Shown piece after piece: positions 1 through 64,000 of a stretch of 64,000 nucleotides of DNA. A program made the position numbers and the translations under genes. The notes beneath the pieces are model-generated. The model was not told the DNA's origin. It worked only from the letters and a program-made list of their open reading frames with translations, and did no database searches. The stretch's first letter is position 1. The number at the start of each line of letters is the position of its first letter. This DNA is from Closterium sp. NIES-65 (Eukaryota > Streptophyta > Zygnematophyceae > Desmidiales > Closteriaceae), in contig CANXME010002001.1 of assembly GCA_948144175.1 (NCBI GenBank), positions 62,001 to 126,000 on the forward strand. Direction: 5' to 3'.

Positions 1-1050
1 TGTTCTGTTTGTCACCAGCGTCGTCGGCGTCCACGTAGCCGACCAGCTCCAGCGACTCAGGTCCACCGCCAAACTCCAGGGCGGTGTCACGCGTGTTGGC
101 GAGGTAGGCGAGGCAACGGTCGACCTCGCGCCAGTGCTGGTCGCTCCTAATCGTGAGGCTGCTCCCCAGCTTGCTGCAAGCGAAGGCGATGTCCGGCCTC
201 GTCGTCGTCGCCGCGAACTGCAGCGAGCCGACCTTCTGCCGGTACTCCTCCTCCTGCCGTTCCTGCGCCTCCTCATCGTCGAAGGTGAGCTCGGCGTAGG
301 CGCCGACCGAGACCGGCGTCTTCGGGGTGCGCCCGGTCTGCTCCTCGTCGATGAAGCGCCTACGCAGCTTGTCGGCGTAGCCCTGCTGTTGCAGCCACAG
401 CTTCCCCGCCGACCTGTCGCGCATGATCTCCAGCCCGAGGTACTTCTGCACCGGCGAGATCTCGCGCAGCTCGAAGACGGCTTCCAGCAGCTCCTTCAAC
501 TCCTTAAGCATCGCGGCGCTGCTGCTGGCGGCAAGCAGGTCGTCGACGTATACCAGCACCCAGCAGGCCACTTCACCCTCGCCAACCTTGAAGTAGAGAG
601 CCTCGTCGACCTGGCTCTTCTTCCACCCGGCGCTGACCAGCACATCGTTGAGCGCCAAGTACCACAATAGCGGCGACTGCTTCAGCCCGTACAGGCTCTT
701 CAGCAGCTTGCACACCCGGCCCGAACCTTCATTGAAGTAGTCCGGCTGGGACATGTACAGCACCCGATCGAGCTTGCTCTGCAGGAAGGCGTTCTTCATG
801 TCGAGCTGCATCAGGTTGAGGTTGAGGACGGAGACGATGCTGAGGAAGATCCTCAGCGTAACGTAGCTGCCCACCGGCGCGAACGTCTCGTCGTAGTCGG
901 CGCCGTACACCTGTGTGAAGCCCTTCACGACAAGCCTCGCCTTCTCACGCTCGACGGTGTCGTCGAATGGTACTTCGTCGTCAACACCCACCGGTTATTC
1001 ATGACGTTCACCCCCGATGGGCGTTCGACCAGCTCCCAAGTGCCCATGTT
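1..1050 (-). pseudogene. Ty1/copia reverse transcriptase-RNase H fragment, frameshifted
   Basis: Read on the minus strand, this is the C-terminal part of a copia polyprotein. Segments in order: TWELVERPSGV and NNRWVL near 1040-985, ARLVVKGFTQ, DETFAPVGSYVTLR, LDMKNAFLQ, LYGLKQSP, the catalytic YVDDLL (about 539-550), KYLGLEI, GSLQFAATTTRPDIAFA, and the start of RNase H (GYVDADDAGD) at the window edge. This order is the copia RT fingers-palm-connection followed by RNase H. A frameshift near 960-985 separates NNRWVL from the frame encoding VEREKARLVVKGF. The 5' part (gag, protease, integrase) is cut off abruptly by the 17-bp minisatellite at 1051. The element continues left of the window. Its sequence differs clearly from both other copia elements here, so it is a third family. 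No LTR is visible. Confidence 0.85.
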
Positions 1051-4000
1051 GATAAACACATGATGAGAGGGATAAACACATGATGAGAGGGATAAACACA
1101 TGATGAGAGGGATAAACACATGAGAGGGATAAACACATGAGAGGGATAAACACATGAGAGGGATAAACACCTGAGAGGGATCAAGAGAGGGATAAACCCA
1201 TGAGAGGGATAAACACATGAGAGGGATAAACACATTAGAGGGATAAACACATGAGAGGGATAAACACATGAGAGGGATAAACACATAATGAGAGGGAAAA
1301 ACACATGAGAGTGATAAACACATGAGAGGGGTAAACACCTGAGAGGGATAAACACATGAGAGGGGTACACACATGAGAGGGATAAACACATGAGAGGGAT
1401 AAACACATGATGAGAGAGATAAACACATGAGAGGGATAAACCCATGAGAGGGATAAACTCATGAAAGGGATAAACACATGAGAGGGATAAACACATGAGA
1501 GGGATAAACACATGAAAGGGATAAACACATGAGAGGGGTGAACACATGAGAGGGATAAACACATGAGAGGGATAAACACATGTTGAGAGGGATAAACACA
1601 TAACAAGGACAAACACCTGAGAGGCGTAAACACATGAGAGGGATAAACACATGAGAGGGATAAACACATGAGAGGGATAAACACAAGAGAGGGATAAACA
1701 CATGAAAGGGATAAACACATGAGAGGGATAAACACATGAGAGAGATAAACACATGAGAGGGATAAACATTTGAGAGGGATGAACACATGATGAGAGGGAT
1801 AAACACATGCGAGGGATAAACACCTGAGAGGGGTAAACACATGAGAGGGATAAACACATGAGAGGGATAAACTTATGAGAGGGATAAACCCATGGGAGGG
1901 ATAAACTCATGAAAGGGATAAACTCATGAGAGGGATAAACACATGATGAGAGGGATAAACACATGAGAGGGAAAAACACATGAGAGGGATAAACACATGA
2001 GAGGGATAAACACATGAGAGGGATAAACACATGAGAGGGATAAACACATGAGAGGGGTAAACACCTGAGAGGGATAAACACATGAGAGGGGTACACACAT
2101 GAGAGGGATAAACACATGAGAGGGATAAACACATGACGAGAGAGATAAACACATGTAAGGGATAAACCCATGGGAGGGATAAACACATGAGAGGGATAAA
2201 CCCTTGTGAGGGATAAACCCATGAAAGCGATAAACACATGAGAGGGATAAACACATGAGAGGGATAAACACTAGAGAGGGATAAAGCCATGAGAGGGATA
2301 AACCCATGAGAGGGATAAACACATGAGAGGGATAAATACATGAGAGGGATAAACACATGAGAGGGACAAACACATGCGAGGGGTAAACACATGCGAGGGA
2401 TAAACCCATGAGAGGGATAAACACATGAGAGGGAAAAACACATGATAGGGGTAAACACATGACATAGATAAACACATGAGATGAGAGGGATAAACACATG
2501 AGAGGGATAAACACATGAGAAGGATAAACACACGAGAGGGATAAACACATGAGAGGGATAAACACATGAAAGGGATAAACACATGAGAGGGATAAACACA
2601 CGAAAGGGATAAACACATGAGAGGGGTAAACACATGAGAGGGATAAACACATGAGAGGGATAAACACATGAGAGGGATAAACACATGAGAGGGATAAACA
2701 CATGAGAGGGATAAACACATGAAAGGGATAAACACATGAGACGGATAAACACATGAAAGGGATAAACACATGAGAGGGGTAAACACATCAGAGGGATAAA
2801 CACATGAGAGGGGTAAACACATGAGACGGATAAACACATGAGAGGGGTAAACACATGAGAGGGATAAACACATGAGAGGGATAAACACATGATGAGAGGG
2901 ATAAACACATGGGAGGGGTAAATACATGAGAGGGATAAACACATGAGAGGGATAAACACATGATGAGAGGGATAAAAACATGAGAGGGATAAACACCTGA
3001 GAGGGATAAAAACATGAGAGGGGTAAACACATGAGAGGGATAAACAAATGAGAGGGATAAACACATGAGAGGGATAAACACATGAGAGGGATAAACACAT
3101 GAGAGGGATAAACACATGAGAGGGATAAACACATGAGAGGGATAAACACATGAAAGGGATAAAGACATAAGAGGGAAAAACACATGAAAGGGATAAACAC
3201 ATGAGAGGGGTGAACACATGAGAGGGATAAACACATGAGAGGGATAAACACATGAGAGGGGTACACACATGAGAGGGATGAACACATGAGAGGGGTACAC
3301 ACATGAGAGGGATAAACACATGAGAGGGATAAACACATAAGAGGGATAAACACATGAGAGGGATGAACACATAAGAGGGATGAACCCATGAGAGGGATAA
3401 ACACATGAAAGGGATAAACACATGAGAGGGATAAACACATGATGAGAGGGATAAACACATGAGAGGGATAAACACCTGAGAGGGATAAACACATGAGAGG
3501 GGTAAACACATGAGAGGGATAAACACATGAGAGGGATAATTACATGAGAGGGATAAACACATGAGAGGGATAAACACCTGAGAGGGATAAACACATGAGA
3601 GGGATAAACACAAGAGAGGGATAAACACACGAGAGGGATAAACACATGAGACGGATAAACACATGAGAGGGATAAACACATGAGAGGGGTAAACACATGA
3701 GAGGGATAAACACATGAGAGGGATAAACACATGAGAGGGGTAAACACATGAGAGGGGTAAACACATGAGAGGGGTAAACACATGAGAGGGATAAACACAT
3801 GAGAGGGATAAACACATGAGACAGATATACACATGAGAGGGATAAACACATGAGAGGGGTAAACACATGAGAGGGGTAAACACATGAGAGGGATAAACAC
3901 ATGAGAGGGATTAACACATGAGAGGGATAAACACATGAGAGGGATAAACACATGAGAGGGATAAACACATGAGAGGGATAAACACAAGAGAGGTATAAAC

Positions 4001-4245
4001 CCATGAGAGGGATAAACACATGAGAGGGATAAACACATGAGAGGGATAAACACATGAGAGGGATAAACACAAGAGAGGGATAAACACACGATGAGAGGGA
4101 TAAACACATGAGAGGGATAAACACATGAGATGGATCAACACATGAGAGGGATAAACACATGAGAGGGATAAACACATGATGAGAGGGATAAACACATGAG
4201 AGGGTAAACTTATGAGAGGGATAAACATATGAGAGGGATGAACAC
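1051..4245. repeat. 17-bp minisatellite array, about 188 copies
   Basis: Tandem units of GAGAGGGATAAACACAT, with common single-base variants (GGGGTAAAC, CACCTGAG) and occasional 20-bp units carrying an extra GAT. Because 17 is not a multiple of 3 and the units lack stops in most frames, long open frames appear on the minus strand (VFIPLMCLSLSCVYPSH-type proteins). These are by-products of the repeat. The left edge abuts the broken copia fragment. The right edge is the first base of a hAT element. Three further copies at 20919-20971 suggest that everything between was inserted into or next to this array. Confidence 0.95.
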
Positions 4246-4277
4246 CTATGTTGCGCCTGACGCCCTGGAAGGGCAGC

Positions 4278-4313
4278 GTCCAGCGTCCGGACGTTCACGT
4301 CCGGACGCTGGAC
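4278..4313. repeat. Perfect 17-bp-arm inverted repeat near hAT end
   Basis: The arms GTCCAGCGTCCGGACGT (4278-4294) and their reverse complement (4297-4313) are separated by 2 bases, giving a strong hairpin. It belongs to the subterminal region of hAT element 1. Similar CG-rich palindromic tracts occur just inside the ends of hAT element 4 (21785-21845 and 33530-33605). Confidence 0.85.
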
Positions 4314-4377
4314 GTGTAAAGTCGGTTTGACGCTGAACGTCCGGACGCTGGACGTGTAAAGTCGGTTTGACGCTGGA
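4298..4377. repeat. 40-bp direct repeat, two copies
   Basis: Two tandem 40-bp copies begin with CGTCCGGACGCTGGACGTGT at 4298 and 4338, differing by one base near the end. Subterminal direct repeats of this kind are typical transposase-binding regions of hAT elements. The role here is inferred. Confidence 0.75.
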
Positions 4378-4389
4378 CGTTCGGAGAAA

Positions 4390-4412
4390 TTTTTTCGGGC
4401 AGCCCGAAAAAA
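4390..4412. repeat. Palindrome TTTTTTCGGGC-A-GCCCGAAAAAA
   Basis: This is a perfect 11-bp-arm inverted repeat with a one-base centre. Relatives of this GGGCAGC/poly-A motif recur near the ends of hAT element 2 (10138-10180 and 20563-20592) and hAT element 4 (21885-21920 and 33501-33515), so it is a family subterminal signature. Confidence 0.75.
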
Positions 4413-4715
4413 ATGTTGTTTTTCCCCGCACGAAATTGACTCGCGATTTCATCGCGACCAGCATTGCAATGAAATTGCCAACTGGGGGCCACGTTTTTGA
4501 CTTAAAAAAACACAACCCTCATTTATTCCCCCCCACACATTTGTACCCATCCACATCTACTTCTCCCAACCAGGTCGACCCCCAACTAAACTAGAGAAAC
4601 TGATCTAGGTCGACATTACACAGATCTGTTTTTCTCCACATTGCCAAGCATTCCTAGAATCCGCCATTCACGCTACTAAGCCTTCCTATCTAAAACTAGG
4701 TTAAGGCGAGTAATC

Positions 4716-6263
4716 ATGTCAACTCCTAGTCCCGCCGGTCATTCTGCTAGTGCCTCCACACCTTCTGCCGGTGGTGTGGAGGGAGAACGCCAGTACGACG
4801 AAATGCCTAACCATCCCGTGTACAAGCATTTTGATTTTACGTTAAGCACCCCACCAAAGGCAGAATGGCGAAATGCCGTTATTGCCCGAAAGAGTTCGTT
4901 TCCAGTAGCACGCATTGCACCGCTCATCTTGCTGATTGGGAGGGGAAGAAGGGTCACGACATTACATTACTGTGTGCCCGGACCGGATGCGCCAAAAGAG
5001 GTAGTAGAGAGCATTCGCACATTGCAGGAGGGAAAATGTAGGAAGCAGTTGGAGAAAAACCGGGCGGAGGCGGCGGCCATGGATGCGGTGAGTGGCAAAA
5101 CCAGCAGCGGGGTGGGTTCTAAGAGAGGGCGCATGTCAGATTTCTATGGGGCGGAGGGGTCAGTTGCTAGGCGTGTGGCGGATGATGCCATATGTCTTTA
5201 TTTCGCAGCATTGGGCGTTCCCGAAAACCAAGCCGACAACCCTCTTTTCCGCAACATGATAAGGGCAGTTGCAGCAGCGGGTGGTAGCTATGTCCCTCCG
5301 AAGAGAAAGTACGTGGGCGGGGCTGGACTGCAGCGGACTCGTAAAAGGATTGAGGAGGGGTTGGATTCCGTGGTTATGAAGTGGCCAGAGAAAGGTGTCA
5401 CCATCGCTAGTGACATGATGAGTGACAGGAATGGGCGTGCGCAGGCGAATTTCCTTTGCGTCAACGAAGATGGAGCTGTGTTTATGGAGAGTGTTGACTG
5501 CGGGATGGAGCGGAAAACAGGCGGTTGCATTGCTAGCCTCATCCGGCCAGTCATAATGAAGGTGGGGTCGGAAAATGTCGTTGCACTATGCATGGATGGA
5601 GCGAGCAACTACGCAGCCGCGACCCAAGAGATTGTGAAGGAACGGCCGCACATTGAGATTGTGAAGGAACGGCCGCACATTGAGATTGTGAAGGAACGGC
5701 CGCACATTGAGATTGTGAAGGAACGGCCGCACATTGAAATTGTGAAGGAACGGCCGCACATTGAAATTGTGAAGGAACGGCCGCACATTGAAATTGTGAA
5801 GGAACGGCACATTGAGATTGTGAAGGAACGGCCGCACATTGAGATTGTGAAGGAACGGCCGCACATTGAGATTGTGAAGGAACGGCCCCACATTGAGATT
5901 GTGAAGGAAAGGCCGCACATTGACATTGTGAAGGAACGGCCGCACATTGAGATTGTGAAGGAACGGCCGCACATTGAAATTGTGAAGGAACGGCCGCACA
6001 TTGAAATTGTGAAGGAACGGCCGCACATTGAGATTGTGAAGGAACGGCCCCACATTGAGATTGTGAAGGAACGGCTGCACATTGAAATTGTGAAGGAACG
6101 GCCGCAAATTGAGATTGTGAAGGAACGGCCGCACATTGAGATTGTGAAGGAACGGCCGCACATTGAGATTGTGAAGGAACGGCCGCACATTGAGATTGTG
6201 AAGGAACGGCCGCACATTGAGATTGTGAAGGAACGGCCGCACATTGAAATTGTGAAGGAACGG
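4716..6263 (+). pseudogene. hAT transposase (BED + DUF659), N-terminal part, broken
   Basis: The gene starts at the ATG giving MSTPSPAGHS, the same start style as the transposase of hAT element 2 (MSTPSGTPAS). The BED zinc finger (CRYCPKEF...HCTAHL) is readable only in the +1 frame between about 4870 and 4975; the main frame resumes at VPGPDAPKEVVES, so there are two compensating frameshifts. Then follow FRNMIRAV, YVPPKRKYVGGAG, the first catalytic region VTIASDMMSD, and the second, VVALCMDGASNY. The homologous protein continues into a CATHVMDLL helix, but here the reading frame passes into 23-24 copies of a nonapeptide repeat and ends in copia sequence. The third catalytic residue and the hAT dimerisation domain are missing, so it cannot be an active transposase. 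Confidence 0.85.
5628..6263 (+). repeat. 27-bp in-frame repeat inside the transposase gene
   Basis: There are about 23 full units and a partial one, each encoding EIVKERPHI, with few variants (one unit lacks a codon; single changes give L, Q or D). The founding unit is recognisable as transposase coding sequence: element 2 has CRELMLEYPHIEHVSC at the aligned place. The repeat therefore grew from host-element codons by tandem duplication. Low divergence between units suggests recent expansion. Confidence 0.95.
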
Positions 6264-8667
6264 CTACAGTATACCCTCTTGGGTGACCATCACGTCTATC
6301 CTTTTGGGTCTTCCTCGGTCTTACGACACGCTTACTGAAACGCTTTGCTCGGTCAAAGAAATAAAGGATATGACCCTTGAGTGGCTCGAGGAACGTCTCG
6401 TGGATGCTGAGTGGGACCGTGCAACAAAGAATTCGTCGCTCCCTGCGGATGGTGCTTATGTCGTTCAACCTGGACCCTCCAAGCCTCATTCCAGCACCTC
6501 TACCACTTCCTGCCGCTATTGCAAGGCTGCTGGTCACGCCATCACCACTTGCCCTCAACTCGAAAAGAAGAAGCGCAGGCAGCAACTACAGCAACAGCAC
6601 CAATCGCCATACCTGCCGCAGTCTACATACCAGCCACAGTCGCAACCGTACCAGCCCCAACAGCCACAGCAGATGCCGTTCCGTTCCCTCTCTCAAAGCT
6701 CGCCCAACAAGGCAGCTGCACACACCGCCCTCCCACCTCTGGCATATCCTGCCCACCTGGCCCAGCCTCTCCTTCCCTCTCCTACCTCTGACGTTACCTC
6801 ACCAGCACTCGCGGCTTCTCATTTGTCATCCACGCCACTGTCATCTTCGATTGATTCTCGCTATGCCGATGTCGCCGCCGCGCACTTACTCCCTACCTCT
6901 TGGCTGCCGTCCCTCCCATCGCTACTACTCCTCATCTCCTTTCTCCTCTGCCTTTTCTCCATCCTGCTCCAGTGGCCTCTCGCCTCCGTCCTCACCAGCT
7001 CTCCTTCTTCCTCCTCCTGGCTCCTTGACTCCGGCGCATCCTCGCATCTCTGCAATGATCCTCATCTATTTTCCTCCCTTCGTCAACCATTTCCTGGTAG
7101 TGGCGTCCGGTTTGGTGGTGGGGAGCAGTACCCTGCCCACGGCATTGGGGACATTTTTGTCTACGCCCGTCACAACAACCATACCCATCCTATCACCCTG
7201 AAGGATGTCCTATACATTCCCCAGACTGTTCATAATATCATCTCTGTTCGTAAGCTGAAAGACGAAGGACTCACTACCCACTTCCCTCGTCATGCTCCTG
7301 CCCAAGTGTTCCGAGGCTCCACGGTTCTTGCTGTCGCCCATGAGCACATGAAGCTGTTCTTCGTTTCTCTCAGCCCTGCCTCATCTTCGCAGCCGGCCAC
7401 GGTCTCAACTGCATCAGCACCTCCTCCTCTTGTTCCCGCATCCTGCTCTGCAGCTTCATCTCTTCTTTGGCATCGGCGATTCGGACATCTCAACGGACAT
7501 AGCTTGAAGCAGCTTCATTCCAAACAGATGGTCAGCGGCATCAGCCTCAACGGTTCTCTACCTTTCACCTGCATTTCGTGCCTTCGTGGGAAGCAAACCC
7601 GCCAGTCATTTCCAGACTCTACCTCGTCCAGCTCAGCCCCACTTGACCTGGTTCACACTGATGTCGCTGGACCATTTCCCATCGGCACCACGTTTGGCGG
7701 CGCCACCTATCTCCTCACATTCATTGACGATTACAGTCGCTATACCACTGTCTACCTTCTCAAATCCCGCTCTGAAGTCTTTAGCACATTTCAGCGCTAT
7801 CTCGCCCAAGCCGAAAGCCACTGCAAGACACATCTCAAGGTCTTGCACTCCGATGGCGCCCCGGAATATCTTTCCGACGCTTTTCAAGCTTTCGTCGCTT
7901 CGCGTGGCATCACCCGACAGGTCTCTACACCATACACCCCGCAACAAAATGGTGTCGCTGAGCGGATGAATCGCACCATCCTTGACATGGTGCGGTGCAT
8001 GTTACATGACAGCGGTCTTCCTCGTGGGTGGTGGGGAGAAGCAGCCCTTACTGCTGCATATATTCGCAATCATTCTCCTTCTCGCTCACTCCCTCGCGAT
8101 GTCACGCATATGGAATTATGGACAGATCAGCGGCCGGACGTCACCCGTTTTCGCATGTTTGGATGCCCTGTCTCCGTGCTTCTACCTACTTTTTATCGAG
8201 AATCCAAGTTACATGACCGCAGTGCTCCCGGCATCTTCCTCGGCTATGGTCTCCTTGATGGATACAAAGCATATCGCGCTTATATCCCCTCCATCCGCCG
8301 GGTTGTCTACTCTCGGGATGTCACATTCCTTGAAACCTCCCCCTCAATCAACTCCCCCTCACCCGCCACCACCTCTACCATCACCCCCTATTCCCGCACC
8401 TGTCACTTTGTCACTTCACCCGCCTTCCCAACCTACCTCCTCACCAGACCCTATCAATCCTCCTCCGCTGCCTGCTACACACGCAGAAACCTCTCCCTCT
8501 GCTACTCCGTCTGCACCTCTCTTTCCCACACTCCCCACCCCTCCCTTCCAGCCTTTCACCCTTCCCACTTCCCTTCAGAAGCCAGCCTCCACACCTACTT
8601 CCTCACCTCTTCTATTTCCTCCTCTTCCAACCCCGACTGCCCAAGACTTTCTGCTCAACTTCTCTGA
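6264..8667 (+). pseudogene. Copia element 1 gag (C-terminal)-protease-integrase
   Basis: The frame reads SILLGLPRSYDTLTETL, a late-gag signature, then a CX2CX4HX4C zinc knuckle (CRYCKAAGHAITTC), a glutamine/proline-rich stretch, and aspartic protease WLLDSGASSHLCND. Next comes a pre-integrase HHCC zinc-binding region (WHRRFGHLN...CISC) and the integrase core with D (LVHTDVAGP), D (LHSDGAPEY) and E (GVAERMNRT). The integrase ends in the usual FLGYG...YRAYIP and RRVVYSRDVTFLE segment. Counting from the GTG at 6283, protease Asp is about residue 249, and the integrase triad lies at about 460, 524 and 560. No Met start exists because the 5' end is lost. After about 8340 the true frame shifts by one (proline-rich linker). 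Confidence 0.9.
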
Positions 8668-9656
8668 CCCCTCTGTTAACACCATCCTTGACGAAGATCG
8701 CGAGTCAGCCCATTTATTTCACAACTTGGCCCATTGGCTTCAAACTTCGTGACCTTGGCCCATTAACTTATTACCTCGGCCTCCACTTAGACCGCGACCG
8801 CTCTTCTCGGACCCTCCTCATCCACCAGTCCAAATTTATTACTACGCTCCTCTCTACCTTCAATCTCAGCCACGCCAACCCCAGCCACACCCCCATGGAC
8901 TCTAAGCTCCTCCTTCCAACACGCTCCTTATTGCCACCCTCTGAACCCTTCCCATATCCCTCTTTGGTCGGCTCTCTCATGTACGCAATGGTTGCCACTC
9001 GCCCTGACATAGCCCATTCTACTGGACTCCTTTCACGTCACCTCCATTCTTGGTCGGATCCTCATTGGCTGGCTGTTACACGTGTTCTCCGTTACCTCAA
9101 CGGGAGCTCTTCCCATGGGCTGCTTCTTGGTGGCAATCCCGCCTCCCTCTAGCTGGTCGGGTATTGTGATGCCTCATGGGCTTTCGAAAGTGAGGATCGT
9201 CGTTCCCTCCCTGCATACCTGTTTTTTCTGGGACCTTCTCTGATTTCTTGGCAATCCAAGCAGCAATGTGTAGTTGCGACATCCTCTTGTGAAGCTGAAT
9301 ACTACGCGCTCGGTGCGGCAACCCACGAAGCCCTTTGGCTCCGTACTCTCCTCTGCTCTCTCGGCCTTCCCCCCACTGGTCCCACCCCGCTGCTCTGTGA
9401 CAACACTAGCGCCATTGTCTTGGCAAAGGACGCTGGTGTTTTCCATGCCCGTGCCAAACACATCGACATCCGCCACCATTTCCTCCGTGATCATGTTGAC
9501 AAAGGGCATATCTCGCTGCACTACATCCCTAGCCGTGATAACCTTGCTGATTTGGGGACCAAGCCTCTCCCTCGTGACACACTTCAGCGTCTACAGTCCT
9601 GCATCGGCCTTCGCCCTGCTACTTCTTCTTTGATCTCTCCCTCGATGTCAGCCTAA
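8668..9656 (+). pseudogene. Copia element 1 reverse transcriptase remnant and RNase H
   Basis: The proline-rich linker (frame 2, to about 8700) runs into KLRDLGPLTYYLGLHLDRD, the last part of RT. The RT fingers and palm, including YVDD, are missing, so a deletion has removed most of the RT domain around 8700-8740. The following frame continues with GSLMYAMVATRPDIAHS and LRYLNGSSSHGLLLG to a stop (TAG at about 9150). It is then readable again as RNase H: GYCDASWAF, SCEAEYYALGAATHEALWL, LLCDNTSAIVLAKD, RAKHIDIRHHFLRDHV, LADLGTKPL, ending at 9656. Confidence 0.85.
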
Positions 9657-9663
9657 GGGGGGG
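9655..9663 (+). promoter_or_regulatory. Polypurine tract of copia element 1
   Basis: AAGGGGGGG lies immediately before the TG that starts the 3' LTR at 9664 and only a few bases after the RNase H stop. This is the standard plus-strand primer position. Confidence 0.8.
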
Positions 9664-10057
9664 TGTTGTTAAGTACTTATTTTCCTTTAAATATGCTGAA
9701 GGTTAGTTCACTAGTTTGTTTTATGGTTTGTATGTATTTGCTTACATTATAATAGTGTAGACAATAGGGGTTGGGTTATATTAGTTATAGGGTGCCCCCT
9801 GAGTGACTTTATCAAGTGCTAGGCACCCCAAATTCGGCTTTGGGGTACCCCAGCACGTTTCCCATCCTTGGGGACGCGGCTCCAGCCTGGACCCACGAAT
9901 TTCAACATTGGAAACGCGGCTCCAGCTTGGAATTCGCGTTTCCAATTCGTGGAATCGCGGTTCCACTAGAGGGGGCGCTTCCAGGCCCACTTTGAGGGTC
10001 CCTCACGTCCCCATCTTGACTGTGGGCCTATGTTGGAAAAGTCGCGCCCAGCGCATT

Positions 10058-10085
10058 ATACGCAAGCGTATATACGCTTGCGTAT
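10058..10085. repeat. 28-bp perfect palindrome in hAT element 2
   Basis: ATACGCAAGCGTAT is followed directly by its reverse complement. It lies 12 bases inside the left terminal inverted repeat. A related but imperfect TATACG/CGTATA arrangement is present near the other end (20600-20640). Confidence 0.85.
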
Positions 10086-10333
10086 AGTGCGTTATGCGCT
10101 TCGTGAGTGACTTTGAAAGTCGCAGAAAGTACGCTGCCCGGGCAGCAAAAGGTTTTTACCGGGCAGACGAAAAAAACCGCCGAAGGAGGGGGGGGGGAGT
10201 GGTGGTTTTACCGAATTTCATATATGCCAAAAACCTTACATTCTCAACTACTCTAAGCAAGCAACATGCATCTCTCCTACCCCACCCCCTACTCCCACCC
10301 TCTACTCCCCCCGTCCCTTCCTTCCTCCCTCCT

Positions 10334-11930
10334 CTACTTGTACTCATCCTCTAGCTCATCCTCCTCCCCCTCCTCCTCATCCTCCTCCAAAACCTCGTTG
10401 TACCCTTCCGGCAGGGAGGCCTCAGGGATGTTCCCCGGGAGAACCGTCACCCCCTCAGCCCCCTTGTGCCAGTTGCGCACAATGTTCCAATTGTGCGCAA
10501 CATACACGAGGTCCCGACACTTCTCGGACCCCAACCTGTTGCGCTTGGCAGTGTGGATCGATTCCCACACTGCCCAGTTCCTCTCACACGCCGATGCGGA
10601 CACTGGCTGAGAGAGAACGCGGCAAGCGAGCGTTGTTAGCTCGGGGTGCTCCGTCCCGTGCCACGTCCACCACTGGACGGGCGTCTTCTTACCGGCCTTC
10701 ACGAGCTCACGGTCAGAGATGGCGTCGGGTACGCCGAAGCTCCCCTGAAGGGTGTTGAATGCCGTCAGGCCGTCCTGGATGACGTGGGATGCGCGCAGCT
10801 CCTCGCCCTCCTTGCGCGTGACGGTCCGCCCTGCGTAGTGACGAGCGACAAACGCTTTGAAGACGCGAGTACACTCCAGGTCGGTGCGGAAGATGCCTTC
10901 CTCTTGGTTGACCGGGTTGAGGATCCGGCCAACCACGTGCATGGCACACGCCATGCTATGGTCCCAGCGCTTTTGGACGATGTTGGTCACCTCCGTGCGT
11001 TCGCTGCTGGACAGCACCAATCCCGCCTCCTCCTCCAGCTTCGCATTGATGTCTTCCGTGAGCTGCAGCATCAGATCGTACATCCTGCCCATCATGCCCT
11101 TGGCCGTCGAGTCAGTCTTTCGCATGACGGCAAAGGGGATCTTCAGGAGGGCGACGAAGAACTCCGCACCTTTCCACCACACGGCATCCATGATCATGGT
11201 TGCGAAGGGCTCGACCGGAGGCTTCCTCCCCTTCGCCCAAGCCTGCCACTCTGGGCTGAGCACCATCTGCGTCAATGCACTCCGCACCTCGCAAAGCCGC
11301 TGCACCGCGATGAATTGCGTGCCAAATCTGGTGCCCGCCGGCTTCAGCACCTGCTTCCCCTTCCCTCCCTTCACCTGCGGGCTTCGCATGTAACCTTTGG
11401 TGAAATGGTGGGCACGCACAAAGGTAATAATCATCCCCGCCTTAGCCACAATGTCCTTCGCCCAATCCATTTTCCCAATGTCCTCCATGAGCAGATCCAT
11501 GACGTGAGTAGCGCACGACACATGCTCAATGTGAGGATACTCAAGCATGAGTTCCCTACATGCAGCCGCATAATTGCTGCCCCCATCCATGCATAACGCA
11601 ACTATGTTGGCGGGCCCCACCTTCTCAATGATCGGGCGCAAAACGGATGCAATGTAACCTCCCGTCTTCATCTCCAACTTACAATCGATGCTTTCGGTGA
11701 ACACTGCACCGGAATCGTTGATGAGCAGGATGTTGGCTTGGGGATGGCCACTTTTGTCCGTCATCATGTCCGAGCCTATCGTCACGCCATCCCGCTTCCA
11801 GCTCGTAGTGATGGGAGCGAGCCCCCTCTCGATCTTTTCGCGGCAGCGCGCAAGGCCGGCGCCACCAACATACCGCCGCTTCGGGGGAACGTAGCCATGG
11901 CCCGCGTCCGTGATGCAGCGCACAGCGTTG
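10334..11930 (-). CDS. hAT element 2 transposase, C-terminal three quarters (interrupted gene)
   Basis: Read on the minus strand, this is DUF659 followed by the hAT dimerisation domain. Landmarks: AVRCITDAGHGYVPP, KRRYVGGAG, first catalytic Asp (VTIGSDMMTDKSG), ESIDCKLEMKTGGYIA, second catalytic Asp (IVALCMDGGSNYAAAC), HIEHVSCATHVMDLLMEDIG, KGYMRSPQVKGGKGK, RFGTQFIAVQRL, VQWWTWHGTEHPELTTLA, and the catalytic Glu in SASACERNWAVWESIHT followed by KRNRLGSEKCRDLVYVAHN. It ends in an acidic tail at a TAG (10334). The N-terminal part is at 19716-20242; a gypsy element separates them. Joining the parts with one copy of the 4-bp target duplication gives 2124 nt, exactly 708 codons, with no stop or frameshift. 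The gene was intact until the gypsy insertion. As it stands it is split and presumably inactive. Confidence 0.9.
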
Positions 11931-12489
11931 TGTCGCATGACTCTTGCGAATGAGTTCACAAAAGTTCATGAGACAGCTCCTAAGGTGAGTATGGTTGGGT
12001 AAATCGTAAGGGAAGTAGTATTGTTGTATTGTTGTTATAAATTGTACTGTAGAGTGTACGGGTAAGGGGGGGGTTTTGTGGTGATATCAGAATTGTGGCA
12101 GGGATAGAAGAATCGAGGCGGGGCCACTCGAAATGAGGACGGGACGACGGCTGACCTGGCAAGGGCCACCGGTGAAGCGGAAAGGGGACAGGGGTGACGA
12201 GGCTTGCCCGAGTCGCATGCATGGAAAGGAGCCCAAGGGTTGGGCGGTGCGAGAGGTAGTTGGCAGACCCCAAGGCACAGATCCACGAGGGGTGACAGGA
12301 AGCCAAAACTAGCACAGCAAGGACACCAATTCACTTTTGTTTGTCTTCTCGTAATTGTGGGAAAGCTTGTGATTCAGTTGTGATCTCCATCAAGCTGAGC
12401 AACTGCTAGATCCACGCTGGAGAAGCCAGACTACTGCGGCCATTTGTGCCTAGGGAAGGAATTAGCCACTCGCGTCGAGGGTTTCCTTA
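11931..12489 (+). repeat. Terminal repeat A, left copy (LTR-like, 559 bp)
   Basis: It starts TGTCGCATGACTC and ends GGGTTTCCTTA. The same 559 bases recur at 19005-19563. In the left copy the internal leader follows directly (CAAACAAAAGTC). In the right copy segment B2 follows instead. Confidence 0.9.
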
Positions 12490-12717
12490 CAAACAAAAGT
12501 CATGGCGGGCATGTCACTGCGTAGTGGCGCCAAGCTGTCCGGAATGGGAGAACCACCGGAGAAGGAAGGAGTTCCATCGGGGAACGAAGTGGACGAAAGC
12601 CCGGGGGAGAGATCCGATCCCGAGCGAGTAACTGCCCGGAATGACGCCGAGGACAAGGGCCGGCGGGAAGAATGACGCGGAGGCGGTACGACCCCCCGCG
12701 GATCGGGACGATTTGCG
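12490..12717 (+). other. Leader of the methyltransferase gypsy element
   Basis: About 230 bases lie between repeat A1 and the first Met of gag-pol. They contain short out-of-frame open frames, nothing recognised. A TGG-starting primer site 16 bases in (TGGCGGGCATG at about 12504) is possible but matches no tRNA end that I can name. Confidence 0.4.
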
Positions 12718-15700
12718 ATGCGCACTGAGAGAACTCAGGGAGAGCGGTCGCCGTCAGAAGAGCAGGCGACGGTGGCGGGAAGGGGCGGCGCCGCGCCAGT
12801 TGCCAGATCAGAAGGAGGAAGGGGAGGGCAGATGACGCCATCCGGAAGCGGGAATTCAAGACGCTCGCTGTGGGAGGAGGGGTCACGCTACCGATATACT
12901 AGCCTCCCTAAGGTGGAGGTTCCGAGCCGCTTTAGTGGGGATCAAGATTCGGGACCGAGAGTGAAGACCTACGCGATGCATGTGCGGAACGAGAAATACG
13001 GATGGGAGATGGACGGCCTGGATTTAAGGCACTTCTTCAGATCCTTGGGGAACACGCTGGCGGGGGAGGCGGAAGCGTTTTACCTGGAGATTAGGGATCC
13101 GCTGCTGCAGGAGGAAGAGCGGGACGAGGAGGGAAGATTGCTACGGGACGAAGAAGGGAAGCCCATCCGCTTACGGGACCCGACGGAGCGCTTCTTGCAA
13201 GAATTGGCGGCACACTTCCCCACGCAAACGCCGGCCAGGATGCGGGAGTTCGACCAGTTGAGACGAGGTTCACGAGAGTCTCTCCTGGGCTACTATCGCC
13301 GAGTGCATCAGTTGGCGGAGGACATTGGCTGCAGCGAACCACGTATTATAGTAGCCAAATTTTTGGACGGCTTGGCCGGAGAGCTAGCGCGGACCGTGAG
13401 GGATCGGACATACGACTTGGGTCCCAACGCCACGCTGCGACAAGCATATGAAATTGCATGGCGTCATGAGCAGTCCCTGAGCCTCTATGACCTGGGGAGG
13501 AAGACCGATAAGCCGCCCAGGGAGAGAGAGCGCAGGGGAGTCGGCTGGGGTGGGGCCCTACTGGCGGGGGAGGAGGCGGAAGAGGAAGACCAGGAAAGGG
13601 ATCGAGCCTCTAGGAGTCGGACTCGGAAGCCTCGCAGCGCGGCCCACTCTCCTGGAGAAGAGCCAGTCTGTTACAAGTGCCGGGAGCCGGGGCACTTCAA
13701 GAGGGACTGCCCCAAGCTGCAGACCTGTTCCTATTGCCAGAGAAAGGGGCATCAGGCCGATAATTGCTACACTAAGCAACGCGAGCAGAAGGGTCGAGGG
13801 GGAAGGAGAGGAAGGATCGAGGAGCTGGAAGAGGAGCTGAGAAGGCTTCGGGCAGAGGAAGAGGACACAGTGGCGGAAGAGGAAAAGCCAGTCCACGTCG
13901 CAAGGTACGCGGAAGACTCCGACGAAGAAGGACCGGAGCCCATCTTCATGGCGGCAAACCCGGGGAGGGAGAGGGAAGACTTGGGCCTGCGCAGTGGCGC
14001 TACAGACGGCCGAAGGGTCATGGCAACCGTAAGGAGGGGACCGCGAGCAACAGTAGGCGAGGCCGTAGAGGAAGCGGCAGGAGCAGCGGACGAAGCAGTG
14101 CAGCGGGCTGTGGCCCGAATGGGGCCCAGGAGGCACCCGTTTGAGAGGATGGCGGCTCGTCCGTGCGTGGTGGAAGCGCTGGAGGGGACGGTAGCAGTGG
14201 AAGGGAAGTACCCGGGCACAACAATTATCGATACTGGGGCGTCCCAAGTGCTGGTGGGTAGGCGACTAGCCGAAAGGCTGGGACTGCATCGGGCCGAGAA
14301 TGTGACGCCAGAAGGAGTAAGGATTCAAACGGCGGAAGGAGGGGATGGAACATGGCTACCAAGAACCATCCGTCCCCAAGAAGTGGTGTTGGCGCCAGGA
14401 AGGGCCGAAGAGACCAGAATCCGAGTACACTGTCTGGTATCCGACTCGGAAGACTATGACCTCCTGCTGGGTATGGAGCTGCTCTACAAGGTGGGGGCAG
14501 TGGTGGATACATGGGCGGAGAGGGTTACTTACCAGCCGTTGTATTGGGATTCAGAAGCGACCCGCGCCGGAGAAGAGGGAGCCGTCCTACCGGCGCGCTT
14601 TCTGCGAGGAAGGGTGGAGTACCGAGAGCCACATCACCAGCGGGTGCCTGAGCAGCGATGGGAGGATGCAGGAGTGTACCTGGAAAGGGCAGCCAGCCGA
14701 CGAAGAATGGAGGAAGCGGCTGGGGCGAGAGTGGAGGAACTAAGGGAGGCAAGAGGACTGGCCGAACCGGCCTATGACTTTGAAACATTCAATCGGCCGG
14801 TACGGCTGGTGGAATTGTTCGGGGGTATTGGCCCGGGGCTGGCCGCCTGTGTCCGTCTGGGCATGGTGGTGGAGAGGTGGACATACGTGGAGAAGAACCC
14901 AGAGGTCCGGAGGATGGCGATGCATCATGCGATGATGCTGCACGAGCGATTCCCAGACAAGCTATCCAGAGACGTAGTCGAGCAGGCCCGGTTGGAGGCG
15001 GAATGGATGAGTGATGTGACGGAGGTGACCGAGGAGGTAGTAGCAAGCTGGGGGCAAGTGGACCTCCTGGTGGCGGGATGGGAGTGTCAGGGCTTGTCCA
15101 GAGCAGGGAGAGGGAGAGGATTAGAAGACCCCAGAACGGCTCTATTCCAAGAATTAATTCGGGTGATGAAGCTGATAAAGCGAAGGCAAGGCCCGTTCTC
15201 TTACGTGGTGGAGAATCTTGACGTGGCAGACGATGAGAGGACCTTGGTGAAGGAGGCGCACCGGGCGGTCACGCGGGAGCTGGGCCATGGGGTGGCATGG
15301 GACGCAGCACAGATGGGTGCTCGGGCACATCGGATCCGGCGGTATTGGCAGAATATGGTGCCAGAACCAGTACTGAGAGACCAGCTGGGTCGGATGAGAC
15401 GGCCACTACCCCTGCTGGTGCAGGATATCCTGGAACCGGGGAGGAGAGTGGCCCCAGTGGTCAGCCCGGACACAAGGACGCAGTACCCGTGTAACGAGGT
15501 GGGGGCACCACGGCAGGCCTGGCCAACGCTGGTGTCGACCCCGGGGAGCTATGCCTTCACCATGAAGGGGGATGAACCGGGGCCGGGAATGGTGCAAGTG
15601 CTGGCGACGGGGGAGTGGGAGGAGCCTCTAGCAGTGGAACGCGAGAGAGCCATGGGATATCTGCGAAACGCGACGGCGGCGGAAGGGGTGTCAGAAGAAA

Positions 15701-18700
15701 TGAGGCAGCAGGCGCTGGGTGGAGCTATTGATCAACATGCCTTGGGATGGTTGTTGTATCGCGCTGAAAAGAGGCATGAAACGCTGAGAGCGCAGCTGCT
15801 CATGCTGCATAGGTACAGGGACTACATGGAGATGATGGACACGGAACCGGAAATGGCGATGGAGGTGGCGGCTCAGTGGAGGCAATCGGCAGTAGAACAG
15901 AGGGAGGAGAGAGCGCGAGAAGAGGACCAGTTCAACAGTCAAGGGATGGTATTGATGGCGAAGGGAGCAAGGGCGGAGAAGGAGAACAGGGAAGGAGAAG
16001 TAGAAGGAAGAGAGGAGGCACCGGTGGAGGGAGCACAGGACGGAGCCGGGGAGTGGAAAATGGGGGACGGTCTTAACGAGGGGCAGAAGGAGAAGATGAG
16101 GAGAGTGCTGGAGGCAGCCAGAGGGGCATTCGCATTTTCTGTGAAGGAGTTAGGCAAGTGTAACCGGGCAATGCTGGACATAGAGCTGCAGTGCCCAGAG
16201 CCAGTGTACCAGAGACGGAGACGGATGAGTCCTGGAGACCGAGACATCGCGGAGGAGAAGTGCAAAGAGCTGCTGGAGGCGGGGTTAATCAGGGAATCCA
16301 CCTCCGAGTATGCAGCAGCAACCGTGGTGGCAGCACGCAAAGACCTAACAGGAGAGACGATATCAAGGCGGATGTGCGGTGATTACAGGGGATTGAATAG
16401 GGTAACCAAGTGCGATCGCTATCCCATGCCGGTGGTTGAGGAGCTCTTTGACGAGTTGTCGAAGGGACGGGTATATACCACACTGGACCTCAGACAAGGC
16501 TTCAATCAAATACCCATCCGAGAAGCAGATAAGCATAAGACGGCCTTCCATGGTCCCGACAAATTGTACGAATGGAATTACATGCCATTCGGCTTGAAGA
16601 ATGCGTCAGCACGATTTCAGAGGGTCATGGACCAGGTGCTTCAGGACCTGCCGTGCGCCCTCTGCTACATAGATGATGTGATCATCTACAGCACTGATGG
16701 GGAGCAGCATGTGGAGGATGTGGCCAGAACACTGAAGGCCATAGAGGCGGCTGGGCTGACATGCCATCCCGGCAAGTGCACCTTTGGGGTACGGACGGTA
16801 GGGTATCTCGGGTTCCAAGTGGGAGAGGGCGGAATGACGGTACAGCAAGCCAAGGTGGAAGTAGTGGACCGCCTGCAGCAGCCGACCGACCGAAGCACCC
16901 TGAGAGCGCAGCTAGGCTTCCTAAATTACTACAGGAAGTTCATCCCGAACTTCAGCAGGACGGCGAAGCCACTGAATCTGCTGCTAAGGGAGGACGTAGC
17001 ATGGGAGTGGAAGGAGGAGCAAGATGCTGCCTGGAGGGTGCTGAAGGAGGCAGTGAAAACCGCCCCTGTACTGCGGCTGCCAAGACAGGATGAACCCTTC
17101 CTGCTATACACTGACTGGAGCAGCGGGGGGTTGGGAGCGGTGCTGTGCCAATTGGAAGAAGGCGTGGAGCGGGTGGTGGCGTACGCCAGTCGTTCCTGCA
17201 GCCCAGCAGAAAGTAACTACAGCTCTTACGAAGGAGAGGGGTTGGCAGCTGTGTGGGCAGTGGAGTTGTTTAGACCCTATCTCCAAGGGAGGAAGTTCAC
17301 CCTCATCACAGATCACCAGCCCCTCTTGTGGCTGATGACGAATCAGACGTTGAGGGGAAGGAATGCAAGATGGGCTATGAGGTTGCAAGAATTCGATTTC
17401 GAAGTCAGACACCGCCCAGGGAAAACGCTTCAGCATGTCGACGGCCTGTCGAGACAGGGGCCAGCGGTACCGAGTAAGGAAGGAGTGACCCCTGAGGCAG
17501 TACTGGTATACTCAGCAGTAGCCGCGGAGAAAGAGGGGTGGAGGAGGAGAAAGCATGCTGAGAAGGGCTGCGCAGAGATTTGGGAGGATAAACCAGTGCT
17601 AGACTGGGTGCAAGGAGTGGGAGCAGAGGGACTGGAAGTGCCAGAGAGGGTGAGAGCGAGGGGCGTGCACTACAGGTGGCAGGATGACCAGCTGCAGTTG
17701 GTAACAGAGGATGGATGGAGAGTCGTACCCAGACCTGGAGACAGGAGGGATTTGATACTGCAGATCCATACGAAGTTCGGGCACTACGCCGTGGAAAGGA
17801 CCACCCAGCTGCTGCAAACCATGTATTGGTGGCCAGGAATGAGAGGGCAGGTAAAAGGGGTGGTAGCAGAATGCGAGCCCTGCAGTAGGAATCGGGCGGT
17901 GCTGGAAAGGAGCAAGGCAGAACTGCAGTCCCTGCCTATTGGGGGCATCGGCTACCGATGGTCATTAGACTTGGCGGGGGAGCTACCTTTGTCCAGGAGA
18001 GGAAAGCAGTTCATCCTGGTGATGATAGAGCACACGAGCAAATGGATTGAAGTGGCGGCTCTGTCGCGTAAGACAGCCGCATCGGTGGCAGAGGCGTTCG
18101 TGCAGCAGGTGTTATGCAGGTTCGGGGCGTGCGGAGAAGTATTGACTGACCAAGGGACCGAGTTCGCGGGAGAGTTTGAGGCATTACTGAAAGAAGCGGG
18201 TATCGTGCACAGAAGGACCTCACGGTATCATCCACAAGCGGACGGGCTGACGGAAAGAATGATTCAGACGTTGAAGAAGGGCCTGAGGAAGTATTGTGAG
18301 GAAGAAGAGAGGCGGGATTGGGACGTGAAATTACCGTGGGTGGCAGCAGGGTACCGTTTCAGCAAACAGCAAGCGTTGAAAAGCTACTCTCCTTACCAGC
18401 TGCTGTTCGGAAAGGAGCCCCTGCTACCCGTGGGAGCTCCTAAGGTCTTAAGAGAGGCGGTAGGAGACGAAGACCCCAACACCTGGGCGGCTGTCGCAGC
18501 GGCCAGGGCGAAGTATCTCCGGTCGATCATGCCGGCTGCACTGGAGAACCTGGAGGTAGCACAGATGAGAGATGCTCGCCGGTACAGTCAGAGGAGACAA
18601 GGGGGGAAGGAAGTCGTGAGAAAGGACAGAGGGGTGCAAGTAGGGGATGAGGTGTACCTGAGAGAGCGGCGGAAGGACACACTGGAGTGCGGGCTGAGCA

Positions 18701-18939
18701 AAACGAAGTGGAAAGTGCGAGAGCTACGGGAATCAGGGGTGGTTCTTTTGGAGGACTCTCAGGGGAAGAGGGTGAAGGACCATATCTCCAATACTGCTAA
18801 GGCGACAGCATCACGACCTGTGGGCAGGGGCGCAGAGCAGGTCGTGAGGGGGCATGACAGGGGTCCAGAGAGTATCATTACCTATAAGAGACGAGGAGGA
18901 GGTGTGCACAAGGAAGCGGGGAAGCAGGGAGAGAAGTAA
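12718..18939 (+). CDS. Gag-protease-DNA methyltransferase-RT-RNase H-integrase polyprotein (2073 aa)
   Basis: Single uninterrupted ORF. Gag core about 55-260. Two CX2CX4HX4C zinc knuckles (C318-C331 and C337-C350). Aspartic protease IIDTGAS (D505). Residues about 694-1020 form a C5 cytosine methyltransferase: motif I LVELFGGIGPGLAA (701-710), acidic YVEKNPEV, motif IV VAGWECQGLSRAG with catalytic C790, motif VI VVENLDV (E832), motif VIII-like GARAHRIRRYW, motif IX-like RQAWPTLV, and ERERAMGYL...LGGAIDQHALGWLL near motif X. RT follows with LDLRQGFNQIPI, YMPFGLKNASARFQ and YIDD (1317-1320). RNase H has D1466, E1505, D1532 and D1575; integrase has an HHCC finger and D1751, D1811, E1846. No chromodomain was seen. 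The HRIRRYWQN block resembles DNMT3/DRM enzymes more than DNMT1. The start is the first in-frame Met; a second at residue 39 (12832) is also plausible. By domain order this is Ty3/gypsy. Methyltransferase function is inferred from motifs; similar fusions are known from charophytes and dinoflagellates. Confidence 0.93.
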   Translation: MRTERTQGERSPSEEQATVAGRGGAAPVARSEGGRGGQMTPSGSGNSRRSLWEEGSRYRYTSLPKVEVPSRFSGDQDSGPRVKTYAMHVRNEKYGWEMDGLDLRHFFRSLGNTLAGEAEAFYLEIRDPLLQEEERDEEGRLLRDEEGKPIRLRDPTERFLQELAAHFPTQTPARMREFDQLRRGSRESLLGYYRRVHQLAEDIGCSEPRIIVAKFLDGLAGELARTVRDRTYDLGPNATLRQAYEIAWRHEQSLSLYDLGRKTDKPPRERERRGVGWGGALLAGEEAEEEDQERDRASRSRTRKPRSAAHSPGEEPVCYKCREPGHFKRDCPKLQTCSYCQRKGHQADNCYTKQREQKGRGGRRGRIEELEEELRRLRAEEEDTVAEEEKPVHVARYAEDSDEEGPEPIFMAANPGREREDLGLRSGATDGRRVMATVRRGPRATVGEAVEEAAGAADEAVQRAVARMGPRRHPFERMAARPCVVEALEGTVAVEGKYPGTTIIDTGASQVLVGRRLAERLGLHRAENVTPEGVRIQTAEGGDGTWLPRTIRPQEVVLAPGRAEETRIRVHCLVSDSEDYDLLLGMELLYKVGAVVDTWAERVTYQPLYWDSEATRAGEEGAVLPARFLRGRVEYREPHHQRVPEQRWEDAGVYLERAASRRRMEEAAGARVEELREARGLAEPAYDFETFNRPVRLVELFGGIGPGLAACVRLGMVVERWTYVEKNPEVRRMAMHHAMMLHERFPDKLSRDVVEQARLEAEWMSDVTEVTEEVVASWGQVDLLVAGWECQGLSRAGRGRGLEDPRTALFQELIRVMKLIKRRQGPFSYVVENLDVADDERTLVKEAHRAVTRELGHGVAWDAAQMGARAHRIRRYWQNMVPEPVLRDQLGRMRRPLPLLVQDILEPGRRVAPVVSPDTRTQYPCNEVGAPRQAWPTLVSTPGSYAFTMKGDEPGPGMVQVLATGEWEEPLAVERERAMGYLRNATAAEGVSEEMRQQALGGAIDQHALGWLLYRAEKRHETLRAQLLMLHRYRDYMEMMDTEPEMAMEVAAQWRQSAVEQREERAREEDQFNSQGMVLMAKGARAEKENREGEVEGREEAPVEGAQDGAGEWKMGDGLNEGQKEKMRRVLEAARGAFAFSVKELGKCNRAMLDIELQCPEPVYQRRRRMSPGDRDIAEEKCKELLEAGLIRESTSEYAAATVVAARKDLTGETISRRMCGDYRGLNRVTKCDRYPMPVVEELFDELSKGRVYTTLDLRQGFNQIPIREADKHKTAFHGPDKLYEWNYMPFGLKNASARFQRVMDQVLQDLPCALCYIDDVIIYSTDGEQHVEDVARTLKAIEAAGLTCHPGKCTFGVRTVGYLGFQVGEGGMTVQQAKVEVVDRLQQPTDRSTLRAQLGFLNYYRKFIPNFSRTAKPLNLLLREDVAWEWKEEQDAAWRVLKEAVKTAPVLRLPRQDEPFLLYTDWSSGGLGAVLCQLEEGVERVVAYASRSCSPAESNYSSYEGEGLAAVWAVELFRPYLQGRKFTLITDHQPLLWLMTNQTLRGRNARWAMRLQEFDFEVRHRPGKTLQHVDGLSRQGPAVPSKEGVTPEAVLVYSAVAAEKEGWRRRKHAEKGCAEIWEDKPVLDWVQGVGAEGLEVPERVRARGVHYRWQDDQLQLVTEDGWRVVPRPGDRRDLILQIHTKFGHYAVERTTQLLQTMYWWPGMRGQVKGVVAECEPCSRNRAVLERSKAELQSLPIGGIGYRWSLDLAGELPLSRRGKQFILVMIEHTSKWIEVAALSRKTAASVAEAFVQQVLCRFGACGEVLTDQGTEFAGEFEALLKEAGIVHRRTSRYHPQADGLTERMIQTLKKGLRKYCEEEERRDWDVKLPWVAAGYRFSKQQALKSYSPYQLLFGKEPLLPVGAPKVLREAVGDEDPNTWAAVAAARAKYLRSIMPAALENLEVAQMRDARRYSQRRQGGKEVVRKDRGVQVGDEVYLRERRKDTLECGLSKTKWKVRELRESGVVLLEDSQGKRVKDHISNTAKATASRPVGRGAEQVVRGHDRGPESIITYKRRGGGVHKEAGKQGEK

Positions 18940-19002
18940 GGATTAGAGGGCACAGAGCAAGAGAAGGACGGGAGGGCGGATCCACTGGGAGAGGGTGCGA
19001 CA
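18855..19002 (+). repeat. Repeat B, first copy (148 bp, overlaps the end of gag-pol)
   Basis: It begins TGACAGGGGTCC inside the last 28 codons of gag-pol, includes the stop at 18939 and the short 3' untranslated part, and ends TGCGACA. The same 148 bases recur at 19564-19711 as the outer right end of the element. The junction to A2, TGCGACA-GC-TGTCGCA, is a 16-bp perfect palindrome. Confidence 0.9.
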
Positions 19003-19004
19003 GC

Positions 19005-19563
19005 TGTCGCATGACTCTTGCGAATGAGTTCACAAAAGTTCATGAGACAGCTCCTAAGGTGAGTATGGTTGGGTAAATCGTAAGGGAAGTAGTATTGTTG
19101 TATTGTTGTTATAAATTGTACTGTAGAGTGTACGGGTAAGGGGGGGGTTTTGTGGTGATATCAGAATTGTGGCAGGGATAGAAGAATCGAGGCGGGGCCA
19201 CTCGAAATGAGGACGGGACGACGGCTGACCTGGCAAGGGCCACCGGTGAAGCGGAAAGGGGACAGGGGTGACGAGGCTTGCCCGAGTCGCATGCATGGAA
19301 AGGAGCCCAAGGGTTGGGCGGTGCGAGAGGTAGTTGGCAGACCCCAAGGCACAGATCCACGAGGGGTGACAGGAAGCCAAAACTAGCACAGCAAGGACAC
19401 CAATTCACTTTTGTTTGTCTTCTCGTAATTGTGGGAAAGCTTGTGATTCAGTTGTGATCTCCATCAAGCTGAGCAACTGCTAGATCCACGCTGGAGAAGC
19501 CAGACTACTGCGGCCATTTGTGCCTAGGGAAGGAATTAGCCACTCGCGTCGAGGGTTTCCTTA
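19005..19563 (+). repeat. Terminal repeat A, right copy
   Basis: Same length as, and apparently identical to, 11931-12489. It is followed without a gap by the second B repeat. Identity of the two A copies points to a recent insertion or recent duplication. Confidence 0.9.
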
Positions 19564-19711
19564 TGACAGGGGTCCAGAGAGTATCATTACCTATAAGAGA
19601 CGAGGAGGAGGTGTGCACAAGGAAGCGGGGAAGCAGGGAGAGAAGTAAGGATTAGAGGGCACAGAGCAAGAGAAGGACGGGAGGGCGGATCCACTGGGAG
19701 AGGGTGCGACA
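19564..19711 (+). repeat. Repeat B, second copy
   Basis: Copy of 18855-19002, including a non-functional copy of the last gag-pol codons. Its last base is the outer end of the gypsy element, followed by target duplication GTTG at 19712-19715. Confidence 0.9.
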
Positions 19712-19715
19712 GTTG

Positions 19716-20242
19716 CGCCAGAGAGGGTGATCGGCGAGATGCTCCGGGAGGTGAAGTGCCGCCCACATGAGGCAGATGGCGTCGTCTGCCGATTCCTTCG
19801 CACACGACGCCCCTTCCCCGTAGAAGTCGTCGATGCACTGCTTCTTCGCTCCACCCGCACACGCCTCGATCGCCATCTCCTCCGCCTTCTTCTTCCCTTC
19901 CCTGCGGGCGTGTTTGCCTTCGTACAATTCGCGGACGGCGCCGCGGTCAGCAGAAGGGATAGGCGCCTTGCAAAGACGGATGTCCTTCCGTTTCAGCCCT
20001 TTCCAGCACGTGATGTGTTGCGCGCAACGGAAGGCGCCCCCTACGAACTTAAGCTTGCAGTGCCGGCATATGCGGAGAGTACGCTCAGGACCATTCGAGG
20101 TACCTTCGGTAGAGGTAAGGAAATGTTTAAAAATAACATGGGTGTTCACAGGAACATCCTCGTCGTCCGCCATGGTCGCGTCATTCGAAACACTAGGAGC
20201 CTCACTAGTGGCACTTGCGGGAGTACCAGAAGGAGTCGACAT
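19716..20242 (-). CDS. hAT element 2 transposase, N-terminal part with BED zinc finger
   Basis: The start chosen is the ATG at 20242 (MSTPSGTPASATSEAPS), by similarity with element 1. An upstream in-frame Met at 20353 would add 37 residues without similarity. The BED-type finger is RICRHCKLKFVGG followed by CAQHITCWKG and a further Cys. Then come a basic helix (GKHARREGKKKAEEMA), CIDDFYGEGASCAKESADDAICLMWAALHLPEHLADHPLWRN, and the interruption by the gypsy element at the target duplication. The homologous block in element 1 reads DFYGAEGSVARRVADDAICLYFAALGVPENQADNPLFRN. Continues in frame at 11930. BED fingers of this family bind the element ends. Confidence 0.9.
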
Positions 20243-20667
20243 CAAGTGCAAGTGAGCGGGAGTGTTGAGAGAGAATGAACGAGGAGAGAGATAATACAGA
20301 TGACGGGACTGAGAGCTTACCTTATAGTCCAGGATGTGGTTGAGTTGAACCACCTATGCTGGTTGACGACATTCGTGTTTGTGTGTTGGAGTCGCGCGAT
20401 AGCATAGGGTGCAGTGCGGTTCAAATTTTCCCACGTCCCCACATTTTGACAGGTGTGGGTGACAATGTGGTTGGATTGGGACGTGCGTACAAATTGGGGT
20501 GGGACGTGCGTACATTTTGAGTCGCGTCGCACATTCGCAATTCGTGCGCGACTTTTGAAATCTGTTTTTTTTTCGGGTCAGCCCGAATTTTCGCCAACGA
20601 ATATACGGACGAGTTGCGTACACCGTATATTCGTAAACGACTATTCAGAGTGCGCTTATGGTTTCTG
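20243..20667 (-). other. 5' noncoding region of hAT element 2
   Basis: About 425 bases lie between the transposase start and the terminal inverted repeat. They hold a poly-T/CGGGTCAGCCC motif (20563-20592) shared with other hAT ends and several direct GTGCGTAC/GTGGGACG words. A promoter is expected here, but no clear TATA box was identified. Confidence 0.5.
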
Positions 20668-20918
20668 GCGACTTTTCCAACATAGCTGTGGGCGACTTGA
20701 GCACCCATTTGGCCACCCCAAGTCCCTTGGGTACCAAATTCCTCACCTGGACGAGCCCAAGTCGCCTCCAAGCTAGCTCTCTTCACTTTCTGCCTATTTT
20801 AGCTTTTGTTTTGTTTGTATTCATTACTTCAGTTAACTTTCTGTTTGTAGACCTTTTTCAACATCTCAGAACCAGCTTTTCCTTGTGCACATTGTGCACA
20901 TAGGTCTGATTTTCTACA

Positions 20919-20971
20919 TAAACATGAGAGGGGTAAACACATGAGAGGGGTAAACACATGAGAGGGATAAA
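20919..20971. repeat. 17-bp minisatellite, three copies
   Basis: AACATGAGAGGGG-type units of the same minisatellite as 1051-4245, lying immediately right of the copia element 1 LTR end. This supports the view that the intervening 16.7 kb was inserted into, or rearranged within, one array. Confidence 0.9.
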
Positions 20972-21329
20972 CAGGAGGATTGCAGCAGATGATGGCATGG
21001 GCAAAGCGAGTTGGCATCCAGATGTGGGCAACACAGGAACCGCACGGCTGCAAGGCATGCACGGCTGTGGCTGTGCAGTGTGTGGTGCAAGCCAAGCCAA
21101 GGAGAACATTTGTATGGCGCACCCACACATTGTGTGAGGTTAGTGACTGCATGTTCCATTAACGGGCAATATGAATGGACCCTCTATGACACCATGGCAT
21201 GGGGGGAGTGATGCTTGTCAATCCAGCCACCACTGGCGGTTCACCCCCCTTAGCCCACTCACGCCCCCCACCCCTCTTAACCCCCTCACCCCCTCACCCA
21301 CCTAACCCCTTACAGCATGTATGGCCTTG
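20972..21329. other. Unclassified unique DNA
   Basis: Contains a short plus-strand open stretch (20980-21140, QQMMAWAKRVGIQMW) followed by a GT donor-like TGTGAG/GTTAGT, and a C-rich stretch at 21240-21310. I could not decide whether any of it is an exon; nothing else is recognised. Confidence 0.3.
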
Positions 21330-21462
21330 CAGGGCAAGGAGGCAAGCAGACACGCAGGCAAGCAGGCGGGCAAGCACGCAGGCAGGCAAGCACGCAGGCA
21401 GGCAAGCACGCAGGCAGGCAAGCACGCAGGCAGGCAAGCACGCAGGCAGGCAAGCAGGCGGG
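21330..21462. repeat. 16-bp minisatellite CAAGCACGCAGGCAGG
   Basis: Five exact units occur at 21371-21450, with degenerate GCAGGCAAGC units on either side. It lies on the intron side of the candidate exon at 21478-21569. Confidence 0.9.
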
Positions 21463-21477
21463 CTGTAGGGCACCCAC

Positions 21478-21569
21478 CTCGGGGAAGCGAGGCTGTGGCA
21501 TTCGGTGGTGACAAAGAAGTTCTCCCCCACCACCGCATGCACTTCGCCCACCCCCTCCGCCCGCTCGAT
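21478..21569 (-). CDS. Candidate exon of an unrecognised host gene
   Basis: Minus strand. Acceptor TGTGCGCAG precedes ATCGAG, and donor GTGGGT follows CCGAG. The 92-bp open frame reads IERAEGVGEVHAVVGENFF, then VTTECHSLASP, non-repetitive and protein-like. It begins in phase 0, which matches the phase-0 end of the next candidate exon upstream on the same strand (34386-34569); the two nested hAT/copia insertions would lie in the intron between. I do not recognise the protein. Short length makes this uncertain. Confidence 0.35.
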
Positions 21570-21589
21570 CTGCGCACATCCCACGGCAG

Positions 21590-21681
21590 GCAGAGCGGGG
21601 TGGCATACGACAAGCAGAGCGGGGTGGCACACGACAGGCAGAGCGGGGTGGCACACGACAGGCAGAGCGGGGTGGCACACG
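21590..21681. repeat. 24-bp minisatellite, four copies
   Basis: Units containing GCAGAGCGGGGTGGCAC, spaced exactly 24 bp. Because 24 is divisible by 3, open frames run through on both strands without coding meaning. Confidence 0.9.
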
Positions 21682-21954
21682 TGGGGTGGGACGGGTGATG
21701 AGCGGCACCGAGGAGACGAGTGATCCGTGCACGTGGACTGCTGGTGAACATGCTCTGGGAAGCACGCCCACACCTATGATGTGAAAGACGCGTCCTGCGT
21801 CTTGGACGCATGCGTCCAGACGCATGCGTCCGGACGCAGGACGCTTCACCAGGACCAGAAAGACGCACCAAAAGACGCAGTCCCGGGCAGGCAAAAAAAA
21901 CCCCCGGGCAGGCAAAAAAACTTGTTATAGGGCATGGGATAAGCATGGGCATTT

Positions 21955-22200
21955 GACCCGGACGGGTCGGGTAACCCGACCCGACCCGCCCTTTTGGGCG
22001 GGTCGGGTCAGGAATGCTGAGAAGGCCGACCCGCCCGGGTCGGGTCGGGAAAACCCGGACGGGTCGGGTCGACCCGTGACCCGTCACAATGATTTAGTGA
22101 CGGGTTTTTGCGACCCGCCGGGTCGGGTTGACCCGTCCCGTCCGGGTCGCGTACCCAGTCAAATGACAGGGTTACCCGACCCGTTTTCGGATTAGGGTAG
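21955..22200. repeat. Left subterminal CGGGTCGGGT repeats of hAT element 3
   Basis: Many direct and inverted GGGTCGGGT/ACCCGACCC words with short spacers. The mirror region is 32635-32815. Clustered short repeats next to terminal inverted repeats are typical hAT transposase-binding sites (role inferred). Confidence 0.85.
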
Positions 22201-22631
22201 GGGTTGAACATTGGTTGGTTTTTTAGGTTTTGTTTCCCTCGACATTCTGATCTAGTCGCTAGACTAGATCAAGGCTAGTACTTCTGCGCTGCAGCTAGGG
22301 AGCCTCATACAGTTTTCACTCTTCAATGTTAGCACTATTTAAACTGCATATTATCTTCAGGTTAGGGTTTGGCGCTCCCGCCATTTCGCAGCGTCGCACG
22401 ACCAGGGGCGCAGCAGCGCGCGGGCGGCCACGCATTGGCGGGATCGCGTCCCCGCAATAGCGCGATCTCGGCCCCGCGTTTGCTCAGCGCGATCACGGCC
22501 CCGCATTGGCGCGATCGCCGCCCCTCATATGCGCGATCGCGGCACCGCATTAGGACAGGGCGATCGCGGCCAGGTTCAGCATCGCGATCAGGCAGCGCGA
22601 TAGGGCAGCGCGATAGGGCAGCGCGATCGCG
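22201..22631 (+). promoter_or_regulatory. Leader/promoter region of hAT element 3 transposase
   Basis: An AT-richer stretch with a 9-bp-arm palindrome (GATCTAGTC-GCTA-GACTAGATC, 22249-22270) and a TATTTAAA-like word at about 22332 is followed by very CpG-rich DNA with repeated GCGATCGC/CGCGAT words (22445-22632). A TATA role is possible but unproven. Confidence 0.4.
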
Positions 22632-22888
22632 ACCACCTTTAGCGGCGCGAAGGCGCCACCTTCAGCAGCGCGAAGGCGCCACCTTCAGCAGCGCGAAGGC
22701 GCCACCTTCAGCAGCGCGAAGGCGCCACCTTCAGCAGCGCGAAGGCGCCACCTTCATCAGCGCGAAGGCGCCACCTTCAGCAGCGCGAAGGCGCCACCTT
22801 CATCAGCGTGTAGGCGCCACCTTCAGCAGCGCGGAGGCGCCACCTTTAGCAGCGCCAAGGCGCCACCTTCAGCAGCGCGAAGGCGCTA
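22632..22888. repeat. 23-bp minisatellite in the 5' leader of hAT element 3
   Basis: About eleven units built on GCGCCACCTTCAGCAGCGC, with small substitutions (CATCAGCG, TTTAGCAG). It ends a few bases before the presumed transposase start at 22902. Confidence 0.9.
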
Positions 22889-22901
22889 CATTGAACGGAA
22901 T

Positions 22902-24758
22902 ATGAACGGGGAGTCTAACCAGGGAGGCGGAGATGGGAATGAAGAAGGACGAGCTCTGCCAGGTGCTAGTTTTAATCGACTTCCAACACCTGCAGCACGA
23001 ACCAGCTTTATGCTGGGTAGTGCTCTACAGCACCCTGTTGAGACCGATGGCGGAGATGCAGGGGGTGAGGAACAGGATTCCTACTGGCCTAGCAGTCCTC
23101 ATTGAGAGTGGCAGGGTGGTGGGCAGACCCGTGATGAAACAGGCGATGATGATGAGTATAGGCCTACTGTAGCGGAGGTCGAGGCGGCGGCGGCAGAGGA
23201 CTCTGCAGCGGGGGCGGGAGGGGACGCGGATGTGGAGGAGGAGGTGCAAGAGCAGGAGGAGGAGGGTGCTGGCCGCAATGCCAGGGAGCATGGAGGGGAT
23301 AATGGACGGGGAGGAAGGGGTCGAGGGGGTCGTGGGGGGGGACGGGTTGGTCGCGGGCAGGGTCGGTCTTCTGCGCGTGCGCAGGCCGTAGGCAATGCAG
23401 GGGGGCACAGTGGGGGGCATGCTAGCGGCCCCCCAGTAGATGGACCAGGTGGGGGGAGGGTTGGGAGGGTTGCGCATAGTGCTGCAAGGGCTGGGCGCGG
23501 TGGCAGTGGTGGTGGGAGAGCGGCCGAGGCTGCGCCCGATCCAGGGCCAGGCAATGCACCCACTCAACGGTTCGATGGTGTTGGGTCTACGCCGTTGCGT
23601 GCTGGTGGCATCAGTCGGGGTGGTGGGACAGCGGGGAGTCGTGGGCGTGCGTCAAAGCGTCAACGAAAGGAGGATTTGCCTAAGGATTCGGTGGTTGAGG
23701 GTTTGGCAGGGAAGCACTACCCTGGTTTACTTGTGGGAATGTTTGGTGAGCTTGAGGATGGTTGTCGTCCGTGTCGGGTGTGTGGGGACGTAATGGGATG
23801 GGATGGGGGTAGCACGGGGACTGGGTGGAAGCATGTCAAGCGCGTGCACTACCCTAATGTGCAGATTTGGGTGCGGCGGTTCCTGGACCCGGCGAAGCCA
23901 AAGGACCTAGAGTTTCCTTGGGGCGGCTATGGCGTGTCGGGCGATGGGCCACCAGTGCCCAACCCGCACGGTGGTGCATGGGAGCACGCGGCTGCCTGGC
24001 CGAACATCCCAGCTGCTGTAGCCGCGGCGGGCAGTGGCGCAGGGGGGGGGGGGGGAGTGGGAGTCGTAGTGGTGTTGGCATGCACGCGTTCATGAGTCCA
24101 AGGGTGTCGCTGGACGAGTTACGCAGTGCTCTCGTAGAGTTGTTTGCTTATGCGGATCTTCCGTTTCGTCTTGTCGACCGAGCTTCGGTGAGTCAAACAA
24201 CAACTACTCTACCCTCTATTCCTGCACCGGGAGTCTCAAATCCTGTCTGAACATCTCAGTTGGGTTGGGATGCCCTGGTACACAGCTGGGACAATGCTTT
24301 GTGTGTGTTTGCTTCTTTGTCCCTGCCCGACCTCACCAGTTCCGTCGATTTGTCGCCTTGCTGAATCCATCGGCCAAGGATTTGCTGGGGTCACGTTACC
24401 GTTTGGCACGGGACATGCAAGCATTCAGCGAGGTGGCTCGAGAGGAGCTGAGGCAGGAGATCGTTGGCGACGGTCTCGCGGGGAGGGTGTCCCTTAGCTT
24501 GGACATCTGGACTAGTGAGAACCATACAGCTTTCATGTGTGTGACCGTCCACTGGATCACTAGTGAGTTCAGGCTACGTTCGGGGATTTTGGATTTCGTG
24601 CAGTTGGAGGGTTCGCACACAGGGTCTCTCATAGCACAGACCCTCGAGCGCATCTTGACCGAGGCTGGCCTGCAGGATGTAGTGTTTGCTGCGACGACGG
24701 ACAATGCGGAGAACAACAACAAGGCGATGCGCCTTCTGTCGGGGGACCCAGCAGAGGG
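22902..24758 (+). pseudogene. hAT element 3 transposase (ZBED type), 5' exons
   Basis: Exon 1 is 22902-24187 with MNGESNQGGG as possible start. An in-frame TGA lies at 23103-23105, followed by an acidic then glycine/arginine-rich region, then the BED finger CRVCGDVMG...GWKHVKRVHYP. A 14-G run (24042-24055) shifts the frame; afterwards VSLDELRSALVELFAYADLPFRLVDRAS continues to a GTGAGT donor. Intron 1 is 24188-24339 (GT...CAG, phase 0). Exon 2 (24340-24758) begins FRRFVALLNPSAKDLL, and carries the first catalytic Asp in VSLSLDIWTSENH and the second in VVFAATTDNAENNNKAM. Copia element 2 interrupts it at 24758. The TGA and the G-run shift make the gene defective unless they are sequencing or splicing effects. 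Confidence 0.85.
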
Positions 24759-25046
24759 TGTCAGAACTTGAGCTTAGAATCGATACTATAGTAGTGAGCT
24801 CAAAGCTCTTTAAGTACATCCGGAATGAGCAAGGTAGGGATGAGGAGGGAATCAGGAGGCAATCCTAGGGAATCAAGGGTAATCCCAAGGCAATCTCCAA
24901 TTGGTGGGTTGGAGATTGCTTGGAGATTACATTTGGGTTTGGTTGGGATGTGGGTGTACACCCAACCAAACACAAAGTGCAAACTACACTAAACTAGGAT
25001 ATAAAAGTACAAGTACAAAATGTGAGATTGGGGCCTAACACCAACA
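24759..25046 (-). repeat. 3' LTR of copia element 2 (288 bp)
   Basis: On the plus strand it begins TGTCAGAACTTGAG and ends ACACCAACA. It has the same length and content as 30282-30569. In element orientation it follows the polypurine tract. Confidence 0.95.
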
Positions 25047-25055
25047 CCCCCCCTG
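25047..25055 (-). promoter_or_regulatory. Polypurine tract of copia element 2
   Basis: On the minus strand CAGGGGGGG abuts the 3' LTR start TGTTGG, 16 bases after the gag-pol stop codon. Confidence 0.85.
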
Positions 25056-25070
25056 AGGCGTCAATCGAAC

Positions 25071-28000
25071 TCATGGCGGAGAAGGAGGAGCGCAGAGCCC
25101 CATGGCGCCAAGGAGACGATGGTGGGGAACCTTCCCAAGGGGCTTGGTGAACAGGTCAGCCAGGTTGCAGTCAGATGCCACGTATTCCACCTTCAGCTGC
25201 TCTTGTTGCACAAGGTGACGAATGAAGAAGTGCCGAAGTTCAATATGCTTGGTGCGGGTGTGATACACAGGGTCTTGAGAGATGTGGATGGTACTCTGGT
25301 TGTCACACCAGAGGGTGGGGGCTGACTGAGGGAAGCCAAGCTCTTGGAGTAGGAAGGTGAACCAACGGGCCTCCTGAGCAGCCATGGTGCCTGCGTAGAG
25401 CTCCGCCTCACAGGAGGAGAGGGAGACTGCAGACGACCTGGTGGAGCGCCAACTGACAGTTCCGCTCCCGAGGGTGAAGCAGTACCCCTGAGAGGAGCGC
25501 CGGTCGGTCTGGTCATCAGCCCAGGAGGAGTCTGTGTAACCTTCCAGGCGAGGAGGGGAGAGCCCACCGAGTGTGAGAACGTGGGACTTTGTGCCCTTAA
25601 GATAGCGCAGCACCCGCTTTGCTGCCTTCCAATGAAGATTAGTGAAGCGACCCGGGGCCACGTAACGAGAGAGAACACTGACTGGGTAGGCCAAGTCCGG
25701 TAGGGTGCACATCATGGCGTACATGAGGGACCCAACAAGTTCCGGGTATGGCTCAGAGCAGGCCTCTGGTGTGGGTACAGCAGGAGCTGTAAGGAGGTGT
25801 TGCAGCGGCAGCGGGGTGGCAACAGGTGTGCACAGCTCCATCTCAAACCGCTTGAGCACATTGTCGATGTAGAACTCCTGGGAGAGTGAGATGGTGCGAG
25901 CCTTGCGATCACGAGTGATCTCCATTCCCAGGTAGTGCTTGAGGTCACCAAGGTCTTTCATCTGGAGGGCCTTGCTCAGGGCTGCCTGGACAGAGGTCAT
26001 TTGGGCCGAGTCCTTGGCAACGAGGATAAAATCATCCACGTAGACTAGGATGTAGAATGGCTCAGAATGACGACGGATGAAGAGAGTCGGGTCAGCAGTT
26101 GAGGGGTGGAAGTCCAGGGAGAGGAGGACTTCTTTCACCTTGTTGTGCCATTCGCGAGGGGCTTGTTTAAGGCCGTAGACGGGGCGATTCAGCTTCCAGA
26201 CTGTGTTGGGAGGGAATTCTCCTGGGAAGCCTTCTGGTCTGTCCATGAACACTGTCTCCTTGAGACGTCCTTGTAGGAAAGCGGAGGAGGCATCCATGGA
26301 TTTGATCTCAAAGTCTTCTCGAGCTGCAACATCCATGAGCGTTCGAATGGTGGGAGGTTTGGATGTGGGGGAGAAGATTAGGTCGAAGTCGCGGTACCGC
26401 TGCTGGGTGAAGCCCTTGGCTACGTAACGCGCTTTGAACACCGGTGCCTCGTCTGGGAGCTGTTTTACACGGAACAACCACTTGCCCCCGACGATGTTGA
26501 CTCCTGGAGGTGGAGTCTCGTCATCGAAAGAGTGGTTGCGAGTGAATGCTGCAATCTCCGCGTCCATGGCAGCACGCCATTCGGCAGCATGAGGGCCTGA
26601 GAGAGCCTCTTGGACGGTGAGAGGGATAGGGATGGTCGGGTTCTCCGCGAGGTTGAGGGAGGGTGAGCCAGTGATATCGGGGAAGATGTGTGAGAGCTGA
26701 GGAATGACTGCATGGAGATCACACAGCTCCTCATGCCTGTCTTCTAGAAGGGTAGAGGGCACATCCCCCCCAGCAGGAGGAGGCGGTGTGATCATTGTGT
26801 ATCGAAGAACCATTGCGAGTGGAAGAGCAGCGCGATGGGAGCGGGTGCCATGAGCCACCGGTGAGGAGGGCGGGGCAGGCGGTGTCGGAGAGGGTGACTT
26901 AGGAGGCTTGGGTGGGGGAATGGGCCGCCGGCGGTACGTGATCAGCTCGGGCGACTGTGGGAGAGCGGGTTCCTCTGTGGTGGGGGGAACTGGGGGAGGA
27001 GGTGGGGCCGGAGGGTGGGACCGCCGATGGTAGGTGATAGGTGCGCTCGGAGGGGGCGGCGCAGCGGGAAGTGAGGAAGGTGAGGGGGGGGGCGGAGCAG
27101 CCGCCGAAGACACCGGTGAGGCCGGGTCAGAGACCTCAGAGGGAGATGGTGGGATGGCAGGAGAGGGAGGAGGTGAGGGGGCAGGAGCAGGCGGGAGGTC
27201 GGGAGGCGCGTCAAAGTCTGCCCACACGAGGGAGGGTGGATCAGGGAGAGGGTCCCGTCCCGAAGGGGAGTAGAATGGGCGGGTCTCATCAAAGACAACG
27301 TCGCGGCTCCTGACCAACTGTTGAGTGGAGGGATTGAGGAAGAGGTAGTCAGGTGAGTCGGCGTTGTGCCCAAGGTAGATGCACGTTTGAGTCTTGGGAC
27401 CGAGCTTGCCACCGTTCTGGCGTCGAGCCTGAGGGTTGAGGAGGACATAGGCGGTGCATCCCCAAACGCGAAGAGAGCGAGCAGTGGGCGTTTTCCCGAG
27501 CCAGAGTGTGGTTGGAGTGGTGTCGGGAAGGTGCGGATGGGGGTAAAGGTTGTAGAGGAGGGCGGCGTGGTAGAGAGCGTATCCCCAGAGAGAGTGTGGA
27601 GCGTTGGAGTGGCTGAGGAGGCACCGAGTGATCTGCACTAGAGTGTGGTTGCGGCTCTCAGCTATGCCGTTCTGTTGAGGGCTGTCAGGGAGGGTGAAGT
27701 TTTGCTGGATGCCTTCGGAGGAGCAGAAGGCTTTAAGCTTGTCGTTGCAAAATTCACCCCCCCCATCCGAGTGAAGGCGCTTGACCTTGAGGTCAAAGGT
27801 GGTCTGTGCCTGCTTGACCCACGCCATGATGACCTCTGGAGCCTCAGCCTTAGTGTGGAGGAGGTGAACAGAGACGTATCGTGAGTGGTCATCCACGATA
27901 ACTAGGAAGTAGCGATATCCACCTCGTGCAAGAACAGGGGCAGGGCCCCAGACGTCCATGTGCACTAGGTCCAGTGGTGCCGCTGCGATTGTGGGTGAGG

Positions 28001-29669
28001 CAGTGTGGGGCTGTTGGCGCAGTTTGCTCTTGGTGCAATCAAGGCACGTGGGAGCGGGTGAGTCAGGTGGTGGAGGAAGTGTGGCTGGCAGGCCGAGAAG
28101 AAGTTTCTTGGAGGCCATGTCAGCAAGCGTGCGGAAGTTTGGGTGCCCTAACCGATGATGATAGAGGATGGTCGGGTTGGAGAGGCTGCGACATGTGCAT
28201 GGTGTGATGGGAGCCTGTGCTTGGGTGGTTGAAACCTGTGGGAGAGGAACGCGTAGCGTGTAGAGGCCGCTGCTATTGAGGGTGAAGCGGGCCAAGACCT
28301 TGTTGGTGAGTGGGTCAATGATGTCGCAGTGGTCCTCATTCTCCGAGAAGATGGTGCGTAGCCCTGCTTTCTGAATTTCTGTTTGAGCCACTAGATTGTG
28401 GCGTAGTGAAGGCACGCACATGCCAGTGACGGTGCCGGAAGGGAAGGCTGGGCATGGGACTGTGGAGGTGCCCTTGGCTAGGGTGGTGAAGCTGGAGTCA
28501 GCTCCCAAGAGAGGGATAGGTGCTGGATAGGGTTTGAAGGAGAGTGTCTCCTTGAGCACAGTGTGAGTGGCCCCACTGTCGAGTGTGAACTCTATGTACT
28601 GTGGTGCCTGTGATGAGTCGATGTACTGGGAAGTGGCTTCATTAATCATGGCAGTGCCAGGAAACAACAGGTTGATACGCACATCAACAGGAGCACTGTC
28701 ACTAGCACTAGCCGAAGAGGGGTCCTGGACCTCAACGAGATTGGCCTTACGAGCGCGCATCCAGTTTGGCGGCTTCTTGTCAACCCCGTGGATGGCATAC
28801 CACTCGTCGTCTTTCTTCTTGAAGCACGTGGCAAGGGGGTGGTTAGTGCCACCACACACTTGTCCCTTGCGGTTGCCATACTTGACGACGTAGGTGCACG
28901 GAGGAAAGCGGTTGCGCTGGAAAGGCGCCGAGGCAAGGGCTGCTGCAACACTTGCTAGGGGCATGGGAGCACGGATGGCGTATGCCTTGGCCTGAGCAGT
29001 GGAGTCTTTCTCGGCAGAGAGGAGTGCGGTGGAGACCTTAGCAAAGGTGAGGTCTTCCGCTGAGAGCGTGAGGAGCATCTTCCTCGTCACTTCATATGCC
29101 GAGGAGAGACCAACAAGAAGGGCGGCTGCAGGGGCTTGTTCGGGGAAGACTATACCCAGCTCCTTGAGTTCACCATGAATGGTCTGCACCTTGGCGATGT
29201 AATCAGCCATTCCTGAGCAGTCCTCAAGGCGGACTTGAAACATGCTGGGGATGAGAATCGCCACTCCGACCGCCGTCTTGTTCATGAACCGATCCTGGAG
29301 ATACTTCCAGATGGCGTTGGAGGTAGGGTAGTTGTGGAACGTGTTGACAAGTTCGGGAGGGGTGGAGGCAATGAAGACGCTGATGATGGCAGCATCGGCC
29401 TTCTCCCACTTCCGGTACTTCTCAACAGCTTCTTCGTACGTCATCACGTCAGCATCACTTGAAGATTCGGTCGGTTCACGGGGAAGAGTGGGCTGTTTCC
29501 CCTTGCCACGGTTGAGGAGGACGTCCTTGAGGTCAAGGCCCTGCACGTCACGGCTCAGGAGGTGCTTGTCAACTCCGTAGCTCCACGCCTTGAAGTTGGA
29601 GCTAGAGCCATCGGCTTCAAGGCGGAGCGGGGTGATGGGGTTCGCCATGGTGGAAGACGAGAAAGCCAT
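25071..29669 (-). CDS. Copia element 2 gag-pol polyprotein (1532 aa)
   Basis: Complete Ty1/copia order. Gag 1-300 (SNFKAWSYGVDKHLLS, DRFMNKTAVGVAILIPSMFQ) with a degenerate zinc-knuckle-like VCGGTNHPLATC. Protease FTLDSGATHTVL (D364). Integrase zinc region HHRLGHPNF...CLDC (H505/H509, C542/C545) and core D572, D635 and E671 (MDVWGP, LHSDGGGEF, GIAESRNHT). A long proline/serine linker runs 800-940. RT has KARYVAKGFTQQ, SMDASSAFLQG, YGLKQAPREWH and YVDD at 1210-1213. RNase H follows: GYTDSSWADD, SCEAELYAGTMAAQEARW, LWCDNQSTIHIS, TKHIELRHFFIRHLV, LADLFTKPLG. No stops or shifts. The first Met (29669) is used, with a second at residue 8. It makes the virus-like particle, processes itself, copies the RNA and integrates the cDNA. 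Confidence 0.97.
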   Translation of the reverse strand: MAFSSSTMANPITPLRLEADGSSSNFKAWSYGVDKHLLSRDVQGLDLKDVLLNRGKGKQPTLPREPTESSSDADVMTYEEAVEKYRKWEKADAAIISVFIASTPPELVNTFHNYPTSNAIWKYLQDRFMNKTAVGVAILIPSMFQVRLEDCSGMADYIAKVQTIHGELKELGIVFPEQAPAAALLVGLSSAYEVTRKMLLTLSAEDLTFAKVSTALLSAEKDSTAQAKAYAIRAPMPLASVAAALASAPFQRNRFPPCTYVVKYGNRKGQVCGGTNHPLATCFKKKDDEWYAIHGVDKKPPNWMRARKANLVEVQDPSSASASDSAPVDVRINLLFPGTAMINEATSQYIDSSQAPQYIEFTLDSGATHTVLKETLSFKPYPAPIPLLGADSSFTTLAKGTSTVPCPAFPSGTVTGMCVPSLRHNLVAQTEIQKAGLRTIFSENEDHCDIIDPLTNKVLARFTLNSSGLYTLRVPLPQVSTTQAQAPITPCTCRSLSNPTILYHHRLGHPNFRTLADMASKKLLLGLPATLPPPPDSPAPTCLDCTKSKLRQQPHTASPTIAAAPLDLVHMDVWGPAPVLARGGYRYFLVIVDDHSRYVSVHLLHTKAEAPEVIMAWVKQAQTTFDLKVKRLHSDGGGEFCNDKLKAFCSSEGIQQNFTLPDSPQQNGIAESRNHTLVQITRCLLSHSNAPHSLWGYALYHAALLYNLYPHPHLPDTTPTTLWLGKTPTARSLRVWGCTAYVLLNPQARRQNGGKLGPKTQTCIYLGHNADSPDYLFLNPSTQQLVRSRDVVFDETRPFYSPSGRDPLPDPPSLVWADFDAPPDLPPAPAPSPPPSPAIPPSPSEVSDPASPVSSAAAPPPPSPSSLPAAPPPPSAPITYHRRSHPPAPPPPPVPPTTEEPALPQSPELITYRRRPIPPPKPPKSPSPTPPAPPSSPVAHGTRSHRAALPLAMVLRYTMITPPPPAGGDVPSTLLEDRHEELCDLHAVIPQLSHIFPDITGSPSLNLAENPTIPIPLTVQEALSGPHAAEWRAAMDAEIAAFTRNHSFDDETPPPGVNIVGGKWLFRVKQLPDEAPVFKARYVAKGFTQQRYRDFDLIFSPTSKPPTIRTLMDVAAREDFEIKSMDASSAFLQGRLKETVFMDRPEGFPGEFPPNTVWKLNRPVYGLKQAPREWHNKVKEVLLSLDFHPSTADPTLFIRRHSEPFYILVYVDDFILVAKDSAQMTSVQAALSKALQMKDLGDLKHYLGMEITRDRKARTISLSQEFYIDNVLKRFEMELCTPVATPLPLQHLLTAPAVPTPEACSEPYPELVGSLMYAMMCTLPDLAYPVSVLSRYVAPGRFTNLHWKAAKRVLRYLKGTKSHVLTLGGLSPPRLEGYTDSSWADDQTDRRSSQGYCFTLGSGTVSWRSTRSSAVSLSSCEAELYAGTMAAQEARWFTFLLQELGFPQSAPTLWCDNQSTIHISQDPVYHTRTKHIELRHFFIRHLVQQEQLKVEYVASDCNLADLFTKPLGKVPHHRLLGAMGLCAPPSPP

Positions 29670-30269
29670 GGTGGAGACCCCTTAACTTCTCGCGCGGAGC
29701 GCCGCTCTTAAGTCACCAATAGGAACTTGAGGTTTGGGGTTTCCAAAGGAGATTTTGAAGAACCGGAGGTTTAGGGTTTACGAAGGAGAATTTGACTGAG
29801 ACGCCAATTTAGTGTCAACTACCTACTAGTCCTATTCCCACACACCCCCCCACACACCACCCTCAGCTTCGCGGCTACGCTGCTGCTCGGCTGCGTTGCT
29901 GCACCTGTTCAGCTGCGGGAAAGAGGGGGGATGGGGGTAGGAGTGCAGATGCGGGGCGACGGGCGGCAGCCCGAAGATGACGCTGCGGGGCGACGGGCGG
30001 CGGCCCGACGAGAAGCTGCAGGGCGACGGGCGGCAGCCCGTCGAGGAGAAGAAGTGACGAATTGATGAAAACGAGTGTTAGGTTAGAGCGCCGACGATGC
30101 GCTTACCAGAGAAGTTTCCGTCGATGGTGACGGGAAGATTTGGCGGGAGAAATTCCGCCGATGAATGTCGCGAATCAACGGCGACGAGATTGGCGATGGC
30201 TTCCACGAGGTTTGCGGGACAAGTATCCGCAGAGATGAGAGGATCACGATCCGCGTATGCGGTTGAGCT
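29670..30269 (-). other. 5' leader of copia element 2 with repeated hairpins
   Basis: About 600 bases lie between primer site and gag start. Three GGGCGACGGGCGGC units occur at 29953-30036. The third forms a perfect hairpin CGACGGGC-GGCA-GCCCGTCG (30024-30043), the others imperfect ones. Leaders of LTR elements carry dimerisation and packaging signals; such a role here is inferred. Confidence 0.5.
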
Positions 30270-30281
30270 GCTCTGATACCA
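30270..30281 (-). promoter_or_regulatory. Primer-binding site for initiator Met tRNA
   Basis: On the minus strand TGGTATCAGAGC follows directly after the 5' LTR. This is the standard plant copia primer site, complementary to the 3' end of initiator methionine tRNA. Confidence 0.95.
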
Positions 30282-30569
30282 TGTCAGAACTTGAGCTTAG
30301 AATCGATACTATAGTAGTGAGCTCAAAGCTCTTTAAGTACATCCGGAATGAGCAAGGTAGGGATGAGGAGGGAATCAGGAGGCAATCCTAGGGAATCAAG
30401 GGTAATCCCAAGGCAATCTCCAATTGGTGGGTTGGAGATTGCTTGGAGATTACATTTGGGTTTGGTTGGGATGTGGGTGTACACCCAACCAAACACAAAG
30501 TGCAAACTACACTAAACTAGGATATAAAAGTACAAGTACAAAATGTGAGATTGGGGCCTAACACCAACA
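30282..30569 (-). repeat. 5' LTR of copia element 2 (288 bp)
   Basis: Matches 24759-25046 throughout. It is followed by target duplication GAGGG at 30570-30574. Transcription of the element starts in this copy. Confidence 0.95.
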
Positions 30570-30574
30570 GAGGG

Positions 30575-32314
30575 GCCAGGGGCCTGGACAGCTAATCCAC
30601 TGCTCGACATTGCGCGTCACGTTCGGTATGTCCTGTCATGCATCGATTCAAATGTGGCACTTTGGCAGCATACTGTAGTAGTAAATTTATCACGAGGTCG
30701 GGCCTCTACATTAGCTAAATCTGTTTCCTTCCCTTATGCCCTTTCCGTACACAGCTGTCTTGCACATGTCATGAACATTGCAGTGCAGGAGGCATTGAAG
30801 TTGGACGATGTGAAGGAGGCGTTGAAACGCCTACGGGATGCGTGTTCGTACATTGGATGGTCGGTCCAGCGGTCAGAGGCTTTTGCCAGTCTGCAGCGCA
30901 AGTTGGCAGGCAGAGACAAAGCGAAGGTGCTACGTCTGATCTCCGACTCGCCTACACGTTGGGGCTCCACTTACGAGATGATCTGCCGCGCCTTGGAGCT
31001 GCAGCAGGCACTGACGGTGTTTTTCAGCCGGACTGACGTGAGTGATAGGCTCCGGTAGTGTGTATATGTTGGGTGATGGTGAGTATACGGGGCTGGTGTG
31101 GCGCACCAAGGGTTGTGACTATATTGAATGGTGAGTTTGGGTAGCTGGTCGGGGGCTAGAGGAGTTGTGACTGTATCGAATAGTGAGTGTGGGAGAATGG
31201 TGTGGCGCCCAAGGGTCGTGAGTATGGGCAGGATTTGAAAGGGGGTTGAGTTGTCAAACTTCATCACCATCGTATACTAAGTTTGTGAACCCTCTGTACC
31301 ACCCTTGTTGTTGTCCTATACCAGCCCCCCCCCCCCCCCCCTAGGCTACGCGAGAAGCTCGACAAAATACGTCTCAGTGACGTCCACTGGGACGCGCTTG
31401 TCGAGCTGAAGAACTTTCTTCAGCCCTTCCACTCGATCACCAAGGTAGCTGAGGCTTCCTTGTACCCGACAGCTGCAGCGGTGGTGCCGCTGTACAACCA
31501 ACTGCTGGACAAGATGGAAATCACCTACCGCGAGCCAGCCGTCTCACCCCTCACACAGGCCCTCATCACCAAAGCCCTCGGCAAGCTGAAGAAGTACCCG
31601 TACGGCACCAAGGAAGAGTTGGCGATCGCCACCTTCCTTGACCCCCGCTACAAGACCATCTTCTTCCAGATGCCCCAGTGGGAGGCGCTCAATGCTGCGC
31701 AAGTGACAGAGGTGGGGGGATGTGCTAGGAGTGTGCAGGGCGTGGATGAGCCGACGGTGATGCGCCTGGTGCGCGATCGTTTGGTCGCATATCAGGAGAG
31801 AGTGCGCAGTCGGGGAGGTGGTGGTGAGGTTACGAGTGGCATGGGGGAGGTCCCTGACGGCGCTGGTGCTAGTGTTCAGGCCGCAGGGACGTCGCGTGCC
31901 GCTGGCAGCGGGGGGTTAGCTTCGAAAATGGGCTTTTTGCACAGATGGATGCATTTGAGGCAGCAAGGGGGGGGGCGGAGAAGTGACGAGGTGGACATAT
32001 ACTTGGCTGAGGGTAGACAGAAGGGTTGCCCGCTAGCGTACTGGCGTGTTAGGAAGGATTTAGAGGGTTTGAGGGAAATGGCTCGGGACTATCTGGCAGT
32101 GCCAGCCACATCTGCAGCGAGCGAGCGCGCTTTTAGCCAGGGCAGGAACGTAGTGACATGGCAGCGTCACCGCTTGAGCGCCCCTCGTGTTAGCGCCCTC
32201 ATGGCTATCAAGTCATGGATGGCGCAGAACACGAGCGGCAGGTCATTGAACGTGGCAGGGGCTGCGCGTTCGCTTGTGGAGTTGTGCTATGAGGCCGAGG
32301 ACGATGGGTTTTGA
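30575..32314 (+). pseudogene. hAT element 3 transposase, 3' exons with dimerisation domain
   Basis: Continuation after the copia insertion. 30575-30625 reads PGAWTANPLLDIARHV and is followed by intron 30626-30754 (GTATGT...ACAG). Exon 30755-31037 reads CLAHVMNIAVQEALKLDDVKEALK, IGWSVQRSEAFASL and DSPTRWGSTYEMICRALEL. An intron starts with GTGAGT at 31038 and contains a 17-C run (31325-31341). The in-frame acceptor is at 31354, although an AG at 31344 would keep a conserved-looking LREKL. The last exon to 32314 has FLDPRYKTIFF and the hAT dimerisation domain: DIYLAEGRQKGCPLAYW and LAVPATSAASERAFSQGRN with the third catalytic Glu. The stop is TGA. This half is open; defects are upstream and the copia insertion separates it from the catalytic Asp residues. 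Confidence 0.88.
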
Positions 32315-32634
32315 GTAATGTTTGCTGCGGGAGTGGTCGCTATAGGCCTTAGGCCATTTGCCATAACCCTTTTGGAGATACAGTAGATTTTATTTATTTC
32401 CATGCTTGATTGAATTCACTTCACAAACAGGGTTGTTGGTCTATTGACATACGCCATAGACATTTGTTTTAAGCGAAAAAACTTCTGCATTTCATGTTTG
32501 GATGCCCTGGAATTCATGCACCTTGGGCTAATGTAAGGTACGTATAAACTTAAGAATATAGTTGTAACATGTAGTTTACAATGTAGCAATTCAGACCTAA
32601 CCCCCATACCCTGCTGCTATGTAGCATATTTTGA
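32315..32634. other. 3' untranslated and flanking part of hAT element 3
   Basis: AT-richer, with no gene. It lies between the transposase stop and the right subterminal repeats. A polyadenylation signal is expected, but no clear AATAAA was seen. Confidence 0.4.
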
Positions 32635-32815
32635 TCCGACCCGACCCGACCCGTGGTGTAACCGACCCGGTAACGGGTCACAAATACCCGTTCCCACGGG
32701 GCGGGTCGGGTCACCAAAACACAGTCAAACCCGACCCGCTACCCCGACCCGACCCGACCCGTTAAGCTAACGGGTCGCCCTCAACGGGACGGGTCGGGCC
32801 GGGTCGGGTCAAATG
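32635..32815. repeat. Right subterminal CGGGTCGGGT repeats of hAT element 3
   Basis: Clustered CCGACCCGACCC and GGGTCGGGT words just inside the right terminal inverted repeat, mirroring 21955-22200. Confidence 0.85.
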
Positions 32816-33041
32816 CCCATGCTTGGCATGGGATGAGGGGGGGGGAGAAAGTTCCACACTTTCAAGGCAAACTTGGCCCCAACATCAAATTTTCCCCCAA
32901 ATCTCAAGATTAAAGTGAGTCACGTATTGTCACACACATGTCCCAAGGTCACATACACAGTTTATCTTATCACTGAAGAACACGCAAACTATTAAACTAC
33001 CACCACAGCACTCCATGCAGGCAACCAGTCATCTCATCCCA

Positions 33042-33173
33042 TTAAATATGGTGTTTGGGCTTTTGCGGTTTCTTCTCCACCCCATCACTAGTGAAACGCT
33101 GCGGGGGAGACTCATCCTCGGCATGAACATCCCTAGATGCGTTAGATGACGTAGGGTTGCTTGATGAAGCCAT
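33042..33173 (-). pseudogene. Transposase start remnant of hAT element 4 (43 codons)
   Basis: The minus-strand ATG at 33173 opens MASSSNPTSSNASRDVHAED, then a Pro-Gln-Lys-rich stretch to TAA. Its Ser/Thr/Pro/Ala-rich opening and position relative to the terminal repeat resemble the starts of the element 1 and 2 transposases (MSTPS...). No BED finger or catalytic region follows. It may be the leftover first coding segment of a deleted transposase, or a chance ORF. Confidence 0.4.
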
Positions 33174-33420
33174 AATGGAGCTAAGCTATGCTTGTAGGCT
33201 AAAACCTCTAGGGTTTTCGAAAGAGAATTGGTTGGGTGGGTGAAATGAGAAATGACTTGGTTGGATTGCTAAATGGGCTTGGTGGTAGGCACCTTGGTTG
33301 GGTTTTCTAGATGTGAAGTGGTTGAGAGGTATTTGGAATTCAATTGTTGCATGGGGGGTTATGAAATGTTGGGGGGGGGCTGTTTTTCAATGTCGAATTG
33401 GGCAATGGGGGGTCAAAATT

Positions 33421-33452
33421 TCGCGATTTCGACAGTCGCGTCGAAATCGCGA
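33421..33452. repeat. 13-bp-arm inverted repeat in hAT element 4
   Basis: TCGCGATTTCGAC and its reverse complement are separated by 6 bases. A 28-A run (33473-33500) and the GGGCAGCCC motif follow, so it is part of the right subterminal region. Confidence 0.8.
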
Positions 33453-33631
33453 GATTGAAATTCATAATCTGGAAAAAAAAAAAAAAAAAAAAAAAAAAAA
33501 CGGGGCAGCCCAAGAAATTTTCGATCTGCGTCCTGCGTCTGGACGCGCGTCTTGCGTCCTAGCGTCCAGACGCTGCGTCCAGACGCAGGACGCAGCGTCC
33601 TCTGAGCGTCTTTCGCATCATAGGCCCACAC

Positions 33632-34172
33632 GCCATGGCAGCACGCCCACTCGCCATGCCATGGCAGCACGCCCACATGCCATGGCAGCACGCCCACACA
33701 CCATGGTAGCACGCCCACACGCCATGGCAGCACACCCACTCGCCATGGCAGCACGCCCACTCGCCATGGCAGCACGCCCACTCGCCATGGCAGCACGCCC
33801 AATCGCCATGGCAGCACGCCCAATCGCCATGGCAGCACGCCCACTCGCCATGGCAGCACGCCCACACGCCATAGCAGCACGCCCACACGCCATGGCAGCA
33901 CGCCCACACGCCATGGCAGTACGCCCACACACCATGGCAGCACGTTCACACGCCATGGCAGCATGCCCACTCGCCATGGCAGCACGCCCACTCGCCATGG
34001 CAGCACGCCCACTCGCCATGACAGCACGCCCACTCGCCACGGCAGCACGCCCACACGCCATGGCAGCACGCCCACTCGCCATGGCAGCACGCCCACTCGC
34101 CATAGCAGCACGCCCACACGCCATGGCAGCACGCCCACACGCCATGGCAGCATGCCCACTCGCCATGGCAGC
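33632..34172. repeat. 21-bp minisatellite, about 26 copies
   Basis: Units contain GCCATGGCAGCACGCCCAC. Period 21 is divisible by 3, so open frames (HAMAARP, WACCHGV) run through on both strands without coding meaning. The few bases AAGCAC-GCCCACAC at 21760-21773 are the other side of the same array, split by hAT element 4. Confidence 0.95.
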
Positions 34173-34203
34173 AGCACATCAAATTCGAACTCAACAAACA
34201 TTT

Positions 34204-34350
34204 GAGAGGGCCACACAGGAAATGAGAGGGCCACACAGGCAGTGAAAGGGCACACAGGCAGTGAGAGGGGCACACAGGCAGTGAGAGGGGCACACAGGCC
34301 GTGAGAGGGGCACACAGGCCGTGAGAGGGGCACACAGGCCGTGAGAGGGG
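34204..34350. repeat. 20-bp minisatellite, about seven copies
   Basis: Units of CACACAGGCAGTGAGAGGGG with minor variants. On the minus strand it lies just after the donor site of the candidate exon at 34386-34569. Confidence 0.9.
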
Positions 34351-34385
34351 CACCCACGCAGAGACTCTTCACCTGCACCACTCAC

Positions 34386-34569
34386 CTCGGGCAGTCGGCT
34401 GGTTGGCAGAGGGAGCGGCGAGCCAGCAGCGTTGGCGGCGAGGCGGGTTTGAACGAGGCGGGATCGCAGGAGGGCGAGGGCGCGGGGGGCGAGCGGATGG
34501 TACTTGAGGTTGCGCGAGGGGCCGACCGCCATGGCTGTGATGGAACCAAACCCGCCCTCAAACTCGTTC
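34386..34569 (-). CDS. Candidate exon of an unrecognised host gene
   Basis: Minus strand. Acceptor GGGCGGCAG precedes GAACGAG; donor GTGAGT follows CCCGAG. The 184-bp frame reads NEFEGGFGSITAMAVGPSRN, then LKYHPLAPRALALLRSRLVQ, then TRLAANAAGSPLPLPTSRLPE. It is non-repetitive, has normal amino-acid composition and is unlike any mobile element protein here. It starts with one base of a split codon and ends in phase 0. It lies between the 26.5-kb satellite and the 20-bp minisatellite. No family recognised. Confidence 0.5.
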
Positions 34570-34691
34570 CTGCCGCCCGCACATGGCATGGAGGGAGGGA
34601 TGGGCAGCAGGGTGGATGGATGCGCAAGGCAACGGAGACAGCGGTGCGACATAAGTGATTTGATGTACGCGCAAGGGATGACAGTCAAGCC

Positions 34692-37600
34692 ATGCGACTC
34701 ACTTGAGAGCATCGATCCACGCGACTCACTCACTTGAGAGCATCGATCCACGCGACTCACTTGAGAGCATCGATCCACGCGACTCACTTGAGAGCATCGA
34801 TCCACGCGACTCACTCACTTGAGAGCATCGATCCACGCGACTCACTTGAGAGCATCGATCCACGCGACTCACTCACTTGAGAGCATCGATCCACGCGACT
34901 CACTTGAGAGCATCGATCCACGCGACTCACTTGAGAGCATCGATCCACGCGACTCACTCACTTGAGAGCATCGATCCACGCGACTCCCTCACTTGAGAGC
35001 ATCGATCCACGCGACTCACTTGAGAGCATCGATCCACGCGACTCACTTGAGAGCATCGATCCACGCGACTCACTTGAGAGCATCGATCCACGGGACTCAC
35101 TCACTTGAGAGCATCGATCCACGCGACTCACTTGAGAGCATCGATCCACGCGACTCACTCACTTGAGAGCATCGATCCACGCGACTCAGTCACTTGAGAG
35201 CACCGATCCAGGCGACTCACTCACTTGAGAGCATCGATCCACGCGACTCACTTGAGAGCATCGATCCACGCGACTCACTCACTTGAGAGCATCGATCCAC
35301 GCGACTCACTCACTTGAGAGCATCGATCCACGCGACGCACTTGAGAGCATCGATCCACGCGACTCACTTGAGAGCATCGATCCACGCGACTCACTTGAGA
35401 GCATCGATCCACGCAACTCACTTGAGAGCATCGATCCACGCGACTCACTCACTTGAGAGCATCGATCCACGCGACTCACTCACTTGAGAGCATCGATCCA
35501 CGCGACTCACTTGAGAGCATCGATCCACGCGACTCACTTGAGAGCATCGATCCACGCGACTCACTTGAGAGCATCGATCCACGCGACTCACTTGAGAGCA
35601 TCGATCCACGCGACTCACTTGAGAGCATCGATCCACGCGACTCACTTGAGAGCATCGATCCACGCGACTCACTTGAGAGCATCGATCCACGCGACTCACT
35701 TGAGAGCATCGATCCACGCGACTCACTCACTTGAGAGCATCGATCCACGCGACTCCCTCACTTGAGAGCATCGATCCACGCGACTCACTTGAGAGCATCG
35801 ATCCACGCGACTCACTTGAGAGCATCGATCCACGCGACTCACTTAAGAGCATCGATCCACGCGACTCACTCACTTGAGAGCATCGATCCACGCGACTCAC
35901 TTGAGAGCATCGATCCACGCGACTCACTTGAGAGCATCGATCCACGCGACTCACTCACTTGAGAGCATCGATCCACGCGACTCCCTCACTTGAGAGCATC
36001 GATCCACGCGACTCACTTGAGAGCATCGATCCACGCGACTCACTTGAGAGCATCGATCCACGCGACTCACTTGAGAGCATCGATCCACGGGACTCACTCA
36101 CTTGAGAGCATCGATCCACGCGACTCACTTGAGAGCATCGATCCACGCGACTCACTCACTTGAGAGCATCGATCCACGCGACTCAGTCACTTGAGAGCAC
36201 CGATCCAGGCGACTCACTCACTTGAGAGCATCGATCCACGCGACTCACTTGAGAGCATCGATCCACGCGACTCACTCACTTGAGAGCATCGATCCACGCG
36301 ACTCACTCACTTGAGAGCATCGATCCACGCGACGCACTTGAGAGCATCGATCCACGCGACTCACTTGAGAGCATCGATCCACGCGACTCACTTGAGAGCA
36401 TCGATCCACGCGACTCACTTGAGAGCATCGATCCACGCGACTCACTCACTTGAGAGCATCGATCCACGCGACTCACTCACTTGAGAGCATCGATCCACGC
36501 GACTCACTTGAGAGCATCGATCCACGCGACTCACTTGAGAGCATCGATCCACGCGACTCACTTGAGAGCATCGATCCACGCGACTCACTTGAGAGCATCG
36601 ATCCACGCGACTCACTTGAGAGCATCGATCCACGCGACTCACTTGAGAGCATCGATCCACGCGACTCACTTGAGAGCATCGATCCACGCGACTCACTTGA
36701 GAGCATCGATCCACGCGACTCACTCACTTGAGAGCATCGATCCACGCGACTCCCTCACTTGAGAGCATCGATCCACGCGACTCACTTGAGAGCATCGATC
36801 CACGCGACTCACTTGAGAGCATCGATCCACGCGACTCACTTAAGAGCATCGATCCACGCGACTCACTCACTTGAGAGCATCGATCCACGCGACTCACTTG
36901 AGAGCATCGATCCACGCGACTCACTTGAGAGCATCGATCCACGCGACTCACTTGAGAGCATCGATCCACCCGACTCACTTGAGAGCATCGATCCACGCGA
37001 CTCACTTGAGAGCATCGATCCACGCGACTCACTTGAGAGCATCGATCCACGCGACTCACTTGAGAGCATCGATCCACGCGACTCACTCACTTGAGAGCAT
37101 CGATCCACGCGACTCACTTGAGAGCATCGATCCACGCGACTGACTCACTTGAGAGCATCGATCCACGCGACTCACTTGAGAGCATCGATCCACGCAACTC
37201 ACTTGAGAGCATCGATCCACGCGACTCACTCACTTGAGAGCATCGATCCATGCGACTCACTTGAGGGCATCGATCCACGCGACTCACTTGAGAGCATCGA
37301 TCCACGCGACTCACTTGAGAGCATCGATCCACCCGACTCACTTGAGAGCATCGATCCACGCGACTCACTTGAGAGCATCGATCCACGCGACTCACTCGAG
37401 AGCATCGATCCACGCGACTCACTTGAGAGCATCGATCCACGCGACTCACTCACTTGAGAGCATCGATCCACGCGACTCACTTGAGAGCATCGATCCACGC
37501 GACTCACTCACTTGAGAGCATCGATCCACGCGACTCACTTGAGAGCATCGATCCACGCGACTGACTCACTTGAGAGCATCGATCCACGCGACTCACTTGA

Positions 37601-40600
37601 GAGCATCGATCCACGCGACTCACTCACTTGAGAGCATCGATCCACGCGACTAACTCACTTGAGAGCATCGATCCACGCGACTCACTCACTTGAGAGCATC
37701 AATCAACGCGACTCACTCACTTGAGAGCATCGATCCACGCGACTCACTTGAGAGCATCGATCCACGCGACTCACTCACTTGAGAGCATCGATCCACGCGA
37801 CTCACTCACTTGAGAGCATCGATCCACGCGACTCACTTGAGAGCATCGATCCACGCGACTCACTCACTTGAGAGCATCGATCCACGCGACTCACTTGAGA
37901 GCATCGATCCACGCGACTCACTTGAGAGCATCGATCCACGGGACTCACTCACTTGAGAGCATCGATCCACGCGACTCACTTGAGAGCATCGATCCACGCG
38001 ACTCACTTGAGAGCATCGATCCACCCGACTCACTTGAGAGCATCGATCCACGCGACTCACTTGAGAGCATCGATCCACGCGACTCACTTGAGAGCATCGA
38101 TCCACGCGACTCACTTGAGAGCATCGATCCACGCGACTCACTCACTTGAGAGCATTGATCCACGCGACTCACTTGAGAGCATCGATCCACGCGACTCACT
38201 TGAGAGCATCGATCCACGCGACTCACTTGAGAGCATCGATCCACGCGACTCACTTGAGAGCATCGATCCACGCGACTCACTTGAGAGCATCGATCCACGC
38301 GACTCACTTGAGAGCATCGATCCACGCGACTCACTCACTTGAGAGCATCGATCCACGCGACTCCCTCACTTGAGAGCATCGATCCACGCGACTCACTTGA
38401 GAGCATCGATCCACGCGACTCACTTGAGAGCATCGATCCACGCGACTCACTTAAGAGCATCGATCCACGCGACTCACTCACTTGAGAGCATCGATCCACG
38501 CGACTCACTTGAGAGCATCGATCCACGCGACTCACTTGAGAGCATCGATCCACGCGACTCACTTGAGAGCATCGATCCACCCGACTCACTTGAGAGCATC
38601 GATCCACGCGACTCACTTGAGAGCATCGATCCACGCGACTCACTTGAGAGCATCGATCCACGCGACTCACTTGAGAGCATCGATCCACGCGACTCACTCA
38701 CTTGAGAGCATCGATCCACGCGACTCAATTGAGAGCATCGATCCACGCGACTGACTCACTTGAGAGCATCGATCCACGCGACTCACTTGAGAGCATCGAT
38801 CCACGCAACTCACTTGAGAGCATCGATCCACGCGACTCACTCACTTGAGAGCATCGATCCATGCGACTCACTTGAGGGCATCGATCCACGCGACTCACTT
38901 GAGAGCATCGATCCACGCGACTCACTTGAGAGCATCGATCCACCCGACTCACTTGAGAGCATCGATCCACGCGACTCACTTGAGAGCATCGATCCACGCG
39001 ACTCACTCGAGAGCATCGATCCACGCGACTCACTTGAGAGCATCGATCCACGCGACTCACTCACTTGAGAGCATCGATCCACGCGACTCACTTGAGAGCA
39101 TCGATCCACGCGACTCACTCACTTGAGAGCATCGATCCACGCGACTCACTTGAGAGCATCGATCCACGCGACTGACTCACTTGAGAGCATCGATCCACGC
39201 GACTCACTTGAGAGCATCGATCCACGCGACTCACTCACTTGAGAGCATCGATCCACGCGACTCACTCACTTGAGAGCATCGATCCACGCGACTCACTCAC
39301 TTGAGAGCATCAATCAACGCGACTCACTCACTTGAGAGCATCGATCCACGCGACTCACTTGAGAGCATCGATCCACGCGACTTACTCACTTGAGAGCATC
39401 GATCCACGCGACTCACTCACTTGAGAGCATCGATCCACGCGACTCACTTGAGAGCATCGATCCACGCGACTCACTCACTTGAGAGCATCGATCCACGCGA
39501 CTCACTTGAGAGCATCGATCCACGCGACTCACTTGAGAGCATCGATCCACGGGACTCACTCACTTGAGAGCATCGATCCACGCGACTCACTTGAGAGCAT
39601 CGATCCACGCGACTCACTTGAGAGCATCGATCCACCCGACTCACTTGAGAGCATCGATCCACGCGACTCACTTGAGAGCATCGATCCACGCGACTCACTT
39701 GAGAGCATCGATCCACGCGACTCACTTGAGAGCATCGATCCACGCGACTCACTCACTTGAGAGCATCGATCCACGCGACTCACTTGAGAGCATCGATCCA
39801 CGCGACTCACTCACTTGAGAGCATCGATCCACGCGACTCACTTGAGAGCATCGATCCACGCGACTGACTCACTTGAGAGCATCGATCCACGCGACTCACT
39901 TGAGAGCATCGATCCACGCAACTCACTTGAGAGCATCGATCCACGCGACTCACTCACTTGAGAGCATCGATCCACGCGACTCACTTGAGAGCATCGATCC
40001 ACGCGACTCACTTGAGAGCATCGATCCACGCGACTCACTTGAGAGCATCGATCCACCCGACTCACTTGAGAGCATCGATCCACGCGACTCACTTGAGAGC
40101 ATCGATCCACGCGACTCACTTGAGAGCATCGATCCACGCGACTCACTTGAGAGCATCGATCCACGCGACTCACTCACTTGAGAGCATCGATCCACGCGAC
40201 TCACTTGAGAGCATCGATCCACGCGACTCACTCACTTGAGAGCATCGATCCACGCGACTCACTTGAGAGCATCGATCCACGCGACTCACTTGAGAGCATC
40301 GATCCACGCGACTCACTTGAGAGCATCGATCCACGCAACTCACTTGAGAGCATCGATCCACGCGACTCACTCACTTGAGAGCATCGATCCACGCGACTCA
40401 CTTGAAAGCATCGATCCATGCGACTCACTCACTTGAGAGCATCAATCCACGCGACTGACTCACTTGAGAGCATCGATCCACGCGACTCACTTGAGAGCAT
40501 CGATCCACGCGACTCACTTGAGAGCATCGATCCACGCGACTCACTCACTTGAGAGCATCGATCCACGCAACTCACTTGAGAGCATCGATCCACGCGACTG

Positions 40601-43600
40601 ACTCACTTGAGAGCATCGATCCACGCGACTCACTCACTTGAGAGCATCGATCCACGCGACTCACTTGAGAGCATCGATCCACGCGACTCACTTGAGAGCA
40701 TCGATCCACGCGATTCACTTGAGAGCATCGATCCACGCGACTCACTTGAGAGCATCGATCCACGCGACTCACTTGAGAGCATCGATCCACGCGACTCACT
40801 AGAGAGCATCGATCCACGCGACTCACTCACTTGAGAGCATCGATCCACGCGACTCACTTGGGAGCATCGATCCATGCGACTGACTCACTTGAGAGCATCG
40901 ATCCACGCGACTCACTTGAGAGCATCGATCCACGCGACTCACTTGAGAGCATCGATCCACGCGACTCACTTGAGAGCATCGATCCACGCGACTCACTCAC
41001 TTGAGAGCATCGATCCACGCGACTCACTCACTTGAGAGCATCGATCCACGCGACTCACTCACTTGAGAGCATCAATCAACGCGACTCACTCACTTGAGAG
41101 CATCGATCCACGCGACTCACTTGAGAGCATCGATCCACGCGACTCACTCACTTGAGAGCATCGATCCACGCGACTCACTCACTTGAGAGCATCGATCCAC
41201 GCGACTCACTTGAGAGCATCGATCCACGCGACTCACTCACTTGAGAGCATCGATCCACGCGACTCACTTGAGAGCATCGATCCACGCGACTCACTTGAGA
41301 GCATCGATCCACGCGACTCACTCACTTGAGACCATCGATCCACGCGACTCACTTGAGAGCATCGATCCACGCGACTCACTCACTTGAGAGCATCGATCCA
41401 CGCGACTCACTCACTTGAGAGCACCGATCCAGGCGACTCACTCACTTGAGAGCATCGATCCACGCGACTCACTTGAGAGCATCGATCCACGCGACTCACT
41501 TGAGAGCATCGATCCACGCGACTCACTAGAGAGCATCGATCCACGCGACTCACTTGAGAGCATCGATACACGCGACTCACTTGAGAGCATCGATCCACGC
41601 GACTCACTCACTTGAGAGCATCGATCCACGCGACTCACTCACTTGAGAGCATCGATCCACGCGACTCACTCACTTGAGAGCATCGGTCCACGCGACTCAC
41701 TTGAGAGCATGGATCCACGCGACTCACTTGAGAGCATCGATCCACGCGACTCACTTGAGAGCATCGATCCACGCGACTCACTCACTAGAGAGCATCGATC
41801 CACGCGACTCACTTGAGAGCATCGATCCACGCGACTCACTCACTTGAGAGCACCGATCCTGGCGACTCACTCACTTGAGAGCATCGATCCACGCGACTCA
41901 CTTGAGAGCATCGATCCACGCGACTCACTTGAGAGCATCGATCCATGCGACTCACTAGAGAGCATCGATCCACGCGACTCACTTGAGAGCATTAATCCAC
42001 GCGACTCACTCACTTAAGAGCATCGATCCACGCGACTCACTCACTTGAGACCATCGATCCACGCGACTCACTTGAGAGCATCGATCCACGCGACTCACTT
42101 GAGAGCATCGATCCACGCGACTCACTTGAGAGCATCGATCCACGCGACTCACTTGAGAGCATCGATCCACGCGACTCACTTGAGAGCATCGATCCACGCG
42201 ACTCACTTGAGAGCATCGATCCACGCGACTCACTTGAGAGCATCGATCCACGCGACTCACTTGAGAGCATCGATCCACGCGACTCACTCACTTGAGAGCA
42301 TCGATCCACGCGACTCACTTGAGAGCATCGATCCACGCGACTGACTCACTTGAGAGCATCGATCCACGCGACTCACTTGAGAGCATCGATCCACGCGACT
42401 CACTTGAGAGCATCGATCCACGCGACTCACTAGAGAGCATCGATCCACGCGACTCACTCACTTGAGAGCATCGATCCACGCGACTCACTCACTTGAGAGC
42501 ATCGATCCACGCGACTCACTTGAGAGCATCGATCCACGCGACTCACTCACTTGAGAGCATCGATCCACGCGACTCACTTGAGAGCATCGATCCACGCGAC
42601 TCACTTGAGAGCATCGATCCACGGGACTCACTCACTTGAGAGCATCGATCCACGCGACTCACTTGAGAGCATCGATCCACGCGACTCACTTGAGAGCATC
42701 GATCCACCCGACTCACTTGAGAGCATCGATCCACGCGACTCACTTGAGAGCATCGATCCACGCGACTCACTTGAGAGCATCGATCCACGCGACTCACTTG
42801 AGAGCATCGATCCACGCGACTCACTCACTTGAGAGCATCGATCCACGCGACTCACTTGAGAGCATCGATCCACGCGACTCACTTGAGAGCATCGATCCAC
42901 GCGACTCACTTGAGAGCATCGATCCACGCGACTCACTTGAGAGCATCGATCCACGCGACTCACTTGAGAGCATCGATCCACGCGACTCACTTGAGAGCAT
43001 CGATCCACGCGACTCACTCACTTGAGAGCATCGATCCACGCGACTCCCTCACTTGAGAGCATCGATCCACGCGACTCACTTGAGAGCATCGATCCACGCG
43101 ACTCACTTGAGAGCATCGATCCACGCGACTCACTTAAGAGCATCGATCCACGCGACTCACTCACTTGAGAGCATCGATCCACGCGACTCACTTGAGAGCA
43201 TCGATCCACGCGACTCACTTGAGAGCATCGATCCACGCGACTCACTTGAGAGCATCGATCCACCCGACTCACTTGAGAGCATCGATCCACGCGACTCACT
43301 TGAGAGCATCGATCCACGCGACTCACTTGAGAGCATCGATCCACGCGACTCACTTGAGAGCATCGATCCACGCGACTCACTCACTTGAGAGCATCGATCC
43401 ACGCGACTCACTTGAGAGCATCGATCCACGCGACTGACTCACTTGAGAGCATCGATCCACGCGACTCACTTGAGAGCATCGATCCACGCAACTCACTTGA
43501 GAGCATCGATCCACGCGACTCACTCACTTGAGAGCATCGATCCATGCGACTCACTTGAGGGCATCGATCCACGCGACTCACTTGAGAGCATCGATCCACG

Positions 43601-46600
43601 CGACTCACTTGAGAGCATCGATCCACCCGACTCACTTGAGAGCATCGATCCACGCGACTCACTTGAGAGCATCGATCCACGCGACTCACTCGAGAGCATC
43701 GATCCACGCGACTCACTTGAGAGCATCGATCCACGCGACTCACTCACTTGAGAGCATCGATCCACGCGACTCACTTGAGAGCATCGATCCACGCGACTCA
43801 CTCACTTGAGAGCATCGATCCACGCGACTGACTCACTTGAGAGCATCGATCCACGCGACTCACTTGAGAGCATCGATCCACGCGACTCACTCACTTGAGA
43901 GCATCGATCCACGCGACTCACTCACTTGAGAGCATCGATCCACGCGACTCACTCACTTGAGAGCATCAATCAACGCGACTCACTCACTTGAGAGCATCGA
44001 TCCACGCGACTCACTTGAGAGCATCGATCCACGCGACTCACTCACTTGAGAGCATCGATCCACGCGACTCACTCACTTGAGAGCATCGATCCACGCGACT
44101 CACTTGAGAGCATCGATCCACGCGACTCACTCACTTGAGAGCATCGATCCACGCGACTCACTTGAGAGCATCGATCCACGCGACTCACTTGAGAGCATCG
44201 ATCCACGGGACTCACTCACTTGAGAGCATCGATCCACGCGACTCACTTGAGAGCATCGATCCACGCGACTCACTTGAGAGCATCGATCCACCCGACTCAC
44301 TTGAGAGCATCGATCCACGCGACTCACTTGAGAGCATCGATCCACGCGACTCACTTGAGAGCATCGATCCACGCGACTCACTTGAGAGCATCGATCCACG
44401 CGACTCACTCACTTGAGAGCATCGATCCACGCGACTCACTTGAGAGCATCGATCCACGCGACTCACTCACTTGAGAGCATCGATCCACGCGACTCACTTG
44501 AGAGCATCGATCCACGCGACTGACTCACTTGAGAGCATCGATCCACGCGACTCACTTGAGAGCATCGATCCACGCAACTCACTTGAGAGCATCGATCCAC
44601 GCGACTCACTCACTTGAGAGCATCGATCCACGCGACTCACTTGAGAGCATCGATCCACGCGACTCACTTGAGAGCATCGATCCACGCGACTCACTTGAGA
44701 GCATCGATCCACCCGACTCACTTGAGAGCATCGATCCACGCGACTCACTTGAGAGCATCGATCCACGCGACTCACTTGAGAGCATCGATCCACGCGACTC
44801 ACTCACTTGAGAGCATCGATCCACGCGACTCACTTGAGAGCATCGATCCACGCGACTCACTCACTTGAGAGCATCGATCCACGCGACTCACTTGAGAGCA
44901 TCGATCCACGCGACTGACTCACTTGAGAGCATCGATCCACGCGACTCACTTGAGAGCATCGATCCACGCGACTCACTCACTTGAGAGCATCGATCCACGC
45001 GACTCACTTGAGAGCATCGATCCACGCGACTCACTCACTTGAGAGCATCGATCCACGCGACTCACTTGAGAGCATCGATCCACGCGACTGACTCACTTGA
45101 GAGCATCGATCCACGCGACTCACTTGAGAGCATCGATCCACGCAACTCACTTGAGAGCATCGATCCACGCGACTCACTCACTTGAGAGCATCGATCCACG
45201 CGACTCACTTGAGAGCATCGATCCACGCGACTCACTTGAGAGCATCGATCCACGCGACTCACTTGAGAGCATCGATCCACCCGACTCACTTGAGAGCATC
45301 GATCCACGCGACTCACTTGAGAGCATCGATCCACGCGACTCACTTGAGAGCATCGATCCACGCGACTCACTCACTTGAGAGCATCGATCCACGCGACTCA
45401 CTTGAGAGCATCGATCCACGCGACTCACTCACTTGAGAGCATCGATCCACGCGACTCACTTGAGAGCATCGATCCACGCGACTGACTCACTTGAGAGCAT
45501 CGATCCACGCGACTCACTTGAGAGCATCGATCCACGCGACTCACTTGAAAGCATCGATCCATGCGACTCACTCACTTGAGAGCATCAATCCACGCGACTG
45601 ACTCACTTGAGAGCATCGATCCACGCGACTCACTTGAGAGCATCGATCCACGCGACTCACTTGAGAGCATCGATCCACGCGACTCACTCACTTGAGAGCA
45701 TCGATCCACGCAACTCACTTGAGAGCATCGATCCACGCGACTGACTCACTTGAGAGCATCGATCCACGCGACTCACTCACTTGAGAGCATCGATCCACGC
45801 GACTCACTTGAGAGCATCGATCCACGCGACTCACTTGAGAGCATCGATCCACGTGATTCACTTGAGAGCATCGATCCACGCGACTCACTTGAGAGCATCG
45901 ATCCACGCGACTCACTTGAGAGCATCGATCCACGCGACTCACTAGAGAGCATCGATCCACGCGACTCACTCACTTGAGAGCATCGATCCACGCGACTCAC
46001 TTGGGAGCATCGATCCATGCGACTGACTCACTTGAGAGCATCGATCCACGCGACTCACTTGAGAGCATCGATCCACGCGACTCACTTGAGAGCATCGATC
46101 CACGCGACTCACTTGAGAGCATCGATCCACGCGACTCACTCACTTGAGAGCATCGATCCACGCGACTCACTCACTTGAGAGCATCGATCCACGCGACTCA
46201 CTCACTTGAGAGCATCAATCAACGCGACTCACTCACTTGAGAGCATCGATCCACGCGACTCACTTGAGAGCATCGATCCACGCGACTCACTCACTTGAGA
46301 GCATCGATCCACGCGACTCACTCACTTGAGAGCATCGATCCACGCGACTCACTTGAGAGCATCGATCCACGCGACTCACTCACTTGAGAGCATCGATCCA
46401 CGCGACTCACTTGAGAGCATCGATCCACGCAACTCACTTGAGAGCATCGATCCACGCGACTCACTCACTTGAGAGCATCGATCCACGCGACTCACTTGAG
46501 AGCATCGATCCACGCGACTCACTTGAGAGCATCGATCCACGCGACTCACTTGAGAGCATCGATCCACCCGACTCACTTGAGAGCATCGATCCACGCGACT

Positions 46601-49600
46601 CACTTGAGAGCATCGATCCACGCGACTCACTTGAGAGCATCGATCCACGCGACTCACTTGAGAGCATCGATCCACGCGACTCACTCACTTGAGAGCATCG
46701 ATCCACGCGACTCACTTGAGAGCATCGATCCACGCGACTCACTCACTTGAGAGCATCGATCCACGCGACTCACTTGAGAGCATCGATCCACGCGACTGAC
46801 TCACTTGAGAGCATCGATCCACGCGACTCACTTGAGAGCATCGATCCACGCAACTCACTTGAGAGCATCGATCCACGCGACTCACTCACTTGAGAGCATC
46901 GATCCACGCGACTCACTTGAAAGCATCGATCCATGCGACTCACTCACTTGAGAGCATCAATCCACGCGACTGACTCACTTGAGAGCATCGATCCACGCGA
47001 CTCACTTGAGAGCATCGATCCACGCGACTCACTTGAGAGCATCGATCCACGCGACTCACTCACTTGAGAGCATCGATCCACGCAACTCACTTGAGAGCAT
47101 CGATCCACGCGACTGACTCACTTGAGAGCATCGATCCACGCGACTCACTCACTTGAGAGCATCGATCCACGCGACTCACTTGAGAGCATCGATCCACGCG
47201 ACTCACTTGAGAGCATCGATCCACGCGATTCACTTGAGAGCATCGATCCACGCGACTCACTTGAGAGCATCGATCCACGCGACTCACTTGAGAGCATCGA
47301 TCCACGCGACTCACTAGAGAGCATCGATCCACGCGACTCACTCACTTGAGAGCATCGATCCACGCGACTCACTTGGGAGCATCGATCCATGCGACTGACT
47401 CACTTGAGAGCATCGATCCACGCGACTCACTTGAGAGCATCGATCCACGCGACTCACTTGAGAGCATCGATCCACGCGACTCACTTGAGAGCATCGATCC
47501 ACGCGACTCACTCACTTGAGAGCATCGATCCACGCGACTCACTCACTTGAGAGCATCGATCCACGCGACTCACTCACTTGAGAGCATCAATCAACGCGAC
47601 TCACTCACTTGAGAGCATCGATCCACGCGACTCACTTGAGAGCATCGATCCACGCGACTCACTCACTTGAGAGCATCGATCCACGCGACTCACTTGAGAG
47701 CATCGATCCACGCGACTCACTTGAGAGCATCGATCCACGCGACTCACTCACTTGAGACCATCGATCCACGCGACTCACTTGAGAGCATCGATCCACGCGA
47801 CTCACTCACTTGAGAGCATCGATCCACGCGACTCACTCACTTGAGAGCACCGATCCAGGCGACTCACTCACTTGAGAGCATCGATCCACGCGACTCACTT
47901 GAGAGCATCGATCCACGCGACTCACTTGAGAGCATCGATCCACGCGACTCACTAGAGAGCATCGATCCACGCGACTCACTTGAGAGCATCGATACACGCG
48001 ACTCACTTGAGAGCATCGATCCACGCGACTCACTCACTTGAGAGCATCGATCCACGCGACTCACTCACTTGAGAGCATCGATCCACGCGACTCACTCACT
48101 TGAGAGCATCGGTCCACGCGACTCACTTGAGAGCATGGATCCACGCGACTCACTTGAGAGCATCGATCCACGCGACTCACTTGAGAGCATCGATCCACGC
48201 GACTCACTCACTAGAGAGCATCGATCCACGCGACTCACTTGAGAGCATCGATCCACGCGACTCACTCACTTGAGAGCACCGATCCTGGCGACTCACTCAC
48301 TTGAGAGCATCGATCCACGCGACTCACTTGAGAGCATCGATCCACGCGACTCACTTGAGAGCATCGATCCATGCGACTCACTAGAGAGCATCGATCCACG
48401 CGACTCACTTGAGAGCATTAATCCACGCGACTCACTCACTTAAGAGCATCGATCCACGCGACTCACTCACTTGAGACCATCGATCCACGCGACTCACTTG
48501 AGAGCATCGATCCACGCGACTCACTTGAGAGCATCGATCCACGCGACTCACTTGAGAGCATCGATCCACGCGACTCACTTGAGAGCATCGATCCACGCGA
48601 CTCACTTGAGAGCATCGATCCACGCGACTCACTTGAGAGCATCGATCCACGCGACTCACTTGAGAGCATCGATCCACGCGACTCACTTGAGAGCATCGAT
48701 CCACGCGACTCACTCACTTGAGAGCATCGATCCACGCGACTCACTTGAGAGCATCGATCCACGCGACTGACTCACTTGAGAGCATCGATCCACGCGACTC
48801 ACTTGAGAGCATCGATCCACGCGACTCACTTGAGAGCATCGATCCACGCGACTCACTAGAGAGCATCGATCCACGCGACTCACTCACTTGAGAGCATCGA
48901 TCCACGCGACTCACTTGGGAGCATCGATCCACGCGACTGACTCACTTGAGAGCATCGATCCACGCGACTCACTTGAGAGCATCGATCCACGCGACTCACT
49001 TGAGAGCATCGATCCACGCGACTCACTTGAGAGCATCGATCCACGCGATTCACTTGAGAGCATCGATCCACGCGACTCACTTGAGAGCATCGATCCACGC
49101 GACTCACTTGAGAGCATCGATCCACGCGACTCACTAGAGAGCATCGATCCACGCGACTCACTCACTTGAGAGCATCGATCCACGCGACTCACTTGGGAGC
49201 ATCGATCCATGCGACTGACTCACTTGAGAGCATCGATCCACGCGACTCACTTGAGAGCATCGATCCACGCGACTCACTTGAGAGCATCGATCCACGCGAC
49301 TCACTTGAGAGCATCGATCCACGCGACTCACTCACTTGAGAGCATCGATCCACGCGACTCACTCACTTGAGAGCATCGATCCACGCGACTCACTCACTTG
49401 AGAGCATCAATCAACGCGACTCACTCACTTGAGAGCATCGATCCACGCGACTCACTTGAGAGCATCGATCCACGCGACTCACTCACTTGAGAGCATCGAT
49501 CCACGCGACTCACTCACTTGAGAGCATCGATCCACGCGACTCACTTGAGAGCATCGATCCACGCGACTCACTCACTTGAGAGCATCGATCCACGCGACTC

Positions 49601-52600
49601 ACTTGAGAGCATCGATCCACGCGACTCACTTGAGAGCATCGATCCATGCGACTCACTAGAGAGCATCGATCCACGCGACTCACTTGAGAGCATTAATCCA
49701 CGCGACTCACTCACTTAAGAGCATCGATCCACGCGACTCACTCACTTGAGACCATCGATCCACGCGACTCACTTGAGAGCATCGATCCACGCGACTCACT
49801 TGAGAGCATCGATCCACGCGACTCACTTGAGAGCATCGATCCACGCGACTCACTTGAGAGCATCGATCCACGCGACTCACTTGAGAGCATCGATCCACGC
49901 GACTCACTTGAGAGCATCGATCCACGCGACTCACTTGAGAGCATCGATCCACGCGACTCACTTGAGAGCATCGATCCACGCGACTCACTCACTTGAGAGC
50001 ATCGATCCACGCGACTCACTTGAGAGCATCGATCCACGCGACTCACTCACTTGAGAGCATCGATCCACGCGACTCACTTGAGAGCATCGATCCACGCGAC
50101 TCACTTGAGAGCATCGATCCATGCGACTCACTAGAGAGCATCGATCCACGCGACTCACTTGAGAGCATTAATCCACGCGACTCACTCACTTAAGAGCATC
50201 GATCCACGCGACTCACTCACTTGAGACCATCGATCCACGCGACTCACTTGAGAGCATCGATCCACGCGACTCACTTGAGAGCATCGATCCACGCGACTCA
50301 CTTGAGAGCATCGATCCACGCGACTCACTTGAGAGCATCGATCCACGCGACTCACTTGAGAGCATCGATCCACGCGACTCACTTGAGAGCATCGATCCAC
50401 GCGACTCACTTGAGAGCATCGATCCACGCGACTCACTTGAGAGCATCGATCCACGCGACTCACTTGAGAACATCGATCCACGCGACTCACTTGAGAGCAT
50501 CGATCCACGCGACTCACTTGAGGGCATCGATCCACGCGACTCACTCACTTGAGAGCATCGATCCACGCGACTCACTTGAGAGCATCGATCCACGCGACTG
50601 ACTCACTTGAGAGCATCGATCCACGCGACTCACTTGAGAGCATCGATCCACGCGACTCACTTGAGAGCATCGATCCACGCGACTCACTAGAGAGCATCGA
50701 TCCACGCGACTCACTCACTTGAGAGCATCGATCCACGCGACTCACTTGGGAGCATCGATCCACGCGACTGACTCACTTGAGAGCATCGATCCACGCGACT
50801 CACTTGAGAGCATCGATCCACGCGACTCACTTGAGAGCATCGATCCACGCGACTCACTTGAGAGCATCGATCCACGCGACTCACTCACTTGAGAGCATCG
50901 ATCCACGCGACTCACTCACTTGAGAGCATCGATCCACGCGACTCACTCACTTGAGAGCATCAATCAACGCGACTCACTCACTTGAGAGCATCGATCCACG
51001 CGACTCACTTGAGAGCATCGATCCACGCGACTCACTCACTTGAGAGCATCGATCCACGCGACTCACTCACTTGAGAGCATCGATCCACGCGACTCACTTG
51101 AGAGCATCGATCCACGCGACTCACTCACTTGAGAGCATCGATCCACGCGACTCACTTGAGAGCATCGATCCACGCGACTCACTTGAGAGCATCGATCCAC
51201 GGGACTCACTCACTTGAGACCATCGATCCACGCGACTCACTTGAGAGCATCGATCCACGCGACTCACTCACTTGAGAGCATCGATCCACGCGACTCACTT
51301 ACTTGAGAGCACCGATCCAGGCGACTCACTCACTTGAGAGCATCGATCCACGCGACTCACTTGAGAGCATCGATCCACGCGACTCACTTGAGAGCATCGA
51401 TCCACGCGACTCACTAGAGAGCATTGATCCACGCGACTCACTTGAGAGCATCGATACACGCGACTCACTTGAGAGCATCGATCCACGCGACTCACTCACT
51501 TGAGAGCATCGATCCACGCGACTCACTCACTTGAGAGCATCGATCCACGCGACTCACTCACTTGAGAGCATCGATCCACGCGACTCACTTGAGAGCATGG
51601 ATCCACGCGACTCACTTGAGAGCATCGATCCACGCGACTCACTTGAGAGCATCGATGCACGCGACTCACTCACTAGAGAGCATCGATCCACGCGACTCAC
51701 TTGAGAGCATCGATCCACGCGACTCACTCACTTGAGAGCACCGATCCTGGCGACTCACTCACTTGAGAGCATCGATCCACGCGACTCACTTGAGAGCATC
51801 GATCCACGCGACTCACTTGAGAGCATCGATCCATGCGACTCACTAGAGAGCATCGATCCACGCGACTCACTTGAGAGCATTGATCCACGCGACTCACTCA
51901 CTTAAGAGCATCGATCCACGCGACTCACTCACTTGAGACCATCGATCCACGCGACTCACTTGAGAGCATCGATCCACGCGACTCATTTGAGAGCATGGAT
52001 CCACGCGACTCACTTGAGAGCATCGATCCACGCGACTCACTTGAGAGCATCGATCCACGCGACTCACTCACTTGAGAGCATCGATCCACGCGACTCACTC
52101 ACTTGAGAGCATTGATCCACGCGACTCACTCACTTGAGAGCATCGATCCACGCGACTCACTTGAGAGCATCGATCCACGCGACTGACTCACTTGAGAGCA
52201 TCGATCCACGCGACTCACTTGAGAGCATCGATCCACGCGACTCACTTGAGAGCATCGATCCACGCGACTCACTCACTTGAGAGCATCGATCCACGCGACT
52301 CACTTGAGAGCATCGATCCACGCGACTCACTCACTTGAGAGCATCGATCCACGCGACTCACTCACTTGAGAGCATCGATCCACGCGACTCACTTGAGAGC
52401 ATCGATCCACGCGACTCACTTGAGAGCATCGATCCACGCGACTCACTTGAGAGCATCGATCCACGCGACTCACTCACTTGAGAGCATCGATCCACGCGAC
52501 TCACTTGAGAGCATCGATCCACGCGACTCACTCACTTGAGAGCATCGATCCACGCGACTCACTCACTTGAGAGCATCGATCCACGCGACTCACTTGAGAG

Positions 52601-55600
52601 CATCGATCCACGCGACTCACTTGAGAGCATCGATCCACGCGACTCACTTGAGAGCATCGATCCACGCGACTCACTTGAGAGCATCGATCCACGCGACTCA
52701 CTTGAGAGCATCGATCCACGCGACTCACTCACTTGAGAGCATCGATCCACGCGACTCACTTGAGAGCATCGATCCACGCGACTGACTCACTTGAGAGCAT
52801 CGATCCACGCGACTCACTTGAGAGCATCGATCCACGCGACTGACTCACTTGAGAGCATCGATCCACGCGACTCACTTGAGAGCATCGATCCACGCAACTC
52901 ACTTGAGAGCATCGATCCACGCGACTCACTCACTTGAGAGCATCGATCCACGCGACTCACTTGAAAGCATCGATCCACGCGACTCACTCACTTGAGAGCA
53001 TCGATCCACGCGACTCACTCACTTGAGAGCATCGATCCACGCGACTCACTTGAGAGCATCGATCCACGCGACTCACTTGAGAGCATCGATCCACGCGACT
53101 CACTTGAGAGCATCGATCCACGCGACTCACTTGAGAGCATCGATCCACGCGACTCACTTGAGAGCATCGATCCACGCGACTCACTCACTTGAGAGCATCG
53201 ATCCACGCGACTCCCTCACTTGAGAGCATCGATCCACGCGACTCACTTGAGAGCATCGATCCACGCGACTCACTTGAGAGCATCGATCCACGCGACTCAC
53301 TTGAGAGCATCGATCCACGCGACTCACTTGAGAGCATCGATCCACGCGACTCACTCACTTGAGAGCATCGATCCACGCGACTCACTTGGGAGCATCGATC
53401 CACGCGACTCACTTGAGAGCATGGATCCACACGACTAACTTGAGAGCATCGATCCACGCGACTCACTTGAGAGCATCGATCCACGCGACTCACTTGAGAG
53501 CATGGATCCACACGACTCACTTGAGAGCATCGATCCACGCGACTCACTTGAGAGCATCGATCCACGCGACTCACTTGAGAGCATCGATCCACGCGACTCA
53601 CTTGAGAGCATGGATCCACGCAACTCACTTGAGAGCATCGATCCACGCGACTCACTTGAGAGCATCGATCCACGCGACTCACTCACTTGAGAGCATCGAT
53701 CCACGCGACTCACTCACTTGAGAGCATCGATCCACGCGACTCACTCACTTGAGAGCATCGATCCACGCGACTCACTTGAGAGCATGGATCCACGCGACTC
53801 ACTTGAGAGCATCGATCCACGCGACTCACTTGAGAGCATCGATCCACGCGACTCACTCACTAGAGAGCATCGATCCACGCGACTCACTCACTTGCGAGCA
53901 TCAATCCACGCGACTCACTCACTTGAGAGCATCGATCCACGCGACTCACTTGAGAGCATCGATCCACGCGACTCACTTGAGAGCATCGATCCACACGACT
54001 CACTCACTTGAGAGCATCGATCCACGCGACTCACTTGAGAGCATCGATCCACGCGACTCACTTGAGAGCATCGATCCACGGGACTCACTCACTTGAGAGC
54101 ATCGATCCACGCGACTCACTTGAGAGCATCGATCCACGCGACTCACTCACTTGAGAGCATCGATCCACGCGACTCACTCACTTGAGAGCACCGATCCAGG
54201 CGACTCACTCACTTGATAGCATCGATCCACGCGACTCACTTGAGAGCATCGATCCACGCGACTCACTTGAGAGCATCGATCCACGCGACTCACTAGAGAG
54301 CATCGATCCACGCGACTCACTTGAGAGCATTGATCCACGCGACTCACTCACTTGAGAGCATCGATCCACGCGACTCACTTGAGAGCATCGATCCACGCGA
54401 CTGACTCACTTGAGAGCATCGATCCACGCGACTCACTTGAGAGCATCGATCCACGCGACTCACTTGAGAGCATCGATCCACGCGACTCACTCACTTGAGA
54501 GCATCGATCCACGCGACTCACTTGAGAGCATCGATCCACGCGACTCACTCACTTGAGAGCATCGATCCACGCGACTCACTCACTTGAGAGCATCGATCCA
54601 CGCGACTCACTTGAGAGCATCGATCCACGCGACTCACTTGAGAGCATCGATCCACGCGACTCACTTGAGAGCATCGATCCACGCGACTCACTCACTAGAG
54701 AGCATCGATCCACGCGACTCACTTGAGAGCATCGATCCACGCGACTCACTCACTTGAGAGCATCGATCCACGCGACTCACTCACTTGAGAGCACCGATCC
54801 AGGCGACTCACTCACTTGATAGCATCGATCCACGCGACTCACTTGAGAGCATCGATCCACGCGACTCACTTGAGAGCATCGATCCACGCGACTCACTAGA
54901 GAGCATCGATCCACGCGACTCACTTGAGAGCATTGATCCACGCGACTCACTCACTTGAGAGCATCGATCCACGCGACTCACTTGAGAGCATCGATCCACG
55001 CGACTGACTCACTTGAGAGCATCGATCCACGCGACTCACTTGAGAGCATCGATCCACGCGACTCACTTGAGAGCATCGATCCACGCGACTCACTCACTTG
55101 AGAGCATCGATCCACGCGACTCACTTGAGAGCATCGATCCACGCGACTCACTCACTTGAGAGCATCGATCCACGCGACTCACTCACTTGAGAGCATCGAT
55201 CCACGCGACTCACTTGAGAGCATCGATCCACGCGACTCACTTGAGAGCATCGATCCACGCGACTCACTTGAGAGCATCGATCCACGCGACTCACTCACTA
55301 GAGAGCATCGATCCACGCGACTCACTCACTTGCGAGCATCAATCCACGCGACTCACTCACTTGAGAGCATCGATCCACGCGACTCACTTGAGAGCATCGA
55401 TCCACGCGACTCACTTGAGAGCATCGATCCACACGACTCACTCACTTGAGAGCATCGATCCACGCGACTCACTTGAGAGCATCGATCCACGCGACTCACT
55501 TGAGAGCATCGATCCACGGGACTCACTCACTTGAGAGCATCGATCCACGCGACTCACTTGAGAGCATCGATCCACGCGACTCACTCACTTGAGAGCATCG

Positions 55601-58600
55601 ATCCACGCGACTCACTCACTTGAGAGCACCGATCCAGGCGACTCACTCACTTGATAGCATCGATCCACGCGACTCACTTGAGAGCATCGATCCACGCGAC
55701 TCACTTGAGAGCATCGATCCACGCGACTCACTAGAGAGCATCGATCCACGCGACTCACTTGAGAGCATTGATCCACGCGACTCACTCACTTGAGAGCATC
55801 GATCCACGCGACTCACTTGAGAGCATCGATCCACGCGACTGACTCACTTGAGAGCATCGATCCACGCGACTCACTTGAGAGCATCGATCCACGCGACTCA
55901 CTTGAGAGCATCGATCCACGCGACTCACTCACTTGAGAGCATCGATCCACGCGACTCACTTGAGAGCATCGATCCACGCGACTCACTTGAGAGCATCGAT
56001 CCACGCGACTCACTCACTTGAGAGCATGGATCCACGCGACTCACTTGAGAGCATCGATCCACGCGACTCACTTGTGAGCATCGATCCACGCGACTCACTT
56101 GAGAGCATCGATCCACGCGACTCACTTGAGAGCATCGATCCACGCGACTCACTTGAGAGCATCGATCCACGCGACTCACTTGAGAGCATCGATCCACGCG
56201 ACTCACTTGAGAGCATCGATCCACGCGACTCACTTGAGAACATCGATCCACGCAACTCACTTGAGAACATCGATCCACGCGACTCACTTGAGAGCATCGA
56301 TCCACGCGACTCACTCACTTGAGAGCATCGATCCACGCGACTCCCTCACTTGAGAGCATCGATCCACGCGACTCACTTGAGAGCATCGATCCACGCGACT
56401 CACTTGAGAGCATCGATCCACGCGACTCACTTGAGAGCATCGATCCACGCGACTCACTTGAGAGCATCGATCCACGCGACTCACTCACTTGAGAGCATCG
56501 ATCCACGCGACTCACTTGGGAGCATCGATCCACGCGACTGACTCACTTGAGAGCATCGATCCACGCGACTCACTTGAGAGCATCGATCCACGCGACTCAC
56601 TCACTTGAGAGCATCGATCCACGCGACTCACTCGAGAGCATCGATCCACGCGACTCACTTGAGAGCATCGATCCACGCGACTCACTTGAGAGCATCGATC
56701 CATGCGACTCACTTGGGAGCATCGATCCACGCGACTCACTTGAGCGCATCGATCCACGCGACTCACTTGGGAGCATCGATCCACGCGACTCACTCACTTG
56801 AGAGCATCGATCCACGCGACTCACTTGAGAGCATCGATCCACGCGACTCACTTGAGAGCATCGATCCACGCGACTCACTCACTTGAGGGCATCGATCCAC
56901 GCGACTCCCTCACTTGAGAGCATCGATCCACGCGACTCACTTGAGAGCATCGATCCATGCGACTCACTTGAGAGCATGGATCCACGCCACTCACTTGAGA
57001 GCATGGATCCACACGACTAACTTGAGAGCATCGATCCACGCGACTCACTTGAGAGCATCGATCCACGCGACTCACTTGAGAGCATGGATCCACACGACTC
57101 ACTTGAGAGCATCGATCCACGCGACTCACTTGAGAGCATCGATCCACGCGACTCACTTGAGAGCATCGATCCACGCGACTCACTTGAGAGCATGGATCCA
57201 CGCGACTCACTTGAGAGCATCGATCCACGCGACTCACTTGTGAGCATCGATCCACGCGACTCACTTGAGAGCATCGATCCACGCGACTCACTAGAGAGCA
57301 TCGATCCACGCGACTCACTTGAGAGCATTGATCCACGCGACTCACTCACTTGAGAGCATCGATCCACGCGACTCACTTGAGAGCATCGATCCACGCGACT
57401 GACTCACTTGAGAGCATCGATCCACGCGACTCACTTGAGAGCATCGATCCACGCGACTCACTTGAGAGCATCGATCCACGCGACTCACTCACTTGAGAGC
57501 ATCGATCCACGCGACTCAATTGAGAGCATCGATCCACGCGACTCACTTGAGAGCATCGATCCACGCGACTCACTCACTTGAGAGCATGGATCCACGCGAC
57601 TCACTTGAGAGCATCGATCCACGCGACTCACTTGTGAGCATCGATCCACGCGACTCACTTGAGAGCATCGATCCACGCGACTCACTTGAGAGCATCGATC
57701 CACGCGACTCACTTGAGAGCATCGATCCACGCGACTCACTTGAGAGCATCGATCCACGCGACTCACTTGAGAGCATCGATCCACGCGACTCACTTGAGAA
57801 CATCGATCCACGCGACTCACTTGAGAACATCGATCCACGCGACTCACTTGAGAGCATCGATCCACGCGACTCACTCACTTGAGAGCATCGATCCACGCGA
57901 CTCCCTCACTTGAGAGCATCGATCCACGCGACTCACTTGAGAGCATCGATCCACGCGACTCACTTGAGAGCATCGATCCACGCGACTCACTTGAGAGCAT
58001 CGATCCACGCGACTCACTTGAGAGCATCGATCCACGCGACTCACTCACTTGAGAGCATCGATCCACGCGACTCACTTGGGAGCATCGATCCACGCGACTG
58101 ACTCACTTGAGAGCATCGATCCACGCGACTCACTTGAGAGCATCGATCCACGCGACTCACTCACTTGAGAGCATCGATCCACGCGACTCACTCGAGAGCA
58201 TCGATCCACGCGACTCACTTGAGAGCATCGATCCACGCGACTCACTTGAGAGCATCGATCCATGCGACTCACTTGGGAGCATCGATCCACGCGACTCACT
58301 TGAGCGCATCGATCCACGCGACTCACTTGGGAGCATCGATCCACGCGACTCACTCACTTGAGAGCATCGATCCACGCGACTCACTTGAGAGCATCGATCC
58401 ACGCGACTCACTTGAGAGCATCGATCCACGCGACTCACTCACTTGAGGGCATCGATCCACGCGACTCCCTCACTTGAGAGCATCGATCCACGCGACTCAC
58501 TTGAGAGCATCGATCCATGCGACTCACTTGAGAGCATGGATCCACGCCACTCACTTGAGAGCATGGATCCACACGACTAACTTGAGAGCATCGATCCACG

Positions 58601-61219
58601 CGACTCACTTGAGAGCATCGATCCACGCGACTCACTTGAGAGCATGGATCCACACGACTCACTTGAGAGCATCGATCCACGCGACTCACTTGAGAGCATC
58701 GATCCACGCGACTCACTTGAGAGCATCGATCCACGCGACTCACTTGAGAGCATGGATCCACGCGACTCACTTGAGAGCATCGATCCACGCGACTCACTTG
58801 TGAGCATCGATCCACGCGACTCACTTGAGAGCATCGATCCACGCGACTCACTTGAGAGCATCGATCCACGCGACTCACTTGAGAGCATCGATCCACGCGA
58901 CTCACTCACTTGAGAGCATCGATCCACGCGACTCACTTGGGAGCATCGATCCACGCGACTGACTCACTTGAGAGCATCGATCCACGCGACTCACTTGAGA
59001 GCATCGATCCACGCGACTCACTTGAGAGCATCGATCCACGCGACTCGAGAACATCGATCCACGCGACTCACTTGAGAACATCGATCCACGCGACTCACTT
59101 GAGAGCATCGATCCACGCGACTCACTCACTTGAGAGCATCGATCCACGCGACTCCCTCACTTGAGAGCATTGATCCACGCGACTCACTTGAGAGCATCGA
59201 TCCACGCGACTCACTTGAGAGCATCGATCCACGCGACTCACTTGAGAGCATCGATCCACGCGACTCACTTGAGAGCATCGATCCACGCGACTCACTCACT
59301 TGAGAGCATCGATCCACGCGACTCACTTGGGAGCATCGATCCACGCGACTGACTCACTTGAGAGCATCGATCCACGCGACTCACTTGAGAGCATCGATCC
59401 ACGCGACTCACTCACTTGAGAGCATCGATCCACGCGACTCAGTCACTTGAGAGCACCGATCCAGGCGACTCACTCACTTGAGAGCATCGATCCACGCGAC
59501 TCACTTGAGAGCATCGATCCACGCAACTCACTTGAGAGCATCGATCCACGCGACTCACTCACTTGAGAGCATCGATCCACGCGACTCACTTGAAAGCATC
59601 GATCCACGCGACTCACTCACTTGAGAGCATCGATCCACGCGACTCACTCACTTGAGAGCATCGATCCACGCGACTCACTTGAGAGCATCGATCCACGCGA
59701 CTCACTTGAGAGCATCGATCCACGCGACTCACTTGAGAGCATCCATCCACGCGACTCACTTGAGAGCATCGATCCACGCGACTCACTTGAGAGCATCGAT
59801 CCACGCGACTCACTCACTTGAGAGCATCGATCCACGCGACTCCCTCACTTGAGAGCATCGATCCACGCGACTCACTTGAGAGCATCGATCCACGCGACTC
59901 ACTTGAGAGCATCGATCCACGCGACTCACTTGAGAGCATCGATCCACGCGACTCACTTGAGAGCATCGATCCACGCGACTCACTCACTTGAGAGCATCGA
60001 TCCACGCGACTCACTTGGGAGCATCGATCCACGCGACTGACTCACTTGAGAGCATCGATCCACGCGACTCACTTGAGAGCATCGATCCACGCGACTCACT
60101 TGAGAGCATCGATCCACGCGACTCACTTGAGAGCATCGATCCACGCGACTCACTCACTTGAGAGCATCGATCCACGCGACTCCCTCACTTGAGAGCATCG
60201 ATCCACGCGACTCACTTGAGAGCATCGATCCACGCGACTCACTTGAGAGCATCGATCCACGCGACTCACTTGAGAGCATCGATCCACGCGACTCACTTGA
60301 GAGCATCGATCCACGCGACTCACTCACTTGAGAGCATCGATCCACGCGACTCACTTGGGAGCATCGATCCACGCGACTGACTCACTTGAGAGCATCGATC
60401 CACGCGACTCACTTGAGAGCATCGATCCACGCGACTCACTTGAGAGCATCGATCCACGCGACTCACTTGAGAGCATCGATCCACGCGACTCACTCACTTG
60501 AGAGCATCGATCCACGCGACTCACTTGAGAGCATCGATCCACGCGACTCACTTACTTGAGAGCATCGATCCACGCGACTCACTCACTTGAGAGCATCGAT
60601 CCACGCGACTCACTTGAGAGCATCGATCCACGCGACTCACTTGAGAGCATCGATCCACGCGACTCACCTGAGAGCATCGATCCACGCGACTCACTCACTT
60701 GAGAGCATCGATCCACGCGACTCACTTGAGAGCATCGATCCACGCGAGTCGCTCACTTGAGAGCATTGATCCACGCGACTCACTCACTTGAGAGCATCGA
60801 TCCACGCGACTCACTTGAGAGCATCGATCCACGCGACTCACTTGAGAGCATCGATCCACGCGACTCACTCACTTGAGAGCATCGATCCACGCGACTCACT
60901 TGAGAGCATCGATCCACGCGACTCACTCACTTGAGAGCATCGATCCACGCGACTCACTCACTTGAGAGCATCGATCCACGCGACTCACTCACTTGAGAGC
61001 ATCGATCCACGCGACTCACTCACTTGAGAGCATCGATCCACGCGACTCACTCACTTGAGAGCATCGATCCACGCGACTCACTCACTTGAGAGCATCGATC
61101 CAGGCGACTCACTTGTGAGCATCGATCCACGCGACTCACTCACTTGAGAGCATCGATCCAGGCGACTCACTTGAGAGCATCGATCCACGCGACTCACTCA
61201 CTTGAGAGCATCGATCCAT
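34692..61219. repeat. 26.5-kb satellite of 27- and 31-bp units
   Basis: More than 900 tandem units with the core GAGAGCATCGATCCACG. The 31-bp form carries an extra ACTC between units. Each unit holds a palindromic ATCGAT and a CTCA-CT-TGAG dyad across the unit junction. Blocks of specific variants recur as higher-order copies: offsets of 997 bp (35.0-35.7 against 36.0-36.7 kb), 1611 bp (36.7-38.1 against 38.3-39.8 kb), 6426 bp (41.4-42.3 against 47.8-48.8 kb) and 1560 bp (55.9-57.4 against 57.5-59.0 kb). The 27-bp form is divisible by 3, so hundreds of open frames on both strands (LRASIHATH, SLESIDPRD) arise without being genes. Confidence 0.97.
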
Positions 61220-61535
61220 GCAACGGTGTCGGTTGGCTCGGCAATCTGCCTCCACCGCACGATTCTGTCAAACACCTCCCTCCACCCACCAATCAGCTCG
61301 CCTCCTTGCCCCCTGCCTTTGCTCTTGCTGTTGCCGCCTCTGCCCCTGCGCCGCCTGCCCTGCTCACCCGTCCCTCTATTGCTGGGACTTCCCTTGTGGC
61401 TGCTGCCAGCCACAGCGGAGTCAGGCGCCGTGGCAGCAGTAGGAGCAGTGGGTGCCGCGGGAGGCATGGAGGGGGAGGGGGAGTCAGGCGCGGCTGGAGG
61501 TGCAGCGGCCTCACTGTCCAGTGCTGCGGCAGGTG
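61220..61535 (-). other. Possible exon, Ala/Pro then Arg/Gly-rich
   Basis: Minus-strand open frame after an acceptor-like CCTGCCGCAG at 61524. It reads an Ala/Ser/Pro-rich segment, then RRRRGRGGNSKSKGRGQGG and ELIGGWREVFDRIVRWRQIA, ending where the satellite begins. The last 25 residues look protein-like, the rest is low complexity. No good donor is visible at the satellite edge. Confidence 0.25.
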
Positions 61536-61819
61536 AGCACATGGCTTCATGTGATGACGTGGCATCATGAGATCCGCTGTTGTGCTGTGATGACGTGGCA
61601 GAGGCCATGGCATGCCACGTGGACGCGACTCGCTGCATGATGTCAAGCATGGCTAGCCCTGCCATGCGGTACTGTCTCCATGCCATGCCATCACATCCCA
61701 GCACACCATAAGCACCATGCCATGCCATCACATGACATCACGCATGCACCATGACATGAGGGTATCAGATAAGCAACACGAGGTACTGGGAAGGAAGGAG
61801 GGAACATGCCTGTGGGGTG
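61536..61819. other. CATG-rich low-complexity DNA
   Basis: Repeated CATGCCATG/CACCATG and TGATGACGTGGCA words, with no gene recognised. Confidence 0.4.
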
Positions 61820-62049
61820 GGGATGCATAGGGTGTGGGGGTTGGGGGATGCATAGGGTGTGGGGGTTGGGGGATGCATAGGGTGTGGGGGTTGGGGGATG
61901 CATAGGGTGTGGGGGTTGGGGGATGCATAGGGTGTGGGGGTTGGTGGATGCATAGGGTGTGGGGGTTGGGGGATGCATAGGGTGTGGGGGTTGGGGGATG
62001 CATAGGGTGTGGGGGTTGGGGGATGCATAGGGTGTGGGGGTTGGGGGAT
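61820..62049. repeat. 24-bp G-rich minisatellite, about nine to ten copies
   Basis: Units contain GCATAGGGTGTGGGGGTTGG. Four G-runs per unit on the plus strand could form G-quadruplexes. Period 24 yields open frames (MHPPTPTPYA type) on the minus strand that are not genes. Confidence 0.95.
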
Positions 62050-62326
62050 CAGGCATGAGCAAAACGCAACAGCCTCCAACACCTTATTTACTCGAATTGA
62101 ACGTGTCCGGTTCGACAAAATGGTCGAACACTTGGGTGTTCTAATCGACCAGTTCACTGTTCGACCCGAGCACGAACATGTTCGGTTCGAGTACAGCAGT
62201 CATTGTAGAAAACGCACTTGTGTTGCGAAATGTGTTTTCAAACAGTTTAAAGCCCGCGGATCAAGGTTTAAGAACTCGATACCGCTGAGTGTGCAAACTT
62301 GAAAGGGAATGCACCTGCGATCTGGG
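62050..62326. other. Unclassified DNA with TCGAAC dyads
   Basis: Contains a 12-bp palindrome CGAACATGTTCG (62173-62184), a hairpin GAACAC-TTGG-GTGTTC (62125-62140) and several TTCGA/TCGAA words. It could be a small transposon end, but no target duplication was found. Confidence 0.35.
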
Positions 62327-62421
62327 ACCATCGAGCAGTGGCACCACCCACCATCGAGCAGTGGCACCACCCAACATCGAGCAGTGGCACCACCCACCAT
62401 CGAGCAGTGGCACCACCCACC
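62327..62421. repeat. 23-bp minisatellite, four copies
   Basis: Units of CATCGAGCAGTGGCACCACC spaced 23 bp, followed by a short G run. Confidence 0.9.
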
Positions 62422-63108
62422 AGGGGGGGGAACGAGGGGTGGCTGGTTGGGTTTGTTCGATTTTGACGAACTCTTGCCACAACCCAGACCAGAGGAACTC
62501 ACTCCGCGTCAACTTTTTATAACGTTACGAACGTGGGCCGATGGCTTTAAAATAAAGCACGAAACGTGTAAGAATAGCATATGTTGTATTTTCTATTCGT
62601 GACAGTTGTAAAATTCTCAAGTACCAATATTTGGGGCCACGAAAGCTCTCCCTACGCGTTTTCACGGAAAAAAAATCCTAATGCTTGTAAAAAAAACTCT
62701 CCTGAAGCCTGTAATCGACGGGTTTAGGTAAGCTAACGGGCTGGTTAACGAATGGCTACGTCTCAAACTTTTAAGATTTTGACTTCACATGATAACCAGT
62801 GCGCCACAGTGACGCGCTGGATTCGACGCGGGCACATATGTGTTTGCATCAAACAAAATAACACCCCAAACCAGTTCGATTTCGGGGCGCTTCAGGCAAA
62901 CCTATTGAACGAATCAAACCATTCTCACTTGTGAAAACAACACCACTCACCCCTACCTGTACCCATCATTGCAGGTCAACACCTTGTCTTTCCAATTGCT
63001 CTCAATACCTCCACTCCACGCGCCCTCGTCATGTGCTCTGTTGGCCTCCCCCACAGCTCTCAGACTTGCCCCTGCGGCCCCATGGCATGGCATGGCATGG
63101 CGGCACAC
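62422..63108. other. AT-richer unclassified DNA
   Basis: No ORF with recognisable content. The right part (63080-63108) is CATGG repeats and would be the intron start after the exon at 63109-63312. Another minus-strand exon of that gene may lie here but I could not define it. Confidence 0.3.
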
Positions 63109-63312
63109 CTGGCGCTGGTTGGGGAAGAAGCCGTCCACGTGGTACTGCGTGCGCTGCCCCATGCTGTCCGCCTCGCCTATCAGAACCAGCGCCTGCTTCG
63201 ACAGGCTCGGCAGCGAGGCTTGGGAGGCCGCTGAGAGGATTGGTTGGGTGAGGCGGATGGGCTGGTAGGCGGGGAAGAGCGTCCACGGCGAGAGCTTCTT
63301 CACCCACGCCTC
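63109..63312 (-). CDS. Exon of an unrecognised host gene (68 codons)
   Basis: Minus strand. Acceptor CTCCCCAG and donor GTGTGC bound exactly 68 codons, phase 0 at both ends. It reads EAWVKKLSPWTLFPAYQPIR, then LTQPILSAASQASLPSLSKQ, then ALVLIGEADSMGQRTQYHVD, then GFFPNQRQ. It joins in frame to the exon at 63608-63694 across a 295-bp intron (63313-63607). Composition and phase agreement make this the best-supported host coding sequence in the window. I do not recognise the family; there is no obvious signal peptide or catalytic motif in the visible part. The gene runs on to the right of the window and probably further left. Confidence 0.6.
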
Positions 63313-63607
63313 CTGGGGAGGGCAATGACGGTGGGGGAGGGCACGTGTGTGTGGGAAGCCAATACAGGCGTGCAAGGGAGCAAAGATGTTCGAGGAGAGG
63401 CAGCAACATGAGGAGACATGCAGCATGGGAGGAGACATGCAGCATGGGAGGAGACATGCTACTGGTGGTGCTACTGGTGTGGTTGACATCCTTGTAGTGC
63501 GCATGGAGCAGCAACGATGTCAACCACACCAGTAGAACCACCCATCCAATACGGCACCAATACCCGAAACTTACCCAGAAACTACTTGGACCTTTCTGGG
63601 AACGTAC

Positions 63608-63694
63608 ACGGAAGTTGACGTCAAGGTGGTGGTCGAGGTGGAAGGCGGTGAAGGGGGCGTCGAGGCGGAGCACCGTGTACGCCGCTATCTCCCT
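63608..63694 (-). CDS. Exon of the same unrecognised host gene (29 codons)
   Basis: Minus strand. Acceptor GTGCCGCAG and donor GTACGT bound 87 bp, phase 0 at both ends. It reads REIAAYTVLRLDAPFTAFHL followed by DHHLDVNFR. It joins directly to EAWVKKLSPW of the next exon. A 26-bp minisatellite lies in the intron on its upstream side. Confidence 0.55.
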
Positions 63695-63713
63695 CTGCGG
63701 CACACCCGTGCAG

Positions 63714-63932
63714 CCATGGGGATGCGTGATGGGCGCATGCCATGGGGATGTGTGATGGGCGCATGCCATGGGGATGTGTGATGGGCGCATGCCATGGGGA
63801 TGTGTGATGGGCGCATGCCATGGGGATGTGTGATGGGCGCATGCCATGGGGATGTGTGATGGGCGCATGCCATGGGGATGTGTGATGGGCGCATGCCATG
63901 GGGATGTGTGATGGGCGCGCGCATGCCATGGG
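63714..63932. repeat. 26-bp minisatellite, about eight copies
   Basis: Units contain GATGGGCGCATGCCATGGGG. It lies between two minus-strand exons of the host gene, so it is intronic if that model is right. Period 26 keeps several frames open (MRPSHIPMACAHHTSPWHAP), which is an artefact. Confidence 0.9.
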
Positions 63933-63939
63933 CAACGAC

Positions 63940-63990
63940 GGCTTTGGACGAGAAGTGCAACATCTGGTAAAAGGCCATGAAGTGCCGCCC
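63940..63990 (-). CDS. First visible exon of the unrecognised host gene (17 codons)
   Basis: Minus strand. Acceptor ATTTTAACAG at 63991-64000 precedes GGGCGGCAC. The frame reads GRHFMAFYQMLHFSSKA up to a GTCGTT that could be the donor. It would join in phase 0 to REIAAYTVLRL. The donor is non-consensus, so the right limit of this exon is uncertain; the reading might run further into VVAHG. Confidence 0.4.
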
Positions 63991-64000
63991 CTGTTAAAAT

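Follow-up and report, generated by a model that had tools for sequence, protein, structure and literature searches.

The window (the whole 64,000-nucleotide stretch analysed here) comes from Closterium, a green alga of the charophytes, the relatives of land plants. On its forward strand lies a Ty3/gypsy gag-pol ORF of 2073 aa without interruption (12718..18939). We assigned domains along this ORF with a Pfam search, which returned, all on the same strand, a CCHC motif (residues 317-333), an aspartic protease (residues 492-589; 14191..14484), a reverse transcriptase (RT) core (RVT_1, residues 1218-1368; 16369..16821), an RNase H (residues 1431-1559; 17008..17394), and an integrase (residues 1675-1839; 17740..18234) made of a zinc-binding H2C2 part (residues 1675-1726) and an rve core (residues 1746-1839). 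The integrase is of the DDE (rve) type, and there was no Pfam match to a tyrosine recombinase in the ORF. Nor was there a match at E 0.1 to a chromodomain, the mark of chromoviruses.

A methyltransferase domain of the DNMT3 type

Between the protease and the reverse transcriptase of this Gypsy pol lies a DNMT3-type C5-methyltransferase domain (residues 690-1031; 14785..15810, forward strand), with the catalytic Cys 790 at 15085-15087. The Pfam profile DNA_methylase (PF00145) matches residues 764-833 (E 9e-7, 29.1 bits for a cut-off of 22), and the top phmmer match in the PDB is DNMT3A (E 1.9e-9). A profile built from the domain alignment gave up to 98.6 bits for DNMT3C/A/B, 57.5 for DRM, 41.3 for HhaI, and 38.8 for DNMT2. 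These weaker scores led us to reject DRM and DNMT2 as nearest kin, as we did DNMT1, which is not among the 57 matches listed for the profile. The catalytic Cys is present and, unlike in DRM, the motif order is not rearranged. The AlphaFold model (pLDDT 92.6) gave 220 PDB matches (E up to 0.001), of which the best 50 are all DNMT3 entries. Among C5-methyltransferases of known structure, the domain is closest to DNMT3. An earlier note, made from the letters alone, had read a DNMT3-like methyltransferase inside one uninterrupted gag-pol ORF and proposed a search against the C5-methyltransferase families. Pfam, phmmer, profile, and structure confirm that reading, the match being significant and best for DNMT3, and its coordinates for the domain were right.

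When the window domain is aligned with 12 relatives, Cys790, the AHRxR motif, and the Glu of motif VI are all invariant. The 13 Closterium rows of the tree form a single clade (100/99), whereas the two rows from Klebsormidium nitens fall in two other clades, with deep forks left open (P0064 was left out by the length filter). We dropped the idea that the window element is simply the K. nitens element because it has its best relative in Closterium sp. NIES-54, at 94% across residues 640-1170. A search of viral contigs with the whole protein returned no relative. With the DNMT alignment, at least 600 stretches matched and at least 226 encoded a relative; the best 80 of these have best-segment identities of 22-48%. 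We presumed these to be phage methyltransferases and did not use them further.

Permuted repeats, target duplications, an invariant palindrome and a variable join

The repeats around the ORF follow the order A-coding-B-A-B. Repeat A1 (11931..12489, 559 bp) starts with TGTCGCA and is identical to A2 (19005..19563). Repeats B1 (18855..19002, 148 bp) and B2 (19564..19711) both have TGCGACA as 3' end, and all four are on the forward strand. The whole is flanked by the target-site duplication GTTG (11927..11930 on the left and 19712..19715 on the right). At the join of B1 and A2 lies a 16-bp palindrome, TGCGACAG|CTGTCGCA (TGCGACA-GC-TGTCGCA; 18996..19011), which we propose as the integrase site. 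The A2|B2 join (19563..19564) differs between copies. Neither these repeats, nor the target duplication, nor the self-primer described below figured in the earlier note.

A predicted primer-binding site (PBS), CAAACAAAAGT (12490..12500, forward strand), adjoins the 3' end of A1. Its exact reverse complement, ACTTTTGTTTG (12333..12343, forward strand), lies within A1 and is the predicted self-primer and start of R; none of 2000 dinucleotide shuffles of A matched this 11-nt pair. The RNA 5' end would thus be complementary to an LTR-adjacent PBS, as in elements of the Tf1/sushi type. A predicted polypurine tract (PPT), GTGAGGGGGCA (18844..18854, forward strand), precedes B1, and its AGGGGGCA is conserved in four families. 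By the logic of reverse transcription, PBS and PPT would delimit an LTR made of B1-A2 (18855..19563, forward strand, 709 bp). The insertion ends TGTCGCA and TGCGACA are the palindrome halves inside this LTR, and not its ends. The conventional LTR boundaries, TGACAGG...CCTTA, were rejected as insertion ends because the duplications of the copies read sit elsewhere.

All the DNA analysed comes from one genome. In the window family we compared 13 full-length copies, of which 12 have A2 and one is A-int-B. In 12 of the 13, TGTCGCA...TGCGACA is directly flanked by an exact 4-bp target duplication, and ends paired between different copies agree in none of 132 pairings. The B1|A2 join does not vary among the 12 copies with A2, and the A2|B2 join takes eight forms among the 11 copies having both repeats. 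The latter is the place where two cDNA ends would meet. In another family, F52, there are 14 A2|B2 joins among 16 near-identical copies. They include the exact predicted join, joins with the first PBS letters (+C, +CA, +CAT, +CATA), one with GGGGCA, the end of the PPT, and others with short additions or small losses. Three families besides the window's (one copy read in each) show A-int-B-A-B with CGACA-GC-TGTC and a 4-bp duplication, and their PBS/self-primer pairs span 15, 13, and 12 nt (the 12-nt pair includes one G.U). DNMT-bearing Gypsy elements form at least four LTR families in Closterium. Some copies depart from the plan: C550 has neither B2 nor a duplication that can be read, and the duplication of C1977b matches at 3 of 4 bases.

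The window element is best explained as a Ty3/gypsy retrotransposon of Closterium that belongs to the charophyte Gypsy-Dnmt3 kind and was inserted recently. A recent insertion is supported by the identity of A1 with A2 along all 559 bp and by the DNMT segment, which is free of stops and indels in 12 further copies of the family.

Proposed routes to a permuted insertion

These structures are probably the result of end-joined cDNA being inserted, through the U3 palindrome and by the DDE integrase, as a circularly permuted provirus. The element RNA would start inside A and fold back as its own primer, and the usual reverse transcription would then give a linear cDNA that carries a B-A LTR at either end. 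These ends would be joined together, in a 2-LTR circle or during insertion itself. The integrase, the presumed agent, would act on the palindrome TGCGACA-GC-TGTCGCA, which lies in U3 within the LTR, and its insertion of the DNA would duplicate 4 bp of the target. The product would be A-int-B-A*B, with the asterisk marking the end-joining scar.

One observation runs counter to a circle. Opening at either palindrome predicts that half of the products should be A*B-A-int-B, but there are none among the 13 full-length copies of the window family. Either the cut prefers the palindrome of the 5' LTR, or a linear molecule is used. Several F52 copies with shortened 3' parts fall outside this count: five 100% matches (C2299, C21, C501, C106, C863) do not extend past the end of A2, and another four, at 94-95%, span A-B alone. 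These could be ordinary insertions of the U5 end, deletions, solo A-B, or the missing A*B-A-int-B product.

The one-sided products could also be explained if integration came first, with the integrase cutting the 5'-LTR palindrome of a linear cDNA, both halves being inserted, and host repair joining the U5 end to the U3 end. The 5' palindrome lies ~150 bp from the cDNA end, against ~560 bp for the 3' one, and the same product, duplications, and scars are expected. However, this route requires an inserted molecule with two loose ends, for which we know of no precedent, and we regard it as rather unlikely. A far less probable scenario is that linear LTR integration took its ordinary course and that the loci were later rearranged (by tandem insertion, unequal crossing over, or gene conversion) or wrongly assembled. 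A few loci do look rearranged, namely C1792 (rearranged or misassembled), C2025 (B-A-B-A-B), and C995 (three copies at 7064-bp spacing), and the five shortened F52 matches, outside the copies read, may also count for this scenario. Yet the same plan with exact duplications recurs at 12 sites of the window family (C1792 included) and in the single copy read from each of three more families, and rearrangement would neither place target duplications at palindrome halves nor leave PBS or PPT letters in the join. Equally improbable is a DIRS-type replication, in which reverse transcription itself makes the split direct repeats and a tyrosine recombinase inserts from a circle: the A-coding-B-A-B order is that of DIRS, as the legend of Fig. 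4 in PMC5890265 notes for K. nitens, but it is contradicted by the 4-bp duplications and by an ORF that has an rve domain and no tyrosine recombinase match, and the A2|B2 join is not faithfully copied.

Insertion of end-joined cDNA has parallels in PFV and HIV-1, whose DDE integrases are described, in the parts of the sources available, as cleaving palindromes of 2-LTR circles, with junctions formed by end joining (PMC1180852, PMC4372172, PMC5314604). In those viruses, the LTR-LTR junction is itself the palindrome, whereas here the palindrome is inside U3, and the circles are mostly called dead ends, whereas permuted insertions are here the common genomic form. Self-primed reverse transcription, predicted here by complementarity, is reported for Tf1, sushi, and Tcn1 elements (PMC6317226, in part), from which the window element differs by its permuted insertion, its DNMT, and the lack of a chromodomain match.

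Possible role of the methyltransferase and its relatives

The dN/dS of the DNMT is 0.067-0.083, against 0.046-0.063 for RT (12 near-identical copies, each versus the window and thus in effect one comparison); all DNMT values are under the Ka/Ks of 0.2 below which we call purifying selection. The value for C1977b is 0.065. The domain is thus retained by selection. Most likely, it would methylate CG in new, still extrachromosomal cDNA. The earlier note had proposed that the element may methylate its own cDNA or change silencing; CpG depletion, an indirect check of this, gave no clear signal of self-methylation. The observed/expected ratio is 0.75 for the element, compared with 0.77 and 0.82 for two stretches nearby and 0.64 for a copia ORF. 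This is one argument for a catalytically dead domain, or one whose substrate is RNA rather than cDNA, which we hold possible but doubtful. Another is that motif IV, usually PCQ or PCN, is ECQ in 11 of 15 aligned sequences, and a third is that no methylation was obtained in yeast with the domain from K. nitens, albeit inconclusively (PMC5890265, in part). The invariant Cys790, motif VI Glu, and AHRxR, together with a dN/dS of about 0.07, argue against it.

A DNMT-carrying Gypsy in a charophyte is of an already known kind, KnitGypsy-Dnmt3 of K. nitens, described in 2018 by de Mendoza et al. (PMC5890265), a study to which the earlier note had rightly referred. As described in the available part of that source, it shares the Dnmt3-type domain in a Gypsy pol, the DIRS-like A-coding-B-A-B repeats, and purifying selection. 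The host is here Closterium, with at least four LTR families, and the two K. nitens DNMT rows lie in other clades of the tree. We found no permuted insertion, target duplications, or scars in that part of its description. The same source gives SymbioDIRS-Dnmt3 and other DIRS a methyltransferase in the polyprotein and the same repeat order; the window element differs from them by its DDE integrase and target duplication.

What is new is the meaning of the repeats, best read as insertion from end-joined cDNA, which would account for a Gypsy element having 'DIRS-like' repeats. The argument on 2-LTR circles as integration precursors reportedly began with Panganiban and Temin in 1984; here, many apparently natural, recent insertions in one genome seem to hold the end-joining scar internally. 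More tentatively, a lineage of DDE-integrase retrotransposons might regularly enter the genome by way of circles of end-joined cDNA that open at an att-like palindrome in U3, with the captured DNMT3 acting on the circular episome. DIRS elements have a circular intermediate, and two groups of methyltransferase-bearing retrotransposons would thus be tied to a possibly shared circular stage. If this is true, DIRS and these Gypsy elements would have been fitted with methyltransferases convergently, in both cases for a stage in which the cDNA is circular.

A DNMT3-type domain in the gag-pol ORF

The element at 11931-19711 encodes a Gypsy gag-pol in a single ORF of 2,073 codons (12718-18939), with the domain order CCHC, protease, methyltransferase, RT, RNase H, integrase. 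The earlier note had placed a DNMT3-like domain in the protease-RT interval of this Ty3/gypsy ORF, and the Pfam, PDB, profile and AlphaFold comparisons bear this out. The ORF matches PF00145 above the Pfam cut-off, a single-sequence search of the PDB places DNMT3A chains on top (E 1.9e-9), and a 13-row profile ranks DNMT3C/A/B (98.6 bits) before DRM (57.5), HhaI (41.3) and DNMT2 (38.8). The AlphaFold model of the domain has a pLDDT of 92.6, and its structure matches are all DNMT3 entries among the 50 listed. Judged by sequence and predicted structure, the methyltransferase is of DNMT3 type. Cys790, the Glu of motif VI and AHRxR are invariant across the alignment. Motif IV of C5-methyltransferases is usually PCQ or PCN; here residues 789-791 are ECQ, and this E occurs in 11 of the 15 aligned sequences, window counted.

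Among named proteins, the closest comes from Closterium sp. NIES-54 (94% over residues 640-1170), with further relatives in NIES-53, NIES-65 and Naga37s-1. The 13 Closterium rows form one clade of the tree (100/99). Another (100/99) gathers three more rows and four other proteins with the DNMT between RNase H and integrase (P0011, P0013, P0016, P0017). Two K. nitens rows lie outside both, and the order among deep branches is not settled by the tree. P0013, P0016, P0017 and P0019 are Gypsy polyproteins with a PHD finger and the DNMT ahead of integrase, in the order RNase H-DNMT-integrase where both flanking domains are present; by eye, a C-terminal stretch in them resembles a second Rossmann-type methyltransferase. 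De Mendoza et al. (2018) described the Klebsormidium nitens element KnitGypsy-Dnmt3 with DIRS-like repeats, its domain giving an inconclusive result in yeast (PMC5890265), and a 2025 survey mentions DNMT3 in streptophyte retrotransposons (PMC12344493).

The DNMT segment of 12 other copies is 94% identical to that of the window, with no stop or indel, and its dN/dS (0.067-0.083) is similar to that of RT (0.046-0.063), in effect one comparison because these copies are near-identical to each other. For two more divergent copies the value is 0.065 (C1977b, an older full-length relative with dS near saturation) and 0.055 (C2335, which has one stop and one gap). Searching the genome with the domain gave at least 118 matching stretches, some with stops (118 of 1,418 first-look candidates scored). 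CpG o/e is 0.75 in the element, giving no clear sign of depletion relative to two neighbouring stretches (0.77, 0.82) and a copia ORF (0.64). We infer that the DNMT may act on element cDNA.

The window also holds an open copia-type ORF (25071-29669, minus strand; 1,532 aa) that matches gag, integrase and RVT_2, a satellite array in which a 27-bp unit recurs about 934 times over 26.5 kb (34690-61218; TRF), further arrays of 17-bp and 27-bp units (1063-4245 and 5628-6264), and hAT-type transposase pieces (4716-6338, 10334-11959 and 31460-32314; DUF659, Dimer_Tnp_hAT), of which the ORF at 10334-11959 overlaps the element's left end.

Permuted repeats and target duplications

The element has the plan A-coding-B-A-B and is flanked on both sides by GTTG. 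The two copies of repeat A (559 bp; 11931-12489 and 19005-19563) are identical, as are those of repeat B (148 bp; 18855-19002 and 19564-19711). A perfect 16-bp palindrome, TGCGACAG|CTGTCGCA, spans the B1|A2 join; each outer end of the element corresponds to one half of this palindrome, the central GC being absent. Directly 3' of A1 lies CAAACAAAAGT, whose exact reverse complement occurs within A at 12333; this 11-mer complement is found in 0 of 2,000 dinucleotide shuffles of A. Tf1/sushi/Tcn1 have the same self-priming arrangement (PMC6317226). With this predicted self-primer, U5 would end at 12489 in the cDNA, in exact agreement with the end of A2, and a predicted polypurine tract, GTGAGGGGGCA, immediately precedes B1. 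Given these predicted sites, the LTR made by reverse transcription would be B-A (709 bp), and the cDNA would have the form BA-int-BA (int, internal coding part).

A search of the genome (874 Mb in 2,400 contigs, some several Mb long) with the element's 3' region gave at least 42 matches (40 of 76 candidates scored). We compared the ends of 13 full-length copies, window included. In 12 of them a 4-bp duplication adjoins TGTCGCA...TGCGACA (GTTG, TTAT, TCAA, TCCA, CATC, CGGA, CAGT, ACAC, GCAG, GAGG, CTCA, TCCT); ends paired across different copies agree in 0 of 132 cases. C550, which lost B2, has no duplication at its ends. CATC (C1792) is given less weight because the locus is rearranged or misassembled, and TCCT belongs to an A-int-B copy (C1770). 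In C1977b, three of four duplication bases agree; for C2335, C1960 and C274 the left end alone was examined. Solo A-B copies have duplications too: AGGA (C811), TGTG (C1944) and CAGG (C2019 and C752, which are one event, as their flanks are identical). Each of the 11 copies compared has 0-2 substitutions between its A1 and its A2, indicating recent insertions.

Three further families with different LTR sequences, sampled by one copy each (F76 C802, F53 C343, F52 C2093), are all A-int-B-A-B with CGACA-GC-TGTC at B1|A2 and AGGGGGCA ahead of or at the B1 start. At the corresponding ends they have the duplications ACAC, GTAG and AGCA, respectively, and their self-primer matches of 12 (one G.U), 13 and 15 nt lie 0, 6 and 3 bases past the matched A1 end. 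Three tandem DNMT copies at G000:C995 460018-475165 are spaced by exactly 7,064 bp, the A1-to-A2 distance of F76.

The variable A2|B2 join

The B1|A2 join is the same in all 12 window-family copies that possess it. The A2|B2 join has eight forms among the 11 copies with both repeats: the window and C1266p have precisely the predicted sequence, three copies lack one base, and at the other extreme 18 and 111 bp are missing on the two sides. In F52 (DNMT 52% identical), we scored joins against the predicted CTTGTTT|GGGAAGCC in 16 copies: C2093 and 15 of 16 others at 99-100% extending to the B2 end, excluding C2025 (B-A-B-A-B). These near-identical copies have 14 different joins: exact; +C (twice); +CA; +CAT (twice); +CATA; +CATAGT; +CAA; +CAAT; +CAC; +CGT; +CT; a 4-base loss (C2093); TTT lost with GGGGCA added; and a 6+3-base loss. 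The predicted primer-binding site begins with CATA and the predicted polypurine tract ends with GGGGCA; joining of cDNA ends from which the primers had not been fully removed would be expected to leave such additions. Since the copies are otherwise 99-100% identical over the searched 3' region, the join appears to be made afresh with every insertion.

The choice of F52 copies is biased to complete ones, and their target duplication comes from C2093 alone. Outside the set are copies at 85-95%, including A-B matches at 94-95% (C1652, C2292, C535, C255), and 100% matches ending at or before the A2 end (C2299, C21, C501, C106, C863); C21 and C863 have extra B pieces nearby, inverted or shortened. 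At G000:C21:1079239-1080113 an inverted B piece lies a few bases past the A2 end, perhaps from end joining to another molecule.

A proposed mode of insertion

In the simplest reading, self-primed reverse transcription of the ordinary type would be followed by joining of the two cDNA ends to each other, and the DDE integrase would insert the DNA through the palindrome located in U3. Integrases of PFV and HIV-1 are reported to cleave palindromic 2-LTR junctions, and such circles are mostly termed dead ends (PMC1180852, PMC4372172, PMC5314604). If a circle could be opened equally at either palindrome, the product A*B-A-int-B (asterisk, joining scar) would be expected as well, yet none of the 13 full-length window-family copies has this form. 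This speaks against such a free choice: either the integrase prefers the palindrome of the 5' LTR, or it cuts linear cDNA at that site, with end joining as the later step. At the level of titles and abstract beginnings, with few subscription journals covered, we found no description of this insertion mode in the literature on Closterium or Gypsy methyltransferase elements, split repeats, permuted Gypsy or 2-LTR circles. With self-primed reverse transcription, end joining and integration through the U3 palindrome, the transcript of a permuted provirus would once more yield BA-int-BA, so that the permuted form would be stable over cycles and the join would not be inherited.
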